A stretch of DNA of 64,000 nt from Sphingomonas sp. AR_OL41 (GTDB lineage Bacteria; Pseudomonadota; Alphaproteobacteria; Sphingomonadales; Sphingomonadaceae), in NCBI RefSeq assembly GCF_029911635.1, contig NZ_JARYTI010000008.1, positions 62,001 through 126,000 of the forward strand, read 5' to 3'. The position numbers were made by a program, and so were the translations under genes. The notes below the pieces were generated by a model. That model was not told the DNA's origin and did no database searches. It saw nothing but the letters and a program-made list of their open reading frames with translations. Within the stretch, counting starts at the first letter, position 1. Every line of letters starts with the position of its first letter. Of this stretch, positions 1 to 64,000 are shown piece after piece.

Positions 1-905
1 TTCATCACGCCGGCGGCATAGGGAATGCCGACCGCGCCGAACATGCGCACGAACGGGCTCTGCGTCACCACCTTCGCGCCGGCATCGGTCCAGGGCAGAA
101 AGGCGATGATGATGAACAGCGCCAGGATGTAGAAAATGAACAGCCGCGCCGCCATGGTGCCGAGCGCGGCCGGAATCGCCTCGCGCGGATTCTCCGCTTC
201 TCCGGCGGTCGCGACGACGAACTCCAGGCCGAGGAACGAGAACAGCGCCATCAGCACGCCCATCCACACGCCCCCAAAGCCGTTCGGCATGAAGCCGCCA
301 GGCAGGCCGGTGACATTGTGCAGCCCGGTCGCGGCGCCGGTCAGCCCGAGGATGCGGCTGCCGCCCAACAGGATGAAAAGCAGGATCGCGGTCACCTTGA
401 TGACCGTCAGCCAATATTCGACCGACGCGAAATTGCGCACCGGCCGCGAGTTCAGCCAGATCAGGCCGCCAGCGAACACCATGCCGGTCAGCCACACCGG
501 CAGATCGGGAAACCAGAAGCGAAAATAGACCCCGATCGCCACCGCCTCGCTACCGATCAGCAGCACCTGCTGAATCCAGTAGGTGTAGCGGATCAGAAAG
601 CCGGCGAACCGCCCGAGATAGATTTCGGCATAGGTTCCGAACGAGCCGGCCGTCGGGTGGACCACCGCCATCTCCGACAGGCTGAACACCATCACGACCG
701 CAATCAGCGCGGCGATGGCGTAGCTGACCAGCACCGCCGGCCCGGCATAACCGATCGCGATGCCGCTGCCCATGAACAGGCCGGTGCCGATCGCCCCACC
801 CAGCCCGATCATGGTGATCTGGCGCTTGCCGAGCGTACGGTGCAGCCCGCTCTCGCGCGCCACCGCGGCTTCACCAGCGGCAATGTCGTCGGTGGCTTTC
901 GTCAC
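1..905 (-). CDS. Amino-acid permease, APC superfamily (3' end cut by window edge)
   Basis: Inner-membrane amino-acid/proton symporter of the APC superfamily, AAT type. The N-terminus reads GLGGAIGTGLFMGSG, the glycine-rich TM1 signature, followed by EMAVVHPTAGSFGTYAE, typical of TM3 and the loop after it in AnsP/GabP/CycA-like permeases. The gene leaves the window at position 1, so about 300 residues are visible. The GTG start at 905 overlaps the kynureninase stop by 4 bp (GTGA), which implies translational coupling and makes it the last visible gene of a minus-strand operon. The neighbours suggest an aromatic amino acid or kynurenine as substrate, but this is inference. Confidence 0.85.
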   Translation of the reverse strand, partial: MTKATDDIAAGEAAVARESGLHRTLGKRQITMIGLGGAIGTGLFMGSGIAIGYAGPAVLVSYAIAALIAVVMVFSLSEMAVVHPTAGSFGTYAEIYLGRFAGFLIRYTYWIQQVLLIGSEAVAIGVYFRFWFPDLPVWLTGMVFAGGLIWLNSRPVRNFASVEYWLTVIKVTAILLFILLGGSRILGLTGAATGLHNVTGLPGGFMPNGFGGVWMGVLMALFSFLGLEFVVATAGEAENPREAIPAALGTMAARLFIFYILALFIIIAFLPWTDAGAKVVTQSPFVRMFGAVGIPYAAGVM

Positions 906-2164
906 GTCACTGCCTCGCGCTTGGCGTAGCGCGGATCGCGCCACGCACCGCTGTCCATCACATCGGTCAGCACATCGACCGCGTCCCAGACATCGACATG
1001 ACGGACATAGAGCGGCGCGAAGCCGAAGCGCGCGATGTCGGGCGCCCGGAAATCTCCGACCACGCCGCGCTCGATCATCGCACGCATGATCTCGTACCCA
1101 TGCCGGTGAGCGAAGGCGACCTGGCTGCCCCGATCTCCTGCATCTCGCGGGCTGATCAGGGTGAAGCCGTGCTTCGCGCAACGCTGCTCGACGAGAGCAA
1201 TGAACAATTCGGTCAGCGCGACCGACTTGGCGCGCACCTGTGCCATGTCGGCAGCGCACATCAGATCGAGCCCCACGCCGGTCAGCGACAGGCTCACGAT
1301 CGGCTGGGTTCCGGTAAGGAACTGGCGGATATCGGGGGCGGGCGTGTAGGCCGGATCGAAGGCGAAGGGCGCATTGTGACCCCACCACCCTGTGATCGGC
1401 TGCCGCGCGACGGCGAGATGGCGCTTCGCGACGAACAGAAAGGCCGGCGAGCCCGGCCCGCCATTGAGATATTTGTAGGTGCAGCCGACCGCGAAATCGA
1501 CCCGATGGGCGTTGAGATCGACCGGCATCGCACCGGCGGTGTGGCACAGGTCCCAGATCGCCAGCGCGCCGGCTGCGTGCGCTTTCGCGGTGAGTGCCGC
1601 CATGTCGTTGATATGGCCGGTCTTGTAATGGACGTGGGTGATACAGATCGCGGCGGTGTCCTCATCGATCGCGTCGGCGATCGCGTCACGCTCGGCCAGC
1701 ACTACCTCGAGACCACGCGCCGCGGCGATCCCTTGCGCGACATAATTGTCGGTCGGGAAGTTGCTGCCTTCGAGGATGATCTTGCTCCGCCCGGGCCGCA
1801 TGTCGGCCGCCGCCCACAGCAGCTTGAACAGGTTGACGCTGGTCGAGTCCGTCACGACAACTTCGCCCGCTGCCGCGCCGATCAGCGGTGCCAGCTTGTT
1901 GCCGAGCGTCAACGGCAGATCGAACCAGCCCGCGCTGTTCCAGCTCTTGATCAGGTCGCCGCCCCATTCGCGCTCGACCACCCGCGCGACATGCACCGGT
2001 GCTGCATCGGCCATCGCGCCGAGCGAATTGCCGTCGAGATAGACCACACCGTCGGGGATCAGAAACGCGTCGCGAAAATGCGCCAGCGGATCGACCTGGT
2101 CGCGGTCAATGCACGTTTGCCGCGAAATCACCGGGTTTTGTCCGGCTTGTTTGTCATGCTGCAT
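902..2164 (-). CDS. kynU: Kynureninase
   Basis: PLP-dependent hydrolase that splits kynurenine (or 3-hydroxykynurenine) to anthranilate and alanine in tryptophan catabolism. At 420 aa it has the normal family length. Visible signatures are YLDGNSLG at residues 42-49, STSVNLFKLL near 108, the DLCHTAG segment near 205, and CTYKYLNGGPG with the PLP-binding lysine at 231. Its ATG lies 11 bp inside the aldehyde dehydrogenase 3' end, and its stop overlaps the permease start. No kynurenine formamidase or tryptophan dioxygenase gene is in the window, so kynurenine would have to be imported or made elsewhere. Confidence 0.95.
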   Translation of the reverse strand: MQHDKQAGQNPVISRQTCIDRDQVDPLAHFRDAFLIPDGVVYLDGNSLGAMADAAPVHVARVVEREWGGDLIKSWNSAGWFDLPLTLGNKLAPLIGAAAGEVVVTDSTSVNLFKLLWAAADMRPGRSKIILEGSNFPTDNYVAQGIAAARGLEVVLAERDAIADAIDEDTAAICITHVHYKTGHINDMAALTAKAHAAGALAIWDLCHTAGAMPVDLNAHRVDFAVGCTYKYLNGGPGSPAFLFVAKRHLAVARQPITGWWGHNAPFAFDPAYTPAPDIRQFLTGTQPIVSLSLTGVGLDLMCAADMAQVRAKSVALTELFIALVEQRCAKHGFTLISPRDAGDRGSQVAFAHRHGYEIMRAMIERGVVGDFRAPDIARFGFAPLYVRHVDVWDAVDVLTDVMDSGAWRDPRYAKREAVT

Positions 2165-3614
2165 TGAAACACACCGTCTTGGTCATGGACATTTCCCGAA
2201 CGGCAAAACGCACGCCCTCGCGCCCCATATTGCCCCTTTTTGCGCCGCCGAACGGCATCGCGTCGAGCCGGTAGTCGGTCGAATCGTTGATCATCACCCC
2301 CGCCGCCGCCAGCCGCCGCACGGCGTGGAGCGCGGTGCGCAGACTTTCGGTGAAGATCGCGGCATGGATCGTCTCGTGCGGCGCATTGGCGCGGTCGATC
2401 GCTTCGTCGAGATCGTCGAACGGGAAGAGGCTGACCACCGGCCCGAATGCCTCTTCGCAGACCAGCGTCGCTGCATCGGGTGGGCTCTCGATCACGGTCG
2501 GCGCGAACAGCGCTCCATCGTGCGTCCCGCCGGCCAACACACGGCCACCCATCGTACGCGCCTGCTCGACCCGCCGTGCAAGCCGCTGAGCTTCGGCGAC
2601 GCCGATCATCGGCCCCACCTGCGTGTCGGGCGAAGACGGATCGCCAACGATCAGATCCTTGGTCCGCGCGACCATCCGCTCGGCAAAGGCATCGAAGCAG
2701 GTCGCCGCGACATAGATGCGCTGCACCCCGATGCAATTCTGCCCGGCCGCCGAAAAGGCGCCCGAGGCACAAGCCGCCGCCGCCTTGTCGAGATCGGCAT
2801 CCGCCGCGACGATCACCGGCGAGTTGGCGCCAAGTTCCATCGCCAGCCGCTTCGTGCCGGCCTGCGCAGCAATCCGTTGGCCCGCGCGCCCGCCGCCGGT
2901 AAACGATACCATCGCGACACCGGAATGACCGACCAGCGTCGCCCCGAACGCCTCGCCGCGCCCGGTCAGCACATTGAGGGCCTCGGGATGCAACCCGACC
3001 TCGATTAGCAGGTGCGCGAGCATCACCGCCACCAGCGGCGCCTGCTCCGCCGGTTTGAGGATCACTGCATTCCCTGCAGCGAAGGCCGGGCCGAGCTTGT
3101 GGCAGATCAGGTTGAGCGGGTCGTTGAATGGCGTGATCGCCACCACGACTCCGACCGGCTCATAAAGATAGAAGCCGCTGCGCCCCTCCCCGCCCGCCAT
3201 GCTGTCGAAGGCGAGCGTTTCCCCCGCGAGCCGCACCGCCTCTTCGGCGGATAACCGCAAGGTGTTGACCGCGCGCCCGACCTCTCGCCAAGCATGGCCG
3301 ATCGGCTTGCCGGTTTCGCGCATGATCGCCTCGGCGAAGCGCGGCGCATCCCGCGCCAACGCGTCCGCCGCGCGGTGTAACAGGCGCGAGCGTTCGCCGC
3401 TGCTCCAGCCGCGCATCACCGCGGCGCCGCGCTGCGCGCTGCCGACCGCCGCCAAGGCGTCGGCTTCATCGGCGGCCGCGACGTTGGCCAGTGTTTCACC
3501 GGTGAAAGGATTGGTGACTGTCATCGTCTGCGCAGCCGCACGCCACGTACCACCGATCAGCAGCGTATGTGCCGTTCTTGCGGCCGTTACAGAGGCCGGC
3601 ATGGCAATGGTCAC
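2154..3614 (-). CDS. Aldehyde dehydrogenase, NAD(P)-dependent
   Basis: Cytosolic aldehyde dehydrogenase of the ALDH superfamily, 486 aa, oxidising an aldehyde to its acid. The catalytic set is complete: Asn164 in TPFNDP, the cofactor lysine 187 in ILKPAE, Glu260 in MELGANSP and Cys294 in AAGQNCIG. The ATG at 3614 overlaps the stop of the upstream TPP enzyme by 4 bp (ATGA). The pairing with a TPP-dependent enzyme fits decarboxylation of a 2-oxo acid followed by oxidation of the aldehyde. The exact substrate is not determined by the sequence. Confidence 0.9.
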   Translation of the reverse strand: MTIAMPASVTAARTAHTLLIGGTWRAAAQTMTVTNPFTGETLANVAAADEADALAAVGSAQRGAAVMRGWSSGERSRLLHRAADALARDAPRFAEAIMRETGKPIGHAWREVGRAVNTLRLSAEEAVRLAGETLAFDSMAGGEGRSGFYLYEPVGVVVAITPFNDPLNLICHKLGPAFAAGNAVILKPAEQAPLVAVMLAHLLIEVGLHPEALNVLTGRGEAFGATLVGHSGVAMVSFTGGGRAGQRIAAQAGTKRLAMELGANSPVIVAADADLDKAAAACASGAFSAAGQNCIGVQRIYVAATCFDAFAERMVARTKDLIVGDPSSPDTQVGPMIGVAEAQRLARRVEQARTMGGRVLAGGTHDGALFAPTVIESPPDAATLVCEEAFGPVVSLFPFDDLDEAIDRANAPHETIHAAIFTESLRTALHAVRRLAAAGVMINDSTDYRLDAMPFGGAKRGNMGREGVRFAVREMSMTKTVCFNAA

Positions 3615-5236
3615 GGCTTGTCCTTGCGCAGCACGAGCCCGTCATATTCCCGGCTGTCGACCAACGCCTCGACGATGCGCGGCCCATCGGCGGCAAATGC
3701 CTCAACCAGCGCTGCGCGCAACGCCTCCGGTGTCGATGCCGTGGTGACCGGCACACCGAACAGCGACGGCCCACCGATCGTCCCTTCCTCACGCACCGGC
3801 GTGCCGTAGATCGGATTGTCCTTGCGCTGTTGCTTGATGCGGATCAGCGCGAGATCGTTATCGGTCAGCACCAGGATGACGATCGGCAGTTTTTCGCGCA
3901 CCGCCGTCGCCAGCTCGCCGACGGTCATCAGGAAGCCGCCGTCGCCGACCACGGCGCATACCGCCTGGTCGGGCCGGCACAACTTTGCGGCGATCGCGGC
4001 CGGCAGGCCGAAGCCCATCGCGGACCAGCCATTGGTCATGATCTGCAAACCAGGTGCCGGTGTCTCCCATTTCTGGCCGATGAGGTGGGTATGCGCCCCG
4101 ACATCGCACGTCATGATGCCGTCCTGTGGCAAGACCTTGCGCAACACATCCAGAACGCTACACGGCCCCATCGCCCCGGCCGACCCCCGCATGCGACGGA
4201 ACATCGCCGTCTTGCGCGCGGCAACCTCCGCCAACGCCCAGTCCTTGCGTGGCACCCGCAGCGCCTCCAGCGAGGCGAGGCCTGCGGCGATGTCGCCAAC
4301 GACCTCGGCGACCACCGGGAAACGAGTGCGATCGATATCGACCGGAGCGATATCGACGCTCGCGAGCGACAGGCCGTCGCGCATCCAGGACTCATAGTTG
4401 AACTCGACCGGGTCGTAACCGATCGCCACCACCAGATCGGCCTCGACATGGGTCTTGCCGACCTCGTCGCTCAGCGCATGGAACAGGACGCCGGCATAAT
4501 TGGGGTGACTTTCGGGCAACATGCCCTTGGCCATCGGCGTCAGCACCACGGGCAGGCCGAAGCGCTCGGCGAGCGCCGCGATACGGCCCTCGATGCCGAG
4601 CCGCGTCGCGCTGAGGCCGATCGCCAATAGGGGCTTGCGCGCTGCACGAAACGCGGCGACCAGTGCCTCGATTTGCGCCGCATCCGGTGCAGGCGACACG
4701 GGTTTGGAAGGCGCGATGTCGCCGTCACCTGCCATCTCCGCGCTCAAGCCGACGGGCAGGCCGATATGCACCGGCCCCGGCCGGCCCTCCAGGGCGACGG
4801 TTGCTGCATCGGCCAGAATGGCATCGACATTCGCGGCATCGAGCCTCGTCGTCTTCTTGGTGATCGGCGCGAACAATGCCTGGTGGTCGATGCCCATCTG
4901 CACGACGCGGCCGCGCATCGGCGCCGCCATCTCGTCGGTCAGTGCGATCATCGGCGAGCGATCGAGCAAGGCGCTACCGACACCCGTCGCCAGGTTGGTC
5001 GCGCCGGGCCCGAACGTGCCGAAGCACACCCCTGGCACGCCAGTGAGCCGGCCGCACACATCGGCCATGAAGCTCGCCCCGCCCTCGTGACTGGTCAGCA
5101 CGAAGTCAATGCCGTCCGTTTCGCGGAGCGCTTCCATATAATCGACCCAGCCACCGCTCGGCACGCCGAACACATGGCGCACGCCCATGTCGCGCAAGCT
5201 ACGCACGACTTTCCGCGCGACCGTCTCCTGGCTCAT
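3611..5236 (-). CDS. TPP-dependent acetolactate synthase/2-oxoacid decarboxylase-like enzyme
   Basis: Thiamine-diphosphate enzyme of the acetolactate synthase/benzoylformate decarboxylase superfamily, 541 aa. It starts with the pyrimidine-binding domain (HVFGVPSGG, and the activating glutamate at 51 in TSHEGGASF), followed by GTFGPGATN. The pyrophosphate-binding motif lies near residues 430-460 (GDGGFLMTVGELATAVREK followed by TDNDLALI). There is no regulatory small subunit nearby, which argues against a dedicated branched-chain acetolactate synthase. It is the first gene of the four-gene operon, and the 2-oxo acid it handles is unknown. Confidence 0.8.
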   Translation of the reverse strand: MSQETVARKVVRSLRDMGVRHVFGVPSGGWVDYMEALRETDGIDFVLTSHEGGASFMADVCGRLTGVPGVCFGTFGPGATNLATGVGSALLDRSPMIALTDEMAAPMRGRVVQMGIDHQALFAPITKKTTRLDAANVDAILADAATVALEGRPGPVHIGLPVGLSAEMAGDGDIAPSKPVSPAPDAAQIEALVAAFRAARKPLLAIGLSATRLGIEGRIAALAERFGLPVVLTPMAKGMLPESHPNYAGVLFHALSDEVGKTHVEADLVVAIGYDPVEFNYESWMRDGLSLASVDIAPVDIDRTRFPVVAEVVGDIAAGLASLEALRVPRKDWALAEVAARKTAMFRRMRGSAGAMGPCSVLDVLRKVLPQDGIMTCDVGAHTHLIGQKWETPAPGLQIMTNGWSAMGFGLPAAIAAKLCRPDQAVCAVVGDGGFLMTVGELATAVREKLPIVILVLTDNDLALIRIKQQRKDNPIYGTPVREEGTIGGPSLFGVPVTTASTPEALRAALVEAFAADGPRIVEALVDSREYDGLVLRKDKP

Positions 5237-5312
5237 TCCACCTCCGCTACTCTGCCTTGGCGTTCAGGTAGAGGGAGATGGCGGCGGGCAAAAATACCTC
5301 TCCGAGGCTGCC

Positions 5313-5495
5313 TTATGATGATTCGGTTATAACTGAGCCGACGTTACCGCTATGGGTCGCAGCAGTAAGCCGCCGAGCCCCCATTAACGCGCGACGCTTT
5401 TCCAACAGAATTCCGCTTCGATAGGCCGCTTCAGTTTTATCTTTGACGGCATGCGCCAAGGCCGCTTCCGCCAGCTCGCCCGGATAGTTATCCGG
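5313..5495 (-). pseudogene. Tyrosine integrase remnant, catalytic C-terminal end
   Basis: Reading the minus strand from about 5495 to the stop at 5313 gives NYPGELAEAALAHAVKDKTE followed by AAYRSGILLEKRRALM. This is the final part of a phage or island tyrosine recombinase: the box with LAH, then the catalytic Tyr in AAYR and a KRR.LM tail. The frame closes with a stop upstream (near 5508), so no complete gene exists. It marks a decayed integration junction just outside the TPP/kynU operon. Confidence 0.65.
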
Positions 5496-5571
5496 GCTGC
5501 GTAAGTCTCAAAGAGTCAAGATAGTCCGACCACTCCTGCATCATCCGCACGCGCTCATTCCCGCAATGGTA
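5488..5571 (-). pseudogene. Second integrase remnant, extreme C-terminus
   Basis: On the minus strand, NERVRMMQEWSDYLDSLRL ends at a TAA at 5488. It resembles the end of the intact integrase at 26029-27258 (EERVAMHQWWSDYLDQL), but it is a different copy and stops resembling it a few residues upstream. It abuts the first integrase remnant in another frame, so two different recombinase ends are stacked here. Confidence 0.55.
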
Positions 5572-6789
5572 ATCGAAACCAACGCTGTGATGGCGCGCGC
5601 GATGGCAACCCTAGCTGCTCGTGAAGTGCCGCCCTCTCAACCTTCACGCTGGGACACCCAGGAGGAAGCGCGCTTTGAGAACGCGAGGGAAGCGGATGCT
5701 CTCGGGCTTGCCGAGGATCGCGCCGACGAGGATCGGAGAGAGGCGCTAAAGGCCAACGGTGAGCGCTGGAAGCTGCGCCTGCGCCAGCCCGTAGAAACGC
5801 TCTCGCCCGACGAGGCCGCCCTCCAAATCACGCGCAAAGACGAGGCATACGACCTCATGGTTGCCAACGAAGCATTGGCTAATCTTCGGGCACGACACGC
5901 ACGGGAACCCCAGCCCGCTCAACCCCTGTCATTGGCGACCAGTGGGAGCGGTGTTTCGATTAGCGGCTTGTTCGAACGCTATGCAGCGCAGGACGGCATC
6001 CGTTCCGCTACGGTTACCCTATCCGAGGGGGACGCGTTGTCGTCCTCGGCGGCTCGCATCTGGAGCCATATTTCGGACCTATCACGCATTATCGACAAGG
6101 GCGATACGTCAGTCGGTATCCCGCCCTACAACGGCGGTCAATTTGCCAGCGACGGCGCGTCCCTGCTCGATAAGATTCGCATTCCCGATAGTGTCACCGT
6201 CGGCGCGCCGCTGTCGTTCATCGACCATCATCTCCACGCCGGTGATAGTTTGTTCGGACTATGGGTGCGTGACGCAATCGACAAAGCCGGAAAGCTCGGC
6301 GGCGAACTCCTTTGGAACGAAGCCCTTCGCAACGCCCAGCGCTCGGCCGAAGCGATGAAGACAATCGAAGCCTTAACTGATGTCGAGATTGCGGAAGCGC
6401 ATCGATCGGCGGCGATGTATCAGGATGTGGAGCTGATGACTGGCGAACTCGACGGTTTTGTCAGTTTCATGAACGCCCTCGATTGGTTGAACCTCAACCC
6501 GCCGTGGGACCGGATCAAGCTACAGCAGGTCGAATGGTTCGCCGCGCGGCGACCGGAAATCGCCGCTGAGCCGCGCGCCGCAGATCGTAAGCAACGCGTC
6601 GATGAAATGGTCGCGTTGGGTAATTCGCTTGCCGCCGATTTCCTCATTGCTGAGCAACGGGCGAACGACACGCTCCGAATGGCTCGATATAGCAGCGGAA
6701 AATCGTCGAAGGCCCCCGAAACGGGGAAAAAAATTCCGGCGCCGTCGGACCACTACCCGTTATTGAGCAGCGGCGATATCAACCTCTAA
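5566..6789 (+). pseudogene. Chimeric remnant: integrase N-terminus joined to an Eco57I/PglX-type DNA methylase with deletions
   Basis: One open frame of 407 aa made of pieces. Residues 1 to about 148 look like the N-terminal and core-binding part of a tyrosine integrase (acidic/Arg-rich helix, ending in SISGLFERYAAQDGIRSATV). From about 150 the sequence matches the layout of large adenine methylases of the Eco57I/PglX kind: DKGDTSVGIPPYNGGQF, then FIDHHLHAGDSLFG, then directly NPPWDRIKLQQVEWFAARRP (motif IV), and it ends at YPLLSSGDINL. Motif I and the stretch between HxLxxGDSL and NPPW appear shortened, and the protein stops where intact relatives continue. It is therefore probably inactive, although it is still open. 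Family assignment is from recall of motifs. Confidence 0.6.
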
Positions 6790-7303
6790 GTGACGGAGGC
6801 CGTGGCCGCCCCGTTTAGCCGATCGCTTGGGGCAGTTCTCTACGGGCTCTTTCAACGCAGGAGATCAGCGAATCTAGGGGCCGCATGGGCGCGACCCGAG
6901 CTAGGTCCGTCGTCTACCTATCGGTTTTTCCAGGATAATATTTGACCTGTTCCTCCAAGTTCGGGTCCCACTTTTTACAGGAAAGCCGCATTTGGCGATG
7001 CTGAGCGAACCTTCATCGCGTCAGTCATGCCGCGCCATCGACAAACAGGGCGACCAAGCGTCGGTTGATGTAATAATTGTTCCGGCCAATGTGCTAGCGC
7101 TCGCAGGACGGCAGGCGTCTCCTCAACCCCCGGCGGCGGAAGCACGGGAATCGTGTAGCTTGCCTTCAGCATTTGGCGGATTCCCATGGAACGTTATGCC
7201 GATTATTTTGCATATCGGCGAAGACGTGTAAAGAAAATCGCATTTTCTTATCACGTTTTTCGAACGTGTAAAAATTGGAGCGTAAAGCTCTCAATCGCTG
7301 GAA
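6790..7303. other. Stretch without a recognisable gene
   Basis: About 510 bp following the methylase remnant. Only short spurious frames occur. I see no domain, RNA gene or clear repeat. The position between gene fragments suggests degraded island DNA. Confidence 0.5.
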
Positions 7304-7381
7304 GGCCGCGCCACCAATGAGCACATACGGGTGGTCATGGCCGGCGAAATGAGCCTGAAAACGTTCTATCCCTGTCACCAT
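7304..7381 (-). pseudogene. Possible N-terminal fragment of an AbiEii-like nucleotidyltransferase
   Basis: The minus strand encodes GIERFQAHFAGHDHPYVLIGG, which resembles the start of nucleotidyltransferases of the AbiEii/AbiGii group (IERF..HF....YVLIGG.A). The resemblance ends right after the GGAA, where intact proteins continue to the catalytic D-x-D region. Only about 26 residues support this, so it is a weak call. Confidence 0.4.
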
Positions 7382-7420
7382 CCAACGCCTCAAAGGTGCT
7401 CAAGCCGTCCGCGCATCGGA

Positions 7421-7543
7421 GACGAAGTTCTCCTTACGATCCGCCAGCCGGACGGCACTCTGGCGCAGATACCGAGATGGATGATGGAGGAAGAGGCTGC
7501 GTCAATGGACCTACGAACGAAGCCGCGCCTCCCACTTGGCTGA
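7421..7543 (+). pseudogene. Possible fragment of a recombinase-associated DUF5372-like protein
   Basis: The plus frame contains LLTIRQPDGTLAQIPRWMMEEEAA and ends in PRLPLG. The pattern of a short strand, then DG...IP.WM, resembles the tail of small proteins found beside recombinase genes on rhizobial and sphingomonad mobile DNA. The upstream half is not recognisable. Treat it as a tentative remnant. Confidence 0.3.
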
Positions 7544-7812
7544 CTGAAGCGAGCGAGACGCGGACGCCACGGTATCACGCAGCTGATCGAGATAATCACT
7601 CCACCATTGATGCATGGCGACCCGTTCTTCCCAGTAGATGCCGCGATTGTGGGTACCCCGAACCGAATCCTTGTCGGCGTGAGCGTGCGAGCGCTCGATC
7701 GCGTCCGGGCTCCACTTTCCGCTTTCGTTCAGGAGGGTCGATGCCGTGGTCCGCAGGCCATGGGCGGTGACCTCTCCCACCGCGTAACCCATGCGCCGGA
7801 ACGCCTGGTTGG
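7511..7812 (-). pseudogene. P4-type integrase, 3' fragment
   Basis: The minus strand encodes the last ~100 residues of a tyrosine integrase closely related to the intact one at 26029-27258: FRRMGYAVGEVTAHGLRTTA, LNESGKWSPDAIERS, EERVAMHQWWSDYLDQL. The catalytic HGLR is present, but the position of the catalytic tyrosine (TYNRG in the intact copy) is histidine here (THNRG). Similarity stops abruptly near 7812, where a transporter fragment begins. The gene is therefore truncated and, by the Tyr to His change, also inactive. Confidence 0.8.
7591..7810. repeat. Direct repeat, left copy (integrase 3' region)
   Basis: These 220 bp match 26091-26310 in the same orientation, without gaps, with about 21 mismatches counted by eye (about 90% identity). 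The two copies bracket the whole catabolic cluster at a spacing of 18.5 kb. Confidence 0.85.
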
Positions 7813-8030
7813 TGACCGCGACGACCGTCACCGCCGTGTTTAGCGGACTTGCGTATGTCATGCCGATTATCGTGGGCTTCGTGGCCGATCGCTGGCTGGG
7901 GCGAACCCGCACCGTGGCCGCTGGCGCGCTGCTGATGACCATAGGGCACTTGTTCATGAGCTTCTACGCGACATTCCTCGTCGCGCTGGTATTCAGCACG
8001 GTCGGCGGGCAGCGGATTCTTCAACAATAA
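7813..8030 (+). pseudogene. Internal fragment of a POT/PTR-type peptide transporter
   Basis: The plus frame reads LAYVMPIIVGFVADRWLGR then RTVAAGALLMTIGHLFMSF, the TM2-TM3 region of proton-dependent oligopeptide (POT) transporters, with the intervening loop GxxADRWLGRxRT. It is preceded directly by integrase sequence and runs into a stop at about 8030. About 60 residues of a protein normally near 500 aa are present. Confidence 0.6.
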
Positions 8031-8052
8031 ATCTCAAGCGACTTTCATCGAC

Positions 8053-9006
8053 TCAGTTGACTGAGCGGACGCGGTTTTGCTGCTGCCCCAGATCGATTGC
8101 ACCATCGGGCGTACGGATACTGGCGGTAATTACTTGCCCGTCGCGCAGATACTGCGGCCGTTTCAACTGGCCCTTCATGAACATTGCGAAACGCCGCGCG
8201 GGCGAGAGGAAGCCGGCAATTGCCTGCACCGTTGGCGATGGCGGACGCAGCGCGACGCCACCTGGCGTTCCGGTCGCGATGAGATCGCCGGGGGCAAGAT
8301 CCATGATGCAGGATAGTTCTGCCAGCGTTTCGGCTGGCTTGAAGATCATGTCACCCGCCTGGCTACGCTGCCGTTCCTCGCCTTCGACAGCCAGCACCAA
8401 TTCCAGCTCGCTCCAACGCGCTAGTTCGGCCGCTGTGGGCAGCACTAGCCACGGGCCGGTCGGGCCGAAAGTGCGATAGCTTTTGGATTTGTTGAATTGC
8501 ATATGGCTGATCTGCACGTCGCGCGCTGTCACGTCGTTGACGATGACGAGGCCGCCGATCCAGTTCGCAAGCGTGGCCTCCGTGATGATCTCAGGCCCGG
8601 TGAAGCCGCGCTTGAGCACCAGACCAAGCTCGATCTCGTAATCCAAAAGGCGCACGTGAGGCGGGCGGATGATATCGGCATCGGCCGGCACGATGCACGA
8701 AGCGGCCTTTGTGAAAATCACATTATTGACAATGACTGCCGGATCGCCGCCCACTTCCTTCACATGGCTAGCATAGTTGGTAGCCTGGCAAATGAACTGA
8801 GCATCCTGCGTGACGGGGCTCATGATACGGTCCGCTATCACCGCTTCGCCTTCGGTCACGGCGCGGGCCGCATCATCCGGCCCACCCTGTTCGAAGAACG
8901 CGCGGGTCGTGGGATAATCGCCGAAAAGGCGGTGTAGACCGTGCGGGCTGTCTACCGCCCAGACGACGCGACCGGCAGCTTCGACGCGAGCGACGTTCAG
9001 GGCCAT
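8053..9006 (-). CDS. Fumarylacetoacetate hydrolase (FAH) family hydrolase
   Basis: Metal-dependent C-C hydrolase of the FAH superfamily, 317 aa, likely splitting an acylpyruvate or similar ring-cleavage product. The divalent-metal site is visible: Glu124 and Glu126 in DYEIELGLVLKRG, and Asp158 in VNDVTARDVQ. The ATG at 9006 is preceded by GAGGAA. The reading frame is open further upstream but into the previous gene. It lies 10 bp after the fused hydroxylase-dioxygenase, so it probably hydrolyses that enzyme's product. It is the last gene of the TetR-controlled module. Confidence 0.88.
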   Translation of the reverse strand: MALNVARVEAAGRVVWAVDSPHGLHRLFGDYPTTRAFFEQGGPDDAARAVTEGEAVIADRIMSPVTQDAQFICQATNYASHVKEVGGDPAVIVNNVIFTKAASCIVPADADIIRPPHVRLLDYEIELGLVLKRGFTGPEIITEATLANWIGGLVIVNDVTARDVQISHMQFNKSKSYRTFGPTGPWLVLPTAAELARWSELELVLAVEGEERQRSQAGDMIFKPAETLAELSCIMDLAPGDLIATGTPGGVALRPPSPTVQAIAGFLSPARRFAMFMKGQLKRPQYLRDGQVITASIRTPDGAIDLGQQQNRVRSVN

Positions 9007-9016
9007 GGTGGATTCC

Positions 9017-11629
9017 TCATTTCGTCCAGGGGCGGGATGGCGCGCTGATCGCGCTGAGCAGTCGGCGCAGGCGGGCGACGTCAAGCTCCGGGCTCTGGCG
9101 GACGTTTCGGATGGCGGTGACGATCAGGGCGGGCGTGATTTTCGGTTTCTCAAAATCTGCCGGGACCGGTGGCCCCCATTGATAAAGGCTGCTGGCGGTC
9201 AACTGGCTCCAGCCGGTGGGTACATCTGCAGAGAGCAGGTCCCCATCGGCATAATGTTCCAGCTTATCGCCGACCGGGTCACGCCAATAGTCGAAGATCT
9301 GGCTGCCCAGTATATGCCGGCCCAAGCCCCAGGCATGGCGCCAGCCTTTGGCTTGAAGCCATTCCTGGCCCAGTGCCACGTCATCGAGATCGATTACCTC
9401 AAAGGCGGCATGGCTAAAGCCGTTTGTAACATTCTGCGCGACGACCACTGTGTGATGATCGGCCGGCTCGGTCCCGCGATCGCAGCGCATGAAGGTGAGC
9501 GCTGGATCACCCGCCGAAAGATATTGCACGTCGGATGGGATGAGACCGAACGTCTCAATATACCAGCGTGCGGTGGCGAAGAAATTCACGGCTCCAAGCA
9601 CACAGTGGCCGGGGCGCAGCACAGTTGCGGGCTGTAGCGGTGCGCGGGCAAAATCATTTATCCGGTCCAGCCGCTGCGATGTGTTGGTCGGGGTGGGAGC
9701 ACGCACCGGGTCTTCGGCAATGCTTGCCTGGCCTGCCACTGCCCACACCTGAAATCCGGCAGGATCGGTGAGCCGCACGTGGCGGCCGCCGCCGGGCAGA
9801 TCGAGCGGTTCGATGGTCGATGCGCCGGGCAGGCGCGACAGGGCAGCAAGATCTGCGTCATCCCGCACACGCAGGGCGATGCCAATGAAGCCGGGCTTCT
9901 TCGCCCAAACGGTCACATGCGCCGGACCTGGCCCCCGGGCAGAACGCATGACCAGCTGGTCAGGCCGGCGCTCGGCGCGTTTCAGGCCAAAATCCACCAG
10001 GAAGCGTTCCATCACGTCAAGATCGGGCCGTGCAAATATGACGAAGGCGAGGTCCTGTGCCTTGGTGACCGGCTGTGTGGTCCGGGCCAGGCGAGAATCG
10101 TGCGGTGTCATGGCTTGGGGTCCATTGTTCAGGGAGAGTGCCGTGGCGAGCCAACCCAGTTGTGCTCCCGCGGCATCGGGCGTCAGCACGTCGGCAATGA
10201 AGCGATCGGGCCGCACGATAGCGATGCGCCCTTGTCCGATCTGTCTGGACAGCGCCGTGCTATCGGTCTTGATCAATCGCGCGCCCAATGTTGCGAGCAG
10301 AGCGCAATCTGCGGAGTGCAGCCCACTGGCTGGATCGGCACCTACGCCCAAGGCCACCCAACCCGGGCCGATCAACTCATCGAGCAACACGCCGTCCACC
10401 TGCGGTTGCACCAGCATGTGGCCGGCGGCGTTGGTCTTACCCCTTATGGCACCGCCCGCAAGGCGCGGGCGCGGTAGCAGCCCGCCGCGATTCACATGGT
10501 CCCGGTGTCCTGGCACCAGGTGCATCGCGGCGATCGATAGATCACGGACCGTCGCGCGCCAGCGGGTGGTCGGCATAATGGTCGCGCCCAGCTTGATGGC
10601 GAAGTCCGTCATTGCCTTGACATGCGGGCGGCGTTCCGTCTCATAGCTATCGAGCAGGAAATCGTCGGCGATCCCCCGGCGTACCATGTCAAGCTTCCAT
10701 GCAAGATTTTGCGCATCGCGCAGGCCGCCGTTAAGTCCCTGGCCGGCAAAGGGCGGGTTCACATGGGCGGCATCGCCTGCCAACAGCACGCGGCGTTCAC
10801 GGAAGCGATCGGCATAGCGGGCGTGGAAGGTATAGACGGTGGCGCGTTCGATAACGGAGCGGTCATTGGGGGCGTACCCGGCGATCAGCCGACGTACCGT
10901 TGCCTCGCGCTCCAGATCAGCGCTGGTCTCGCCCGGCAGTTGAAGAAACTCCCAGCGACGTCGCCCACGCGAAACGGGAAGCGTAAGCGCCGGACGGGCC
11001 GGATCGCAAAAGAACTGCATCTCGCGCACGCCATGGCCTTCGTCGATGCAATCCACGACCAGCCATTTTTCGGCGAAGGTATCGCCGCCAAAACCGATGC
11101 CAGCCGCATCGCGCACAAAGCTCTGACCGCCATCACATCCGATAACATATTCGGCCTCGGCCACATGTCGCTGGCCATCATTGCCGGTGAAGGCAACACG
11201 TGCGCCATTACCATCCTGGGTGAGGCCGGAGACGGTGGCGCCCATCCGCAACTCGACATGGGAGAAACGCGCAAGGCCGCCGCGCAGCACGGCTTCCATC
11301 TCGGGTTGATAGAAGCTGCCCAATTGGCTGTGACCATAAGGCCGTTCCGGCTTGCCCATGCGCATTAGTTCGCGGCCAGCGCCATTCAAATAGACAACCG
11401 GTACATCGCGTTCGAGGGCCGGTTCGAGCATGTGCAGTAGGCCGATCTTCTGGAAGAGACGCAGTGATTCGGCGTCATACGCAATGGCCCGCGGGACGGT
11501 GTAAGGTTCGGTACGGCGCTCCAGCACCAGCACGCGCGCACCGGAATTCCCCAGCAGGTTGGCCAGCATCAGTCCAACCGGGCCCGCGCCGACGATAATG
11601 GCGAAGGGGCGGTCCATACTGTCAGCCAT
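9017..11629 (-). CDS. Bifunctional FAD-dependent aromatic hydroxylase fused to extradiol ring-cleavage dioxygenase
   Basis: Single 870-aa frame with two enzyme units. Residues 1-515 form a class A flavoprotein monooxygenase of the PheA/TfdB/MhpA group: GAGPVGL at 14-20, IGCDGGQS near 163-170, and the second FAD motif LLAGDAAHVNPPF at 282-294, followed by GLRDAQNLAWKL. Residues 521-830 form a two-module vicinal-oxygen-chelate dioxygenase. The second module keeps all three metal ligands of type I extradiol enzymes: His675 (RPGHC), His740 (GFSH) and Glu791 (DKLEHY). The enzyme would hydroxylate a phenol and open the resulting catechol on one polypeptide. It overlaps the upstream MBL gene by 8 bp. 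No stop or frameshift is seen at the junction, so the fusion looks genuine. Confidence 0.88.
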   Translation of the reverse strand: MADSMDRPFAIIVGAGPVGLMLANLLGNSGARVLVLERRTEPYTVPRAIAYDAESLRLFQKIGLLHMLEPALERDVPVVYLNGAGRELMRMGKPERPYGHSQLGSFYQPEMEAVLRGGLARFSHVELRMGATVSGLTQDGNGARVAFTGNDGQRHVAEAEYVIGCDGGQSFVRDAAGIGFGGDTFAEKWLVVDCIDEGHGVREMQFFCDPARPALTLPVSRGRRRWEFLQLPGETSADLEREATVRRLIAGYAPNDRSVIERATVYTFHARYADRFRERRVLLAGDAAHVNPPFAGQGLNGGLRDAQNLAWKLDMVRRGIADDFLLDSYETERRPHVKAMTDFAIKLGATIMPTTRWRATVRDLSIAAMHLVPGHRDHVNRGGLLPRPRLAGGAIRGKTNAAGHMLVQPQVDGVLLDELIGPGWVALGVGADPASGLHSADCALLATLGARLIKTDSTALSRQIGQGRIAIVRPDRFIADVLTPDAAGAQLGWLATALSLNNGPQAMTPHDSRLARTTQPVTKAQDLAFVIFARPDLDVMERFLVDFGLKRAERRPDQLVMRSARGPGPAHVTVWAKKPGFIGIALRVRDDADLAALSRLPGASTIEPLDLPGGGRHVRLTDPAGFQVWAVAGQASIAEDPVRAPTPTNTSQRLDRINDFARAPLQPATVLRPGHCVLGAVNFFATARWYIETFGLIPSDVQYLSAGDPALTFMRCDRGTEPADHHTVVVAQNVTNGFSHAAFEVIDLDDVALGQEWLQAKGWRHAWGLGRHILGSQIFDYWRDPVGDKLEHYADGDLLSADVPTGWSQLTASSLYQWGPPVPADFEKPKITPALIVTAIRNVRQSPELDVARLRRLLSAISAPSRPWTK

Positions 11630-12728
11630 CCAGCTGGCTGAAGCGAACAGCGCTGCCGTCGAGCGGAATGGTAATCAGCATCCCGTCGCGCCCAATGGTG
11701 ACACCGTGCGGGCGCACCTCGTTCACCCCGCGCAGCCAGGGGGTCTTCAGGAATCCGAACACAAGCGGTGGCGCGATATGAGTATAGACCAGATCGCGAA
11801 CCCCGGCTTGGTTGGCTAGACGCGCGGCGTCCACCGGGCTGATGTGATACCGGCTGGTGTCTTTGAGCACGCTTGCCAGCGTCGTCTGACCGATGGCAGC
11901 GGCTTCACTGGCCATGACGTTCTGCAGATGATGGGCCTGCGCCTCGCTCACCAGCACATCCGCACCCTTGGCCGCACGCGCGAGACCGGCGTTGAACACG
12001 GTATCGCCGGTTATCACGACGGAATGGCCCTTGTAATCAAACCGGTAGGCAAAGGCCGGCGAGACCGGACGGTGATCGGCCTCAATCGCGGTGACCACAA
12101 CGCCGCCTTGATCATAGACCACCTGCGTACGCCCCGACGGCACATCACCAGGCTTCACGAAATCGGCCGGATGGGGGATCATCACAGCAGCTGCCAATGG
12201 CAGCATATCGCCGCCATGGCTGTGCAGGGCATGACGATAGTCGCGATCGAAGCTGTAGGCGAGGTTGAAGCCGGCCACCACCCGATCCACGCCGGTTGGA
12301 CCATAGACGTCGAGCGGGCGGGATCGGCCCTGCGCCCAGAGCTGCATGTTGAGATCGCCGAGTGCGCCGATGTGATCGGAATGGAAATGGGTGAGGAACA
12401 CCGCCTCCACCCTGGTCGCTGGAATGCGCCAAATAGCAAGATTCTTGGTCGATTCCGGTCCGATATCGACGATGAAAAAGCGGCCGCCAGCCACGACCAG
12501 CGCGCAAGCCTTTGCGGACTGACGTACTGGCAGCGGGCTGGAAGTGCCGCAAAGCAGGACGCGCAACGCATCATCGCTCGTTGGCAGCTGGCTTTGGCGA
12601 GCGAGCTGGCGGCGCGCACCAGCCGCAAACACCGCGTCCTGCAGCGCCGGAGACAGGGTGAAGGCAAGCCAGGCGACGAACGTCACCACGCCAAGGCAAA
12701 GCACCAACCATCCCAGCAACTTTTTCAT
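11622..12728 (-). CDS. Membrane-anchored metallo-beta-lactamase-fold hydrolase
   Basis: MBL-fold hydrolase of about 368 aa with an N-terminal hydrophobic segment (residues 4-25) that should place it in or outside the inner membrane. The zinc motif is THFHSDH near residues 113-119, followed by GDTVFN and a late His-containing strand (YTHIAPP), as in ribonuclease Z/arylsulfatase-like members of the fold. GTG 12731 and ATG 12728 are both possible starts; the ATG has GGGGAGG at good spacing. It is first in the TetR-module operon (MBL, fusion enzyme, FAH). A role in ester, lactone or sulfate-ester hydrolysis of the substrate is inference. Confidence 0.8.
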   Translation of the reverse strand: MKKLLGWLVLCLGVVTFVAWLAFTLSPALQDAVFAAGARRQLARQSQLPTSDDALRVLLCGTSSPLPVRQSAKACALVVAGGRFFIVDIGPESTKNLAIWRIPATRVEAVFLTHFHSDHIGALGDLNMQLWAQGRSRPLDVYGPTGVDRVVAGFNLAYSFDRDYRHALHSHGGDMLPLAAAVMIPHPADFVKPGDVPSGRTQVVYDQGGVVVTAIEADHRPVSPAFAYRFDYKGHSVVITGDTVFNAGLARAAKGADVLVSEAQAHHLQNVMASEAAAIGQTTLASVLKDTSRYHISPVDAARLANQAGVRDLVYTHIAPPLVFGFLKTPWLRGVNEVRPHGVTIGRDGMLITIPLDGSAVRFSQLDG

Positions 12729-12752
12729 CACTGCCTCCCCTCGCAGGCCAGT

Positions 12753-12768
12753 CTGACCATCTGGTCAG
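12753..12768. promoter_or_regulatory. TetR-type operator palindrome 1
   Basis: CTGACCATCTGGTCAG has perfect 7-bp arms (CTGACCA/TGGTCAG). It lies in the divergent promoter between the MBL operon and tetR, 25 bp upstream of the MBL start. Confidence 0.65.
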
Positions 12769-12781
12769 TCTATGTGCATAT

Positions 12782-12797
12782 TTGACCGTTTGGTCAA
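12782..12797. promoter_or_regulatory. TetR-type operator palindrome 2
   Basis: TTGACCGTTTGGTCAA has 6-bp arms sharing TGACC/GGTCA with palindrome 1. The centre-to-centre distance is 29 bp, close to three helical turns. It lies 42 bp before the tetR start. Confidence 0.65.
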
Positions 12798-12838
12798 TAC
12801 CGCTTGACTCGGTGTCATGTGCTTGTCAGCCTCCGGCA

Positions 12839-13480
12839 ATGGCAAAAGCAGCGAAGCCGGGCAGTGAGGAAGGTCGTCGGCGCATCTTGGCTGCCGCACG
12901 TTCGGCCTTTGCTACCCATGGCTTTGAAGGCGCGAGCCTGCGCGCGATCAGTGTCGAAGCGGGTGTCCTACACACCGCCATGCTCTATCATTTTCCTTCG
13001 AAGGACGTGCTGTGGCGGGCAGTGATGGCCGATTTGTTTGATGCGGTAGAGGCGCGCTTCGCCGACGAAGCGGCGCGGCTCGCGGGCGCGCCACCCGACC
13101 TGCTGGCGCGGGCACTGGTGCGAAATTTCGTTTCCTTCTGCGCCAGTTGCCCGGAACTGCACCGCATCATGACGATCGAAGGCCGCAGCGACACCGATCG
13201 CCTTACCTGGCTCGTGGATCGCTATAGCCGCCGCCTGTTTGATGCAGTCAAGGCCATGGCGCCGGTGGCCAACCCACTGATCGCCGACCCCATCCAGCTC
13301 TACTATGCGATCATCGGCCTTTCCGCCTCCGTTTTCACACTGGCGCCGGAGTATCGCCGCTTGTCCGGGCGCGATCCGTTCGCCGAAGCAGAGATTACCG
13401 CCACGGCCGACCTTGTCGAGCGGTTGGTATTTGGACCTGCTGGCACCGGTTTGAGTAATGCTGACACAGATCCAACCTAA
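12839..13480 (+). CDS. TetR family transcriptional regulator
   Basis: TetR-type repressor of 213 aa when started at the ATG at 12839; the frame is open to a TTG at 12782 but that would lie inside an operator. The N-terminal helix-turn-helix is clear: RRRILAAARSAFATHGFEG, then LRAISVEAGV, then MLYHFPSKD. The variable C-terminal half should bind the inducer. It is transcribed divergently from the MBL/fusion/FAH operon, with two related palindromes in between, so autoregulation and control of that operon are likely. Confidence 0.88.
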   Translation: MAKAAKPGSEEGRRRILAAARSAFATHGFEGASLRAISVEAGVLHTAMLYHFPSKDVLWRAVMADLFDAVEARFADEAARLAGAPPDLLARALVRNFVSFCASCPELHRIMTIEGRSDTDRLTWLVDRYSRRLFDAVKAMAPVANPLIADPIQLYYAIIGLSASVFTLAPEYRRLSGRDPFAEAEITATADLVERLVFGPAGTGLSNADTDPT

Positions 13481-13603
13481 GGTGCTTATCAACCGGGAGC
13501 CGGATTGCCCGCACCGCTGGCCTGAATGTTCTGGATGCCGGTCACCCGCGCCGGTTGACCGAATCACGTTGGCCTGGGACGTTTGGCGCACGCTCCTGGC
13601 GGC

Positions 13604-15031
13604 CTATCTAACCGGCGCTGGCACCATTCGCCGCTTCGCCACGCCGAAATGATCGGCCAAATCCTCTGCGCTGAACCCTGCTGTGAAAGATTCCGCGTCA
13701 AGCGGCAGCATTTGCGTACTCCACGAATCGTAAATCGTCTTAAGCGCCGTGAACCTCGCCGGCATTCGCTCCTTCAGATTTGCTCGTTCCAACGGGTCAT
13801 TGACGACGTCGAACAGAAAGGTTTGATCCAGTATCTTGAGGTATTTGTAGTCGCCAACGCGGCACGCCTGTTGATCGAGATTCAAGTACCGCCAGCATAA
13901 TGTTCTGGGAACCGGCTTGGCGCCCGCAAGCATCGGGCGGAGGTCCATGCCGTCGCTGGGGTAGGCCGGATCGGGACTACCACCTGCGATTGCCAGCAGG
14001 GTGGGCATCCAGTCCATGGAAATCATGACCTGGTCGCTGACTGCCCCCTTGGCAACATGACCAGGCCAACGGATAATCGCCGGAATTCGCAAACCGCCTT
14101 CGAGCAGCTCCGTCTTCTTGCCTGTAAATGGCCATGTATCGGAATACCGTTCGCCACCATTATCGCTGGTAAAAATAACAATCGTATTGTCGGCGATACC
14201 CTTTTCTTCCAGAGTCTTCAGGACACGACCGATCTGCAAATCCATCCGCGTCACCATCGCCGCGTATGTGGCGAGTGAACCGCCATCAAAGTCTTCCACA
14301 GCCAGCGGATCTGCCTTCGCCGCCAGGCGCTTCGACTCCGCCAGATCGTCGGGTCCCTCCCATGGCCAATGAGGAGCGTTGAAATGAAGGCTCATGAAAA
14401 AGGGCGCGGCACCCTTGGCAAAGTTGCCAATCATCTTGACCGCTCGATCACCAAGCAAGTCAGTAAGATACCCAGGCTGTTCCACGGGGCGATCATCGTC
14501 CCACAGATCCGGTCCGCGCCGCGAGCCATGCCGAAAATAGTCAAGCGCGCCGCCGCGAAAACCCCAGAAGTGATCATAGCCGCTCTTGAGCGGCCCATAT
14601 TTCGGCAACTGACCCAAATGCCATTTACCAATCAGCGCTGTGGTATAGCCCTGCTTGCGTAGCAGCGAGGGCAAGGTTGGATGTTCTGGTGGCAAGCCGA
14701 CATCGCGATTGAACAAGGGCTCTTCCAGACCAATCGCCAAACGATTCTGATACCGCCCGGTAATCAACCCTGTCCGCGTTGCCGAACATACAGCCGAATT
14801 CGCATATGCCTGCAGGAAGCGCATGCCGTCCTTCGCAAGCCGGTCAATCGCGGGCGTCCGATACTCGCGCCGCCCGTAACAACTGACATCGGCATATCCC
14901 AGATCATCGGCTAGGATAAATAGGATGTTAGGCTTCATGCCGGAGGGCCGAGCAGCGACGGGCATGCCCGCCGCCGCCATCGCACCGAAGGCTGCTGACG
15001 ACTGCAATACTTCGCGTCGGGTGACCGCCAT
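13604..15031 (-). CDS. Tat-exported arylsulfatase-type sulfatase
   Basis: Type I sulfatase of about 475 aa, hydrolysing a sulfate ester in the periplasm. The N-terminus carries a twin-arginine signal (TRREVLQSS followed by an Ala-rich core). The metal-binding ADDLGYAD is near residue 41. The formylglycine site reads C-S-A-T-R-T-G (Cys82), with Ala where the consensus CxPxR has Pro. KWHLG (near 135) and TSDNGG complete the active-site set. It lies 54 bp downstream of the TonB receptor on the same strand, so uptake and desulfation are probably co-expressed. A formylglycine-generating or anaerobic maturase is not in the window. Confidence 0.85.
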   Translation of the reverse strand: MAVTRREVLQSSAAFGAMAAAGMPVAARPSGMKPNILFILADDLGYADVSCYGRREYRTPAIDRLAKDGMRFLQAYANSAVCSATRTGLITGRYQNRLAIGLEEPLFNRDVGLPPEHPTLPSLLRKQGYTTALIGKWHLGQLPKYGPLKSGYDHFWGFRGGALDYFRHGSRRGPDLWDDDRPVEQPGYLTDLLGDRAVKMIGNFAKGAAPFFMSLHFNAPHWPWEGPDDLAESKRLAAKADPLAVEDFDGGSLATYAAMVTRMDLQIGRVLKTLEEKGIADNTIVIFTSDNGGERYSDTWPFTGKKTELLEGGLRIPAIIRWPGHVAKGAVSDQVMISMDWMPTLLAIAGGSPDPAYPSDGMDLRPMLAGAKPVPRTLCWRYLNLDQQACRVGDYKYLKILDQTFLFDVVNDPLERANLKERMPARFTALKTIYDSWSTQMLPLDAESFTAGFSAEDLADHFGVAKRRMVPAPVR

Positions 15032-15085
15032 CACATCATACTCCGAGCTGGCATCGAGAATGGACCTTCCGGCACGATCGGATGA

Positions 15086-17557
15086 TCAGAAACGAAAGCC
15101 GATCTGCAGATAGGCTTCACGCGGGCGCGCGACCGTACCATAGGCCGAACCGGATGCCGATGAGAGCACCTTCGTTGTGAAGTACGTCGCGTCGAACAGG
15201 TTTCGGGCGCCAACCGCGGCGCTCCAGCCGCTTCTCGGAAACGAGTAGCTAATTCGGGCATTTGCGACAGCGAAACCGGGCTGCTCGATAATGGCGTAAT
15301 TCGCAACGCTGTTGCTGTCAGAGCTTTCGTAATGAACGTCGAATTCGCTGTCCACGCGCCCTCCATTGGCGAGCTCGAACTTCTTCGTCAGCTGTCCGTT
15401 GAGCTGCCATGCTGGTCCTGGCAGGCGACTGGCGGTCGTGATGTTGACGACAGCATTTGTGCCCGCGCTTGACTGGGTGCCCGGGGCAACCTCTGTAAGG
15501 GTCTTGTTGGTGTAACCTACAGAAACGCTGGCGGCAAAGCCGCTGCCAAGGATGGCACGCGCCTCACCCTCAAAACCGGTAAAATGCGCGTTGGCCAGGT
15601 TGAGCGTGAAACCCGGCAGATTCGCAACGGTCGCAGTTACCTGAATGTCGCGGTAGTTGATCCGGAACGCCGCCAGATTCAGAATAAGATGCCGGTTGAA
15701 CAACGTCGACTTAACGCCAGCCTCATATGAGGTCACATATTCGGGGTTGAACGACGGCAACGGGGTCGGCAACCCGCCAGGAAACCGCGCAGCAAAACCT
15801 CCGGCCCGATAGCCTTCGGAATAGGTGCCATAGATCAGCAGATTATCGGTTGCCTGCCATGCGATATTGGCCATCGGCGTCCAGATCTTCGATTGCTGCG
15901 TACCGCTGCCGTTCAACGCCGCCCCTACTGCACGAAGCTGCGAAACATTGTAGTCCTTGAAATCATCCGTGTAGCGAAGGCCACCGGTGATCTTCAACCG
16001 GTCGGTTACCGCCAGCGTTGCCTGGGCGTACGCCGCTTTCGACGTATTATTGATAAAGCGAGACGTTGTCTGGAAATATGGCAATGTCGGTGCAAGTGCC
16101 GGCGCGAGCGCCGCCGGAATGTCGCCTGGCGTCAGCAGGTCGACTGCCTCGTCACCCTTTTCCCTGAAATAATAGAGACCGACAACATAATTAAGCCGTC
16201 CGTGGAAGGCATCGCCGACCAATTGAAACTCTTGTGACAATTGGTTCTGCCGATAGGGAACATTATTATTCTGAAAAATAACGTATGGCGTCAGATCGAG
16301 GTCACTATAAAATATCGTATCGAATTTCCGATACGACGTGATCGATTTAAATGTTCCGATCGCCGACTGCAAAGCAACAGTTGCTCCGAAACCAGTGACA
16401 TTCAACACGTTTGTTGGAATAATTTTCTGACCGGACTTATCATACCAGACAGAATTATTGCCTGTTGTTCCAGCAAGCCATGTATTACCGTAGCATGTCA
16501 GACTATTGTTACGAAACGTCGCATCACTGGCACAGCGCGGCGCATCAACCGAGATGTAAGGAATCTTGGCCGTTGCCACGGGCCCTGCCCCCGAATTGAA
16601 GAACGTCGAATCGCTGCCGGTAGGCGCCGTACTTGTGGTGGAAACACTACCAAGCTGCAGTCCGACAATCGCCGCTGGAGGGTCGCGGCGTTCGGTATGG
16701 TCGACCGACAAATCGATCGTCAGATTATGGAAGGGTTGGTACCGAAGCGCGGCACGGCCAGCCCACATGCGCTCGCCGCCGAGCTTGTAGTCCCTGTACT
16801 GCAACGCATCGACATACCCATCGCGGTGCCGGTACATGCCAGATACACGCAATGCCAGATTGCTGGCGATCGGGACGTTTAACGAGGCTTGGACGCTATA
16901 GAACGCGCGCGATCCGCCCGACAGGTCGACATTGCCGCTGAACTTGTCCGTAGACGGCGCCTTTGAAATGACGCTGACAGCACCGCCGATCGTATTGCGA
17001 CCAAACAGCGTACCTTGCGGGCCGCGCAGGACCTCGATCCGCTCGACATCGGCGAGATCGAGCACGCTACCCACTGATCGGCCGAGATAAACGCCGTCCA
17101 GATATACGCCGACACCGGGGTCGGTGTTGATCGTAAAATCGCTTTGCCCGATGCCGCGGATGTTAATGACCGGGGTAAAGGTTGCGCCCGAGGTCGCACC
17201 TCCGGTCTTGAATACCACGTTCGGGGCGATGTCATTGACAGTCGCCAGGTCAACAGAGCCGCGCGCCGCAAGATCCGCGGCGTTCACGGCCGTAATCGCG
17301 ATCGGCGTTGATTGGAGGTTCTCCGACCGCTTGCGCGCTGTGACGACGATATCGCCAATCCCGTCATTCGTTGAAGCAGGCGTGGCGTCCTGCTTGGCGA
17401 CGAGGCCTTGCCTGGTGACGTCGCTATCCGGCGTCGATTGCGCTTGGGCACAGAATGGGGAAAAACCCAGCAACATGGCCCCACAGAGTAGCGGCCACTT
17501 GTTCAGCGCGCCGGTAACCGGATTGATGCCGATGCGGATATCTGGTGCCTGTTGCAT
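15086..17557 (-). CDS. TonB-dependent outer-membrane receptor
   Basis: Outer-membrane active transporter, 823 aa from the ATG at 17557, which has GGGGAGGA upstream; the frame is open further upstream. A signal segment (LLCGAMLLGFSPFCAQAQ) is followed by the plug (IVVTARKRSENLQSTPIAIT, then GIGQSDFTINTDPGVGVYLD) and a long beta-barrel ending in aromatic-terminated QIGFRF. This is the subfamily common in sphingomonads for uptake of aromatic and other organic molecules. A 19-bp palindrome lies about 110 bp upstream of the start, and the sulfatase follows. Confidence 0.92.
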   Translation of the reverse strand: MQQAPDIRIGINPVTGALNKWPLLCGAMLLGFSPFCAQAQSTPDSDVTRQGLVAKQDATPASTNDGIGDIVVTARKRSENLQSTPIAITAVNAADLAARGSVDLATVNDIAPNVVFKTGGATSGATFTPVINIRGIGQSDFTINTDPGVGVYLDGVYLGRSVGSVLDLADVERIEVLRGPQGTLFGRNTIGGAVSVISKAPSTDKFSGNVDLSGGSRAFYSVQASLNVPIASNLALRVSGMYRHRDGYVDALQYRDYKLGGERMWAGRAALRYQPFHNLTIDLSVDHTERRDPPAAIVGLQLGSVSTTSTAPTGSDSTFFNSGAGPVATAKIPYISVDAPRCASDATFRNNSLTCYGNTWLAGTTGNNSVWYDKSGQKIIPTNVLNVTGFGATVALQSAIGTFKSITSYRKFDTIFYSDLDLTPYVIFQNNNVPYRQNQLSQEFQLVGDAFHGRLNYVVGLYYFREKGDEAVDLLTPGDIPAALAPALAPTLPYFQTTSRFINNTSKAAYAQATLAVTDRLKITGGLRYTDDFKDYNVSQLRAVGAALNGSGTQQSKIWTPMANIAWQATDNLLIYGTYSEGYRAGGFAARFPGGLPTPLPSFNPEYVTSYEAGVKSTLFNRHLILNLAAFRINYRDIQVTATVANLPGFTLNLANAHFTGFEGEARAILGSGFAASVSVGYTNKTLTEVAPGTQSSAGTNAVVNITTASRLPGPAWQLNGQLTKKFELANGGRVDSEFDVHYESSDSNSVANYAIIEQPGFAVANARISYSFPRSGWSAAVGARNLFDATYFTTKVLSSASGSAYGTVARPREAYLQIGFRF

Positions 17558-17664
17558 TATCGTCCTCCCCAACACGGCGGCAATTGGGCCGCGCAAGCGC
17601 CCTCTCCGGGGCGAGGACAAATTCATGGAGAAGGGTGGGGAAGCGAGCATCACCAATGTTCGAT

Positions 17665-17683
17665 GCGTCCGCCTGGCGGACGC
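17665..17683. promoter_or_regulatory. Palindrome, putative IclR operator upstream of TonB receptor
   Basis: GCGTCCGCCTGGCGGACGC is a perfect inverted repeat with 9-bp arms around one base. It resembles the elements at 18850-18872 and 20733-20752 (common core GTCC-N7/8-GGAC). Confidence 0.55.
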
Positions 17684-17782
17684 GAGGAGTCATGCATTAT
17701 TCCGACCGGGTTGATCCTTGAGTCTGCTGCGGCCTCCAGGCAGACTTGGTCGGAGCCCGTGGACATTGCCGAATTGATCGTT

Positions 17783-18754
17783 CTACGATCTCGCTATGGC
17801 GGCATCGAGCCAAGGGCAGTCGATCGTCACCGGCGCACGAACTCCCCGCGCTGCGGCATCCAGCCGCATATTACGCAGTTGCGACCGTTGCGGCTCGGGC
17901 AAATAAAGACGTTCATGTCCCCAAAAGCTCGGTCCATCGAATGTCTCGTGTGGCTCCCAGGTGGCAGGATCAATAACGCGTGCACCCCAACCATATTCGA
18001 CGAAGAAACCAGATGGTGTCTTCGCATAAAATGATGTCATGTAATCGTTGGTGTGTCGACCAAGCGTATAGGCAATCCGGCCATCTTCTAGTTGAGCAAC
18101 GTCATATCCCTGCCCGACATCATCAAGGCTGAACAGCTCGACCATGAAATGGTGAAACGATGCCCGGCCCGACCCCACCATCGCAAAGCTGTGGTGGCGT
18201 CCATTCAGATGGAAGAAATACAGCTTGACCGGAGCCAGACCGAAATCGGTAACGCGAAATCCGAGCAAATCCCGATAAAAGGGAAGCAGTTCGTCCACGT
18301 CGACGACGTTCAATACGACATGTCCCATGCCGAACGGGCCGGTCTTGAAGCCGGTAATCGGTCGTCCTGGCTTAAAGGGATCGGAAGCAATTTCCGGACC
18401 GTGAAACACCTCGATGCGGTTGCCCGCAGGGTCGGTGAACACAATTAACGCAGCAACCCGGCGCTCCTCTGCAAGAAGTCGCCCCCCCCAGCTTACCCGG
18501 ACGCCGGCAGAATCAAGGCGCGCCGCAAGCCGGTCGAGATCGACACGCTGATCGACCTCCCACCCCATAAAGCCCAGGCCATCGCCATCATCTGCACTCA
18601 CCACAAGACGCTGGACGCGGTCGTCCATGCGAAAGCTGCGCAGTTTGGACGTGCGATCAACCGGCTGCATGCCGAGCAAGCCGGTGGCAAATGATCCCCA
18701 GTCATCGAGATCGGTCGAGCGGACGCCGACATATCCAAGCGATTTCAATTCCAT
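17783..18754 (-). CDS. Type I extradiol dioxygenase (BphC/HsaC-like)
   Basis: Ring-cleaving dioxygenase of the vicinal-oxygen-chelate superfamily, 323 aa from the ATG at 18754 (GGAGAGG upstream). It has two modules, as in 2,3-dihydroxybiphenyl dioxygenase. Metal ligands appear as His145 (GMGHVVLNV), His201 or 202 (SFHHFMVE) and Glu253 (FFVEYGWG), with the second-sphere GRHHSFA at 186-192. It would open a catechol between a hydroxylated and an adjacent carbon. It is the second ring-cleavage enzyme of the cluster and probably works with the FAD hydroxylase at 20922-22409. Confidence 0.9.
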   Translation of the reverse strand: MELKSLGYVGVRSTDLDDWGSFATGLLGMQPVDRTSKLRSFRMDDRVQRLVVSADDGDGLGFMGWEVDQRVDLDRLAARLDSAGVRVSWGGRLLAEERRVAALIVFTDPAGNRIEVFHGPEIASDPFKPGRPITGFKTGPFGMGHVVLNVVDVDELLPFYRDLLGFRVTDFGLAPVKLYFFHLNGRHHSFAMVGSGRASFHHFMVELFSLDDVGQGYDVAQLEDGRIAYTLGRHTNDYMTSFYAKTPSGFFVEYGWGARVIDPATWEPHETFDGPSFWGHERLYLPEPQRSQLRNMRLDAAARGVRAPVTIDCPWLDAAIARS

Positions 18755-18849
18755 CGCAGCCTCTCCAAGGATTTGGTCGCGCGAGCCGTAACTCGCATCA
18801 TCAAACGCCCAATTGGATCGTTCAAATCCTGTCTCAAGTCCCGTCACTG

Positions 18850-18872
18850 CACCGTCCGCTGCGTGGACGGTG
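18850..18872. promoter_or_regulatory. Palindrome upstream of extradiol dioxygenase, putative IclR operator
   Basis: Arms CACCGTCC and GGACGGTG (8 bp) flank a 7-base centre, 96 bp upstream of the dioxygenase start. It lacks a following T-run on the minus strand, so it is less likely to be a terminator for the upstream oxidoreductase. The core GTCC-N7-GGAC matches the element at 17665. Confidence 0.45.
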
Positions 18873-18878
18873 GGCGCA

Positions 18879-19859
18879 CTATTGCGGAATTAAGACCAGC
18901 TTTCCGACGTGACCACCTGCTTCCATCCGAGCATGCGCCACAGCAGCGGCGTCGAGCGCAAAGATTTCGGCCACGATCGGAAGAATCGCGCCGGCGGCGA
19001 AATCGCCAAGCCACCGATCAGCGAAACGGCGCGTCATCATCGCCTTTTCCTCCGCGCTGCGGGATTTCATGACGCTGCCGATGATCGACAGTCGTCGGAA
19101 CAGCAATCGATCCAGAAAAAGAGGTGCCTTCCCACGCCCGCCCATCAGCCCCAGTTGAATGAGCCGTCCGCCTTCGCGCAGCGCCATCACATTGCGCTCG
19201 AAATTCGGATGCCCCTGGGTGTCGACAATGAGATCAACCCCCTCACCGTCCGTCGCCTCGATGACAGACGGCAGGAAGTCGTCGCGATAGTCGAAGCCGA
19301 CGTCACCGCCCAATTCGACGACCCGCGGGATCGTACAGTCCCGTGCCGTGAACAGCACACGCCCGCCCAGCGATTTGGTGATCCTGACGCCAGCCAGGCC
19401 GACCCCCCCAGCGGCCCCATGGATTAATACCGTCTCACCCGCCCGCAATCGACCCAGATGGACCAGCGCTTCATCCATGGTAATGAATGCTTCGGGAATT
19501 GCAGCCGCTTGGGCGAAATCCAGCTGGGATGGAATCCTGACAGCCATTGCGGCCGGAATTCGAGCGATCTCCGCATAGCCCCCGCCGCCCACGATTCCCA
19601 TTACCCGATCGCCGATCGAAAACCCCGTGACCTGCGTGCCCAAGGCGATGACCTCGCCAGCGACTTCCAGACCCATGATTCCTGAATCGCCAAAATATTC
19701 GCGACCGTAAGCGCCGCGCCGCTGATTCAGGTCTGCCCGGTTGACCCCAGCGGCCCTTACTCGAACCAGAAGGTCCGCCGGGCGGATGACAGGATCCGCA
19801 ACCTCGCTGATCCGAAGTACATCGGGGCCCCCGAACTCATCAAATGTGATTGCGCGCAT
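18879..19859 (-). CDS. Quinone oxidoreductase-like MDR family enzyme
   Basis: NADPH-dependent medium-chain reductase of the zeta-crystallin/quinone oxidoreductase type, 326 aa from the ATG at 19859. The N-terminus MRAITFDEFGGPDVL and the dinucleotide motif GAAGGVGLAG are typical. The catalytic zinc ligands of alcohol dehydrogenases are absent, as usual for this subgroup. It may reduce a quinone or enone by-product of the hydroxylated aromatics. It sits between the IclR gene and the dioxygenase on the same strand. Confidence 0.85.
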   Translation of the reverse strand: MRAITFDEFGGPDVLRISEVADPVIRPADLLVRVRAAGVNRADLNQRRGAYGREYFGDSGIMGLEVAGEVIALGTQVTGFSIGDRVMGIVGGGGYAEIARIPAAMAVRIPSQLDFAQAAAIPEAFITMDEALVHLGRLRAGETVLIHGAAGGVGLAGVRITKSLGGRVLFTARDCTIPRVVELGGDVGFDYRDDFLPSVIEATDGEGVDLIVDTQGHPNFERNVMALREGGRLIQLGLMGGRGKAPLFLDRLLFRRLSIIGSVMKSRSAEEKAMMTRRFADRWLGDFAAGAILPIVAEIFALDAAAVAHARMEAGGHVGKLVLIPQ

Positions 19860-19951
19860 GATCCCTCTCGCGGGCGGCGCTAACGGACAAAACACAGGCA
19901 ACAAGCATTGATGACGCCGCGTCCGCTCACCGGACAGCGCAACTCACCGCC

Positions 19952-20719
19952 TCACGTCACGTCGATGAGCCGCGCTGACAATCGGTCAGCGAATGCCTTC
20001 ATGGGAAGCTCAAATTCAGCAACCGCGCGATCAAGCGACAAGGCCGATGCGATGAAGATTACCGATGTGCAGCATAGGACCTTGTCATTGATGATCACCG
20101 GCACGGCAACACTTCCGGTTTTGGCGACCAATCCACCTAAGCGTGTATCGAACCCGCGTGCGCGTACGCTCTCGAGCTTCTCCTCCATGGCCATCCGCTC
20201 CAGTCTTGTTCCCTGACCGCCAATATAGGCAGCCGGCATGTCCAGGATCAGGCGGCGTTCTCCCTCCGGGCAGAATGCGAGATAACAACGGCCAGCCGCT
20301 GTTTCGGTGATCGGCAACCGTCGCCCCGACATGCCATAGTCAATCGACATGGTGCTCAACTCGTGTGTCGTCCGGCGAATAACCATCGTCGCTGCTTCAC
20401 AGGTAAACAGCGAAACCGGCCAGACCAGCTGCTCACCGAGCCGAACGAGCTCTTCCCAGGCAGGACCCAGCCAAGCTTCATCGATAAAGCCATCGCTCAA
20501 CGTCCGGACCTGTGCCGACAGCGAATAGCCTCCTGTCGCTGACAGCGAGACAAATCCGAGCCCCACCAAAGTGTCGAGGAGGCGATAGGCAGTGGAGCGG
20601 GGCACATCGATGCTCCGGGCAAGCTCCGTCACGGATGCCCTAGGATTGCTGTTCATTGCCTGCAGCAATCGCAATCCTCGATCGAGGCTGCGTACGGATT
20701 CGGGCGCCTGGCGTGACAT
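19952..20719 (-). CDS. IclR family transcriptional regulator (MhpR-like)
   Basis: Regulator of 255 aa with an N-terminal winged helix (SVRSLDRGLRLLQAM, then SVTELARSIDVPRSTAYRLL) and an IclR effector domain. The stretch from VWPVSLFT to LPITETAAGRCYLAFCPEGER follows the pattern of E. coli MhpR, the activator of 3-hydroxyphenylpropionate catabolism. It is divergent from the FAD hydroxylase/CoA-transferase/FAH/MFS operon and probably controls it and itself through the palindrome at 20733-20752. The inducer is unknown. Confidence 0.88.
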   Translation of the reverse strand: MSRQAPESVRSLDRGLRLLQAMNSNPRASVTELARSIDVPRSTAYRLLDTLVGLGFVSLSATGGYSLSAQVRTLSDGFIDEAWLGPAWEELVRLGEQLVWPVSLFTCEAATMVIRRTTHELSTMSIDYGMSGRRLPITETAAGRCYLAFCPEGERRLILDMPAAYIGGQGTRLERMAMEEKLESVRARGFDTRLGGLVAKTGSVAVPVIINDKVLCCTSVIFIASALSLDRAVAEFELPMKAFADRLSARLIDVT

Positions 20720-20732
20720 GTGGCGACGGTGA

Positions 20733-20752
20733 GCGTCCCGTCAGGCGGACGC
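20733..20752. promoter_or_regulatory. Palindrome in iclR/hydroxylase divergent promoter
   Basis: Arms GCGTCC and GGACGC flank 8 bases, 14 bp upstream of the iclR start. On the reverse strand it reads GCGTCCGCCTGACGGGACGC, which shares GCGTCCGCCTG and the closing GACGC with the TonB-receptor element. Confidence 0.55.
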
Positions 20753-20921
20753 AAGCGCATTTGAGCATTGCTCGCAACGTCAGCACCCCGCAATCCACTT
20801 TCCAAGGCAGCGGAGGTTCCTGTGACCATCGGCTTGCAGGCAGGGGAAGGCTGATGCTGAACAGACTGTTGGGTCGGCCGCTGCTGCTGGGCGATAAATG
20901 CTCAGGATCCTGGAACATCAA

Positions 20922-22409
20922 ATGATCGAAATGAATTTTGACTGCGACGTACTGATCGTCGGCTTGGGACCGGTTGGTGCCGGACTAGCGGCAATGCTCG
21001 GGCAAACCGGTCGCAAGGTTATCGCGGTCGAACCGCAGCTTGACATTTACCCGCTTCCCCGTGCCGCGCATGTAGACCACGAGATTATGCGTGTCTTTCA
21101 GTCACTGGGCATCATTGATGATATTTTGCCGCATGTTCGCGTCGCCCCGAATTACGAATTTCGTAACGCGGCGGGGTTGCCGCTTCTGCGCTTCGAACGC
21201 GAAGGCATCACAGGCATCTCTGGTTGGCCACTAAGCTATAATCTCTACCAGCCTGGCATTGAGGCAGCGCTTCGCAAGCGCTTGACCGATCTTGCCAGCG
21301 TCGAAACTTGGTTCGGCGCAAAGTTCGTCGGCGTGGACATGCAGAGCAACGTCGGTGTTGAGTGCCTTATTGAGCGGGATGGGCGGAGCAAGACGGTACG
21401 TAGCCGTTTTGTCGTCGGATGCGATGGCGCCTGGAGCCCTGTGCGCGAAGCGGCGGGTATCGAGCTCGACGATTATGGGTTTGACGAACCTTGGTTGGTG
21501 CTTGACGCGAGGGTCGCTGACGAAAGCGGCTTTCCGCCGGTAAACCTTCAGCTTTGCGATCCGGCCCGCCCCAACACCTTCGTTCATATGGGCCCCGGTC
21601 GCCTGCGCTGGGAATTCATGCTCAAGCCGGACGAAGATGCTGCGACAATGCTGCAGCCGGCAAATGTAGACCGGCTGCTTGAACCATGGCGGACGCATGG
21701 TCGGATCGACGTTGAGCGCACTGCGGTTTATCGCTTCCATGGTCTTGTCGCGCGCGCATGGCGACACGGCCGGCTTCTAATTGCGGGGGATGCAGCGCAT
21801 CAAATGCCCCCATTCATGGGCCAAGGCCTGTGTTCGGGCCTGCGTGATGCCGCCAATCTCGCCTGGAAGCTCGATCACGCAATCGATACAGACCATCTAG
21901 GCCTGCTCGACAGCTATCAGCAGGAACGCGAGCCGCATGTTCGGTTCGTGATTGAACGTGCGATCGAAATGGGGCGCATCGTTTGCACCCTCGATCCTCG
22001 ACATGCCGCCGCTCGCGATGCGGAATTGCTCAGGAATCTGCGCAGCGGCACATCAATCCAGTTTCCCTCGCTTGTCGGAGTAACAATGCAAGGAAGCCCT
22101 GCCGCTGGCACCATCTTCCCGCAGCCTGTCGACGCATTTGAGGGCCGCCTGGACGATATTGTCGGTCCGGGCGCGTTGCTGTTCCACCTTGCTGCACCAC
22201 CTAAAGTCAGCGTTTCGCATGCCCGGGTCATCGATATCGCCACTGACCTTCCGCTCGAGCTTGGGACCGCGGTCGGTGACTGGCTGCAGAGCTTCGGCGT
22301 CACGGCAGTGCTTGTTCGACCCGACCATTATGTTTTCGGAACGGGCGACGCCACCAGCATCTCCCTTGCGTGGTCCGAGCACTTTGCCAATCTGGAGCTC
22401 GCGGTGTGA
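20922..22409 (+). CDS. FAD-dependent aromatic hydroxylase (MhpA-like)
   Basis: Class A flavoprotein monooxygenase of about 495 aa. It has the FAD motif GLGPVGAGLAAMLGQTGRK near the start, VVGCDGAWSPVREAAG in the middle and LIAGDAAHQMPPFMGQGLCS with GLRDAANLAWKL. The pattern is that of 3-(3-hydroxyphenyl)propionate hydroxylase MhpA. Starts at 20898, 20922 and 20931 are all possible; none has a strong ribosome site, and 20922 gives the best fit to the family N-terminus. Its stop overlaps the CoA-transferase start by 4 bp. Unlike the protein at 9017-11629 it lacks a dioxygenase tail. Confidence 0.9.
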   Translation: MIEMNFDCDVLIVGLGPVGAGLAAMLGQTGRKVIAVEPQLDIYPLPRAAHVDHEIMRVFQSLGIIDDILPHVRVAPNYEFRNAAGLPLLRFEREGITGISGWPLSYNLYQPGIEAALRKRLTDLASVETWFGAKFVGVDMQSNVGVECLIERDGRSKTVRSRFVVGCDGAWSPVREAAGIELDDYGFDEPWLVLDARVADESGFPPVNLQLCDPARPNTFVHMGPGRLRWEFMLKPDEDAATMLQPANVDRLLEPWRTHGRIDVERTAVYRFHGLVARAWRHGRLLIAGDAAHQMPPFMGQGLCSGLRDAANLAWKLDHAIDTDHLGLLDSYQQEREPHVRFVIERAIEMGRIVCTLDPRHAAARDAELLRNLRSGTSIQFPSLVGVTMQGSPAAGTIFPQPVDAFEGRLDDIVGPGALLFHLAAPPKVSVSHARVIDIATDLPLELGTAVGDWLQSFGVTAVLVRPDHYVFGTGDATSISLAWSEHFANLELAV

Positions 22410-23113
22410 TCGATAAGCACGCCAGCGACTTGCGCGAAGCAGTCGAGATGGTTCGCGATGGTGACACCGTCCTGATCGGCGGCTTCGGTGAAGCGGGTAA
22501 CCCAACCGAGTTGATCCACGCGCTGATCGAGCACGGCGCGCGCGGCCTCACCGTCGTCAACAACAATGCCGGGAACGGCGAAATTGGACTGGCCCGCTTG
22601 CTCAAGATGGGCCGGGTCGCGAAGCTCATTTGCTCGTTTCCGCGAGGCTCGCACGGGCACATTTTCGACGCCCTGTATAAGGAAAGGCGGATCGAACTCG
22701 AGCTGGTGCCGCAAGGCACGCTTGCCGAACGACTGCGTGCCGGCGGCGCCGGCATCCCGGCGTTCTTCACACCGACTGCCGCGGGTACGGATCTCGCCAC
22801 CGACAAGGAGGTCCGTGCGTTCGGTGGACGGGACTATGTGCTGGAGCATGCAATTCGCGGCAACGTTGCCTTCATAAAAGCCGAAACCGCCGACCGTTGG
22901 GGAAATTTAACCTACCGCAAAGCGGCACGAAATTTCGGACCGGTCATGGCAATGGCGGCGCAGATCACCGTCGCGCAAGTCCGACAAGTCGTGCCGCTGG
23001 GCACAATCGACCCGGAATGCATCGTAACGCCGTCGATCTTTGTTTCCCGCATCGTCGAAGTTGCCAACCCGATCAGCGAGCGGGATCATCTTGAAGAGGT
23101 CTATGTGGCATGA
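22406..23113 (+). CDS. 3-oxoacid CoA-transferase subunit A
   Basis: Alpha subunit of a family I CoA-transferase, 235 aa from a GTG at 22406 that overlaps the hydroxylase stop (GTGA). The CoA-binding loop reads VLIGGFGEAGNPTELI. Conserved SFPRGSHGH and GTLAERLRAGGAGIPAFFTP follow. With subunit B it would move CoA from succinyl-CoA to a 3-oxoacid such as 3-oxoadipate or acetoacetate. Being inside the operon, it probably activates a product of ring cleavage. Confidence 0.92.
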   Translation: MIDKHASDLREAVEMVRDGDTVLIGGFGEAGNPTELIHALIEHGARGLTVVNNNAGNGEIGLARLLKMGRVAKLICSFPRGSHGHIFDALYKERRIELELVPQGTLAERLRAGGAGIPAFFTPTAAGTDLATDKEVRAFGGRDYVLEHAIRGNVAFIKAETADRWGNLTYRKAARNFGPVMAMAAQITVAQVRQVVPLGTIDPECIVTPSIFVSRIVEVANPISERDHLEEVYVA

Positions 23114-23790
23114 CGGGGTGGACAGTCGATGAAATCGCGGCCCGTGCCGCGCGCGATATTCCGGAAGGTGCGATTGTCAATCTGGGCATCGGCCAGCCAG
23201 AGCGCGTCGCCGATCATCTGCCGCCGGAGCTGGAGATCATCCTGCATAGCGAGAACGGCATTCTCGGCATGGGGCCGCAGCCGCCCAAGGCTGACGAAGA
23301 CATGGAATTGATCAACGCCGGCAAGAAACCGGTAACCCTGCTGGCCGGCGGCGCCTTTTTTCATCACGCCGACAGCTTTGCGATGATCAGAGGCGGGCAC
23401 GTCGACATCTGTTTGCTCGGCGCATTCGAAGTGGCAGCGAACGGCGACTTGGCCAATTGGTCCACGGGTGCCGACGGCGTCCCGGCTGTGGGCGGGGCAA
23501 TGGACCTGGCGGCAGGCGCGGGCAGCGTGCGGGTAATAACGTCTCACACGACGCGCAACGGCGCCCCCAAATTGCTGGAAGCGCTGACACTACCGGCTAC
23601 TGGCCGCCGAATCGTAAAGCGCATCTATACTGATTTAGCCGTGCTTGAACCTCGAGGTGAAGGGTTCGAGCTGATCGAATGCGCACCGGGGATCGACGTG
23701 TCTGCAGTCCGCGCCGCAACCGGTGCGACCGTTTTCGAACGCCCGGGCAATTTCAACACCATGCCGACCCCTGAACGCAAGGAACATTGA
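23110..23790 (+). CDS. 3-oxoacid CoA-transferase subunit B
   Basis: Beta subunit, 226 aa, starting in a 4-bp ATGA overlap with subunit A. It carries NLGIGQPERVADHLP and the catalytic glutamate in HSENGILGMGP, which forms the glutamyl-CoA thioester in this family. It is followed with no gap by the FAH hydrolase, so A, B and FAH are probably made in proportion. Confidence 0.92.
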   Translation: MTGWTVDEIAARAARDIPEGAIVNLGIGQPERVADHLPPELEIILHSENGILGMGPQPPKADEDMELINAGKKPVTLLAGGAFFHHADSFAMIRGGHVDICLLGAFEVAANGDLANWSTGADGVPAVGGAMDLAAGAGSVRVITSHTTRNGAPKLLEALTLPATGRRIVKRIYTDLAVLEPRGEGFELIECAPGIDVSAVRAATGATVFERPGNFNTMPTPERKEH

Positions 23791-24639
23791 ATGAAACTGG
23801 TAAGCTATCTTGTCGGCGGTCAATCTTCCTGGGGAATCTGGTGCGATGACGGAATCATCGATCTGGGCCTGGCGAACAATACGCCCTACCCTACGCTCAA
23901 GGCCGCGCTACCCGACCTTCGTAACATTGCAGATTTCGCGGATGGGTCGGCCACCCATGAGCATGCAGCGGTTACGCTACTGCCGCCCATACCCAACCCG
24001 GGTCGAATTCTGTGCGTTGGCCTGAATTATAAGTCGCACATCGCCGAGACCGGGCGCGAACCACCGACGCACCCCATGCTGTTCCCTCGCTATGCGGACA
24101 CTATTGTGGCCTCCGGACAGCCCTTGATCCGGCCAATCGCTTCGCAGAATTTCGATTTCGAAGGCGAACTTGCATTCGTAATCGGACGCGGTGGAAGGCA
24201 TGTCGCCGCTGCGCAAGCGCTCGATCACGTCGCCGGCTTTGCCTGCTTTAACGATGGATCGATCCGGGATTGGCAACGGCACACGACACAGTTCCTGCCC
24301 GGAAAGAACTTCTGGCGGTCTGGATCATTCGGCCCCTGGCTTGTCACACCTGACGAAACTGGACCGATTGGCGAGCTCGAACTGCAGACCAGACTGAACG
24401 GGGAAACGATGCAGCGGGCGACGCTCGACGACTTGTTGTTCGGCGTACCAGAACTCATCGCCTACCTCTCCACAATCATGCCACTACAGCCAGGAGACGT
24501 CGTCGCGACCGGCACCACAGGCGGTGTCGGCCTATTCAGAACCCCCCCGCTTTGGATGAAGCCGGGCGACATCGTGGAAGTCGAGATCGATCGTCTCGGG
24601 ACTCTGGTCAACACAATCGAAGACGAAAGTTCCCTTTGA
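23791..24639 (+). CDS. FAH family hydrolase (acylpyruvate hydrolase-like)
   Basis: Second FAH-superfamily enzyme of the cluster, 282 aa, starting at the base after the subunit B stop. The metal site shows as FDFEGELAFVIGRGG with the paired glutamates, and FNDGSIRDWQ with the aspartate. CVGLNYKSHIAE is the usual strand ahead of the active site. It would hydrolyse a C-C bond in an acylpyruvate or a similar 2,4-dioxo acid from meta cleavage. It has no close resemblance in its N-terminal part to the enzyme at 8053-9006, so the two probably act on different intermediates. Confidence 0.9.
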   Translation: MKLVSYLVGGQSSWGIWCDDGIIDLGLANNTPYPTLKAALPDLRNIADFADGSATHEHAAVTLLPPIPNPGRILCVGLNYKSHIAETGREPPTHPMLFPRYADTIVASGQPLIRPIASQNFDFEGELAFVIGRGGRHVAAAQALDHVAGFACFNDGSIRDWQRHTTQFLPGKNFWRSGSFGPWLVTPDETGPIGELELQTRLNGETMQRATLDDLLFGVPELIAYLSTIMPLQPGDVVATGTTGGVGLFRTPPLWMKPGDIVEVEIDRLGTLVNTIEDESSL

Positions 24640-24677
24640 GAACGGCTGCGCTTCACTGAACGAAGGGAACGTTTGCG

Positions 24678-25922
24678 ATGAGCGACGAGCGGCTCGACAG
24701 GGGCCGAATGGCTTGGACTGTCGCTATCGGTACAGCAGTCGGCCTGGCAGTTGCGTTTGGGCCAGCGTTCATCGCGACCTTCGGTTTGTACATCAAACCG
24801 ATATCCGCCGAATTTGGTTGGTCGAGGACAAAGGTTAGCGCTATTTATTCGCTCGTCTCCATAATCGGGGCAGCGGGTACGCCCTTCCTTGGGTTCCTAC
24901 TTGATCGACGAGGCTCGCGACAAGTAATCATCGTATCAAGCATTGCGCTGCCCTGCGTTTTGATGCTGTTACCGTTCATTCCACGAAACTATACGTTGTT
25001 TTTACTGGTTGCCGTGGCGGTGGGCCTGGTTTCTATCATCGCATCGCCAACAGCGTATGTCAGTCTTTTGCCCCAGTGGTTCTCCAAGCGTCTGGGCCTG
25101 GCGGTCGCGCTGGCTATGTTTGGGTCAGGCTTTGGGCAATTCGGCCTTGCGCTGATGCATGGAGCGTTGCTTGCTCGTATCCCATGGCGTAGCGCCTGGA
25201 TGGTTATGGCTGCCTTTGTCGCTGTGGTAGGTGTCGGGGCTGCGCTACTTACGGCCCGTGACCGCCCGAGCTTATGCGCGATCCGGCGAGCCGGTCGATC
25301 AGACGATCTGGAGGGGCAATCGCTACTAAGCGCGCTGCGGTCGCCCATATTCTGGACCGCGACGCTCGCTTTCTTTTTCGTACAACTCATCACTGCTGCA
25401 ATGTTGACCCATCTCGCCCCGTTAATGACTGATCGGGGGCTTGGTATTGGCCAAGCCGCCGGGGTCGTTGCAGTTATCGGGCTCTTTTCGCTGGTCGGCC
25501 GAGCGGTGTCGGGAGCGCTCCTCGATCGATCCGGGTTCGGAACGCTCGGTGTGATCCTGTTTCCAATGCAGATGGTCGGCTGTTTGGTTTTTGCCTCCGG
25601 CATGGGCGGGATCGCCCCATATGTCGGCGCTAGCTGCATAGGCCTGGCATATGGTGTCGAGGCAGACATGTTGCCGTGGATGCTTCGGCATGCTTTCGGG
25701 CTGCGGTGTTTTGGACGGCTTTACGGTATTGCTTTTGGGATCGTCCAATTGGGCTCGGTTATGGGCCCGATGGTGATGAGCGTATCGTTCGACGAGTTGG
25801 GAAGCTACAAAATTGGTCTAGCTTGCCTGGCAGTGATTTCATTGGTCGCAACGCTTCTGATCGCAGTGGCCGCGCAGTTTTCGAAGCGTTCAATACCCAT
25901 GGCAGCCCCTGCAGTCGTCTGA
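24678..25922 (+). CDS. MFS transporter (monocarboxylate/oxalate-formate porter-like)
   Basis: Twelve-helix major-facilitator permease of 414 aa in the inner membrane, with AGGGAA ahead of the ATG. The FGPAFIATFGLYIKPISAEF start and FLGFLLDRRGSRQV loop fit the monocarboxylate/OFA branch. It ends the operon begun by the hydroxylase and probably imports the aromatic acid or desulfated substrate. The spacing to the FAH gene is 38 bp. Confidence 0.88.
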   Translation: MSDERLDRGRMAWTVAIGTAVGLAVAFGPAFIATFGLYIKPISAEFGWSRTKVSAIYSLVSIIGAAGTPFLGFLLDRRGSRQVIIVSSIALPCVLMLLPFIPRNYTLFLLVAVAVGLVSIIASPTAYVSLLPQWFSKRLGLAVALAMFGSGFGQFGLALMHGALLARIPWRSAWMVMAAFVAVVGVGAALLTARDRPSLCAIRRAGRSDDLEGQSLLSALRSPIFWTATLAFFFVQLITAAMLTHLAPLMTDRGLGIGQAAGVVAVIGLFSLVGRAVSGALLDRSGFGTLGVILFPMQMVGCLVFASGMGGIAPYVGASCIGLAYGVEADMLPWMLRHAFGLRCFGRLYGIAFGIVQLGSVMGPMVMSVSFDELGSYKIGLACLAVISLVATLLIAVAAQFSKRSIPMAAPAVV

Positions 25923-26028
25923 ATATGATTGGGTGACGCACCCTCAGGTTTCGTCCGGCGGCTGCCGCCCGCGATCAGCGACGCGGCGTTGGAGCTGCGC
26001 CTGCACCACCCAATCCAATTTCCGGCGG

Positions 26029-27258
26029 TCAAGGTGAGTGTAGCGTCTTCCCAAGCGAGCCAACGCTGGCAGTCGTGCGGAGTTGATCCAGATAATCGCT
26101 CCACCATTGATGCATGGCGACCCGCTCCTCCCAGTAGAACCCGCGATTGTAAGTCCCCCGAACCGAATCCTTGTCGGCGTGAGCCAACGAGCGCTCGATC
26201 GCATCAGGGCTCCATTTGCCGCTTTCGTTGAGCAGGGTCGATGCCGTGGTCCGCAGGCCGTGAGCAGTGACCTCTCCCACCGCGTAACCCATGCGCCGGA
26301 ACGCCTGATTGACCGTATTTTCGCTGAGCGGCCTGCGTGACGTGTGAAATGCCGGAAACACAAATCCATCCGGCCCCGTCAGCGCGTGCAGCTCGACAAG
26401 GTGGGACAATACCTGCCGGGATAAAGGAACGGCGTGAGGCCGCCGCATCTTCATCCGCTCGGCAGGTATTTTCCACACTCCTTTTTCCAGATCGAACTCG
26501 GGCCATAGCGCCTGTCGAAGCTCGCCGGGGCGGGCCATGACATGGGGCATGACCTGCATGGCGATGCGCGTGATCAGATGGCCCGAATATGCGTCGATCG
26601 ATCGCAACAACTCCCCGAACGACTCCGGGTCAAGGATCGCGCTGTGGTGCTGGACCTTCGGCGTGATCAAAGCTCCGCGCAGGACTGAGGTCGGATCGGT
26701 TTCGGCCCGTCCGGTCGCCACGCCATAACGAAACACCCGGCCGGCGAATGACCGGCAACGTCGCGCAGTTTCGTGTTTGCCCTTGGCCTCGATGCGCTTG
26801 AGCGCCGCCAGGACATCGATGGGCTTCAGGTCGGCGAGCACCCGCGTGGCGAGCGGCGCCAATTGCTCAAGCAGCCAGTTCGCTTTTGTTGTCGTGGTAT
26901 CCGCACGACCCTCGGCGACCATCTTGTCGATATATTCCTTGGCGACGTCCCCGAAGGTGTTCGCCGCATTGTAGATAGCGACGAGCTTTTCGCGCTTGCG
27001 CTCGGCAAGGGGATCAACGCCGTCGCGAAGCTTCGCTCTCGCTTCATCCCGCTTTCGACGAGCTTCCGCCAGGCTGACTTCCGGGTAACGACCCAGCGCG
27101 AGGCGCTTGTCCTTGCCCAGATGAGTGTATTTCACCCGCCAGAGTTTCGAGCCGCTGGGGTGCACCTCGATGTACAACCCGCGCTCATCGGTGCGCTTGT
27201 AAACCCGATCTTGCGCCTTGAGGGCGCGAATCTCTAAATCTTTCAGAGGCATGACCAT
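26029..27258 (-). CDS. P4-type tyrosine integrase
   Basis: Site-specific recombinase of about 409 aa from ATG 27258 (or 27252); the frame is open to 27411 but that extension has no family likeness. The N-terminal DUF4102 domain reads LSEAEARRKRDEARAKLR-like (here SLAEARRKRDEARAKLRDGV). The catalytic set is intact: Arg in MARPGELRQALWPEFD, HGLRTTASTLLNE, His in LAHADKDSVRG and Tyr in TYNRG. The gene's 5' end points toward the att repeat at 27480, the usual orientation for tRNA-targeting islands. It probably integrated the catabolic island to its left. Confidence 0.92.
   Translation of the reverse strand: MVMPLKDLEIRALKAQDRVYKRTDERGLYIEVHPSGSKLWRVKYTHLGKDKRLALGRYPEVSLAEARRKRDEARAKLRDGVDPLAERKREKLVAIYNAANTFGDVAKEYIDKMVAEGRADTTTTKANWLLEQLAPLATRVLADLKPIDVLAALKRIEAKGKHETARRCRSFAGRVFRYGVATGRAETDPTSVLRGALITPKVQHHSAILDPESFGELLRSIDAYSGHLITRIAMQVMPHVMARPGELRQALWPEFDLEKGVWKIPAERMKMRRPHAVPLSRQVLSHLVELHALTGPDGFVFPAFHTSRRPLSENTVNQAFRRMGYAVGEVTAHGLRTTASTLLNESGKWSPDAIERSLAHADKDSVRGTYNRGFYWEERVAMHQWWSDYLDQLRTTASVGSLGKTLHSP
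26091..26310. repeat. Direct repeat, right copy (integrase 3' region)
   Basis: Matches 7591-7810 without gaps at about 90% identity; lies inside the intact integrase. Confidence 0.85.
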
Positions 27259-27479
27259 CAATCCCGAATCGAACGGTCTTGATCGAAAGCTACCCCCTAT
27301 TTCCTCGAAATGGCCCACCGGGCCACCGTCTGAAACGGGCCACCGCTGGCCCGGGCCATGGCCCACTTTTGGACGGGATCGACTGAAATCTGATCGGACA
27401 CCCTCGGACAAAACCAGGGAGAAAATGGCAGATTTCTGCCGTTTTGTCGATGGTTCTGGGGCGTCAAGAGACGGGTAAA

Positions 27480-27496
27480 TGGTGCCCAGAAGAGGA
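27480..27496. repeat. Left att site of tRNA-Leu island
   Basis: TGGTGCCCAGAAGAGGA is identical over 17 bp to 36041-36057, which is the 3' end of tRNA-Leu(CAG). The two copies lie 8561 bp apart in direct orientation. Confidence 0.8.
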
Positions 27497-27718
27497 TTGG
27501 CACCGATGCAGGAATTACCGAGGGGATACCGTACCTTACAACACCGCGACCGCTTCGTTTTGTCCCGGGTCTTTGTACCGCCTGTGACGTAGCCGGGTCA
27601 AGACGGCCACCATACATCTTTCGGGATGATTTTCGCTCCGCCCACCGAAGGAGAACTGTCTGGCGCTGGGGACAGAAGCGGGCATGTTGGCGCTCGGCAA
27701 CGCGAAGAGGGCTGGAAG

Positions 27719-28156
27719 ATGTCGGCGGACATTGGGACTGCGATCGTCATGGTGGGGTTTGGGATCGCCTACACCTGGATGTGGAAGGGCGCACGAACGT
27801 CCAGGACCCCCGCGCCCGAAGCGGCGAGGACGGGCGCTAGGGCGGACCAGGCGGTCCCAATGCCCTGCCCGTCCACAGAGGCCCGTCGCGTGAACGAGGT
27901 GGACCTGAAGGCCGAAGCGATCCGCGCGTGCCGTGCAGCGGCCGAGGACTATGTCGATGAACACCCCGGCCCAGTCGGGCGGTTGCTCGTCAAGGTGAGG
28001 GCCTGGGAGAACGCCACCGGACCCGACGACCGCCAAGGATGGTCGGTGTACCGGCACCTGGGTCTCCTGCGCCAGATCGTCGGTGAACCCCTGCTGCGGG
28101 ACCCAGAGGCCGCCGTGCTCCGAGCGGTTACCTCTGTGGCGGAGCCGGTGGACTGA
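27719..28156 (+). CDS. Small membrane-anchored hypothetical protein
   Basis: 145 aa from an ATG at 27719 with AGAGGG upstream. One N-terminal membrane segment (IGTAIVMVGFGIAYTWMW) is followed by a Pro/Ala-rich linker and a charged soluble domain (about 65-145) with VGRLLVKVRAWENATGP. I do not recognise the family. It is the first gene inside the tRNA-Leu island and converges with mrr, whose stop lies 22 bp away. Confidence 0.6.
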   Translation: MSADIGTAIVMVGFGIAYTWMWKGARTSRTPAPEAARTGARADQAVPMPCPSTEARRVNEVDLKAEAIRACRAAAEDYVDEHPGPVGRLLVKVRAWENATGPDDRQGWSVYRHLGLLRQIVGEPLLRDPEAAVLRAVTSVAEPVD

Positions 28157-28177
28157 GCAGATGCGGGCCTTCACCCT

Positions 28178-29140
28178 TCAGCCGTCGAAGAACCCCTCGT
28201 CCAACTCCTTGATCTCCACCACGCCCCGGACGAGAACGCCGACCTTGTAGCGAACCATGAGGTCGGACAGCCTGTCTCCGTCTATGAGGACGACCTGGAC
28301 CGTTGAGCCCTGCGCGGCTTGGCGGGCGTCTGAGGTGAATTGCGAGGCAGTGACGAACACGCCCTTGTTGGCACGGTGGATGTTGAGGGCGCCGATGAAG
28401 TTGCGGATGTCCGGCGAGCTCACGTTGTTGCCCTCCTTGTATCGCTTGGCCTGTATGTACACGCGCTCCAGACCCAACGGGTCCTGATGGATCACGCCAT
28501 CCATGCCACCGTCACCGGAACCTCCCAGCGCTGACGCCATCTCGTCGAGGCCTTGGCCATACCCCATCGCTAGAAGGAGCCGAAGGATCAGGCCCTCGAA
28601 CTCGGCGGGGGTCATCTGCCGAACGCGATCGAGGATTTCGGAACGGAGGGCCGCTTCGATCTCGCCCATGGCCGCATCTATGCGCTCACGCGGGGTACTT
28701 TCGTCGGAGCGCGTAAGGGCGGGGACGGTGGGTTCCAGCGTGTTCCCGGAAAGGTCGTTGGCTGGGATGCGCGGGGCCGGGGTCTTTCCTCTCGAACCCA
28801 CCACCCAGGACACGAACTCTGGGTATCGGCCCAGCATTTCGACATCGATCCGCTCGGGGGCTTCGGCGAGCAACGCACGTCCGCGCTCCGTTATCTGCAC
28901 CAGGCCGCGCTTCGGGGACGCAAGCAGACCGGCCTTGCCCATATACGTCCGTGCCCACTGGAGCCGGTTCGCCAGAAGGATTTCCTGGCCGCTAGGTATG
29001 CGGGCGGCCCGCTCGTCCTCGGTCAGCTCGAACGCGTCCGCGATCGGTTCCAGGAAATGCCGCACGGTGGCGGGTCCCTCATGGAACGCGAGGCACTGTA
29101 GGAGCGGCAGCATCAAGGTCTGATAGTCGGGCACTGCCAC
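28178..29140 (-). CDS. mrr: Mrr type IV restriction endonuclease
   Basis: DNA-cutting enzyme acting on modified DNA, 320 aa. The N-terminal winged-helix Mrr_N domain (MAVPDYQTLMLPLLQ; ARTYMGKAGLLASPKRG) spans about residues 1-95. After a linker, the PD-(D/E)xK nuclease domain (about 170-300) shows FEGLILRLLLAMGY, then GGSGDGGMDGVI and VYIQAKRYK, which contain the acidic and Q-x-K catalytic residues. The start is GTG at 29140, with GGAGA upstream. As island cargo it would restrict incoming methylated phage or plasmid DNA. Confidence 0.93.
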   Translation of the reverse strand: MAVPDYQTLMLPLLQCLAFHEGPATVRHFLEPIADAFELTEDERAARIPSGQEILLANRLQWARTYMGKAGLLASPKRGLVQITERGRALLAEAPERIDVEMLGRYPEFVSWVVGSRGKTPAPRIPANDLSGNTLEPTVPALTRSDESTPRERIDAAMGEIEAALRSEILDRVRQMTPAEFEGLILRLLLAMGYGQGLDEMASALGGSGDGGMDGVIHQDPLGLERVYIQAKRYKEGNNVSSPDIRNFIGALNIHRANKGVFVTASQFTSDARQAAQGSTVQVVLIDGDRLSDLMVRYKVGVLVRGVVEIKELDEGFFDG

Positions 29141-29563
29141 AAGCGTCTCCTCGCCGTCTTTCGTCGCTCCTTGCCACGTCTACGCCCTCGGGCAAACGGC
29201 CCCCCCGCGCATAGGGTCGGAGCGAGGGACGTCTACGTCGGAGGGCGGCGCGATCAAGCTCGTTTCGGCCTGGCCCTAAGGTGCCCGTGGAAGGCCATGG
29301 AGTCCTGTCCGTGCCTTCCGGCCGCCACGTACCGGCCATAGGTTCGCGGGGCTGTACGGGGCCTCCATGGACTCTGTAGGAAGTGTGCAGCGCCGAGGCG
29401 CCCATGATCCGCGTCGGGTGTCCGATCGGCCTGCAAGGTCCGGCAGCTATGCGCCCCGATTTCGGTCCGGCCGCTTTCAGGCTTCTCGGTCATCGTGCGG
29501 GTAGCTGTACGGCTCGACCTGGTGGAAAGCTGACGTGGAGCAGTTGGAGCAACGGAGGAGGTT
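29141..29563. other. Stretch without a recognisable gene
   Basis: About 420 bp between mrr and the Sel1-repeat gene, upstream of mrr. It should contain the mrr promoter, but no coding signal, RNA gene or strong repeat is evident. Confidence 0.5.
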
Positions 29564-30235
29564 TTACAGCCTGCAGCGATCACTGTTTGGACGGAATACC
29601 GTCAACCGGACAAACGGGACGAGTATCTTCAGGCGAATTGCTGCCCCACGCAGCCATGCGCCCACCGTCTTCCCTTCTGTCATTAGGATATGAGATAGCC
29701 AATGACCGGCGTGGATATGTCCCGCTGCATAGGCGCGTCGAAAGTATGATAGCGCCGTATCAACATTCTTTACGACCAAATCACCTGAATAATACGCTTG
29801 GCCCAATACAAACATCGCCGGTGCATAGCCCAAATTTGACAAGCTCTCATAAAGCTCGATCGCCGACTTATCATGATTATTGATCTGCAAGTGCTTAGCC
29901 AAGCGATAGCGCCCATCGATTGAGCCAGCATCCGACGAGCGCCTGAGCCAGTTCTCCCCGGCCTCTTCGTTTTTCCGAATGCCGTATTGGCCGCTAAGGA
30001 AAATGTGTCCAAGGCGCATCATGGCGAGAGCCGAGCCATCATCCGCCAGTTTCTCAAGGCTGCTCAGGCCGGAATGCCATCCTGTCTTCAGCAACTGCAA
30101 GCTGTCCCAAAGGGCTGGCGCCATCGGGTCGTCTGCCCACTCTCGCGAGAGACTTTCGCCCAATTGCGATTGCGCATTTTGGACTTTGGAAGCGATCACC
30201 ATGCCGTCTTCATCCCAACAAAAATGAAGAGCCAC
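29564..30235 (-). CDS. Sel1-repeat (TPR-like) protein
   Basis: Up to 223 aa from a GTG at 30235; an ATG at 30202 is also possible. It contains at least two Sel1-like repeats: ALAMMRLGHIFLSGQYG then ENWLRRSSDAGS (about 69-104), and APAMFVLGQAYYSG then ALSYFRRAYAAGH (about 137-172). Such repeats mediate protein-protein contacts. No signal peptide is seen. The C-terminal 45 residues are basic and hydrophobic. Base use is less GC-rich than its neighbours, which fits foreign origin. Its partner is unknown. Confidence 0.7.
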   Translation of the reverse strand: MALHFCWDEDGMVIASKVQNAQSQLGESLSREWADDPMAPALWDSLQLLKTGWHSGLSSLEKLADDGSALAMMRLGHIFLSGQYGIRKNEEAGENWLRRSSDAGSIDGRYRLAKHLQINNHDKSAIELYESLSNLGYAPAMFVLGQAYYSGDLVVKNVDTALSYFRRAYAAGHIHAGHWLSHILMTEGKTVGAWLRGAAIRLKILVPFVRLTVFRPNSDRCRL

Positions 30236-30596
30236 AAGTGGGCGGCTGCTGCCCGGCAGCTTTTCGGCTCATTTGGGGCCGCAACAGGCACGATCATTGC
30301 CATGCCTTCTGCTTCGCCCGGATGCTCGCACGGCGCCGATGGGACCGATGGGCCGGCATGGGACCCGGACGGCGACATGGGACCCGCTCGTCGGCACCAA
30401 AATAATCGGGCGGTGTTCTTGGCGTTCTCAGGGCGACCGATGTATTGATCAGGGTCGGACTGGCGCCATGGCCGATCGAACGAAGCCGCCAATTTCGAAC
30501 CGAATTGCGTCGAGGTGCTCGGGTCCCTCGGGGATGGCCGGGAGGGACCCAAGGGGACCCATTGGCCAGGATTGGCGGATTTCGGTGGGGTCCGGG
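30236..30596. other. Non-coding stretch with clustered GGGACC motifs
   Basis: No gene is supported between the Sel1-repeat gene and the IS element. GGGACC recurs at about 30341, 30360, 30379, 30544 and 30554, and again on the other side of the IS at about 33168-33180. Its function is unknown. Confidence 0.4.
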
Positions 30597-30708
30597 TGTG
30601 AATCGGCCTGCAATATTGACCCCGTTCGGGGCTGATCGGCTTCCAAAATTGACCCCCTGAACGGATGCGGTTCACGCCTCGTCGCTTTGCGGCGGGGGCG
30701 GGTGGGAG

Positions 30709-32274
30709 ATGCTGGTCGTGGAGACAGTGGCGCGCATCCGGCGCGAGTTTTTCGTCAAGGGCAAGTCGATCAAGGAGATCGTGCGCGACCTCGGCGTGTC
30801 GCGGAACACGGTCAGGAAGGTGCTGCGCTCGGGGGAGACGGCGTTCGCGTACGAGCGCAGCGTGCAACCGTTGCCGAAGCTGGGGCCGTGGACGGCCGAT
30901 CTGGATCGGCTGCTCGAGACGAACGATCGCAAGGCGCGGCGCGAGCGGCTGACGATGATCCGCGTGTTCGAGGAGTTGCAGGGGCTGGGCTATCGTGGCG
31001 GTTATGACGCGGTCCGGCGCTATGCGGCGGCGTGGCACCGCGAGCGCTCGGTCGCGACGGCGGCAGCGTATGTGCCGCTGAGCTTTGCGCCGGGCGAGGC
31101 ATACCAGTTCGACTGGAGCCACGAGATCGTCGTCATCGCGGGGGTCACGACGACGGTGAAGGTGGCGCATATGCGGCTTTGCCACAGCCGGATGTTTTAC
31201 GTGCGGGCCTATCCGCGCGAGAGCCAGGAGATGGTGTTTGACGCGCATGACCGCGCGTTCGCGTTCTTCGGTGGCGCTTGCCAGCGCGGCATTTACGACA
31301 ACATGAAGACGGCGGTCGATGCGATCTTCGTCGGTCGCGAGCGTCAGTATAATCGCCGCTTCCAGCAGATGTGCGGGCATTATCTGGTCGAGCCTGTGGC
31401 GTGCACGCCGGCGTCGGGCTGGGAGAAGGGGCAGGTCGAGAATCAGGTCGGGCTGGTGCGCGAACGCTTCTTCACGCCGCGGTTGCGGTTCAAGAGCTAC
31501 GCCGAGATGAACGCCTGGCTGGAGGATCGCTGCGTCGCGCGAGCGAAGCAGGCGGCCCATCCCGAGTTGAAGGATCGCACCGTATGGGAGGTGTTCGAGG
31601 CGGCCGACCGCCCCGCGCTGATCGCCTATCGCGGGCCGTTCGACGGCTTCCATGCGCTCCCGGCGTCGGTATCGAAGACGTTGCTGGTGCGGTTCGATTA
31701 CAACAAATACTCGGTGCATGCAGCGGCCGGCGGCCGGCCAGTCGAGATCCACGCCTATGCCGATCGCATCGTCATCCGCCAGGATGGCGAGAGCGTCGGC
31801 GAACATATCCGCCGGTTCGGGCGTGAGCAGACGATCTATGATCCCTGGCATTACGTGCCAGTACTGACGAGGAAGCCCGGCGCGTTGCGCAATGGCGCGC
31901 CGTTCAAGGACTGGCCGCTTCCGCCCGCGATCGAACGGGTACGGCGACGCCTCGGCGGTCACGCCGATGGTGATCGCCAGATGGTCGGGATCCTGAGCGC
32001 GGTGACGACCGATGGACTTGATGCGGTCGAGGCCGCCTGCGCCGAGGCACTGGCGGGCGGTACGGTCAGCCGCGACGTCGTGCTCAACATCCTGACCCGT
32101 CAGCGCGAGCCATCGGCACCGCTGACCATCGCCACGCCCGAGGCGCTGCGGCTTCTCCATGAGCCGGTCGCCGACTGCGCCCGATACGACAGCCTGAGGA
32201 GTTTTTATGGAACGCCACGAGATCCTGGAGATGATGGGAACGCTGAAGCTTGCCGGCATGCGGCACGCCTATGA
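30709..32274 (+). CDS. istA: IS21-family transposase IstA
   Basis: DDE transposase of 521 aa. An N-terminal helix-turn-helix ([20 protein letters not shown], residues about 20-39) precedes the RNase-H-like catalytic core with Asp in YQFDWSHE, Asp in [11 protein letters not shown] and Glu in [15 protein letters not shown]. It overlaps istB by 68 bp in another frame, as is usual for the family. No disruption is seen, so the element may still be active. Confidence 0.95.
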
Positions 32275-32941
32275 CGAGGTGATCACCGACGCGGTGAAGC
32301 GGCAGCATGCCCCCGGCCGCGTGGTTGGTGATCTGCTGAAAGCCGAGATCGACGAAAAGCAGGCGCGCTCGATCAAATACCAGATGACGATCGCCAAGCT
32401 GCCGCTGGCCAAAGACATTACCGGCTTCGATTTTACCGCGACGCCGATCAACGAAGGGCTGGTCCGCGACCTTGCCACCGGAGCGTTCCTGGCCAGTCAG
32501 CGCAACGCCGTGCTGGTTGGCGGCACCGGCACCGGCAAGACACACCTTGCCATCGCGATCGGGCGAGCCTGCGTGCGCACCGGCGCCAGGGTCAGATATT
32601 ACAATACGATCGACCTGGTGAACCGGCTCGAGGCCGAAAGCCGCGCAGGTCGTGCCGGGCGGATCGCCGAGCATCTGTCGCGGCTCGATCTCGTGATCCT
32701 CGACGAGCTCGGCTATCTGCCGTTCGCGCTGTCGGGCGGCCAGCTGCTGTTCCACCTGGTCAGCCGCCTCTACGAGCAGACCTCGATCGCGGTCACCACC
32801 AACCTCGCGTTCGGCGAATGGCCCAGCGTGTTCGGCGATGCGAAAATGACCACCGCGCTGCTCGATCGGCTGACCCACCACTGCGACATCGTCGAGACCG
32901 GCAACGAGAGCTGGCGGTTCAAAAGCCGCGAGGCTGCCTGA
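32207..32941 (+). CDS. istB: IS21-family helper ATPase IstB
   Basis: AAA+ ATPase of 244 aa that assists IstA in target selection. Walker A is GGTGTGKTH near residues 101-109 and Walker B is LVILDELGY near 160-168. The C-terminus [10 protein letters not shown] is typical. It is the second gene of the element. Confidence 0.95.
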
Positions 32942-33285
32942 CGGCGAAAAGATGCAATCGGCATGGGTGTGCGCCGGCTCCGGGCTACGCCCTCCGCCGC
33001 CGCACACCCATGCCGACGTTCCTTACGCCCATCGGTAAGATCGAAGCAGCGGGGTCAATGTTGGACGCCGATCGGGGGTCAAGATCCCACGCCGGTTGAC
33101 ACACGGCGAACGGTAATCAGCACGAAGAGGCCCAATACCGGATCGACGTGGTGAGGGTCGGGACCGCGCGGGACCTTATTGGTTCGTTCCGGGTCGTGCT
33201 GGAGAAACCCCAGGATTTCTGCGGGTCCAGCTGCCGAGGCGTGTCAAGTTTGACATGCAGGGAACTGTGCCCGGCGCAACGGGCT

Positions 33286-34074
33286 TCAGCCCTCCTCCGG
33301 TGGGCCATCGTCGGGCAGGAAGGACACGTTGTGCGGGGAGTTGAACAGCCGCCGCGCATCGTCGTTTTGCCAATACCAATTCGAGTAGTCCAGCTTCTCC
33401 GCCCGCTCGAAGTCCCCTGCGAAGCTCACGCCGAACCCGTAGGCCCCGAAGTGGTTATCCTCCGCCAACGTGAAGCCCGATGGCGTGAACTCGATCGTCA
33501 CGCGATGGGGCTCCGCATCCTGCCGCGACGCCTCAAAGGTATGTTCTAGTTTACCGTCGCGCAGTTCCGCGACGAAGCTAAGGTCGCCAATTCGAGGTCC
33601 CGTTCGTTGATGACCTCCTAGAAGAGCGAAGCCGGATACGAAGTACCGAATGTCCCCGGTGATTGTATCCGGGACGGTGGTAAGGTCTATCTCGGCTGAC
33701 CACGAAATGTCACTATCCTCGCGCACGTAATGGCCCGCGTATGGATCGCGATTTTCTAAGGTCATCATGCCTATACCGACCTGTTCGTCCAAAAATCGCT
33801 GAACGATGTTCCGTAGCTCGCTACGATACTGTTTCACTTCACCGACAGTGAACCCTTTGCTCTGCGACCGCCGACTGTCGTACTGGTCGTGGTGGTCGAG
33901 ACACAGGTAGGCCAGATTGTCCAACGCGGGGTTGTCATTGCTCCGATCCAGGTGGGCGATCTGGCCCTGTTTCTCTCCAGTGTCCTTGTTGAGACCATAG
34001 CAAATGCAGCAACGGCGGCGACAAGCGATGATGACGCTATCTACGACACTTGGCGGGATTGAGGACCGTGGCAT
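33286..34074 (-). CDS. HNH-domain protein with beta-rich C-terminal domain
   Basis: About 262 aa from ATG 34074; a GTG at 34092 and TTG at 34110 are alternatives in frame. The N-terminal HNH-like zinc/nuclease fold shows paired cysteines (Cys22, Cys25), IAHLD with His41, ALDNLAYLCLDHHDQYD with Asn53 and His61/62. Residues about 105-250 form a second domain of predicted strands with SGFALLGGHQRTGPRIGDL and FGAYGFGVSFAGDFERA, which I cannot name. It lies between the IS element and the integrase, in an island with mrr, so a defence role is plausible but unproven. Confidence 0.7.
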   Translation of the reverse strand: MPRSSIPPSVVDSVIIACRRRCCICYGLNKDTGEKQGQIAHLDRSNDNPALDNLAYLCLDHHDQYDSRRSQSKGFTVGEVKQYRSELRNIVQRFLDEQVGIGMMTLENRDPYAGHYVREDSDISWSAEIDLTTVPDTITGDIRYFVSGFALLGGHQRTGPRIGDLSFVAELRDGKLEHTFEASRQDAEPHRVTIEFTPSGFTLAEDNHFGAYGFGVSFAGDFERAEKLDYSNWYWQNDDARRLFNSPHNVSFLPDDGPPEEG

Positions 34075-34138
34075 GCCCCCCTCATGCCGCACATTGCGGG
34101 GCCCTTTCAAGCAACGCAGGACCTTTCGGATGGTCGCA

Positions 34139-36016
34139 TCATACGGCCGGCGCGGCTCGCGGCCTTTTGTGCCCCGTCGAGGCCTTTGGGGTCGCCCAAG
34201 GACGCACGCCCAGCCCCGCGAACCACGGATACTCCAGCTTGTCGATCGCGTCCCCCAGCGGGTTTAGATCACCGTATCCCTCATTTGCGTTGGCGTCGGG
34301 GAGCGCGTGACCCTGGATGTACGCCATGGACTCCCGAGGGATGCCGCTGCGCCTCGCCGCCGTACTCCAGGTATGGCGCGTCTCGCGGGCCGGTTGCCTC
34401 CCCTCGCCTTCGAGGTGGACGCCCTGGGCCTCCAGGTAGCCGCGCCACCAATCCCCGAACCCGGCGAACAGTAGGCCCCGCTTGCCCTTGGTTCGAAGAC
34501 GCGGGAAGAGCGCCGCCTCGCCTGCCTTCTGAAGCGAGCGGGCGTAGGCTAGGAGCCCAAGGTCTATCAGCGGCTGCGGGACGGGGAACGTGCGGCGGCC
34601 CGATTGTCGCTTAGTCGTCTTCAGGGACTGGCGCCCCTTGTGGGGGTGGATACCCTGGTCGGTGATGCGAAGGAGCCAGCGGCCGGTCCTTTCGTCCCGC
34701 AGGATGTCATCAACCAGGAGCTGTGCAATCTCCTCGGGGCGGGCGCCGGTGAAGAGGAGGAGGAGCGGGAGCCAGTAGGACGCCTCGCCCTTGCCTCCAA
34801 GGGGCCGAGCGCCCTGCGTGAAGACGGGAAGGCTATAGATGGCCCGCGCCTCCTCTTCGCTGAACCCAAGCGGCTCCTTACGGGCCGTGGAGCGCTCTAG
34901 GTCGTGCTCCTCGAACGGATTGGCCAAAGCGGCCTCAATTCGCCCTGCCCGCCGGGCCTGGGGCCACCGTGCGCTCAACATGCTCAAATGCTGCGCCACC
35001 GTTTTAGGGGACAGTCTGGGGACCTCGGCACGATCGCGGTATTTCTCCACCAAGGCCGGCAGGGGGACCGAGCGGTCCGCTAGAGGGAGCTTAGCGGGTC
35101 GCTGCGTCAGGAGGTCCAGCCAGTCCGACACCATGGCCCGCGTAATCTCTTCGGGCCTGGGGGTGCCGTGGGTCTCCCTGAAGAGGCGGAGGGCAGTACG
35201 AACACCCTCTCTGGTGGTTTCGCTCATCGGCTTGCGGGTGGCGTCGAACAGGCCCTCCACGATCGCTTGGAACGTCAGGCTATCGGTGGAGGCTGGTGCG
35301 GTGGTCGTTGCGGATTTGGGCGGCGCGGTAGGCTCGGCAGGGATGGGCACTACCTGTCCCCTTAGGCGAGACCGAGAGGCCTTGCGTAGGTCCAGGACGG
35401 CAGCATGCAGCGCCCATAGCAGCCGCTCCCGCCCGTCAGTATCTGTCGGATCGGCGCGGAGGCCATCGTCGGCAAGAAGTTGGGTTGCCTGCTTCCCCCA
35501 CCATCCCTCCAGCGCCTCCATGTCACCTTCAGCGCGGGCGCGAAGGAAGTCTTCAGTCAGCTCCTCCCAGCCACCCAAGGCGCGATCGGCCCAGTCGCCA
35601 CCACGGGTCCGCAGTGCTTCTTCTTCCTGGAGATGCCAGCGGCGGGTGAAGATGCCCACAAGGTACGCGATGCGGTCATCGGTCAGGACATCGAAGGAAC
35701 CCGCGTCGGTCTTCGCCTGGAGGAGCCGTGCTGCGCAGGCGCGTTCCACGTCGCGATCGTATTGGAGCTTGGCGGCCTCGTAGGCCTGCCAGGCGGCCAT
35801 CGTCATCCTTCGACGTGCCCCGAGAGGGATTTTTAGCTCGCGCTGCCCCGGCTTGTCGAGGAAGGGCCGTAGAGACTCGGGGTAGGCGCGTCGAAAAAGT
35901 AGGCGGCCGGTCGGCTCTTCACGCACCCAGTCCAGCGTCTTTCCCATGACCCGTTTGTCCCCGCTCTTTGTACCAAGTCGGGCGCTGTAAGCCTCTGCGG
36001 CCTCGGGATTTTCCAT
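34139..36016 (-). CDS. Large tyrosine recombinase (island integrase)
   Basis: 625-aa phage-type integrase with an N-terminal helical region, a Pro/Thr-rich linker near 225-245, a SAM-like core-binding domain (about 248-345) and the catalytic domain. Visible residues are Arg426 (LFTGARPEEIAQL), Arg547 (ETRHTWSTAAR), His570 (IQGHALP) and Tyr581 (EGYGD). Box II reads R-x-x-R rather than H-x-x-R. An alternative start is ATG 35947 (MGKTLDWVREEP), which looks more like a family N-terminus. Its 5' end is 28 bp from the end of tRNA-Leu, so it is almost certainly the enzyme that integrated this island. Confidence 0.88.
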   Translation of the reverse strand: MENPEAAEAYSARLGTKSGDKRVMGKTLDWVREEPTGRLLFRRAYPESLRPFLDKPGQRELKIPLGARRRMTMAAWQAYEAAKLQYDRDVERACAARLLQAKTDAGSFDVLTDDRIAYLVGIFTRRWHLQEEEALRTRGGDWADRALGGWEELTEDFLRARAEGDMEALEGWWGKQATQLLADDGLRADPTDTDGRERLLWALHAAVLDLRKASRSRLRGQVVPIPAEPTAPPKSATTTAPASTDSLTFQAIVEGLFDATRKPMSETTREGVRTALRLFRETHGTPRPEEITRAMVSDWLDLLTQRPAKLPLADRSVPLPALVEKYRDRAEVPRLSPKTVAQHLSMLSARWPQARRAGRIEAALANPFEEHDLERSTARKEPLGFSEEEARAIYSLPVFTQGARPLGGKGEASYWLPLLLLFTGARPEEIAQLLVDDILRDERTGRWLLRITDQGIHPHKGRQSLKTTKRQSGRRTFPVPQPLIDLGLLAYARSLQKAGEAALFPRLRTKGKRGLLFAGFGDWWRGYLEAQGVHLEGEGRQPARETRHTWSTAARRSGIPRESMAYIQGHALPDANANEGYGDLNPLGDAIDKLEYPWFAGLGVRPWATPKASTGHKRPRAAPAV

Positions 36017-36040
36017 GATCTCAACCCCTTAAAGGGGTGC

Positions 36041-36057
36041 TGGTGCCCAGAAGAGGA
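36041..36057. repeat. Right att site, within tRNA-Leu 3' end
   Basis: Identical 17-bp copy of 27480-27496. It covers the CCA, the 3' acceptor strand and part of the T arm. Confidence 0.8.
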
Positions 36058-36127
36058 CTCGAACCTCCACGACCTTGCGATCGCCAGCACCTGAAGCTGG
36101 TGCGTCTACCAATTCCGCCATCTGGGC
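36041..36127 (-). tRNA. tRNA-Leu(CAG)
   Basis: 87 nt including an encoded CCA. The acceptor stem GCCCAGA pairs with TCTGGGC, followed by the discriminator A and CCA. The D arm is GGCGGAATTGGTAGAC. The anticodon stem CCAGC/GCTGG encloses TTCAGGT, giving anticodon CAG (codon CUG). A long variable arm (class II tRNA) and GGTTCGAGTCC are present. It is the integration target of the adjacent island. Confidence 0.97.
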
Positions 36128-36223
36128 ACGGGGTAGGGGGCGCGCCTTAGGGGACGGTCATGCGGCTTGTCAACTCGGGCGCGGCGCGGCAAGGCGGCGG
36201 CGCGGCAACGGACTGAAGGCAAA

Positions 36224-37162
36224 ATGAAGAACAAGCTCGTAACGCTGATCGGTGGTGGCGGTTTTCTCGGCCGCTATGTGGCGCAGGATCTGCTCGCCGC
36301 GGGCGCGCGCGTGCGCATCGCGCAGCGCGATCCGCGCGCCGCGCTGTTCCTCAAACCGCAGGGCGGGCTGGGACAGACGCAATTCGTCGCGGTCGATGTG
36401 CGCAAGCCCGAATCGATCGCGCGCGCCGTCGCCGGCGCCGATGCGGTGGTCAATCTGGTCGGCATCCTGAAAGGCGATTTCAGCGCGATCCAGGCCGAGG
36501 GCGCGAAGACCGTCGCCGAAGTCGCCGCAAGCGCCGGGGTCGGCGCGCTGGTCCATGTCTCGGCGATCGGCTCGGACGCCGAATCGGCCTCGGGCTATGG
36601 TCGCAGCAAGGCGGCGGGCGAGGCGGCGGTGCGCGCGGCCTTCTCTGGCGCGACGATCATGCGGCCGTCGATCATCTTCGGGCGCGAGGATGGCTTCATC
36701 AACCGCTTCGCCGGGATGATCGCAGGCCCGATGCCCTTGCTGCCCGTGCTGCGCGCCGGTGCGAAGTTCCAGCCGGTGTTCGTCGGCGACGTCGCCGCCG
36801 CGATCGTCGCCGCGCTGGCGCATCCCGACACTGCTGCCGGCAAGACCTTCGAGCTCGGTGGCCCCGATATCGTCACCATGGGCGGGCTGATCCGCTGGAT
36901 CGCCACCACCATCGGCCGCGATCCGACGATCGTCGAGCTGCCCGATGCGGTCGGCGGGATGATCGCGCTCGGCGGCTTCCTGCCCGGCGCGCCGATCACG
37001 CGCGACCAGTGGCGCATGCTGCAGGTCGACAATGTCGTCGCCCCCGGCGCCGCCACCCTCGCCGACCTCGGCGTGGCGCCGACCCCGCTCGACAGCGTCG
37101 CGCCGGGCTGGCTGGTGCAATATCGCCGCCACGGCCGCTTTACGACCACCGCAACCGCCTGA
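36224..37162 (+). CDS. NDUFA9-like NAD(P)-binding SDR (complex I-associated family)
   Basis: Atypical short-chain dehydrogenase of 312 aa from ATG 36224 with GAAGG upstream. The Rossmann motif LIGGGGFLGRYVAQDLLAAG is at the N-terminus, NLVGILKG near residue 75, and a YGRSKAAGE active-site-like motif near 126. Alphaproteobacterial homologues are relatives of the complex I subunit NDUFA9. The frame upstream to 36167 has no likeness to the family. It is the first gene to the right of the tRNA and starts the core chromosome; uppP follows 54 bp later. Confidence 0.88.
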   Translation: MKNKLVTLIGGGGFLGRYVAQDLLAAGARVRIAQRDPRAALFLKPQGGLGQTQFVAVDVRKPESIARAVAGADAVVNLVGILKGDFSAIQAEGAKTVAEVAASAGVGALVHVSAIGSDAESASGYGRSKAAGEAAVRAAFSGATIMRPSIIFGREDGFINRFAGMIAGPMPLLPVLRAGAKFQPVFVGDVAAAIVAALAHPDTAAGKTFELGGPDIVTMGGLIRWIATTIGRDPTIVELPDAVGGMIALGGFLPGAPITRDQWRMLQVDNVVAPGAATLADLGVAPTPLDSVAPGWLVQYRRHGRFTTTATA

Positions 37163-37216
37163 ACGGCGGGCACCAACCAGTCTGCGGGGCCGGGAGCCGC
37201 GTAACAGGGGAACGAC

Positions 37217-38026
37217 GTGCACGATCTGCTGACCATCATCCTGCTCGGCATCGTCGAGGGGATCACCGAGTTCCTGCCGGTCTCCTCGACCGGCCACCTG
37301 ATCCTTGCCGGCGCACTGCTCCATTATGACGCGGCGCGCTGGGACGTGTTCAACATCGTCATCCAGCTTGGCGCGGTGCTGGCGGTTGTCGTGCTCTACT
37401 GGCGGACCTTCTGGACCGTCCTGCGCGGTGTGCTCCAGGGCGAGGCCGGGCCGGTACGCTTCGTGCGTAACATCATCATCGCCTTCATCCCGGCGGCGGT
37501 GGTCGGCGCGCTGTTCCACAAGAAGATCGAGGCGCTGCTGCTCCAGCCGATCGTCGTCGCGGTCGCGCTGATCGTCGGCGGTGTGGCTATCCTGGTGATT
37601 GAGCGCCTCGCCAAGCCCGGCACCACGCGCGGCGTCGCCGAGGTCAGCGCGCCGACATCGGCCGGCATCGGCATGCTGCAATGCCTGGCGATGATCCCGG
37701 GCGTCAGCCGCTCGGGCGCAACGATCCTCGGCGCGCTGAGCCTCGGGGTCGAGCGGCGTACCGCAGCCGAGTTCAGCTTCTTCCTCGCCATCCCGACCAT
37801 GCTCGGCGCGAGCACGCTCGAACTGGTGACCAAGCGCCACGAACTCGCCAGCGGCGCGAGCATCGGGCTCGGCGGGATCGCGATCGGCTTCGTCGTCGCG
37901 TTCATCGTCGCGCTGCTGGTGGTGCGCTGGTTCGTCGGCATCGTGGGGCGGCGCGGCTTCGCGCCCTTCGCCTGGTACCGCATCGTCGTCGGCGGTGCGG
38001 CGCTGATCTGGCTGCTGACCAAATAA
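37217..38026 (+). CDS. uppP: Undecaprenyl-diphosphatase
   Basis: Integral membrane phosphatase (BacA/UppP), 269 aa, recycling the undecaprenyl carrier of peptidoglycan synthesis and giving bacitracin tolerance. The two family signatures are present: GIVEGITEFLPVSSTGHLIL at residues 11-30 and MIPGVSRSGATI near 159-170, with the catalytic Ser/His/Arg set. The start is GTG at 37217. About seven or eight hydrophobic helices fill the rest. Confidence 0.97.
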   Translation: MHDLLTIILLGIVEGITEFLPVSSTGHLILAGALLHYDAARWDVFNIVIQLGAVLAVVVLYWRTFWTVLRGVLQGEAGPVRFVRNIIIAFIPAAVVGALFHKKIEALLLQPIVVAVALIVGGVAILVIERLAKPGTTRGVAEVSAPTSAGIGMLQCLAMIPGVSRSGATILGALSLGVERRTAAEFSFFLAIPTMLGASTLELVTKRHELASGASIGLGGIAIGFVVAFIVALLVVRWFVGIVGRRGFAPFAWYRIVVGGAALIWLLTK

Positions 38027-38190
38027 GTCCGATACGGCCATATAAACTTCGCCTTCTTCCTAATTGCGATGACATGCCCCGATTGAGCGCCAATATAAGA
38101 CAGCACACCTTACCTATATGTCGGTTTTTGCGTGACTCCGCGGGCAATCGCGGCTAGCGGGCGGGGACGGCAATATGGGGCGAATCGAGC

Positions 38191-39633
38191 ATGGCGGGCG
38201 GTCGGACACTGCAATTCGTCGATCGGGCGCAGGCCTTTCCGGCCAAGCGACCGGCGACCGCGCGCGCCGAGGATTTCCGCGAGATCGCCGATCGCTACGC
38301 GCTGCCAGCGGCCGAGGACCAGGCCGGGCGTTGCTCGCAATGCGGCGTGCCTTATTGCTCGGTGCATTGCCCGCTGCACAATCACATCCCCGACTGGCTG
38401 CGGCTGACCGCCGAAGGCCGGCTGCGCGAGGCCTATGAGCTGAGCAACGCGACCTCGACCATGCCCGAGATCTGCGGCCGCATCTGCCCGCAGGACCGGC
38501 TGTGCGAGGGCAATTGCGTGATCGAATTCTCCGGCCACGGCGCGGTGACGATCGGCTCGGTGGAGAAGTTCATCACCGACACCGCCTGGGAACAGGGCTG
38601 GGTCGAGCCGATCGTGCCCGGGCCCGATCGCGGCATGTCGGTCGGCATCATCGGCGCCGGACCCGCGGGCCTCGCCGCCGCCGAATATCTGCGCGGCTAT
38701 GGCTATGCGGTGCATGTCTATGATCGCTACGACCGCGCCGGCGGGCTGCTGACCTATGGCATTCCCGGCTTCAAGCTCGAAAAGCCGGTGGTGATGCGCC
38801 GCGTCGAGCGGCTCGCCGCGGCCGGCATCGTCTTCCATTACGATTTCGCGGTCGGCCGCGACGCCAGCCTCGACGAACTGCGCGAGCGTCATGACGCGGT
38901 GCTGATCGCGACCGGCGTGTACAAGGCGCGCGGCATCAAGGCGCCCGGCGTCGGCAGCGACGGCGTGGTCGAGGCGCTCGACTTCCTGATCGCCTCCAAC
39001 CGCAAGGGCTTTGGCGACGCGGTACCGGCATTCGACGATGGCAGCCTCGATGCCGCCGGCAAGCATGTCGTGGTGATCGGCGGCGGCGACACCGCGATGG
39101 ATTGCGTGCGCACCGCGGTGCGCCAGGGCGCCGCCTCGGTAAAGTGCCTGTACCGCCGCGACCGCACCAACATGCCGGGCTCGCAGCGCGAGGTGACCAA
39201 TGCCGAGGAAGAGGGCGTCGAGTTCGTCTGGCTCTCCGCCCCGCAGGCGTTCGAGGCGGCGGAGAAGGTCAGCGCGGTGCGCGCCACGCGCATGCGGCTC
39301 GGCGCGCCCGACGCGAGCGGCCGGCGCGCGCCCGAGGAGGAGCCCGACAGCGGCTTCCGGCTCGACGCCGATCTGGTGATCAAGGCGCTGGGCTATGACG
39401 CCGAGGAACTGCCCAGGCTGTTCGCCGCGCCCGAGCTCGGCGTGACGCGCTGGGGCACGGTGCTGGTCGACAACAAGACGCTGATGACCAGCCTCGACGG
39501 CGTGTTCGCCGCCGGCGACATCGTGCGCGGCGCGAGCCTCGTGGTGTGGGCGATCCGTGACGGCCAGGATGTCGCGAAGAACATGCATCGGTGGCTCAAG
39601 GCAAACGCAAAGGGCGAGAGGAAAGCGGCATGA
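38191..39633 (+). CDS. gltD: Glutamate synthase (NADPH) small subunit
   Basis: Beta subunit of glutamate synthase, 480 aa, feeding electrons from NADPH to GltB. The N-terminal Fe-S region has CSQCGVPYC, CPLHN and CGRICPQDRLCEGNC. A FAD-binding GAGPAGLAAAEYLRGYGY follows at about 154, and an NADPH-binding VVIGGGDTAMDC near 294. The C-terminal GVFAAGDIVRGASLVVWAI closes the FAD site. Its stop overlaps the DUF2059 start by 4 bp. Confidence 0.97.
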   Translation: MAGGRTLQFVDRAQAFPAKRPATARAEDFREIADRYALPAAEDQAGRCSQCGVPYCSVHCPLHNHIPDWLRLTAEGRLREAYELSNATSTMPEICGRICPQDRLCEGNCVIEFSGHGAVTIGSVEKFITDTAWEQGWVEPIVPGPDRGMSVGIIGAGPAGLAAAEYLRGYGYAVHVYDRYDRAGGLLTYGIPGFKLEKPVVMRRVERLAAAGIVFHYDFAVGRDASLDELRERHDAVLIATGVYKARGIKAPGVGSDGVVEALDFLIASNRKGFGDAVPAFDDGSLDAAGKHVVVIGGGDTAMDCVRTAVRQGAASVKCLYRRDRTNMPGSQREVTNAEEEGVEFVWLSAPQAFEAAEKVSAVRATRMRLGAPDASGRRAPEEEPDSGFRLDADLVIKALGYDAEELPRLFAAPELGVTRWGTVLVDNKTLMTSLDGVFAAGDIVRGASLVVWAIRDGQDVAKNMHRWLKANAKGERKAA

Positions 39634-40235
39634 CCATGTTGCGCGTGACGATGATGGCTGGGCTCATCGCTGCGGGCTGCCCGGCGCCGGCGATCGCTGC
39701 GCCCACCGCCGAGACTGTGGCGGCACCGACCGCACCGCCGGCACTGGACCCGGCGCGTGTCGCGGCTGGGCGAGAGCTGATCGCGGTGGTGCTGCCGCCC
39801 GAGAAACGCAACCAGATGATGGAATCCGTCCTTAATGCGATGCTACGCAATATGGTTGCGGGTGCCGAACAAGGAACCGGCCTGGCCCAGCAACTGGCCG
39901 CTGATGATGCAAAGCGCGCGGTCTTCGAGCGCTTTGTCGAGCGCCAGCGGTTGCTCGCGCTGGCCGACATTAAACAGGCGCTGCCGGGTCTGATCGAAGC
40001 CTTTGCGCATGCCTATGCCCGTATCTTCACGGTCGACGAGATGAGCCAGATCAAGGCCTTTGCCGCAACCCCCGCCGGTGCAAAATTCCTCCAGCGTGGC
40101 CCCGACCTGATGGCTGACCCCGATGTCGGCGCGTGGCAGCGCGTGCTCACCGCCAAGGGCGCGGCACGCCAGGAAGCCGAGATCGCGCGATTGCGCACCG
40201 AGATCGCCGGCGCAGGAAAGGCGACCACCTCGTGA
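39630..40235 (+). CDS. Exported DUF2059 family protein
   Basis: 201 aa from an ATG that overlaps the gltD stop (ATGA). A signal peptide (MLRVTMMAGLIAAGCPAPAIA) is followed by a helical domain containing MMESVLNAMLRNMV and FTVDEMSQIKAFAATPAGAKFL, the typical end of the DUF2059 family. Its stop overlaps the gltB start by 4 bp, so it is wedged between the two glutamate synthase subunits. No function is known to me. Confidence 0.8.
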   Translation: MTMLRVTMMAGLIAAGCPAPAIAAPTAETVAAPTAPPALDPARVAAGRELIAVVLPPEKRNQMMESVLNAMLRNMVAGAEQGTGLAQQLAADDAKRAVFERFVERQRLLALADIKQALPGLIEAFAHAYARIFTVDEMSQIKAFAATPAGAKFLQRGPDLMADPDVGAWQRVLTAKGAARQEAEIARLRTEIAGAGKATTS

Positions 40236-43200
40236 CCGACATGATCGACCAACGCGAACGCCTCGCCCGTGAGGGCATGTACCGGCCCGAATATGAGGGC
40301 GACGCGTGCGGCGTCGGGCTCGTCGCGGCGACCGACGGCACGCCGTCGCGGCGCGTCGTACAGGCCGCGATCGATGCGCTGAAGGCGGTGTGGCATCGCG
40401 GCGCGGTGGATGCCGACGGCAAGACCGGCGACGGTGCCGGGCTGCATATCGACCTGCCGCACAAGTTCTTCGACGATGCCGTCGCCGCCTCGGGCCACCG
40501 CCCGATGCCCAACCGGCTGGCGGTGGGCATGATCTTCCTGCCGCGCACCGATCTCGGCGCGCAGGAGGCGTGCCGCACGATCGTCGAAAGCGCGATCATC
40601 GAGGAAGGCTATTCCATTTATGGCTGGCGCCAGGTGCCGGTGAACGTCTCGGTGATCGGGCAGAAAGCGCAGGCGACGCGCCCCGAGATCGAGCAGATCA
40701 TGATCGCGGGGCCACTGCCCGGCGAGATCGGCGCGGCCGAATTCGAGAAGAATCTCTATCTCGTCCGCCGCCGGATCGAGAAGCGCGTCATCGCGGCGCA
40801 GATCCAGGGTTTCTACATCTGCTCGCTGAGCTGCCGCTCGATCATCTACAAGGGGCTGTTCCTCGCCGAGAGCCTGTCGGTGTTCTACCCCGACCTGACC
40901 GACCAGCGTTTCGAGAGCCGCGTCGCGATCTTCCACCAGCGTTATTCGACCAACACCTTTCCGCAATGGTGGCTGGCGCAGCCGTTCCGCTGTCTCGCGC
41001 ACAATGGCGAGATCAACACGGTGCGCGGCAACAAGAACTGGATGCTGAGTCACGAGATCCGCATGGCCAGCCTCGCCTTTGGCGAGCACAGCGAGGACAT
41101 CAAGCCGGTGATCCCGGCCGGCGCGAGCGACACCGCCGCGCTCGACGCGGTGTTCGAGGCGATCTGCCGCTCGGGCCGCGATGCGCCGACCGCCAAGCTG
41201 ATGCTCGTGCCCGAGGCGATGGCACCGAACAGCGACATGCCCGCCGAGCATCTCGCCATGTACCAGTATCTGGCGAGCGTGATGGAGCCGTGGGACGGCC
41301 CCGCCGCGCTGGCGATGACCGACGGTCGCTGGGCGGTCGCCGGCATGGATCGCAACGCGCTGCGTCCGCTGCGCTATACGCTGACCGCCGAAGGGCTGCT
41401 GATCGTCGGCTCGGAGAGCGGCATGGTCGTGGTGCCCGAATCGAGCATCGTCGCCAAGGGCCGGCTCGGGCCGGGCCAGATGATCGCGGTCGACCTCGAC
41501 GAGGGCGTCCTGCTGCTCGATCGCGCGGTCAAGGACCGCATCGCCGGCGAGGCCGATTATGCCGCGATGATCGGCAATTTCCTCAAGATCGACGACCTGC
41601 CCGCGCCCGCACAGACCGTCACGCGGTTCGACCGCGCCGAGCTCACGCGCCGCCAGGTTGCTGCCGGCCAGACGCTCGAGGACATGGAGCTGATCCTCGC
41701 GCCCATGGTCGAAAGTGCCAAGGAAGCGATCGGATCGATGGGCGACGATACGCCGCTTGCCGTGATCTCCGACAAGCCACGGCTGATTAGCCAGTTTTTC
41801 CGGCAGAATTTCAGCCAGGTGACCAACCCGCCGATCGACAGCTTGCGCGAACGGCATGTCATGTCGCTCAAGACGCGATTCGGCAATCTCGCCAACATCC
41901 TCGACACCGAGGACCGGCGCGACGGCGTGCTGGTGCTCGATTCGCCGGTGCTGACCAGCGCCGACTGGGCGCGGCTCAAGACGCATTTCGGCCCGCAGGC
42001 GGCCGAGATCGACTGCACCTTCGCCGCGGGCGGCGGCCCCGACACGCTGAAGGCGGCGATCGCGCGGATCCGCGCCGAGGCCGAGCAGGCAGTGCGCGAG
42101 GGGCGCAGCGAGCTGTTCCTCAGCGACATGGCGATCAGCGCGGAACGCGTCGCGATCGCCGGCGTGCTGGCGGCGGCGGCGGTGCACACGCACCTTGTGC
42201 GCAAGGGGCTGCGCTCGTTCGCGAGCATCAACATCCAGACCGCCGAATGCCTCGACACGCATTATTATGCCGTGCTGATCGGCGTCGGCGCGACGACCGT
42301 GAACGCCTATCTCGCCGAAGCCTCGATCGCCGACCGCCATGCACGCGGGCTGTTCGAGGACCTGTCGATCGAGCAGTGCCTGGCACGGCATCGCACCGCG
42401 ATCGAGGAGGGTCTGCTCAAGATCATCTCCAAGATGGGGATCGCGGTGATCTCGAGCTATCGCGGCGGCTATAATTTCGAGGCGGTCGGGCTGTCGCGCG
42501 CGCTGGTCAACGACTTCTTTCCCGGCATGCCGGCGAAGATCTCGGGCGAGGGTTATGCCTCGCTCCACCTCAATGCGCAGTTGCGCCACGATGCGGCGTT
42601 CGACACCAATGTCGCGACGTTGCCGATCGGCGGCTTCTACCGCCAGCGCGCGACCGGCGAGGCGCATGCCTATACCGCGCAGCTGATGCACCTGTTGCAG
42701 ACCTCGGTCGCGACCGACAGCTATTCGAGCTATCTGCAATTCTCGCGCGGCGTCGACGCGCTGCCGCCAATCTATCTGCGCGACCTGCTGCAGTTCAACT
42801 TTCCCGACGAGGGCGTACCGGTCGACCAGGTCGAGGCGATCACCGAAATCCGCAAGCGCTTCGTCACGCCGGGCATGTCGCTCGGCGCGCTCAGCCCCGA
42901 GGCGCACGAGACGCTGGCGATCGCGATGAACCGCATCGGCGCCAAGGCGGTGTCGGGCGAGGGCGGCGAGGACAAGGCGCGCTATGTCCCCTACCCCAAT
43001 GGCGACAATGCCAATTCGGGGGTCAAGCAGATCGCCTCGGGCCGTTTCGGCGTGACGGCCGAATATCTCGGCGCATGCGACGAGATCGAGATCAAGGTCG
43101 CACAGGGCGCCAAGCCCGGCGAGGGCGGGCAGCTGCCCGGCTTCAAGGTCACCGAGTTCATCGCCAAGCTCCGCCATGCCACACCCGGCGTGACGCTGAT

Positions 43201-44749
43201 CAGCCCGCCGCCGCATCACGACATCTATTCGATCGAGGATCTGGCGCAGCTGATCTACGACCTGAAGCAGATCAACCCGCGCGCGCGGGTCTGCGTCAAG
43301 CTGGTCAGCTCGGCCGGGATCGGCACCGTCGCGGCGGGCGTCGCCAAGGCGCATGCCGACGTCATCCTCGTCTCCGGCCATGTCGGCGGCACCGGCGCGA
43401 GCCCGCAAACCAGCATCAAATATGCCGGCACGCCGTGGGAAATGGGGCTGAGCGAGGTCAACCAGACGCTGACGCTCAACGGCCTGCGCGGGCGTATCAA
43501 GCTGCGCACCGATGGGGGCTTGCGCACCGGACGCGACATCGTCATCGCCGCGATCCTCGGCGCCGAGGAATTCGGCATCGGCACGCTGAGCCTGGTCGCG
43601 ATGGGCTGCATCATGGTGCGCCAGTGCCACAGCAACACCTGCCCGGTCGGCGTCTGCACGCAGGACGAGCGGCTGCGCGAGAAATTCACCGGCAACCCGG
43701 AAAAGGTCATCAACCTGATGACCTTCATCGCCGAGGAAGTGCGCGACATCCTTGCCCGGCTCGGCGTCAGGAGCCTCGACGAGATCATCGGGCGCACCGA
43801 ATTGCTGCGCCAGACCAGCCGCGGCGCGGAGCATCTCGACGATCTCGACCTCAACCCGATCCTCGCCAAGGTCGATGCGCCCGACAGCGAGCGGCGCTTC
43901 AGCCTCGACACGTGGCGCAACGAGGTGCCCGACAGCCTCGATGCGCAGATCATCAAGGATGCCGGCGCGGTGTTCTCGCGCGGCGAGAAGATGCAGCTGA
44001 CCTATACGGTGCGCAACACGCACCGCGCGGTCGGCACGCGGCTGTCGAGCGAGATCACGCGCAAGTTCGGCATGTCGACGCTGGCCGACGGCCATGTCAC
44101 GGTGCGGCTGCGCGGCTCGGCCGGGCAGAGCCTCGGCGCGTTCCTGTGCAAGGGCGTGACGCTCGAGGTGTTCGGCGATGCCAACGACTATGTCGGCAAG
44201 GGCCTGTCGGGCGGCATCATCGCGGTACGCCCGGCGGTCAGTTCGCCGCTGGCGAGCCAGGACAATACGATCATCGGCAACACCGTGCTGTACGGCGCGA
44301 CCTCGGGCAGCCTCTATGCCGCCGGCCAGGCGGGCGAGCGCTTCGCGGTGCGCAATTCGGGCGCGACGGTGGTGGTCGAGGGCTGCGGCGCCAATGGCTG
44401 CGAGTATATGACCAACGGCATCGCTGTGGTGCTCGGCGCGGTGGGGGCCAATTTCGGCGCTGGCATGACCGGCGGCATGGCGTTCGTCTACGACGCCGAT
44501 GGCAGCTTCGAACGCCGCGCCAACCCCGAGAGCATCACCTGGCACCGGCTCGCCTCGATGCACTGGGAATCGGTGCTGCTCGGCCTCGTCCGCGCGCATC
44601 ACGCCGCGACCGACAGCAAATGGTCGGCGGCGCTGCTCGACGACTGGGGTCGCGCGATCGACCGCTTCTGGCAGGTCGTGCCGCGCGAAATGCTCAGCCG
44701 GCTGTCGCACCCGCTCGACGATTCGGCGCACCTCGTCGCGGCCGAATGA
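40232..44749 (+). CDS. gltB: Glutamate synthase (NADPH) large subunit
   Basis: Alpha subunit of glutamate synthase, 1505 aa from GTG 40232 (an ATG lies 9 bp on). It makes two glutamates from glutamine and 2-oxoglutarate in ammonium assimilation. The N-terminal amidotransferase nucleophile is the Cys in GDACGVGLVAA after a short propeptide. The FMN/2-oxoglutarate domain includes GEGGEDKARY, ISPPPHHDIYSIEDLAQLI and SGHVGGTGASP, and an Fe-S motif appears as CHSNTCPVGVC. The C-terminal GXGXG-type beta-helix (GLSGGIIAV; GCGANGCEYMTNG) is complete. It is followed by a strong hairpin. Confidence 0.97.
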   Translation: MTDMIDQRERLAREGMYRPEYEGDACGVGLVAATDGTPSRRVVQAAIDALKAVWHRGAVDADGKTGDGAGLHIDLPHKFFDDAVAASGHRPMPNRLAVGMIFLPRTDLGAQEACRTIVESAIIEEGYSIYGWRQVPVNVSVIGQKAQATRPEIEQIMIAGPLPGEIGAAEFEKNLYLVRRRIEKRVIAAQIQGFYICSLSCRSIIYKGLFLAESLSVFYPDLTDQRFESRVAIFHQRYSTNTFPQWWLAQPFRCLAHNGEINTVRGNKNWMLSHEIRMASLAFGEHSEDIKPVIPAGASDTAALDAVFEAICRSGRDAPTAKLMLVPEAMAPNSDMPAEHLAMYQYLASVMEPWDGPAALAMTDGRWAVAGMDRNALRPLRYTLTAEGLLIVGSESGMVVVPESSIVAKGRLGPGQMIAVDLDEGVLLLDRAVKDRIAGEADYAAMIGNFLKIDDLPAPAQTVTRFDRAELTRRQVAAGQTLEDMELILAPMVESAKEAIGSMGDDTPLAVISDKPRLISQFFRQNFSQVTNPPIDSLRERHVMSLKTRFGNLANILDTEDRRDGVLVLDSPVLTSADWARLKTHFGPQAAEIDCTFAAGGGPDTLKAAIARIRAEAEQAVREGRSELFLSDMAISAERVAIAGVLAAAAVHTHLVRKGLRSFASINIQTAECLDTHYYAVLIGVGATTVNAYLAEASIADRHARGLFEDLSIEQCLARHRTAIEEGLLKIISKMGIAVISSYRGGYNFEAVGLSRALVNDFFPGMPAKISGEGYASLHLNAQLRHDAAFDTNVATLPIGGFYRQRATGEAHAYTAQLMHLLQTSVATDSYSSYLQFSRGVDALPPIYLRDLLQFNFPDEGVPVDQVEAITEIRKRFVTPGMSLGALSPEAHETLAIAMNRIGAKAVSGEGGEDKARYVPYPNGDNANSGVKQIASGRFGVTAEYLGACDEIEIKVAQGAKPGEGGQLPGFKVTEFIAKLRHATPGVTLISPPPHHDIYSIEDLAQLIYDLKQINPRARVCVKLVSSAGIGTVAAGVAKAHADVILVSGHVGGTGASPQTSIKYAGTPWEMGLSEVNQTLTLNGLRGRIKLRTDGGLRTGRDIVIAAILGAEEFGIGTLSLVAMGCIMVRQCHSNTCPVGVCTQDERLREKFTGNPEKVINLMTFIAEEVRDILARLGVRSLDEIIGRTELLRQTSRGAEHLDDLDLNPILAKVDAPDSERRFSLDTWRNEVPDSLDAQIIKDAGAVFSRGEKMQLTYTVRNTHRAVGTRLSSEITRKFGMSTLADGHVTVRLRGSAGQSLGAFLCKGVTLEVFGDANDYVGKGLSGGIIAVRPAVSSPLASQDNTIIGNTVLYGATSGSLYAAGQAGERFAVRNSGATVVVEGCGANGCEYMTNGIAVVLGAVGANFGAGMTGGMAFVYDADGSFERRANPESITWHRLASMHWESVLLGLVRAHHAATDSKWSAALLDDWGRAIDRFWQVVPREMLSRLSHPLDDSAHLVAAE

Positions 44750-44757
44750 GTAGCCCG

Positions 44758-44790
44758 AATTCCCTGCCGGGCGATGTCCGGCAGGGAATT
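44758..44790 (+). terminator. Hairpin terminator after gltB
   Basis: Perfect 13-bp arms (AATTCCCTGCCGG and CCGGCAGGGAATT) enclose a 7-base loop, 9 bp after the gltB stop. The T-run is short, so it may act as a transcription end or as mRNA 3' protection. Confidence 0.7.
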
Positions 44791-44926
44791 TGGCAGGGAA
44801 TGCGAACATTTTTCGTGCGACGATTTTCGCGACCGGCGTCGAACGGGCAGAGGGGTGGATCATGCACATGATCCGACCCAAGCGCGTTTCGACTGAGAAT
44901 TGAATCAGGCTGTGCTGCAAGACTCT

Positions 44927-45059
44927 CTGCGCCTCCGCGCCTCTGCGCGAACCCAATCTATTTGTGCGCGCGGAGGCGCGGAGGCGCAAAGTCAGCTTCG
45001 CGTCCCGGCTTCGCTTGCTGGTAAGTGATTCACGCGAAGGCGCGAAGGCGCAAAGAGGT
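44927..45059. repeat. Dispersed GC-rich inverted repeat (GCGCGGAGGCGCGGAGG family)
   Basis: GCGCCTCCGCGCCTCTGCGCG at 44929-44949 faces CGCGCGGAGGCGCGGAGGCGC at 44967-44987, and a third diverged unit (CACGCGAAGGCGCGAAGGCGC) starts at 45032. The same element recurs at 61361-61510. The rest of 44791-45130 shows no gene. Confidence 0.65.
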
Positions 45060-45130
45060 TCGGCAGGCTCGAAAATGCCGTTCGATTCTGCTATGGGGAG
45101 TCGCGTCACCGTGTTTGCTTGAGGTGTTCG

Positions 45131-45574
45131 ATGCGTAGCTTTCTCGTCGTGCCGCTGTTGTTGCTGGCGACCCCTGCCCTCGCCCATGAGCGCCGCCCTG
45201 CCCCGCCGACCGACCAGCGCCTGGCTGCAGTCGGCGATGCGTTATCCACCCCTGCCGTGCAGGACAGCGCCGCGGCGTTCGTCGGCGCGTTGGCCGATGC
45301 GTTGCTCGACACCCATGTCGGCCCGATCGCGCGTTACACCGACCCACGCGATGGCGTGCGGCCGAACGACACGCTGCGCGACGTCATCACGCGCGACGAC
45401 CCCCAGTTCGAACGCCGGCTGCACGACGGCACACGCGGCGCGGTCGCCGCGACCGGACAGGCGGCGCGCGATGCCGCGACGATGACGGCGGAGATCAACG
45501 CAACCGCCGCGCGGCTGCGCCGGGTGCTAGGCGCGGCAAGCGCGGCGCTGGACGACAGCCATCGCGAAAACTGA
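45131..45574 (+). CDS. Exported conserved hypothetical protein
   Basis: 147 aa with a clear signal peptide (MRSFLVVPLLLLATPALA, cleavage before HERR) and GAGGTG upstream of the ATG at 45131. The mature part is helical and Ala-rich, with ARYTDPRDGVRPNDTLRDVI in the middle. I do not recognise a named domain. A small membrane protein follows in an overlapping or adjacent frame. Confidence 0.65.
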   Translation: MRSFLVVPLLLLATPALAHERRPAPPTDQRLAAVGDALSTPAVQDSAAAFVGALADALLDTHVGPIARYTDPRDGVRPNDTLRDVITRDDPQFERRLHDGTRGAVAATGQAARDAATMTAEINATAARLRRVLGAASAALDDSHREN

Positions 45575-45641
45575 GCACCCCGCGAAGGCGCGACTGGCGG
45601 GGTTACCGCTCGGCTGGTGGCTGCGCGCGGCGGGGGGCCCA

Positions 45642-45977
45642 TTGGTTATCGTCGCGTTGCTGCTGGGCATCGGGTGGCTGCGCTACACGATGTCGGCTCC
45701 GAGCGCACAGGTGCCGACCAGCGTTCGCGGCACGATCACCAGCTTTCGCCTTGGCGCTTATGATCGCGGAGTTGAGCCGCCCATGCAGGTGGCGATTGCG
45801 CTGCAGGACGGCACGGAGACCGTGATTACCATCGCCAGCGACGACGCATCAGCGTGTCGCATCGGGGATTCGATCGCGCTCGACCGCTATGTCGATCACT
45901 GGGGACATCCCTTCTTCCGTGCGGCCTTTCACCCCTGCGACTTGTTACCTGCCCGGCGCGCATTGCCGAGAAAATAG
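45642..45977 (+). CDS. Small membrane-anchored protein with OB-like C-terminus
   Basis: At least 111 aa; the frame is open upstream into the previous gene, so the start is uncertain and 45642 (TTG) is only the nearest candidate. One N-terminal membrane helix (VIVALLLGIGWLRYTM) is followed by a small beta-rich domain (TSVRGTITSFRLGAYD; VITIASDDASACRIGDSI). It has no recognised function. Its end overlaps the convergent gene at 45929-46309. Confidence 0.5.
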   Translation: MVIVALLLGIGWLRYTMSAPSAQVPTSVRGTITSFRLGAYDRGVEPPMQVAIALQDGTETVITIASDDASACRIGDSIALDRYVDHWGHPFFRAAFHPCDLLPARRALPRK

Positions 45978-46309
45978 GTCGCGGTTGCGCGTGTCGGTGG
46001 TGGGGCGGCGAGCATCATCGCGAGAATGCCGAACGCGATGTGCAGCACCGGGTTGATCACGAAGCGCGGACGTATGACGGCGGGGCGCTGCGCCACCTCG
46101 GCGAGTAGCGCGCGCGCCTCGTCCGCTGCGGCCGGATGGACGCGAACGATGATCCCGCCGAGCGCGAGGAGCATCGGCCAGGCGGCGCGCGCATGGTCGA
46201 AACCGACGGCATAGGCCGGGATGTCATATTGGGTGAACATCGCCAGCATCACGACCGTTTCCGGCTGGCTGTAGACGATCGCCACAGTTTCGAACGCATC
46301 CTCGACCAT
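45929..46309 (-). CDS. DUF2007-like membrane protein
   Basis: 126 aa from ATG 46309 with GGAAGG upstream. The N-terminal half (VAIVYSQPETVVMLAMFTQYDIPAYAVG... VRVHPAAADEARALLAEV) has the pattern of DUF2007 putative signal-transducing domains, which take two strands and helices with a late alanine-rich helix. A C-terminal hydrophobic segment (VLHIAFGILAMMLAAPP) could be a membrane anchor. It converges on the previous gene with a 49-bp overlap. Confidence 0.6.
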   Translation of the reverse strand: MVEDAFETVAIVYSQPETVVMLAMFTQYDIPAYAVGFDHARAAWPMLLALGGIIVRVHPAAADEARALLAEVAQRPAVIRPRFVINPVLHIAFGILAMMLAAPPPTRATATYFLGNARRAGNKSQG

Positions 46310-46350
46310 CAAGCCTTCCCCCGCCGCGCGCGCCACTCTAACAACGGCTT

Positions 46351-47022
46351 ATGTGGCAGCTACATCAATTTCCGCTTTGCCCCTTTTCGCGCAAGGTGCG
46401 AATCCTGCTGGGCGAGAAGGGCGTCGGCTATGAGCTGGTGCGCGAATCGCCATGGGACCGGCGCGATGAATTTCTCGACATGAATCCGGCCGGCCAGACG
46501 CCGGTGATGACCGACCCCGAGCGCGGCATCCTGCTGATCGATTCGATGGCGATCTGCGAATATTTCGAAGAGACGGTCGAAAAGACGGCGATGATCAACG
46601 GCACTGCGGTGAACCGCGCCGAGATCCGGCGGCTGGTCGCGTGGTTCGACACGCAATACTACGCCGATGTCACCGCGCCGCTGCTCCACGAGCGGATGGA
46701 GAAGCGGCTGGTGCAGCGCGCCACGCCCGATTCGCGCGTGCTGCGCGAAGCGATGAAGGCGGCGGTGCGGCATCTCGACTATACCGATTACCTGCTCGAC
46801 CATCGCAACTGGCTGGGCGGTGCGACGATGAGCCTCGCCGATCTGGCGGCGGCAGCGCAGATTTCGATCACCGACTATCTCGGCGGGATCGACTGGAAGA
46901 ATCACGAGCAGACCGCGCGCTGGTATCGCGGCTTCAAGAGCCGGCCGAGCTTCCGCCCGCTGCTCGCCGAGCGGATGGAGACGATCAACCCGCCATCGCA
47001 TTATGACGATCTGGATTTCTGA
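46351..47022 (+). CDS. fzlA: Glutathione S-transferase-like protein, probable FtsZ-binding FzlA
   Basis: 223-aa GST fold. The thioredoxin-like N-terminal domain starts MWQLHQFPLCPFSRKVRILL, with CPFS at the usual glutathione site, and an all-helical C-terminal domain contains LGGATMSLADLAAAAQISI. Length, start and the end HYDDLDF match my recollection of alphaproteobacterial FzlA, a GST relative that binds FtsZ and promotes constriction. An ordinary GST cannot be excluded. It overlaps csaA by 1 bp. Confidence 0.6.
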   Translation: MWQLHQFPLCPFSRKVRILLGEKGVGYELVRESPWDRRDEFLDMNPAGQTPVMTDPERGILLIDSMAICEYFEETVEKTAMINGTAVNRAEIRRLVAWFDTQYYADVTAPLLHERMEKRLVQRATPDSRVLREAMKAAVRHLDYTDYLLDHRNWLGGATMSLADLAAAAQISITDYLGGIDWKNHEQTARWYRGFKSRPSFRPLLAERMETINPPSHYDDLDF

Positions 47023-47393
47023 TGCACGTCACGCATGACCCTGGCGCCGCTGCCGCGCCGAAGATCGGCTTCGACGACTTTCTCGCGGTCGACATCCGGG
47101 TCGGCACGATCCTCAAGGCCGAGCCCTTTCCCGAGGCACGCAAGCCCGCCTATCGGCTGGCGATCGATTTCGGGCCGGCGCTCGGCGTGCTGCGCTCCTC
47201 GGCGCAGATCACTGAGCACTATAAGCTGGACGACCTGGTCGGCATGCAGGTCGCGGCGGTGGTCAATTTCCCGCCGCGCCAGATCGGCCCGATGATGTCC
47301 GAGGTGCTGACGCTGGGCTTTCCCGATGCCGAGGGCAAGGTCGTGCTGGTGACGCCGAACGTGCGGGTGCCGAATGGCGGGCGGTTGTTCTGA
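47022..47393 (+). CDS. csaA: tRNA-binding/chaperone protein CsaA
   Basis: OB-fold tRNA-binding-domain protein of 123 aa, the CsaA family implicated in chaperoning exported or aggregating proteins. FDDFLAVDIRVGTILKAEPF is the opening, and VAAVVNFPPRQIGPMMSEVL with VRVPNGGRLF is the characteristic end. The start codon shares one base with the stop of the GST-like gene (TGATG), so the two are translated together. Confidence 0.93.
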   Translation: MHVTHDPGAAAAPKIGFDDFLAVDIRVGTILKAEPFPEARKPAYRLAIDFGPALGVLRSSAQITEHYKLDDLVGMQVAAVVNFPPRQIGPMMSEVLTLGFPDAEGKVVLVTPNVRVPNGGRLF

Positions 47394-47408
47394 GGCGCTA
47401 GACTAATT

Positions 47409-47598
47409 CCTCCCCAAGCTCGCTTGGGGAGGGGGACCGCGAAGCGGTGGAGGGGCTGGTCGGACGATAGCCGAGCACAAAGTCCACCGGTGCGTTCGCC
47501 GCCAGGTCAGGCAAACGCGCGCTGATCGAGCGACGCCAGATCACCCCCGACCAGCCCCTCCACCAGCTTCGCTGGTCCCCCTCCCCGTGCCGGGGAGG
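47409..47598. repeat. Long inverted-repeat element between csaA and pepN
   Basis: A stretch around 47430-47463 (CCGCGAAGCGGTGGAGGGGC) is complementary to 47547-47586 (GCCCCTCCACCAGCTTCGCTGG), with small CCTCCCC hairpins at both outer ends (47409-47432 and 47580-47598). This is a common type of extragenic element in sphingomonads and caulobacters. It fills the gap between two convergent genes and may act as a bidirectional terminator. Confidence 0.65.
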
Positions 47599-47610
47599 TA
47601 TGAAGAAGGG

Positions 47611-50211
47611 TCACCCCTCGAGGCTTTTCGAAGCCTGTTCGAACATGTCCTTCGACAGGCCGGGTACCGCGACGATGCGTTCCAGCTCCGCCCGCATCAG
47701 CGCGGCGCGGGTGGCGTCGAAGCGGCGCCAGCGGCCGAGCGGCGGGAGGAGCTTGGCGGCGGTTTGCGGGTTGAGCTTGTCGAGCGCGATCAGCTGGTCG
47801 GCGAGGAAGCGATAGCCCGCGCCGCCGGCGACATGGAAGGCGCGCTGGTTGACGCTGAACGCGCCGACCAGCGAGCGCGCGCGATTGGGATTGGCGAGCG
47901 TGAAGTCGCGGTGCCGCGCCAGCTCGGCAACGATCGCCGGCGTATCGGCGCGTGACGCCAGCGCCTGCGTCGAGAACCATTTGTCGAGCACCAGCGCATT
48001 GTCGGAATAGCGGTTGTAGAAGATGTCGAGCGCGGCGATCCGCTCGGGCGCGTCGCTGTTGACCAAAGTGGTCAGCGCGCCCTGGCGATCGGTCATGTTG
48101 TCGGCCGACTCGAACTGGGCGAAGGCGAGGCCGGCGACATCGGGCGCGCCGCTGGCCGCGATATAACCGAGCGCGACGCTCTTGAGGCGGCGCAGGCCCT
48201 TGTCCTCGGGATTGTAGCGATAGGCGCCGACACCCTTTGCCGCGCCGTAAGCGCCGCGCCAGCGCTCCTCGAGCGCACGCCCGAGATCGCCGCGCAACGC
48301 CTCGCGTGCGCGGTAGATCGCCTCGGGATCGACCAAGGCCATCTGGTCGCCGATGAAGCTTTCCGACGGCAACAGCACCGCTTCGGCGACGAAGGCGCGG
48401 TCGAGCGCGGTGTCGTCGAGCGTGTTGCCGACCGCGGCGATGACCGCGGCGTGATCGGCCATACGGCCCTGCGCACCCGCGACGAGCGTGTCGAGCATCA
48501 GCTGCTGCATCGCCTCGTAGCGCGCGAACGGATCGTCATCATGCGCCGAGAGGAAGGCGAGATCGGCGGCGCTGCGGTCGGTCTCGACCACCACGGGCGC
48601 GGAGAAGCCGCGATTGATCGACAGCACCGGGCGTTCGGGGATGTTGTCGAAGGCGATTTCGGCGGTCGGCTGATCGAAGACGAGCAACTGCTCGGATATG
48701 AGCGGCAGGCTGGTCAGCGTGCCGAACAGACGCAGTTTGAGCGGCAACACCATCGGCGGCTTGTCGCTTTGCCCCGGGGTCGGCGGGACACGCTGGGCGA
48801 GGCGCAGCGTGGCACGCGCGGCCTCTGCATCATAGGCCAGCGCCGCGGTGACGCGCGGCGTGCCGGCCTCGCTGTACCAGCGGCGGAACTGGGTCAGGTC
48901 GATGCCGCCAGCATCCTCCATGCAGGCGACGAAATCCTCGCACGTCGCAGCCGTGCCGTCGAAGCGATCGAAATAGAGGTCGGTGCCGGTGCGGAAGCGC
49001 TCGGCCCCGAGCATCGTCGCCAGCATGCGGATGACCTCGGCGCCCTTGTTGTAGATCGTGGCGGTATAGAAATTGGCGATTTCGAGATAGGATTCCGGGC
49101 GCACCGGATGTGCCAGCGGGCCGGCATCCTCGGGGAATTGCGACGCGCGCAGGCCCCGCACATCCTCGATGCGCTTGACCGCCGCCGAGCCCTGATCGGC
49201 CGAGAAACTCTGGTCGCGATAGACGGTGAAGCCTTCCTTGAGGCTCAGCTGGAACCAGTCGCGGCAGGTGACGCGGTTGCCCGACCAGTTGTGGAAATAT
49301 TCGTGCGCGACCACCGCGGCGATCGCGTCATAATCATAATCGGTCGCGGTGTCGGGATCGGCCAGCACGTAGCGCGAATTGAAGATGTTGAGGCCCTTGT
49401 TCTCCATCGCGCCAAAGTTGAAATCGTCGATCGCGACGATGTTGAACACGTCGAGATCATATTCGCGGCCATAGACGCGCTCGTCCCATGCCATCGCCAT
49501 CTGCAGTGCGGCGAGCGCATGGCCGGTGCGCGACAGGTCGGCCGGGCGCACCCAGATGCCGAGTGTCACTTCGCGGCCCGAGGCGGTGACGAAGCTGCCG
49601 CGATTGGCGACGAGATCGCCGGCGACCAGCGCGAAGAGATAGCTCGGCTTGGGGAAGGGATCGTGCCAGGTCGCCCAGTGGCGGCCATCGTCGAGATCGC
49701 CCGAAGCGGTCGGATCGCCATTGGCGAGCAGCACCGGGAAGCGCGCCTTGTCGGCGGTCATCTTCACCGTGTAGCGGCTGAGCACGTCGGGCCGGTCGGG
49801 GAAGAAGGTGATGCGGCGGAACCCTTCGGCCTCGCACTGGGTGCAGAGATTGCCGCCCGAGGCGTAGAGCCCCATCAGCTGGGTATTGCGATCGGGCGCG
49901 ATCTCGACCTCGGTCTCGACGACATGCGCATCGCCGCTGATCGGGATGACCAGCGCCTCGTCCTCGACATGCCAGTCATTGACCGCGACGCCATCGACCA
50001 TGACCGAGAGCGGCGTCTGGCCGCCGCCGTCGAGCCGCAGCGGCGCGTCATGCGTGCCGTTGCGCAGGATGTGGAGCGTCGCGCGGACCCGCGTCGCGGC
50101 GGGATCGAGATCGAAATCGAGCGCGATCTCGGGCACCAGCCAGGCCGGGGGGCGATAATCCTCGCGCCGGGTGACGAGCGGGACGGCGGCGGCGTTCTGT
50201 ACATCGAGCAT
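47611..50211 (-). CDS. pepN: Aminopeptidase N
   Basis: Zinc metalloaminopeptidase of family M1, 866 aa, releasing N-terminal residues from peptides in the cytosol. The substrate-binding FGAMENKGL is followed by the zinc motif HEYFHNW with the distal Glu in LSLKEGFTVYRDQ. The start MLDVQNAAAVPLVTRRED at 50211 is chosen because the further upstream frame has no family likeness. Length matches the proteobacterial PepN class (about 870 aa). Confidence 0.96.
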   Translation of the reverse strand: MLDVQNAAAVPLVTRREDYRPPAWLVPEIALDFDLDPAATRVRATLHILRNGTHDAPLRLDGGGQTPLSVMVDGVAVNDWHVEDEALVIPISGDAHVVETEVEIAPDRNTQLMGLYASGGNLCTQCEAEGFRRITFFPDRPDVLSRYTVKMTADKARFPVLLANGDPTASGDLDDGRHWATWHDPFPKPSYLFALVAGDLVANRGSFVTASGREVTLGIWVRPADLSRTGHALAALQMAMAWDERVYGREYDLDVFNIVAIDDFNFGAMENKGLNIFNSRYVLADPDTATDYDYDAIAAVVAHEYFHNWSGNRVTCRDWFQLSLKEGFTVYRDQSFSADQGSAAVKRIEDVRGLRASQFPEDAGPLAHPVRPESYLEIANFYTATIYNKGAEVIRMLATMLGAERFRTGTDLYFDRFDGTAATCEDFVACMEDAGGIDLTQFRRWYSEAGTPRVTAALAYDAEAARATLRLAQRVPPTPGQSDKPPMVLPLKLRLFGTLTSLPLISEQLLVFDQPTAEIAFDNIPERPVLSINRGFSAPVVVETDRSAADLAFLSAHDDDPFARYEAMQQLMLDTLVAGAQGRMADHAAVIAAVGNTLDDTALDRAFVAEAVLLPSESFIGDQMALVDPEAIYRAREALRGDLGRALEERWRGAYGAAKGVGAYRYNPEDKGLRRLKSVALGYIAASGAPDVAGLAFAQFESADNMTDRQGALTTLVNSDAPERIAALDIFYNRYSDNALVLDKWFSTQALASRADTPAIVAELARHRDFTLANPNRARSLVGAFSVNQRAFHVAGGAGYRFLADQLIALDKLNPQTAAKLLPPLGRWRRFDATRAALMRAELERIVAVPGLSKDMFEQASKSLEG

Positions 50212-50318
50212 AGGCTCGGGATGTAGGCGGTGGCGTGGCGCCGTGCCACCCCAAACGCGCCCTTGCTTGCACATGGCCGCCGCTGTGATAGCGCGGTGAC
50301 ACACGAAGCGGAGCGGAT

Positions 50319-51950
50319 ATGATGCGGCGGATGATGGCGGGGCTGGCGTTGCTGGCGGCGAGCGCGGCACCGGCGCAGGACGCGCCGACGCGCGACCTGG
50401 CGACGATCAACGCGCCGCTGCCCGACGACCAGGCGGCGCTGAAGGCGCATGTGCTGTTCCTTGCCGACGACGTAATGAAAGGCCGCGAGGCATCGAGCCC
50501 GGAATTCATGATCGCGGCGCATTATGTCGCGGCGCAATTCTATGCCGCCGGGTTGCGGCCGGCGGGCGACAAGGGCGGCTATCTCCAGGACGTGCCGCTG
50601 GTCGCGGTGCGCCCGGCGGATCATGGCGATGTGGTGGTGACGCGCAAGGGCGCCGCGCCGCAGCCGCTGGCGTTCGGCGAGGATTATGTCCCCGGCGCGG
50701 TGGCCGGGCGCGCGGCGACGACGATCGACGCACCGGTGGTGTTCGTCGGCCAGGGCATCGTCGCGCCGACCTACCGCCGCAACGACTATGCCGGGGTCGA
50801 TGTGCGCGGCAAGATCGTCGCCATCCTCGGCGGCGCACCGAGCCGTTTCCAGAGCGAGGAGCGCGCGCATTTCTCGAGCCCGTCGACCAAGGCGACGACC
50901 GCGGCGGAGCATGGCGCGATCGGCGTGATCCAGATCCTGCCGCGCGCGCTGGGGCGCGCGGCGACGGGCTGGGACCGCGCCCGCACCGTCTGGGCGAAAC
51001 CCGACGGCACCGGCTTCGAACCCGGCGCGCCGACGCTTGCCACGCTGAGCGCGAGCGGCGCGGCCAAATTGTTCGCCGGCGCCAGGTCACCCTGGGCGGC
51101 GATCGCGACGGCGGCCAACAAGGACGGCGCGACCTTCCGCGCGATGCCGCTGCCGGGCACGCTGACGGTATCGCTGCACAGCGCCTTCGAACCGTCGCGC
51201 AGCGCCAATGTCGCCGGGCTGCTGCCGGGCAGCGACCCGAAACTGCGCGATGAGGTGGTGGTGCTTTCGGCGCATCTCGACCATCTCGGCGTCGGGCGCG
51301 CCGACAAGAATGGCGACACGATCTACAATGGCGCGGAGGACAATGCGGTGGGCATCGCGGCGCTGATCGAGGAGGCCAAGCGCTTCAAGGCGAGCGGCAA
51401 GGGACCGCGGCGCAGCATCCTGTTCCTCGCGGTGACCGCGGAGGAAAAGGGGCTGGTCGGATCAGACTATTTCGCGCGCCACCCGACGCTGCCGCTCGAC
51501 CATATCGTCGCCGATGTGAATCTCGACATGCCGATCCTGAGCTACGCCTTTCAGGACATGACGGTGTTCGGCGCCGACCGCTCGACGCTCGGCCCGATCG
51601 TCGGCAAGGCGGTGGCGGCGCTGGGCGTGACGATGTCGCCCGACCCCGATCCGAGCCAGGGCATCTTCGTGCGATCGGACCATTATCGTTTCGTCCAGCA
51701 GGGCATCCCCTCGGTGTTCCTGTGGCCGGGCCAGGCCGGCGACGGCAAGGCGGCCTGGGCGGACTTCTTCGCCAAGCGCTATCACCAGCCGTCGGACGAG
51801 ATCGGCCAGACGCTCGACTGGGCACAGGGCGTGCGCTTCGTGTCGGTCAATTACGCCATCGCGCGCGAAATCGCCGATGGCGACGCCCGGCCGCGCTGGA
51901 ACAGGGGCGATTTCTTCGGGCTGCTCTATCACGGTTATGGCGCGCAATAG
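50319..51950 (+). CDS. M28 family zinc metallopeptidase with PA domain
   Basis: Exported aminopeptidase or carboxypeptidase-like enzyme of 543 aa with a signal peptide (MMAGLALLAASAAPAQ). A PA insert (about 130-260) precedes the two-zinc M28 core: SAHLDHLG, NGAEDNAVGIAALIE, TAEEKGLVGSDYF, VNLDM and YHQPSDE supply the metal and catalytic residues. GGAGCGGAT precedes the ATG. It is probably periplasmic, degrading peptides alongside the M48 peptidase gene 21 bp downstream. Confidence 0.92.
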   Translation: MMRRMMAGLALLAASAAPAQDAPTRDLATINAPLPDDQAALKAHVLFLADDVMKGREASSPEFMIAAHYVAAQFYAAGLRPAGDKGGYLQDVPLVAVRPADHGDVVVTRKGAAPQPLAFGEDYVPGAVAGRAATTIDAPVVFVGQGIVAPTYRRNDYAGVDVRGKIVAILGGAPSRFQSEERAHFSSPSTKATTAAEHGAIGVIQILPRALGRAATGWDRARTVWAKPDGTGFEPGAPTLATLSASGAAKLFAGARSPWAAIATAANKDGATFRAMPLPGTLTVSLHSAFEPSRSANVAGLLPGSDPKLRDEVVVLSAHLDHLGVGRADKNGDTIYNGAEDNAVGIAALIEEAKRFKASGKGPRRSILFLAVTAEEKGLVGSDYFARHPTLPLDHIVADVNLDMPILSYAFQDMTVFGADRSTLGPIVGKAVAALGVTMSPDPDPSQGIFVRSDHYRFVQQGIPSVFLWPGQAGDGKAAWADFFAKRYHQPSDEIGQTLDWAQGVRFVSVNYAIAREIADGDARPRWNRGDFFGLLYHGYGAQ

Positions 51951-51971
51951 CGCCGACAGGGGGGACATGAG

Positions 51972-53264
51972 ATGAGGAACCGACCGGTCGCCGTCGCTGT
52001 TGCGCTCGCCGCCTTGCTGGCCCCGGCTGCCGCCGTCGCCGCCAACCATCCGACGTTCGATGTCGAGACCGCGACCCGCGCCTATCTCGCGCTGCTGCAG
52101 GGGCCGGCACGAGCCAAGTCCGATGCCTATTTCGAGGGCGGTTACTGGTTGCCGCTGTGGGGCACGCTGGTCGCAGTGGTCATCTACCTGCTGATGTTGC
52201 GCAGCGGCCTGTCGGCGCGTTTCCGTGACGTAGCCGAGCGGCTGGCACCGTGGCGCTGGCTGGTGCCGGCGCTCTATGCCGTGCCGTTCGTCATCACATC
52301 GACGCTGCTGACCTTGCCGTGGACGATCTGGTCGGATTTCGTACGCGAGCGGCATTATGGCCTGATGAGCCAGAGTTTTTCCGCCTGGCTGGGCGAGCAG
52401 GCGATCGGGCTGGGCGTCGCGATCATCGTCAATGCGCTGTTGCTGGTCGCGCTGTTCGCGGTGATCCGACGCTTCCGCCGCACCTGGTGGCTGTGGGGCG
52501 CGGCGACGACGAGCGCGTTTCTCGTCTTCGGCCTGTTGCTTGGCCCGGTGTTCATCGCGCCGCTGTTCAACACCTATACCGAGCTGCCGGCCGGGCCGAT
52601 CCGCGACCGCATCGTCGCGATGGCCACCGCCAGCCATATCCCGGCCGAGCATATCTATCTGTTCGACGCCTCGAAGCAGACCAAGCGCATCTCGGCCAAT
52701 GTCTCCGGGATCGGGCCGACGATCCGCATCTCGCTCAACGACAATCTGCTCAACCGCACCGGCCCGGACGAGATCGCTGCGGTGATGGGGCATGAGATGG
52801 GCCATTATGTCATCGGCCATATCGAGCGCGCGTTGCTGATCATCACGCTGGCGCTGTTTGCCGGCTTCTGGATCCTGCAGCGGATCATCCCCGGCATCCT
52901 GGCGCGATATGGTGCGCGCTGGGGCGTGCGCGACGTCGCCGACCCGGCGGTGCTGCCGCTGCTGGCGTTGCTCGGCGCGGTGACCGGGCTGATCCTGACG
53001 CCGGCGCTCAACACCCTGACGCGCGTGCAGGAAAGCCAGGCCGATGCCTTTGGCCTGAGCGTGGCGCATGAGCCCGACGGTTTCGCCAAGGTGGCGATGC
53101 GTTTGTCGGAATATCGCAAGATCGAACCCGGCCCGATCGAGGAGATGCTGTTCTTCGACCATCCATCGGGCGCGACGCGCGTGCGCATGGCGATGCAATG
53201 GAAGAAGGACCATGTGCCCGGCGCGACGATGGTAACGCCTGCGCTCAAGCTCGACGGCCAATGA
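51972..53264 (+). CDS. M48 family (Ste24-type) membrane metalloendopeptidase
   Basis: 430-aa integral membrane protease. It has a signal-like first segment, about six further helices, the zinc site HEMGH at about 277-281, and the second ligand region ESQADAFGLSV near 356. This is the CAAX-protease/Ste24 form, longer than the HtpX type. Its stop overlaps the following SDR gene by 4 bp. Confidence 0.92.
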   Translation: MRNRPVAVAVALAALLAPAAAVAANHPTFDVETATRAYLALLQGPARAKSDAYFEGGYWLPLWGTLVAVVIYLLMLRSGLSARFRDVAERLAPWRWLVPALYAVPFVITSTLLTLPWTIWSDFVRERHYGLMSQSFSAWLGEQAIGLGVAIIVNALLLVALFAVIRRFRRTWWLWGAATTSAFLVFGLLLGPVFIAPLFNTYTELPAGPIRDRIVAMATASHIPAEHIYLFDASKQTKRISANVSGIGPTIRISLNDNLLNRTGPDEIAAVMGHEMGHYVIGHIERALLIITLALFAGFWILQRIIPGILARYGARWGVRDVADPAVLPLLALLGAVTGLILTPALNTLTRVQESQADAFGLSVAHEPDGFAKVAMRLSEYRKIEPGPIEEMLFFDHPSGATRVRMAMQWKKDHVPGATMVTPALKLDGQ

Positions 53265-54103
53265 CGCGGCGGCTGCTGATCCTCGGGCGCGGTTATACTG
53301 CCGGGCGGTTCGGCGCGGCGATGGGGGCGCGCGGCTGGGACGTGACCGGGGTGACGCGTGACGGGCGCGACGGCACGCTGGCGTTCGGTGATCACGCGGC
53401 GGTGGGCGCGGCGATCGGCGCGGCGGACGCGGTGCTGTCGTCGATCCCGCCCGAGGGTGACGAAGACCCGGCGCTAGCCGCCTATGGTAATGCGCTGGCG
53501 GCGGCGCGCGGCTGGCTGGGCTATCTTTCCTCGACCGGTGTCTATGGCGATGCCGGCGGGGCGTGGGTCGACGAGACCGCGCCGACCGGCACCGGGCGGC
53601 GCAATGCGCGCACGGCGGCGGACGCGGCGTGGCTGGCGCTCGGCGCGCGGGTGTTTCGTCTGCCGGGGATTTACGGCCCCGGTCGTTCACCCTTGGAACG
53701 CGTGGCAAGCGGCGCAGCGCACCGCGTCGAGGTGCCGGGCCAGGTGTTCAGCCGGGTGCATGTCGACGATATCGTCAGCGGGGTGATCGCCGCGCTCGAC
53801 GCGCCGGCCGGGGCATACAACCTCGCTGACGACCTGCCCTGCGCGCAGAATGACGTGATCGAATTCGCGGCGCGGCTGCTCGGGCGGGCGCCGCCGGCCT
53901 ATGTCGCGCTCGACAGCCTGTCACCGATGGCGCGCGCTTTCTATGCCGAGAACCGGCGCGTGGCGAACGGCAAGGCGAAGCGCGTGCTCGGCTGGGCGCC
54001 GCGTTACCCGACTTACCGCGCCGGCCTGCGTGCCCTCAAGGCGATGACCAGGCCTGCGCCCGCCAGCGCCGCGCCCGCGACGGCGAGCCCGGTCCAGCGA
54101 TAG
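53261..54103 (+). CDS. NAD(P)-dependent SDR epimerase-like protein (YeeZ-like)
   Basis: 280-aa extended SDR starting in an ATGA overlap with the M48 gene. RLLILGRGYTAGRFGAAMG is the dinucleotide motif; SSTGVYGDAGG and VFRLPGIYGPGRSPL follow, as in YeeZ/NAD-dependent epimerase relatives. The catalytic YxxxK is not obvious at the usual place (RNARTAADAAW), so activity as a standard epimerase is uncertain. Its 3' end overlaps the convergent EamA gene by 91 bp. Confidence 0.8.
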   Translation: MTRRLLILGRGYTAGRFGAAMGARGWDVTGVTRDGRDGTLAFGDHAAVGAAIGAADAVLSSIPPEGDEDPALAAYGNALAAARGWLGYLSSTGVYGDAGGAWVDETAPTGTGRRNARTAADAAWLALGARVFRLPGIYGPGRSPLERVASGAAHRVEVPGQVFSRVHVDDIVSGVIAALDAPAGAYNLADDLPCAQNDVIEFAARLLGRAPPAYVALDSLSPMARAFYAENRRVANGKAKRVLGWAPRYPTYRAGLRALKAMTRPAPASAAPATASPVQR

Positions 54104-54930
54104 CCCTCGAACAGCGTCGAGAGCAGCATGGCGATGACCGGGACGATCACCCCCGAATAGGCCGCCTTGGCCGGGCCAATCGCGCGCACCACGCCGAAAT
54201 AGAGCGGGAAGGTGAGCGTCGAGCCGATCAAGCCGAGATAGACGATGCCGCCGATATAGGCCGGGCGCCATTCGATCACCGGCGGGCCGCTGAGCACCAG
54301 CGCGATCGCGCCATCCAGCGCCGCGCCGAGCAGCATCGCCACCGCGAGCGTCGGGACCATCGGATAACGCCTCGCCGTGTCGGTCGCCTGCAGCACGTTG
54401 GAGGTCGAGGCAGAAAGAATGGCGAGCGCGGTCAGGCCGATGCCGAGCACCGCCTCGCCCGGCCCGCGCGGGTTGAGCCGAACCTCGTGCAGGAACAGCA
54501 GCGCGATGCCAGCCATCGCCACCGCCGAGCCGAGCAGCAGCTGCGCGCCCATGCGCTGGCCGAGAAAGACCCGGGCAAGGACCGCATTGGGCACCAGCAT
54601 CAACGCGAACACCACCGCGACGATGCCCGAGGTGATATGCTCCTCGGCACGGTAGACGAAGTTGAAATTGAGGCAAAATTGCGAGAGCGCGATGAGCCCG
54701 GCGAAGCGCCAGCCGCGCGCATCGAGCGCGAATGACTCGCGCCGCACCAGCGCGAGCAGCACCATGCCGGTGCCGCCGACGAGGAAGCGATAACAGACCG
54801 ACCAGCTGGGTGGGACGCTCGACACCTGGTCGCGGATCACCAGCCAGGTCGAACCCCACACCAGGGTCACGATCGCGAACGGCAGCAGCACCGCGAAGCG
54901 CGTCGATGAAGGGGCGGTCGTTGCGGTCAC
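54013..54930 (-). CDS. EamA/DMT family permease
   Basis: 305-aa drug/metabolite transporter with ten predicted helices in two EamA repeats: LPFAIVTLVWGSTWLVIRD opens the first, and the second spans about 160-295. The start is GTG 54930; the frame upstream is unrelated. Substrates of this family are mostly amino acids or metabolites exported from the cell. The 3' end overlaps the convergent SDR gene. Confidence 0.85.
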   Translation of the reverse strand: MTATTAPSSTRFAVLLPFAIVTLVWGSTWLVIRDQVSSVPPSWSVCYRFLVGGTGMVLLALVRRESFALDARGWRFAGLIALSQFCLNFNFVYRAEEHITSGIVAVVFALMLVPNAVLARVFLGQRMGAQLLLGSAVAMAGIALLFLHEVRLNPRGPGEAVLGIGLTALAILSASTSNVLQATDTARRYPMVPTLAVAMLLGAALDGAIALVLSGPPVIEWRPAYIGGIVYLGLIGSTLTFPLYFGVVRAIGPAKAAYSGVIVPVIAMLLSTLFEGYRWTGLAVAGAALAGAGLVIALRARRPAR

Positions 54931-55010
54931 GACCAAGCCTTTAGCCGCGCACGCGCCGCTGTCGATGCGCTTCTCTTGATGGGATGATAAGCTGGCCTGA
55001 TCGATCCGGC

Positions 55011-56018
55011 TCAGGCGCCGAGCGCGGCGATCGCCTCGGCGAGCGGGCGGATCGCCTCGGCCTGCTGATCCCACGATATCACCAGCCGCACCTCGCCCGG
55101 TGCCCAGTCGTAAAAATCGAAGCCGAGGGCGCGCAGGCGTGCCGCCTCGTCAGGGCTGGCGCGCAGGAACACCTCATTGGCCTCGACCGGATGGACCAGC
55201 CGTGCGCCCGCCGCATCGGCGAGCAGCGTCGCCCCGGCGTTTGACGCATGGGCATTGTCGCGCCAGCGATCCTCATCGAGCAGCGCGAGCAGCTGCGCGG
55301 CGAGATAACGCCCCTTGGAAAAGAGCAGCCCCGCGCGCTTGCGGCGATAGAGCGTGGCGGCGGCGAGTTCGGGCTTGAAGAACACCAGGCATTCGGCGTT
55401 CATCCCGCCATTCTTGACGAAACCGAAGCTCAGCGCATCGACGCCGGCGCGCCACGTCATCTCGGCCGGGGTGCAGCCGCAATGCACCATCGCGTTGGCG
55501 AAGCGCGCGCCATCCATGTGCAGCCCGAGCCCGCGTGCCTTCGCCAGCGCGCCGATCGCGGCGACTTCGTCGGGCGTGTAGACGCGGCCATATTCGGTCG
55601 CGTTGGTGATCGAGATGGCGTGCGGCTGGACCTGGTGGACGTCGTTGCGCGTCGCGTCGAGCAGGGCCGAAATCGTCTCGACCGTCAGCTTGGCACCCTC
55701 GCCTTCCGCCAGCAGCAGCTTGGCGCCATGGGTATAGAATTCCGGCGCGCCGCATTCGTCATTCTGGATATGCGCGTCGCGGTGGCACACGACCGCGCCG
55801 TGCGGCGGGCACAGCGCGGCGAGCGCGAGGCAATTGGCGGCGGTGCCCGAGGGCACCCACAGCGCCTTTACCGGGGTTTCGAACAGGTCGGAGAAGCGCC
55901 CGTTTAGCTGCCTGCTCCACGCGTCGCCGTCATAGGCGGTGTCGAGCGTGTCGGCAGCAGCCATCGCGGCGAACACGGCGGGATGGACCGGGGCGGCGTT
56001 GTCGGAGAAGAAGCGCAT
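55011..56018 (-). CDS. ltaE: Low-specificity L-threonine aldolase
   Basis: PLP enzyme of fold type I, 335 aa, cleaving threonine or allo-threonine to glycine and acetaldehyde. MRFFSDNAAPVHPAVFAAM is the family start; HMDGARFANAMV near 167 and SFGFVKNGGMNAE near 197 supply the PLP-binding Asp and Lys. The lysine is in FVKNGG, where many homologues have SKG, a variation seen in part of the family. The NRAMP-like gene lies 57 bp downstream on the same strand. Confidence 0.9.
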   Translation of the reverse strand: MRFFSDNAAPVHPAVFAAMAAADTLDTAYDGDAWSRQLNGRFSDLFETPVKALWVPSGTAANCLALAALCPPHGAVVCHRDAHIQNDECGAPEFYTHGAKLLLAEGEGAKLTVETISALLDATRNDVHQVQPHAISITNATEYGRVYTPDEVAAIGALAKARGLGLHMDGARFANAMVHCGCTPAEMTWRAGVDALSFGFVKNGGMNAECLVFFKPELAAATLYRRKRAGLLFSKGRYLAAQLLALLDEDRWRDNAHASNAGATLLADAAGARLVHPVEANEVFLRASPDEAARLRALGFDFYDWAPGEVRLVISWDQQAEAIRPLAEAIAALGA

Positions 56019-56075
56019 GACGGTGCCTTGCTGTGCGGCGCGCGCGGCGTCAACGGGGGGCAGTTTCCTGCGGCG

Positions 56076-57374
56076 TCAGGCCGCGCCGGTGACCACGAAC
56101 CCGAGGAACAGCGCCGAGGCCGCGATCATCACCGCCGTCGCCGTCCAGCCGAAGGCAATTTGCCAGCGCGACACCTTCAACCGCCCCATCGCGCGTGGAT
56201 TGCGCACGATCAGCATCATCACGACCATCACCGGCCCGGCAAGAATGCCGTTGACCACCGCCGCCCAGTAGAGCGCGCGTGCCGGGTCGATCCCGACGCC
56301 GTTGAGCGACGCGCCGGCCAGCGTCGTTACCGCGATCGTCGCGTAGAACAGCCGGGCCGAAAGCGGCTTGGCGTCAAGGCTTCCGGCGAGGCCCGCCATC
56401 TCGGTCACGGCATAGGCGGCCGAGCCGGCCAGCACCGGCACCGCGAGCAAGCCGGTGCCGATGATCCCGACGGCGAACATCGCAAAGGCGAATTGTCCGG
56501 CGATCGGGCGCAGTGCCTCGGCGGCCTGCGACGAGGTGGTGATGTCGCGCACGCCGCTGGCGTGGAGTGTGGCGGCAGTCGCGAAGACGATCGCCAGCGA
56601 GATGATCGTGCTGAACGCCATGCCGGTGAGCGTATCGAGCCGGATGCGCTTGAGCTCAGGCCCGGCCGCAGCGGCCGTCAGGCACAGCGGCTTGGCGTGG
56701 TGGCGATGCTGCTCCTCGATCTCCTGCGCGGCCTGCCAGAAGAACAGATACGGACTGATCGTCGTGCCGAGGATGGCGACGAAGGCGGTCGCATAAGCGG
56801 TGTTGAATTGTACTTCCGGCACGACCAGCGACCGCAGCGCATGCCCCCATGGGACATGCGCGACCGCCACCACGGCGACATAGGTGAACAGCGACAATGT
56901 CGTCCATTTCAGGATCGACGCGTAACGCGGGTAGCTCAGCCCGACCTCGAGCACGATGCACAGCATGCCGAACAACAAGGTATAAAGGGCGCCATTGCCG
57001 CCAACGAGCAGCTTCAGCGCCGCGCCCATCGCGCTGAGATCGGCACCGAGATTGACGATGTTGGCGATCAGCAGCAGCGAGACCATGCACCAGAGAATCG
57101 GCCGGGGATAATGGCGGCGCAGGTTGCGCGCGATGCCCGCGCCGGTGACGCGCCCGATCTCGGCGGCGATCTGCTGGATCGCGACCATCAGCGGGAAGCT
57201 GAGCAGGAAGGTCCAGGCGAGCCCATAGCCGAACTCGGCACCGACCTGGCTGTGCGTGCCGATCCCGCTGGGGTCGTCATCCGCCGCGCCGGTGATCAGG
57301 CCGGGCCCGAGCGACTTCAGGAACGCGCGAAATCCGACGGCTGGCGGTGCTTCGGGTGGGGCGGGGTCGGTCAT
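56076..57374 (-). CDS. NRAMP-family-like divalent metal transporter
   Basis: 432-aa membrane carrier with eleven or so helices, from ATG 57374. The TM1 motif reads DDDPSGIGTHSQVGAEFGYG rather than the canonical DPGN, and the TM6 region reads GTTISPYLFFWQAAQEIEE where Mn/Fe carriers have the MPH motif. It belongs to the DPSG subgroup often annotated as divalent metal cation transporters. The change of metal ligands means its substrate (Mn, Mg or another) is open. Confidence 0.82.
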   Translation of the reverse strand: MTDPAPPEAPPAVGFRAFLKSLGPGLITGAADDDPSGIGTHSQVGAEFGYGLAWTFLLSFPLMVAIQQIAAEIGRVTGAGIARNLRRHYPRPILWCMVSLLLIANIVNLGADLSAMGAALKLLVGGNGALYTLLFGMLCIVLEVGLSYPRYASILKWTTLSLFTYVAVVAVAHVPWGHALRSLVVPEVQFNTAYATAFVAILGTTISPYLFFWQAAQEIEEQHRHHAKPLCLTAAAAGPELKRIRLDTLTGMAFSTIISLAIVFATAATLHASGVRDITTSSQAAEALRPIAGQFAFAMFAVGIIGTGLLAVPVLAGSAAYAVTEMAGLAGSLDAKPLSARLFYATIAVTTLAGASLNGVGIDPARALYWAAVVNGILAGPVMVVMMLIVRNPRAMGRLKVSRWQIAFGWTATAVMIAASALFLGFVVTGAA

Positions 57375-57482
57375 GCAGGACCGTCGCACGCGGCGCCGTG
57401 GGTGGCAACGCAACGATCGACCGTTTCAGGGTCGCGTCGACAGCAGGTGCGATCTGTCAAAGAACCGGTGGCCTCGCCCGCA

Positions 57483-58058
57483 TCAATGGACCGGGCGGCA
57501 ATCGCGAAAGTCCGCTTGCCGGCGCATCGGCCCGACGAGCACGCCACGACGATCGATGCAGCCCCAGCGCCCACCGACATAGCTGCCATATTCGCCCGTC
57601 ATCTTCACCCGGCAACCGATGCAGACCGTCGCGACGCCGCGCGCGAACGGATAGGCGCCATCATAGCGACGCGCGATGGCGAGTCCGAGGCGTTGGTCGA
57701 TATAGCCGATCTTGCCGCTTCGTTGCGACCGGGCGAGTCCGTCGGAAAAGCCCTCCGCGGCATTGTCCATCGTCATCACCGGGGCGGTCCGGCCGTCGCG
57801 TCGCACATGATACCAGCCATCGACATAGATATTGGCCAGGCCATGCCGATCGAAGCCGAGCCGGCGGCGGTGAAACGGGCGCACGCTCATCCGACCGGCG
57901 CGGTCGAGCCGCGCGCAGTGTGCGAAGGTGCCGATATCGTCGTTGAAGGCATAGGTGCAGGAACGCAGCGACGCCTTGTGTCCCGCAGCGGCCGGGGAAA
58001 CGACGGCAATCGAGGCGGCAACCGATGCGATCACGCCGACGGCGCCCGCGTTGTTCAC
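57483..58058 (-). CDS. Exported WG-repeat-like protein
   Basis: 191 aa with a signal sequence (GVIASVAASIAVVSPAAAG). The mature part has WG-type repeats with aromatic-Gly spacing and D-R-x-G turns (FDRHGLANIYVDGWYHV; GKIGYIDQRLGLAI; GGRWGCIDRRGVLVGP) and four or five cysteines that could form disulfides. It starts 4 bp inside the end of the PBP gene (ATGA), so it is coupled to it. A cell-envelope role is inferred from the neighbour only. Confidence 0.7.
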   Translation of the reverse strand: MNNAGAVGVIASVAASIAVVSPAAAGHKASLRSCTYAFNDDIGTFAHCARLDRAGRMSVRPFHRRRLGFDRHGLANIYVDGWYHVRRDGRTAPVMTMDNAAEGFSDGLARSQRSGKIGYIDQRLGLAIARRYDGAYPFARGVATVCIGCRVKMTGEYGSYVGGRWGCIDRRGVLVGPMRRQADFRDCRPVH

Positions 58059-60199
58059 TTCTCGTCGCCGCGCCCCGGTGGCGGCGTGGCACGCTCCTCG
58101 CGGCGGTCGCGCGGCGGTGGCGGGTCGTTGCGCGGAGCGCGGTTGATCTGGATGCTGCCGTCGCGGCCGATATGCAGGTCGAGGCCGAGACCCGAGATAT
58201 TGCCCTCGATCGGCAGCACGTCGTTGCCCGGGGCATCCGCGCTGTCAACCGCATCCGGATCCACCGCGTCGGTCACCGGTTGCGGCGCCTGTTTCGGCCC
58301 GACGCCGAGCCCGCTCTGCATGAAATCGCGCCACACCCGCGCCGGGATGCCGCCGCCTGACAGCCCGCGATTGGGGGTGTTGTCGTCATTGCCGACCCAC
58401 ACGCCGCACACCAGACCATTGGCGAAACCGATGAACAACGCGTCGCGGCTGTCCTGCGTCGTGCCGGTCTTGCCGAAGGTCGGAACCGACAGCGCCGCCT
58501 GGCGCCCGGTGCCGGTCTCGGCCGAGGCCGAGAGCAAATCGAGCATCTGCTCGCGTATGCGGCCGGTCAGCGGATGCTGGCTGTTGGCGATCTCGTCATA
58601 CCAGCTGCGGCCCGGCATATCCTCCAGCCCGCGCACATGGACGGGGTAACTTTCGCCGGCGACCGCGGCATAGGCGGCCGTCAGTTCGAGCAGCGAGACG
58701 GTCGAGGTGCCGAGCGCGATCGTCGTCTCGCTCGGGATTGGGGTCGAGATGCCGAGATCGCGCGCCGCCTTGATTACCGCCGCGACGCCGACCTTCTGCG
58801 TGATCCGCGCCGCCGCGACATTGGACGAGCGCGCGAATGCCTGGCGCAGCGTGATCGGGCCGAGATAGCGCCCATCGGCGTTCTTCGGGCTCCAGTCGCC
58901 GATCGTCACCGGTTCGTCGTCGATCATCGAATCCGGCGTCATGCCCGAACGCAGGGCGGCGAGGTAGACGAACAGCTTGAACGCCGAGCCGGGTTGGCGC
59001 CGCGCCTGCGTCGCGCGGTTGAACGGGCTGTCGGCATAGCTCTTGCCGCCGACCATCGCGACGACGCGACCGTCGGGGCGCATCGCGACCAGCGCGATCT
59101 GCGCCTGGCGCACCCCGGCGCGCGCCACCGCGCGTTCGGCGGCGCGTTGCAGTCTTTTGTCGAGCGTCGTCTTGACCGTCGTCTCGGTGGCGATCTCGCC
59201 GGCATGGTCGCGCGCGGCGGGCAGCACCCAGTCGGCAAAATAGGTGCCGTCGGGCAGGCGCTGGCGCTCGGGCGGTACCGACAGCCGCGCCGGGCCGACA
59301 TCCGCCGCGTCGTCCGCGCTGAGGAAGTGCGCGGCGACCATCGCCGCGACGACGAGCTTCTGCCGTGCGCGCGCGCCCTCGATATTGCCGGTCGGGGCGA
59401 GCCGCGACGGCGCCTTGACCAGCCCGGCAAGCATCGCCGCCTGGCCGATCGACAGGTCTTCGGGCTTGCGGTTGAAATAGTGCCGCGCCGCCGCGCTGAG
59501 CCCGTAAACGTTATCGCCGAAATAGACGTTCGACAGGTAGCGCGACAGGATCTCGTCCTTCGACAGCCACGCCTCGAGCCAGAAGGAGATCAGCAGCTCG
59601 CGGAACTTGCGGCCGGCGGTGCGATCCGAATCGAGAAAGGCGTTCTTGGCGAGCTGTTGTGTGATCGTGCTGCCGCCCTCGTGCAGCCCGCCGCGCGACA
59701 AATTGTGCATGAAGGCGCGCGCGACGCCGCGCGGATCGACCCCCCAATGCGAACGGAAGCGGCGGTCCTCGATTGCAAGAAAGGCGTTGGTGATGTGCTT
59801 GGGCAATTTCGCTGCATCGACCGGCTTGCCGATGATCGCGCCGTGCCGCGCGATCGGCGTATCGTCGTCGGCCAGCAGCGTGATGCTCGGCGGGGTCGGC
59901 GGCTGAAGCGATTTGGACAAAGGCGCGGTGATCGCCAGCCAGGCGACCGCGACGACGAACAGCATGACCATCACCGCCAGCCCGCGCATCACCCAGCGCA
60001 GCCGACGGCGCGGGCGCTGCACCACCGGCAGGTTGCTGGTATAAGCGTGGTTGGGGAAATCTTCGGGTTCGTCGCGGTCGTCGGGCGGATCGCGCCGATA
60101 GTCCGACGCGTAGCGCGACGGCGGCGGCATGCCGCCGGTCAGCTCGAGCGGATCACGACCTTGCGCCGGGCCATCGGGATCGAAGGGATAGGAACGCAT
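58055..60199 (-). CDS. Class A penicillin-binding protein (PBP1-type)
   Basis: Bifunctional peptidoglycan synthase of 714 aa. A Pro-rich cytosolic tail precedes one membrane helix (about 71-91). The glycosyltransferase domain has EDRRFRSHWGVD, GGSTITQQLAKN and KDEILSRYLSNVYFG. The transpeptidase domain has PGSAFKLF with the catalytic Ser, SSN (FARSSNVAAA) and KTGT. A Pro/Arg-rich C-terminal tail follows. It would polymerise and cross-link glycan strands at the inner membrane. Confidence 0.95.
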   Translation of the reverse strand: MRSYPFDPDGPAQGRDPLELTGGMPPPSRYASDYRRDPPDDRDEPEDFPNHAYTSNLPVVQRPRRRLRWVMRGLAVMVMLFVVAVAWLAITAPLSKSLQPPTPPSITLLADDDTPIARHGAIIGKPVDAAKLPKHITNAFLAIEDRRFRSHWGVDPRGVARAFMHNLSRGGLHEGGSTITQQLAKNAFLDSDRTAGRKFRELLISFWLEAWLSKDEILSRYLSNVYFGDNVYGLSAAARHYFNRKPEDLSIGQAAMLAGLVKAPSRLAPTGNIEGARARQKLVVAAMVAAHFLSADDAADVGPARLSVPPERQRLPDGTYFADWVLPAARDHAGEIATETTVKTTLDKRLQRAAERAVARAGVRQAQIALVAMRPDGRVVAMVGGKSYADSPFNRATQARRQPGSAFKLFVYLAALRSGMTPDSMIDDEPVTIGDWSPKNADGRYLGPITLRQAFARSSNVAAARITQKVGVAAVIKAARDLGISTPIPSETTIALGTSTVSLLELTAAYAAVAGESYPVHVRGLEDMPGRSWYDEIANSQHPLTGRIREQMLDLLSASAETGTGRQAALSVPTFGKTGTTQDSRDALFIGFANGLVCGVWVGNDDNTPNRGLSGGGIPARVWRDFMQSGLGVGPKQAPQPVTDAVDPDAVDSADAPGNDVLPIEGNISGLGLDLHIGRDGSIQINRAPRNDPPPPRDRREERATPPPGRGDEK

Positions 60200-60320
60200 C
60201 GCCTGTCTCTCACTCGGCCTGTATGTGTATTACATGAATACGACAGCTTGTGCAAGTCGGCGTGGACGCGAGGGCTGCGTTGCGGCACATCATGGCCGCT
60301 ATACCAGCGGAGGGGCGGGC

Positions 60321-61334
60321 TTGCGAGTAACGATCAAGGACGTGTCGCGAAGCGCCGGGGTTTCGATCAAGACGGTGTCGCGCGTCCTCAACAACGAGAA
60401 ATATGTCGGGGCCGAGACGCGGACGCGCGTCGAGGCGGCGGTCGCCGCGCTCAATTTCCGCCCCAGCGCGGCGGCGCGCTCGCTCGCCGGCAAGCGCAGC
60501 TGGCAGATCGCGCTGATCTGCGACAATCCCAGCCCCTATTATGTCTATGAGATGCAGTCGGGCATCCGCGATCGCTGCGCGCAGGACGGCGTGCGCATGA
60601 TCGCCCAGCCCTATGACCGCGATTCGGCGACGCTGCTCGACGATGTCGAGAGCCTGGTCGATGCGACGCACGTCGACGGGCTGATCCTGACCCCGCCGGT
60701 GACCGATTATCCGCAGGTATTGGATCTGTTGCAGCGCCGCGGCGTGCGTTTCGTGCGCATCTCGCCGGGAACGCAGCCCGACCTCGCCCCATCGAGCTTT
60801 CTCGACAATGAGGCGGCGGCGACGGCGATGACGCGGCATCTGATCGGGCTGGGGCACCGGCGCATCGGCTTCGTCGCCGGGCACAAGAGCTATGCGACCA
60901 GCGCGCAACGCCTCGCGGGCTATATGCGCGCGCTGCAGGAGGCCGGGATCGAACTCGACCTCGGCCTGGTCAAGCAGGGCGGTTACGACTTCGCCTCGGG
61001 GTCGGTCGCCGGAGAGGAACTGCTCGGGCTCGACCGCCCGCCAAGCGCAATCTTCGCGTCGAACGACGACATGGCGGCGGGCGTGCTCGCGGTGGCGCAT
61101 CGCCGCGCGATCGCGGTGCCCGACACGCTGTCGGTCGCCGGCTTCGGCGACGATGCGCTGGCCGGCTATGTCTGGCCGCCGCTGACCACGATCCGCCAGC
61201 CGACGCGGCGCATGGGCTATGAGGCGGCCGACATGCTGCTGTCCGACGAGACGCCGGTGGTCGAGCGCCGCGAGGTGCCGTTCGAGCTGATCGTGCGCGG
61301 CTCGACCGGGCCGCTTTATCCGATCAGGACGTAG
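60321..61334 (+). CDS. LacI family transcriptional regulator
   Basis: 337-aa repressor with an N-terminal LacI helix-turn-helix (VTIKDVSRSAGVSIKTVSRV) and hinge (NFRPSAAARSLAGKRS), then a periplasmic-binding-protein-like sugar domain ending FELIVRGSTGPL. The start is TTG 60321, with GGAGGGG upstream; the frame open to 60225 has no family likeness. It may control sugar or hexuronate genes such as the MFS porter at the right edge, though they are not adjacent. Confidence 0.9.
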   Translation: MRVTIKDVSRSAGVSIKTVSRVLNNEKYVGAETRTRVEAAVAALNFRPSAAARSLAGKRSWQIALICDNPSPYYVYEMQSGIRDRCAQDGVRMIAQPYDRDSATLLDDVESLVDATHVDGLILTPPVTDYPQVLDLLQRRGVRFVRISPGTQPDLAPSSFLDNEAAATAMTRHLIGLGHRRIGFVAGHKSYATSAQRLAGYMRALQEAGIELDLGLVKQGGYDFASGSVAGEELLGLDRPPSAIFASNDDMAAGVLAVAHRRAIAVPDTLSVAGFGDDALAGYVWPPLTTIRQPTRRMGYEAADMLLSDETPVVERREVPFELIVRGSTGPLYPIRT

Positions 61335-61360
61335 CTCCCCGGTTTTCGGAAAGAAGATTT

Positions 61361-61510
61361 GTTCGCGCGGAGGCGCGAAGGCGCGGAGGGGTTGCGTGCC
61401 GGGTTAGGTCGCGCGTCAGCAAATCGACTCACGCGCGCCGCGTCGGTTGCGGTTTTTGCTGACGCGGAACATTCGCCACAGAGGCGAGCTCTCCGCGCCT
61501 CCGCGCGAAC
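61361..61510. repeat. Dispersed GC-rich inverted repeat, second copy
   Basis: GTTCGCGCGGAGGCGCG at 61361 faces CTCCGCGCCTCCGCGCGAAC at 61491-61510, followed by six A. The arms are of the same family as 44927-45059. It lies between convergent lacI and yeiH-like genes. Confidence 0.65.
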
Positions 61511-61555
61511 AAAAAAGGCGCGACCTCGCCCTGCGCGGTGCTGTGGCGAAAGGAA

Positions 61556-62602
61556 CTAGCCGATCAGAAAATAGGCCGCCGCCACCGCCAGCACGAAGGC
61601 GACGAGCGTGGCGGCGAGGATGACGAACAGCGGGCGCGGGCCGGCCTCGAGCAGTTGCGACAGCGGCGATCGGATCGCCGTCGCGGTGACCGCGGCGGCG
61701 AGCAGGCCGGCGGCGGTCTTCTCCGCCGCGGTCGCGACGAACGGCGGGATGATCCCGGTCGAGTTGATCCCGGCGAGCACGAAGAAACCGACCACGAACC
61801 ACGGCAGCCCGACCTTCTTCGCGCCGCTGGCGTCCTTGCCGAGGAACATCGCGACGATCGCCAGCACCGGTGCGAGCAGCGCGACGCGCGTCAGCTTGAC
61901 GATCGCGGCGATCTGCCCGGCGCCTTCGGAATAGGAATAACCCGCGCCAAGCGCCTGGGCGACGTCGTGGATCGCCGCACCGAGCATGAAGCCGGCCTTG
62001 AGGTCGCTCATGTGCAGCGCATGCGCGGCAAGCGGGTAGACCATCATCGCCGTCGCGCTCATCGCCGAGATGCCGACCAGCACCAAGGTGAGCTGCGCCT
62101 GGCTGGTGCGCTTCTCGCCCAGCGTCGTCGCCAGCGCCATCGCCGCGCTGGCGCCGCAGATCGCCACCGCGCCGCCGGCGAGCGTGCCGAACGCGGCATC
62201 GAAGCCGAGCCGCCGCGCGACGAGGATTCCCGCGCCCATCGTCAGCGCGACGATCGCCAGCACGCACAGCAACGCGACCGGACCAAGCGCGACGATCTGG
62301 CCGAGCGTGATGCGCACCCCAACCAGCACGATGCCCCAGCGCAATAGCGAGCGCGAGGCGAAGGCGAGACCGGGGGTGAGCCGCACATCGGCCGACAGGA
62401 AATTGAGCGCGAGGCCGATCAGCAGCGCCATCAGCGTCAGCGGCACGCCATAATGATCCGACAGGAATCCGGCGGCGAGCGTACCCGCCGCAACGATCGT
62501 CAGCCCCGGCCAATAACCGCGCCACGTCGCCTGCGGCGACGGCTCGATATCGCCGTAGAGATCCGCCGCCATCGGCAGCGGCCGCTTGGTGGAAAGTGCC
62601 AT
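61556..62602 (-). CDS. YeiH/UPF0324 family putative sulfate exporter
   Basis: 348-aa integral membrane protein with about ten helices. LLRWGIVLVGVRITLGQI, GAVAICGASAAMA and FMLGAAIHDVAQALGAGY are the conserved blocks of the YeiH family. Members are annotated as sulfate or taurine-related exporters, but the activity is not well established. A long inverted repeat lies upstream of the start. Confidence 0.88.
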   Translation of the reverse strand: MALSTKRPLPMAADLYGDIEPSPQATWRGYWPGLTIVAAGTLAAGFLSDHYGVPLTLMALLIGLALNFLSADVRLTPGLAFASRSLLRWGIVLVGVRITLGQIVALGPVALLCVLAIVALTMGAGILVARRLGFDAAFGTLAGGAVAICGASAAMALATTLGEKRTSQAQLTLVLVGISAMSATAMMVYPLAAHALHMSDLKAGFMLGAAIHDVAQALGAGYSYSEGAGQIAAIVKLTRVALLAPVLAIVAMFLGKDASGAKKVGLPWFVVGFFVLAGINSTGIIPPFVATAAEKTAAGLLAAAVTATAIRSPLSQLLEAGPRPLFVILAATLVAFVLAVAAAYFLIG

Positions 62603-62614
62603 GTCGCCCTCATG

Positions 62615-62709
62615 CCCGTTTGGGCTGAGCTTGTCGAAGCCCCGCCCTTGCGGGACGCGGCGACGAGGATGGAAGGACAGCCCTTCGACAAGCTCGGGGC
62701 GAACGGATA
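62615..62709. repeat. Inverted repeat with GAGCTTGTCGAAG/CTTCGACAAGCTC arms
   Basis: TGGGCTGAGCTTGTCGAAG at 62621-62639 faces CTTCGACAAGCTCGGGGCG at 62683-62701. This is a widespread sphingomonad extragenic palindrome. It sits between divergent yeiH-like and MFS genes, so it is not simply a terminator here. Confidence 0.65.
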
Positions 62710-62774
62710 GCTTTTCATTAGCGTAGCGACCGGCAATATGACAACGCTATCGGAAAATAAGCGGGAGTGGAGAG

Positions 62775-64000
62775 ATGGCCGATAATCAGGCGGGCGCCGG
62801 GGAGCGCGCAGGCGGCGGCGCGGCGCGCTGGATCATCGTGGCGATGATCTTCGTCGCGATCATGCTCAACTATGTCGATCGCCAGATTCTCGCGCTGCTC
62901 AAGCCGACGCTCGAGCTGCAATTCAAATGGTCCGACGCCGATTATGCCAATATGGGCACGGCCTTCCAGGTCGCGACCGCCTTCGCCTTCCTCGGCACCG
63001 GCTGGTTCCTCGACCGGGTCGGGTTGCGGCTTGGCTTCGCGCTTGGCGTCGCGATCTGGAGCCTGGCCGGCATGGGCCATGCCTTTGCCACTAGCGTGAC
63101 CGGCTTCTTCAGCGCGCGCATCCTGCTCGGCATGGCCGAATCGGTCGGCACGCCCGCCGCGGTGAAATCGGCGGCGACCTATTTCAACCATCGCGACCGC
63201 CAGCTCGCGCTCGGCATCGGCAATACCGCGCCCAATATCGGCGCGATCGTCACGCCCTTGTTCATTCCCGCGCTGGCGGTGGCCTATGGCTGGCAGGCGG
63301 CGTTCCTGCTCGCCGGCGGGCTCGGGCTGTTATGGGTGGTGGTCTGGTTCGCGATCCGCGTGAAGCCGGTCGCGCTCGACGCACTGTCGCCGGCGCCGGT
63401 GCCGTGGCTGAGCGTGCTGCGCAGTCGCAACACCATGGCGATCGCCATCGCCAAGGTGCTGTCGGACCAGGTGTGGTTTTTCATGCTGTTGTGGCTGCCC
63501 GACCTGTTCCACCGGCTGTTCGGGATGAGGCAGGGCACGCTCGGCCTGCCGATCGCGCTCGTCTATGTCATGGCGGCGTGCGGCGCGCTGACCGGCGGGT
63601 ACATCCCGTCGCGGCTGATGAAGGCGGGCTGGAGCGTCAACCGCGCGCGCAAGACGACGATGCTGCTCTACGCGCTGCTCGTGCTGCCGGTGGCGACGGT
63701 GCAGTCGCTGCAGAGCCCGTGGATCGCGGCGCTGGTGCTCGGCCTCGGGCTGTTCGCGCACCAGGGTTTCTCGACCAACGTGTTCGGCGTGACGACCGAC
63801 ATCACCCCGGCGCGCTCGGTCGGCTCGACGATCGGCATCGCGGCATTCTGCGGCAATCTCTGTTCGGTCGGGATGATCCAGTTCGCCGGCTGGTCGCTGT
63901 CGCACGGCTTCGGTTATGCGCCGATGCTGGCGATCTGCGCGGTGTCGTATCTGCTGGCGCTGCTCGCGATCCAGCTGATCATCCCGGTGATCGTGCCGGT
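62775..64000 (+). CDS. MFS transporter, hexuronate/ACS-type (3' end cut by window edge)
   Basis: Inner-membrane permease of the ACS/ExuT branch of the major facilitator superfamily; about 408 residues are visible and the end lies outside the window. IFVAIMLNYVDRQILALLKP is the TM1 signature, and GMAESVGTPAAVKSAATYF, LSDQVWFFMLLWLPDLFHRL and PARSVGSTIGIAAFCGNLC are typical of ExuT/GudP/galactonate carriers. GGAGTGGAGAG precedes the ATG at 62775. Substrate is likely a sugar acid. Confidence 0.85.
   Translation, partial: MADNQAGAGERAGGGAARWIIVAMIFVAIMLNYVDRQILALLKPTLELQFKWSDADYANMGTAFQVATAFAFLGTGWFLDRVGLRLGFALGVAIWSLAGMGHAFATSVTGFFSARILLGMAESVGTPAAVKSAATYFNHRDRQLALGIGNTAPNIGAIVTPLFIPALAVAYGWQAAFLLAGGLGLLWVVVWFAIRVKPVALDALSPAPVPWLSVLRSRNTMAIAIAKVLSDQVWFFMLLWLPDLFHRLFGMRQGTLGLPIALVYVMAACGALTGGYIPSRLMKAGWSVNRARKTTMLLYALLVLPVATVQSLQSPWIAALVLGLGLFAHQGFSTNVFGVTTDITPARSVGSTIGIAAFCGNLCSVGMIQFAGWSLSHGFGYAPMLAICAVSYLLALLAIQLIIPVIVP

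Follow-up and report, generated by a model that had tools for sequence, protein, structure and literature searches.

Does a single polypeptide in Sphingomonas sp. AR_OL41 perform two consecutive steps of aromatic ring degradation? Hydroxylation followed by extradiol cleavage is one of the central sequences of aerobic aromatic catabolism and is normally carried out by two neighboring proteins; the intermediate that passes between them is often toxic or self-oxidizing. In the window analyzed here, a stretch of 64,000 nucleotides of contig NZ_JARYTI010000008.1 (positions 62,001 to 126,000), an unbroken open reading frame (ORF) of 870 codons (window positions 9017 to 11629, minus strand; 885 aa from stop to stop) encodes an MhpA-like FAD hydroxylase (FMO) followed by a complete type I (VOC) extradiol dioxygenase (EDO). 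While the reading listed from 11629 gives 870 aa, the gene probably starts at Met5 (ATG at 11617), because this codon lies 4 nt past the stop of the upstream MBL-fold hydrolase gene and matches the apparent starts in two fused relatives, L081 (GTG) and L082 (ATG). The FMO::EDO gene then spans 9017 to 11617 (minus strand) and encodes 866 aa.

The original prediction placed the hydroxylase and the ring-cleavage dioxygenase on one chain and named as a risk a sequencing error that had merged two genes. The junction does contain, in the +1 frame, an ATGA that looks like the usual overlap between separate genes. However, the same in-frame fusion occurs at 68 to 82% identity in four other assemblies, all of them public metagenome-assembled genome (MAG) contigs: Sandarakinorhabdus L081 and L082, Porphyrobacter UBA7686 L100, and Alphaproteobacteria REEB488 L083. 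Three of the four were encountered again as whole genomes, in a set that is without the genome of L081, and neither a stop nor a frameshift interrupts the junction in 5/5 fused genes. The existence of four further fused homologues rules out the artifact, whose probability we regard as practically nil, and the single polypeptide is thereby confirmed. Both halves evolve under purifying selection (dN/dS of 0.09 to 0.20 for the FMO and 0.06 to 0.10 for the EDO, each in 9/10 pairs), in genes that belong to several genera and differ by 0.43 to 0.78 synonymous differences per site.

The phylogenetic spread of this architecture, proposed earlier as a check, appears narrow in the genomes sampled. All four fused relatives are alphaproteobacterial, and the fusion was found in only 2/397 genomes drawn from the family. 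Across six overlapping genome samples (150 relatives, 396 genomes of the order, 385 of the class, 398 of the phylum, 119 of the family of genome G1197, and 397 of the family), open frames of >850 aa with both halves were seen only in the genome of the window and in one Sandarakinorhabdus genome, which is counted once since its two handles, G1197 and G1456, denote the same contig place. For the 150 relatives this result holds among the matches listed; the other scans used the EDO half alone as the query, with E limits of 1e-20 to 1e-100. Two further candidates, G048 (a 723-aa frame) and the Porphyrobacter genome G1199 (1135 aa), were rejected as fusions, as each has a stop inside and a separate EDO ORF (318 and 308 aa, respectively).

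The FMO half (residues 5 to 485; 10175 to 11617, minus strand) contains a FAD_binding_3 domain (Pfam PF01494, residues 11 to 344, E value of 8.4e-64, 216.4 bits, cut-off of 22). Both FAD motifs had been described as intact, and this is borne out by GAGPVG at residues 14 to 19, CDGGQSFVRD at 165, and AGDAAH at 284, which presumably represent the GxGxxG, DG, and GD signatures of class A flavoprotein aromatic hydroxylases. A full-length AlphaFold model matches the folds of the class A hydroxylases PnpA, PHBH, and HbpA. Sequence and fold thus both point to a class A flavoprotein aromatic hydroxylase, as its predicted activity. The comparison with Escherichia coli MhpA holds at the level of the subfamily: the FMO half passes the MhpA-like NCBIfam model NF004829 (436.8 bits, cut-off of 390) but no MhpA equivalog cut-off, with 454.9 bits against 546 for NF004831 and scores further below the cut-offs of three other MhpA-named equivalogs.

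Because the best 50 fold matches of the full-length model were exclusively FMO structures, the EDO half (residues 507 to 870; 9020 to 10111, minus strand) was folded and searched separately. Modeled alone, it adopts a two-module VOC fold (pTM of 0.91) and matches 3b59, homoprotocatechuate dioxygenase (HPCD), and catechol 2,3-dioxygenases (Z of 33 to 35, root mean square deviation of 2.0 to 3.0, 278 to 313 residues). A Glyoxalase domain was detected at residues 673 to 787 (Pfam, E value of 1.1e-07). The three metal ligands, His675, His740, and Glu791, are located where the original prediction had put them and are invariant in 6/6 rows of one alignment and in 23/23 EDO rows of another; H725/H726, H772, and Y781 are likewise invariant in 23/23 EDO rows, and the residues of this half line up with those of catechol 2,3-dioxygenase 1mpy. 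We take H675, H740, and E791 to be the 2-His-1-Glu metal site and the His/His/Tyr set (H726, H772, Y781) to be the acid-base residues. By fold and by these residues, the half is predicted to be a type I (VOC) extradiol dioxygenase. It is not MhpB-like, and the comparison first drawn with MhpB does not fit: MhpB belongs to the LigB-type (class III) dioxygenases, which have a different fold, and a search of the fusion ORF for a LigB-family domain (Pfam, E up to 0.1) returned the Glyoxalase match instead. E. coli MhpA and MhpB are, moreover, separate proteins. Since the EDO half is of VOC type I, MhpB is an unsuitable comparator, and the proper ones are HppA/HppB, OhpB/OhpD, and HcdA/HcdB. The two-part layout of the protein stands, while the domain border moves from residue 515, with FMO homology ceasing at about 485 to 500 and the EDO beginning at Met507.

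The FMO, the EDO, and an FAA-family hydrolase belong to one predicted operon (8053 to 12731), which is kept in 4/4 fused relatives with the common gene order [TetR]-MBL-FMO::EDO-FAA hydrolase. The FAA hydrolase gene (8053 to 9006, minus strand; PF01557, E value of 3.3e-48) lies 10 nt past the stop of the fusion gene and has an orthologue after the fusion in all four relatives (67 to 84%). Directly upstream is the MBL-fold hydrolase gene (11622 to 12731, minus strand; PF12706), with orthologues before the fusion in 4/4 relatives (63 to 80%); its product reached no NCBIfam cut-off. A divergent TetR regulator gene (12782 to 13480, plus strand, exact start uncertain; PF00440) is also present in all four (60 to 79%). 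L081, L082, L083, and L100 thus share the fusion and operon of the window, with no essential difference. Judged by their Pfam names, the neighbors make up a catabolic island, but they do not single out one compound.

Operons for an FMO, an EDO, and a hydrolase are already known as sets of separate proteins (HppABC, HcdABC). The window shares the gene content of an HppABC/HcdABC-type operon but has a single ORF where those operons encode the FMO and the EDO as two polypeptides. No title or abstract opening in the literature searched describes a flavin hydroxylase fused to an extradiol dioxygenase. HppA/HppB/HppC of Rhodococcus globerulus PWD1 and OhpB/OhpD/OhpC of Rhodococcus sp. V49 each comprise a hydroxyphenylpropionate hydroxylase, an EDO, and a ring-fission hydrolase; HppB and OhpD are type I dioxygenases, and HppC and OhpC are the hydrolases. 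Likened by description, these enzymes resemble those of the window, but they are separate proteins. The same applies to HcdA, HcdB, and HcdC of Pseudomonas mandelii 7HK4, which are described as a class A flavin hydroxylase, a type I EDO, and an FAA-family hydrolase encoded by adjacent genes on one strand, i.e., as three proteins where the window has one FMO::EDO chain (PMC6222606). The paper also reports that the three enzymes work in succession, that cells with HcdA only gave a reddish product unseen once HcdB was present, that HppA, HppB, OhpB, and OhpD are functional relatives, and that the Hcd enzymes have no substantial homology to earlier characterized enzymes for similar substrates (PMC6222606).

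Very probably, the fusion is a genuine bifunctional catabolic enzyme that would hydroxylate an aromatic substrate and then cleave the ring in the meta position on the same chain. What the analysis shows is an intact ORF that is conserved in five genomes, an operon kept around it, the EDO catalytic residues, the FAD motifs, the predicted folds, and selection; the two activities and their order are inferred. With NAD(P)H and O2, the class A half would convert a phenolic acid, at a best guess one of the resorcinol or alkylphenol type, into a catechol or a trihydroxylated ring. The VOC half, with Fe(II) or Mn(II) bound at H675/H740/E791, would cleave the ring meta to a hydroxyl, and the FAA-family hydrolase from the next gene would split the ring-fission product. 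The earlier proposal of consecutive steps on one chain is supported, for predicted activities, by the many unfused homologues that are operon neighbors, joined in the six plasmid operons read by an FAA hydrolase, and by purifying selection on both halves. Its further suggestion of direct intermediate transfer is not supported by the data: in the full-length model both domains are well predicted, but their mutual placement is uncertain (pTM of 0.65). Tethering may simply raise the local capture of an oxidation-prone intermediate, for which a sealed tunnel would not be needed. With related unfused pairs as controls, this conserved natural fusion is a system in which to ask if tethering alters leakage, uncoupling, or rate, and it may serve as a template for one-gene biocatalysts.

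The fusion seems to have arisen from a widespread tandem FMO-EDO gene pair, through loss of the FMO stop or a 1-nt frameshift at the junction. A contig scan confirmed 491 loci; among the top-ranked 80, which lean toward two-half loci because the full fusion was the reference, 45 had separate tandem FMO and EDO genes and 4 were fused. The two frames are in phase in 23/45 tandem pairs, so that one stop loss could suffice. Unfused tandem operons such as those of Microvirga ossetica L059, Burkholderia multivorans L060, and Alphaproteobacteria REEB414 L103, in which the same two families adjoin as two genes, are 37 to 55% identical to the corresponding halves. The pairs are separated by short gaps in L059 and L060, which also have FAA hydrolase and TetR genes, and overlap by ATGA in L103. 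The FMO, EDO, and FAA hydrolase occur together in 6/6 plasmid regions read. Trees were built from a hand-chosen part of the loci (32 FMO and 34 EDO rows). The fused FMO halves group in a single clade (100/99), with the unfused FMOs of L103, L096, and L105 as its sister, and the EDO partners of these three are also placed beside the fused clade. The EDO of L097, without an adjacent FMO half, is nested inside the fused EDO clade, and the fused state requires two changes on the EDO tree. Either fusion is not indispensable, or L083 acquired it independently.

Could the protein have another function, with a VOC half that does not cleave rings or an FMO that is not an aromatic hydroxylase? Against the named NCBIfam EDO equivalogs (BphC, HpaD, catechol 2,3-dioxygenase, HsaC), the EDO half stays below every cut-off (best score of 43.7 bits against 366), and its nearest solved structure, 3b59, is titled only Mn(II)-bound glyoxalase. 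We nevertheless consider such a function improbable, given the invariant metal ligands and second-shell His/His/Tyr aligned with catechol 2,3-dioxygenase, the recurrence of FMO, EDO, and FAA hydrolase operons in the plasmid regions, and HcdB, a reportedly working EDO from a comparable operon (PMC6222606). A stronger challenge is that the fusion is a neutral stop loss in a translationally coupled pair, with independent enzymes, a freely diffusing intermediate, and an incidental tether. The abundance of unfused and in-phase pairs would fit this, as would the solitary EDO of L097 and a poorly conserved linker. Yet the fusion persists at 68 to 82% protein identity and considerable synonymous divergence in several genera, always with an unbroken junction, and we give neutrality a lesser, though substantial, chance.

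The junction itself raises another alternative, namely that ribosomes also start inside the gene and make free EDO. The linker (residues 486 to 520; 10070 to 10174, minus strand; pLDDT of <50 at 501 to 505) evolves quickly: its dN/dS is 0.25 to 0.62 (9/10 pairs computable), against 0.06 to 0.20 in the domains, and it has 0.44 to 0.78 synonymous differences per site. Such fast evolution makes a precise interface in the linker less likely. Within codons 501 to 510, only two do not vary among the five fused genes. One is GGA503 (10121 to 10123, minus strand), Shine-Dalgarno (SD)-like and 9 nt before the internal ATG; of the 65 columns with an invariant Gly, it is the only one that is GGA throughout. 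The other is the in-frame ATG of Met507 (10109 to 10111, minus strand), presumably the ancestral EDO start, which overlaps the +1-frame TGA and aligns with a Met of the standalone EDO L097. The four relatives have anti-SD energies of −5.5 to −7.4 at this site, and five starts of unfused EDO genes, three of them annotated and two taken as the first possible start in the open frame, have −5.6 to −7.6. The conserved layout of an ancestral ribosome site and start suggests that free EDO may be a second product of the gene; mixed complexes would then hold more EDO than FMO, and the fusion would anchor some FMO on an EDO oligomer. On the other side, the site is weak in the gene of the window (−3.0; 41% of in-frame positions score equally well) and ordinary in L083 (25% score equally well, and GGA makes up 25% of its Gly codons), only five related sequences underlie this post hoc observation, and Gly503 could instead cap the last FMO helix. 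We therefore hold the second product to be possible, about on a par with neutrality, and short of an even chance. Rather unlikely, in our estimate, is the more elaborate case in which selection retains the internal site and start, so that the bifunctional chain and free EDO would form an EDO oligomer whose sub-stoichiometric tethered hydroxylases hand an autoxidizable trihydroxybenzene directly to ring cleavage. As an example of a tandem pair turning into a single gene, the junction hints that an internal start may outlive the fusion.

The hydroxylase and ring-cleavage dioxygenase predicted to share one polypeptide are indeed encoded by a single minus-strand ORF (window 11629-9017) without internal stops, lying in a stop-to-stop frame of 885 aa. 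Translation probably begins with the ATG at 11617 (Met5), giving a protein of 866 aa, because this codon follows the stop of the preceding MBL-fold hydrolase gene by 4 nt, like the apparent GTG and ATG starts in two Sandarakinorhabdus MAGs (L081 and L082, respectively); residue numbers follow the 870-aa reading. A genome contig collection, described as covering 84,980 species, was scanned with a query alignment that had the fusion at its head; of the 491 loci confirmed, the best 80 were kept, and 4 of these contain this fusion as a single ORF: L081 and L082 (82% identity), Porphyrobacter UBA7686 (L100, 77%), and Alphaproteobacteria REEB488 (L083, 68%). Thus, the sequencing error at the junction that the original prediction had allowed for was not borne out, and an assembly artefact joining two genes is likewise rejected. 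Among these best 80 loci, separate tandem genes in the order hydroxylase-dioxygenase account for 45, the reverse order for 3, and a hydroxylase on the opposite strand for 9, while in 19 no hydroxylase homologue (E up to 1e-12) was present in the flank, whose length varies by locus. The fusion is rare among the sampled genomes. It occurs in 2 of 397 genomes from the family and in 1 of 119 around the Sandarakinorhabdus genome, the latter coinciding in contig position with the second family match; overlapping samples of 396 order, 385 class, and 398 phylum genomes yielded no further fused frames (E limits of 1e-20 and 1e-30).

The FAD-dependent class A hydroxylase half (FMO) matches FAD_binding_3 in Pfam (residues 11-344, E 8.4e-64) and has intact FAD motifs as claimed: GAGPVG (14), CDGGQSFVRD (165), and AGDAAH (284). 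It passes the NCBIfam subfamily model of MhpA-like hydroxylases (NF004829; 436.8 versus 390 bits) and none of the MhpA equivalog models, the nearest being NF004831 (454.9 versus 546 bits). A structure search retrieved the class A hydroxylases PnpA (Z 43.8), PHBH, 3-hydroxybenzoate hydroxylase, and phenol hydroxylase, with PieE and HbpA likewise among the matches. The extradiol dioxygenase half (EDO; residues 507-870), modeled alone, is confidently predicted to fold as a two-module VOC domain (mean pLDDT 91.7, pTM 0.91), matching the solved structures 3b59 (Z 34.6), homoprotocatechuate 2,3-dioxygenase (about 33), catechol 2,3-dioxygenase 1mpy (33.0), and HsaC and BphC (Z 28-30). All 23 aligned EDO sequences share the predicted metal ligands H675, H740, and E791 as well as H726, H772, and Y781 of the second shell; a profile alignment pairs these six, in this order, with His, His, Glu, His, His, and Tyr of 1mpy. 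The EDO half reaches none of the named EDO equivalog cut-offs. Of the MhpA/MhpB comparison made originally, the MhpB part fails, because Pfam gives no LigB-type match in the fusion.

Both halves are maintained, and the linker is freer to vary: dN/dS is 0.09-0.20 for FMO, 0.06-0.10 for EDO, and 0.25-0.62 for residues 486-520, at 0.43-0.78 synonymous differences per site among the fused genes (3 of 30 pair-by-region ratios, one per region, were not computable owing to saturation).

In a tree of 32 FMO rows, selected by us, the five fused halves form one clade (100/99) whose sister comprises the unfused FMOs L103 (Alphaproteobacteria REEB414), L096, and L105. In the EDO tree (34 rows), the fused EDOs and L097, a standalone EDO, form one clade (100/99) beside another that includes L103, L111, L096, L105, L108, L109, and L030. 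Since both trees place the same unfused relatives near the fused clades, the halves were probably partners before they were fused. In L103 the FMO stop overlaps the EDO start as ATGA; in L096, L084, L086, L088, and L101 a stop separates two frames of the same phase, and loss of a single stop or a small indel could be enough to make the fusion. L097, from Hyphomonadaceae, clusters with L083 (96/88) yet has no adjacent FMO half, so that the label "fused" needs two changes on the EDO tree, and either L097 lost its FMO half or L083 was fused independently. Its likely start is a Met aligned with Met507, the presumed ancestral EDO start within the fusion. The L097 locus (3278-7167) consists of the EDO followed by an FAA hydrolase, with a divergent gene for an AMP-binding enzyme opposite, and possibly represents loss of the hydroxylase half.

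Within window codons 501-510, only GGA503 and ATG507 are identical across all five fused genes. GGA503, 9 nt upstream of ATG507 and thus spaced like a Shine-Dalgarno core before its start codon, is the only one of 65 columns with invariant glycine to be GGA throughout (a post hoc, codon-level count in five related genes), GGA making up 2-25% of Gly codons in the fused genes. The anti-Shine-Dalgarno energy at this site is -3.0 in the window and -6.4, -5.8, -7.4, and -5.5 in the four relatives, compared with -5.6 to -7.6 at the starts of five unfused EDO genes (the annotated start in three, the first start codon in the other two). In-frame positions scoring as well as the site amount to 41% in the window, 25% in L083, and 4-9% in L081, L082, and L100. 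This pattern suggests continued initiation at the old EDO start in at least some of the relatives.

The separation of hydroxylase and EDO in known pathways, as originally stated, holds for HcdA and HcdB of Pseudomonas mandelii 7HK4. According to PMC6222606, the unfused HcdA, HcdB, and HcdC carry out hydroxylation, meta-cleavage, and hydrolysis one after the other; a reddish product was observed in cells with HcdA alone and not in those co-expressing HcdB, whose activity is lost upon aerobic purification. By analogy, the FMO half of the fusion would hydroxylate a phenolic acid and the EDO half would cleave the product ahead of its oxidation; judging from family chemistry, the FAA-family hydrolase would act on a ring-fission product of the 2,4-dioxo type, such as a trihydroxybenzene would yield. 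Because the full-length model (pTM 0.65) has a low-confidence junction between confident domains, the modest reading is proximity of the two halves, which may or may not extend to a tunnel. The two halves, the pathway, and the order of the genes all belong to known kinds; the new element, in contrast to the separate Hcd proteins, is the single chain. No description of a fused flavin hydroxylase-extradiol dioxygenase was found in the openly licensed literature, as represented mainly by titles and the beginnings of abstracts.

The fusion operon also contains the MBL-fold hydrolase (11622-12731, minus strand) and the FAA-family hydrolase (8053-9006, minus strand), with a divergent TetR regulator (12782-13480, plus strand); orthologues occur in the same arrangement in all four fused relatives (63-80%, 67-84%, and 60-79% identity, respectively). 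In six plasmid regions (Microvirga, Burkholderia, two Streptomyces, Prescottella, and Sphingopyxis, the last with only a distant FMO relative), unfused FMO and EDO genes are accompanied by an FAA hydrolase (6/6), a TetR regulator (5/6), and an acyl-CoA or acetoacetate-CoA ligase (4/6).

Adjoining the operon is a second aromatic-catabolism set (window 13604-25922), with a sulfatase, a TonB-dependent receptor, a zinc-binding dehydrogenase, an IclR regulator, two CoA-transferase subunits, a second FAA hydrolase, an MFS transporter, a BphC/HsaC-like EDO (17783-18847), and an unfused FAD hydroxylase (20898-22409), so that the island unites one fused and one unfused hydroxylase/EDO set. In Porphyrobacter UBA7686 (L176 1-7999, L100 1-8571), the fusion operon is likewise directly adjoined by second-set orthologues, namely the sulfatase, the TonB receptor, the unfused FMO (52% identity to 20898-22409), both subunits of the CoA-transferase, the second FAA hydrolase, and the MFS transporter. 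An EDO of 308 aa, related to the EDO half of the fusion (42%), lies there between receptor and FMO. Both sets may belong to a single pathway, whose starting compound is perhaps a sulfated phenol. A phage-type integrase ORF (26029-27411), a possible mark of mobility, lies close to the island's end. Elsewhere in the window, adjacent minus-strand genes for kynureninase-like, aldehyde dehydrogenase, and ThDP (acetolactate-synthase-like) enzymes form an unusual set (902-5236), and a 1724-aa minus-strand ORF lies opposite a 1538-aa antisense open frame (40013-45187).
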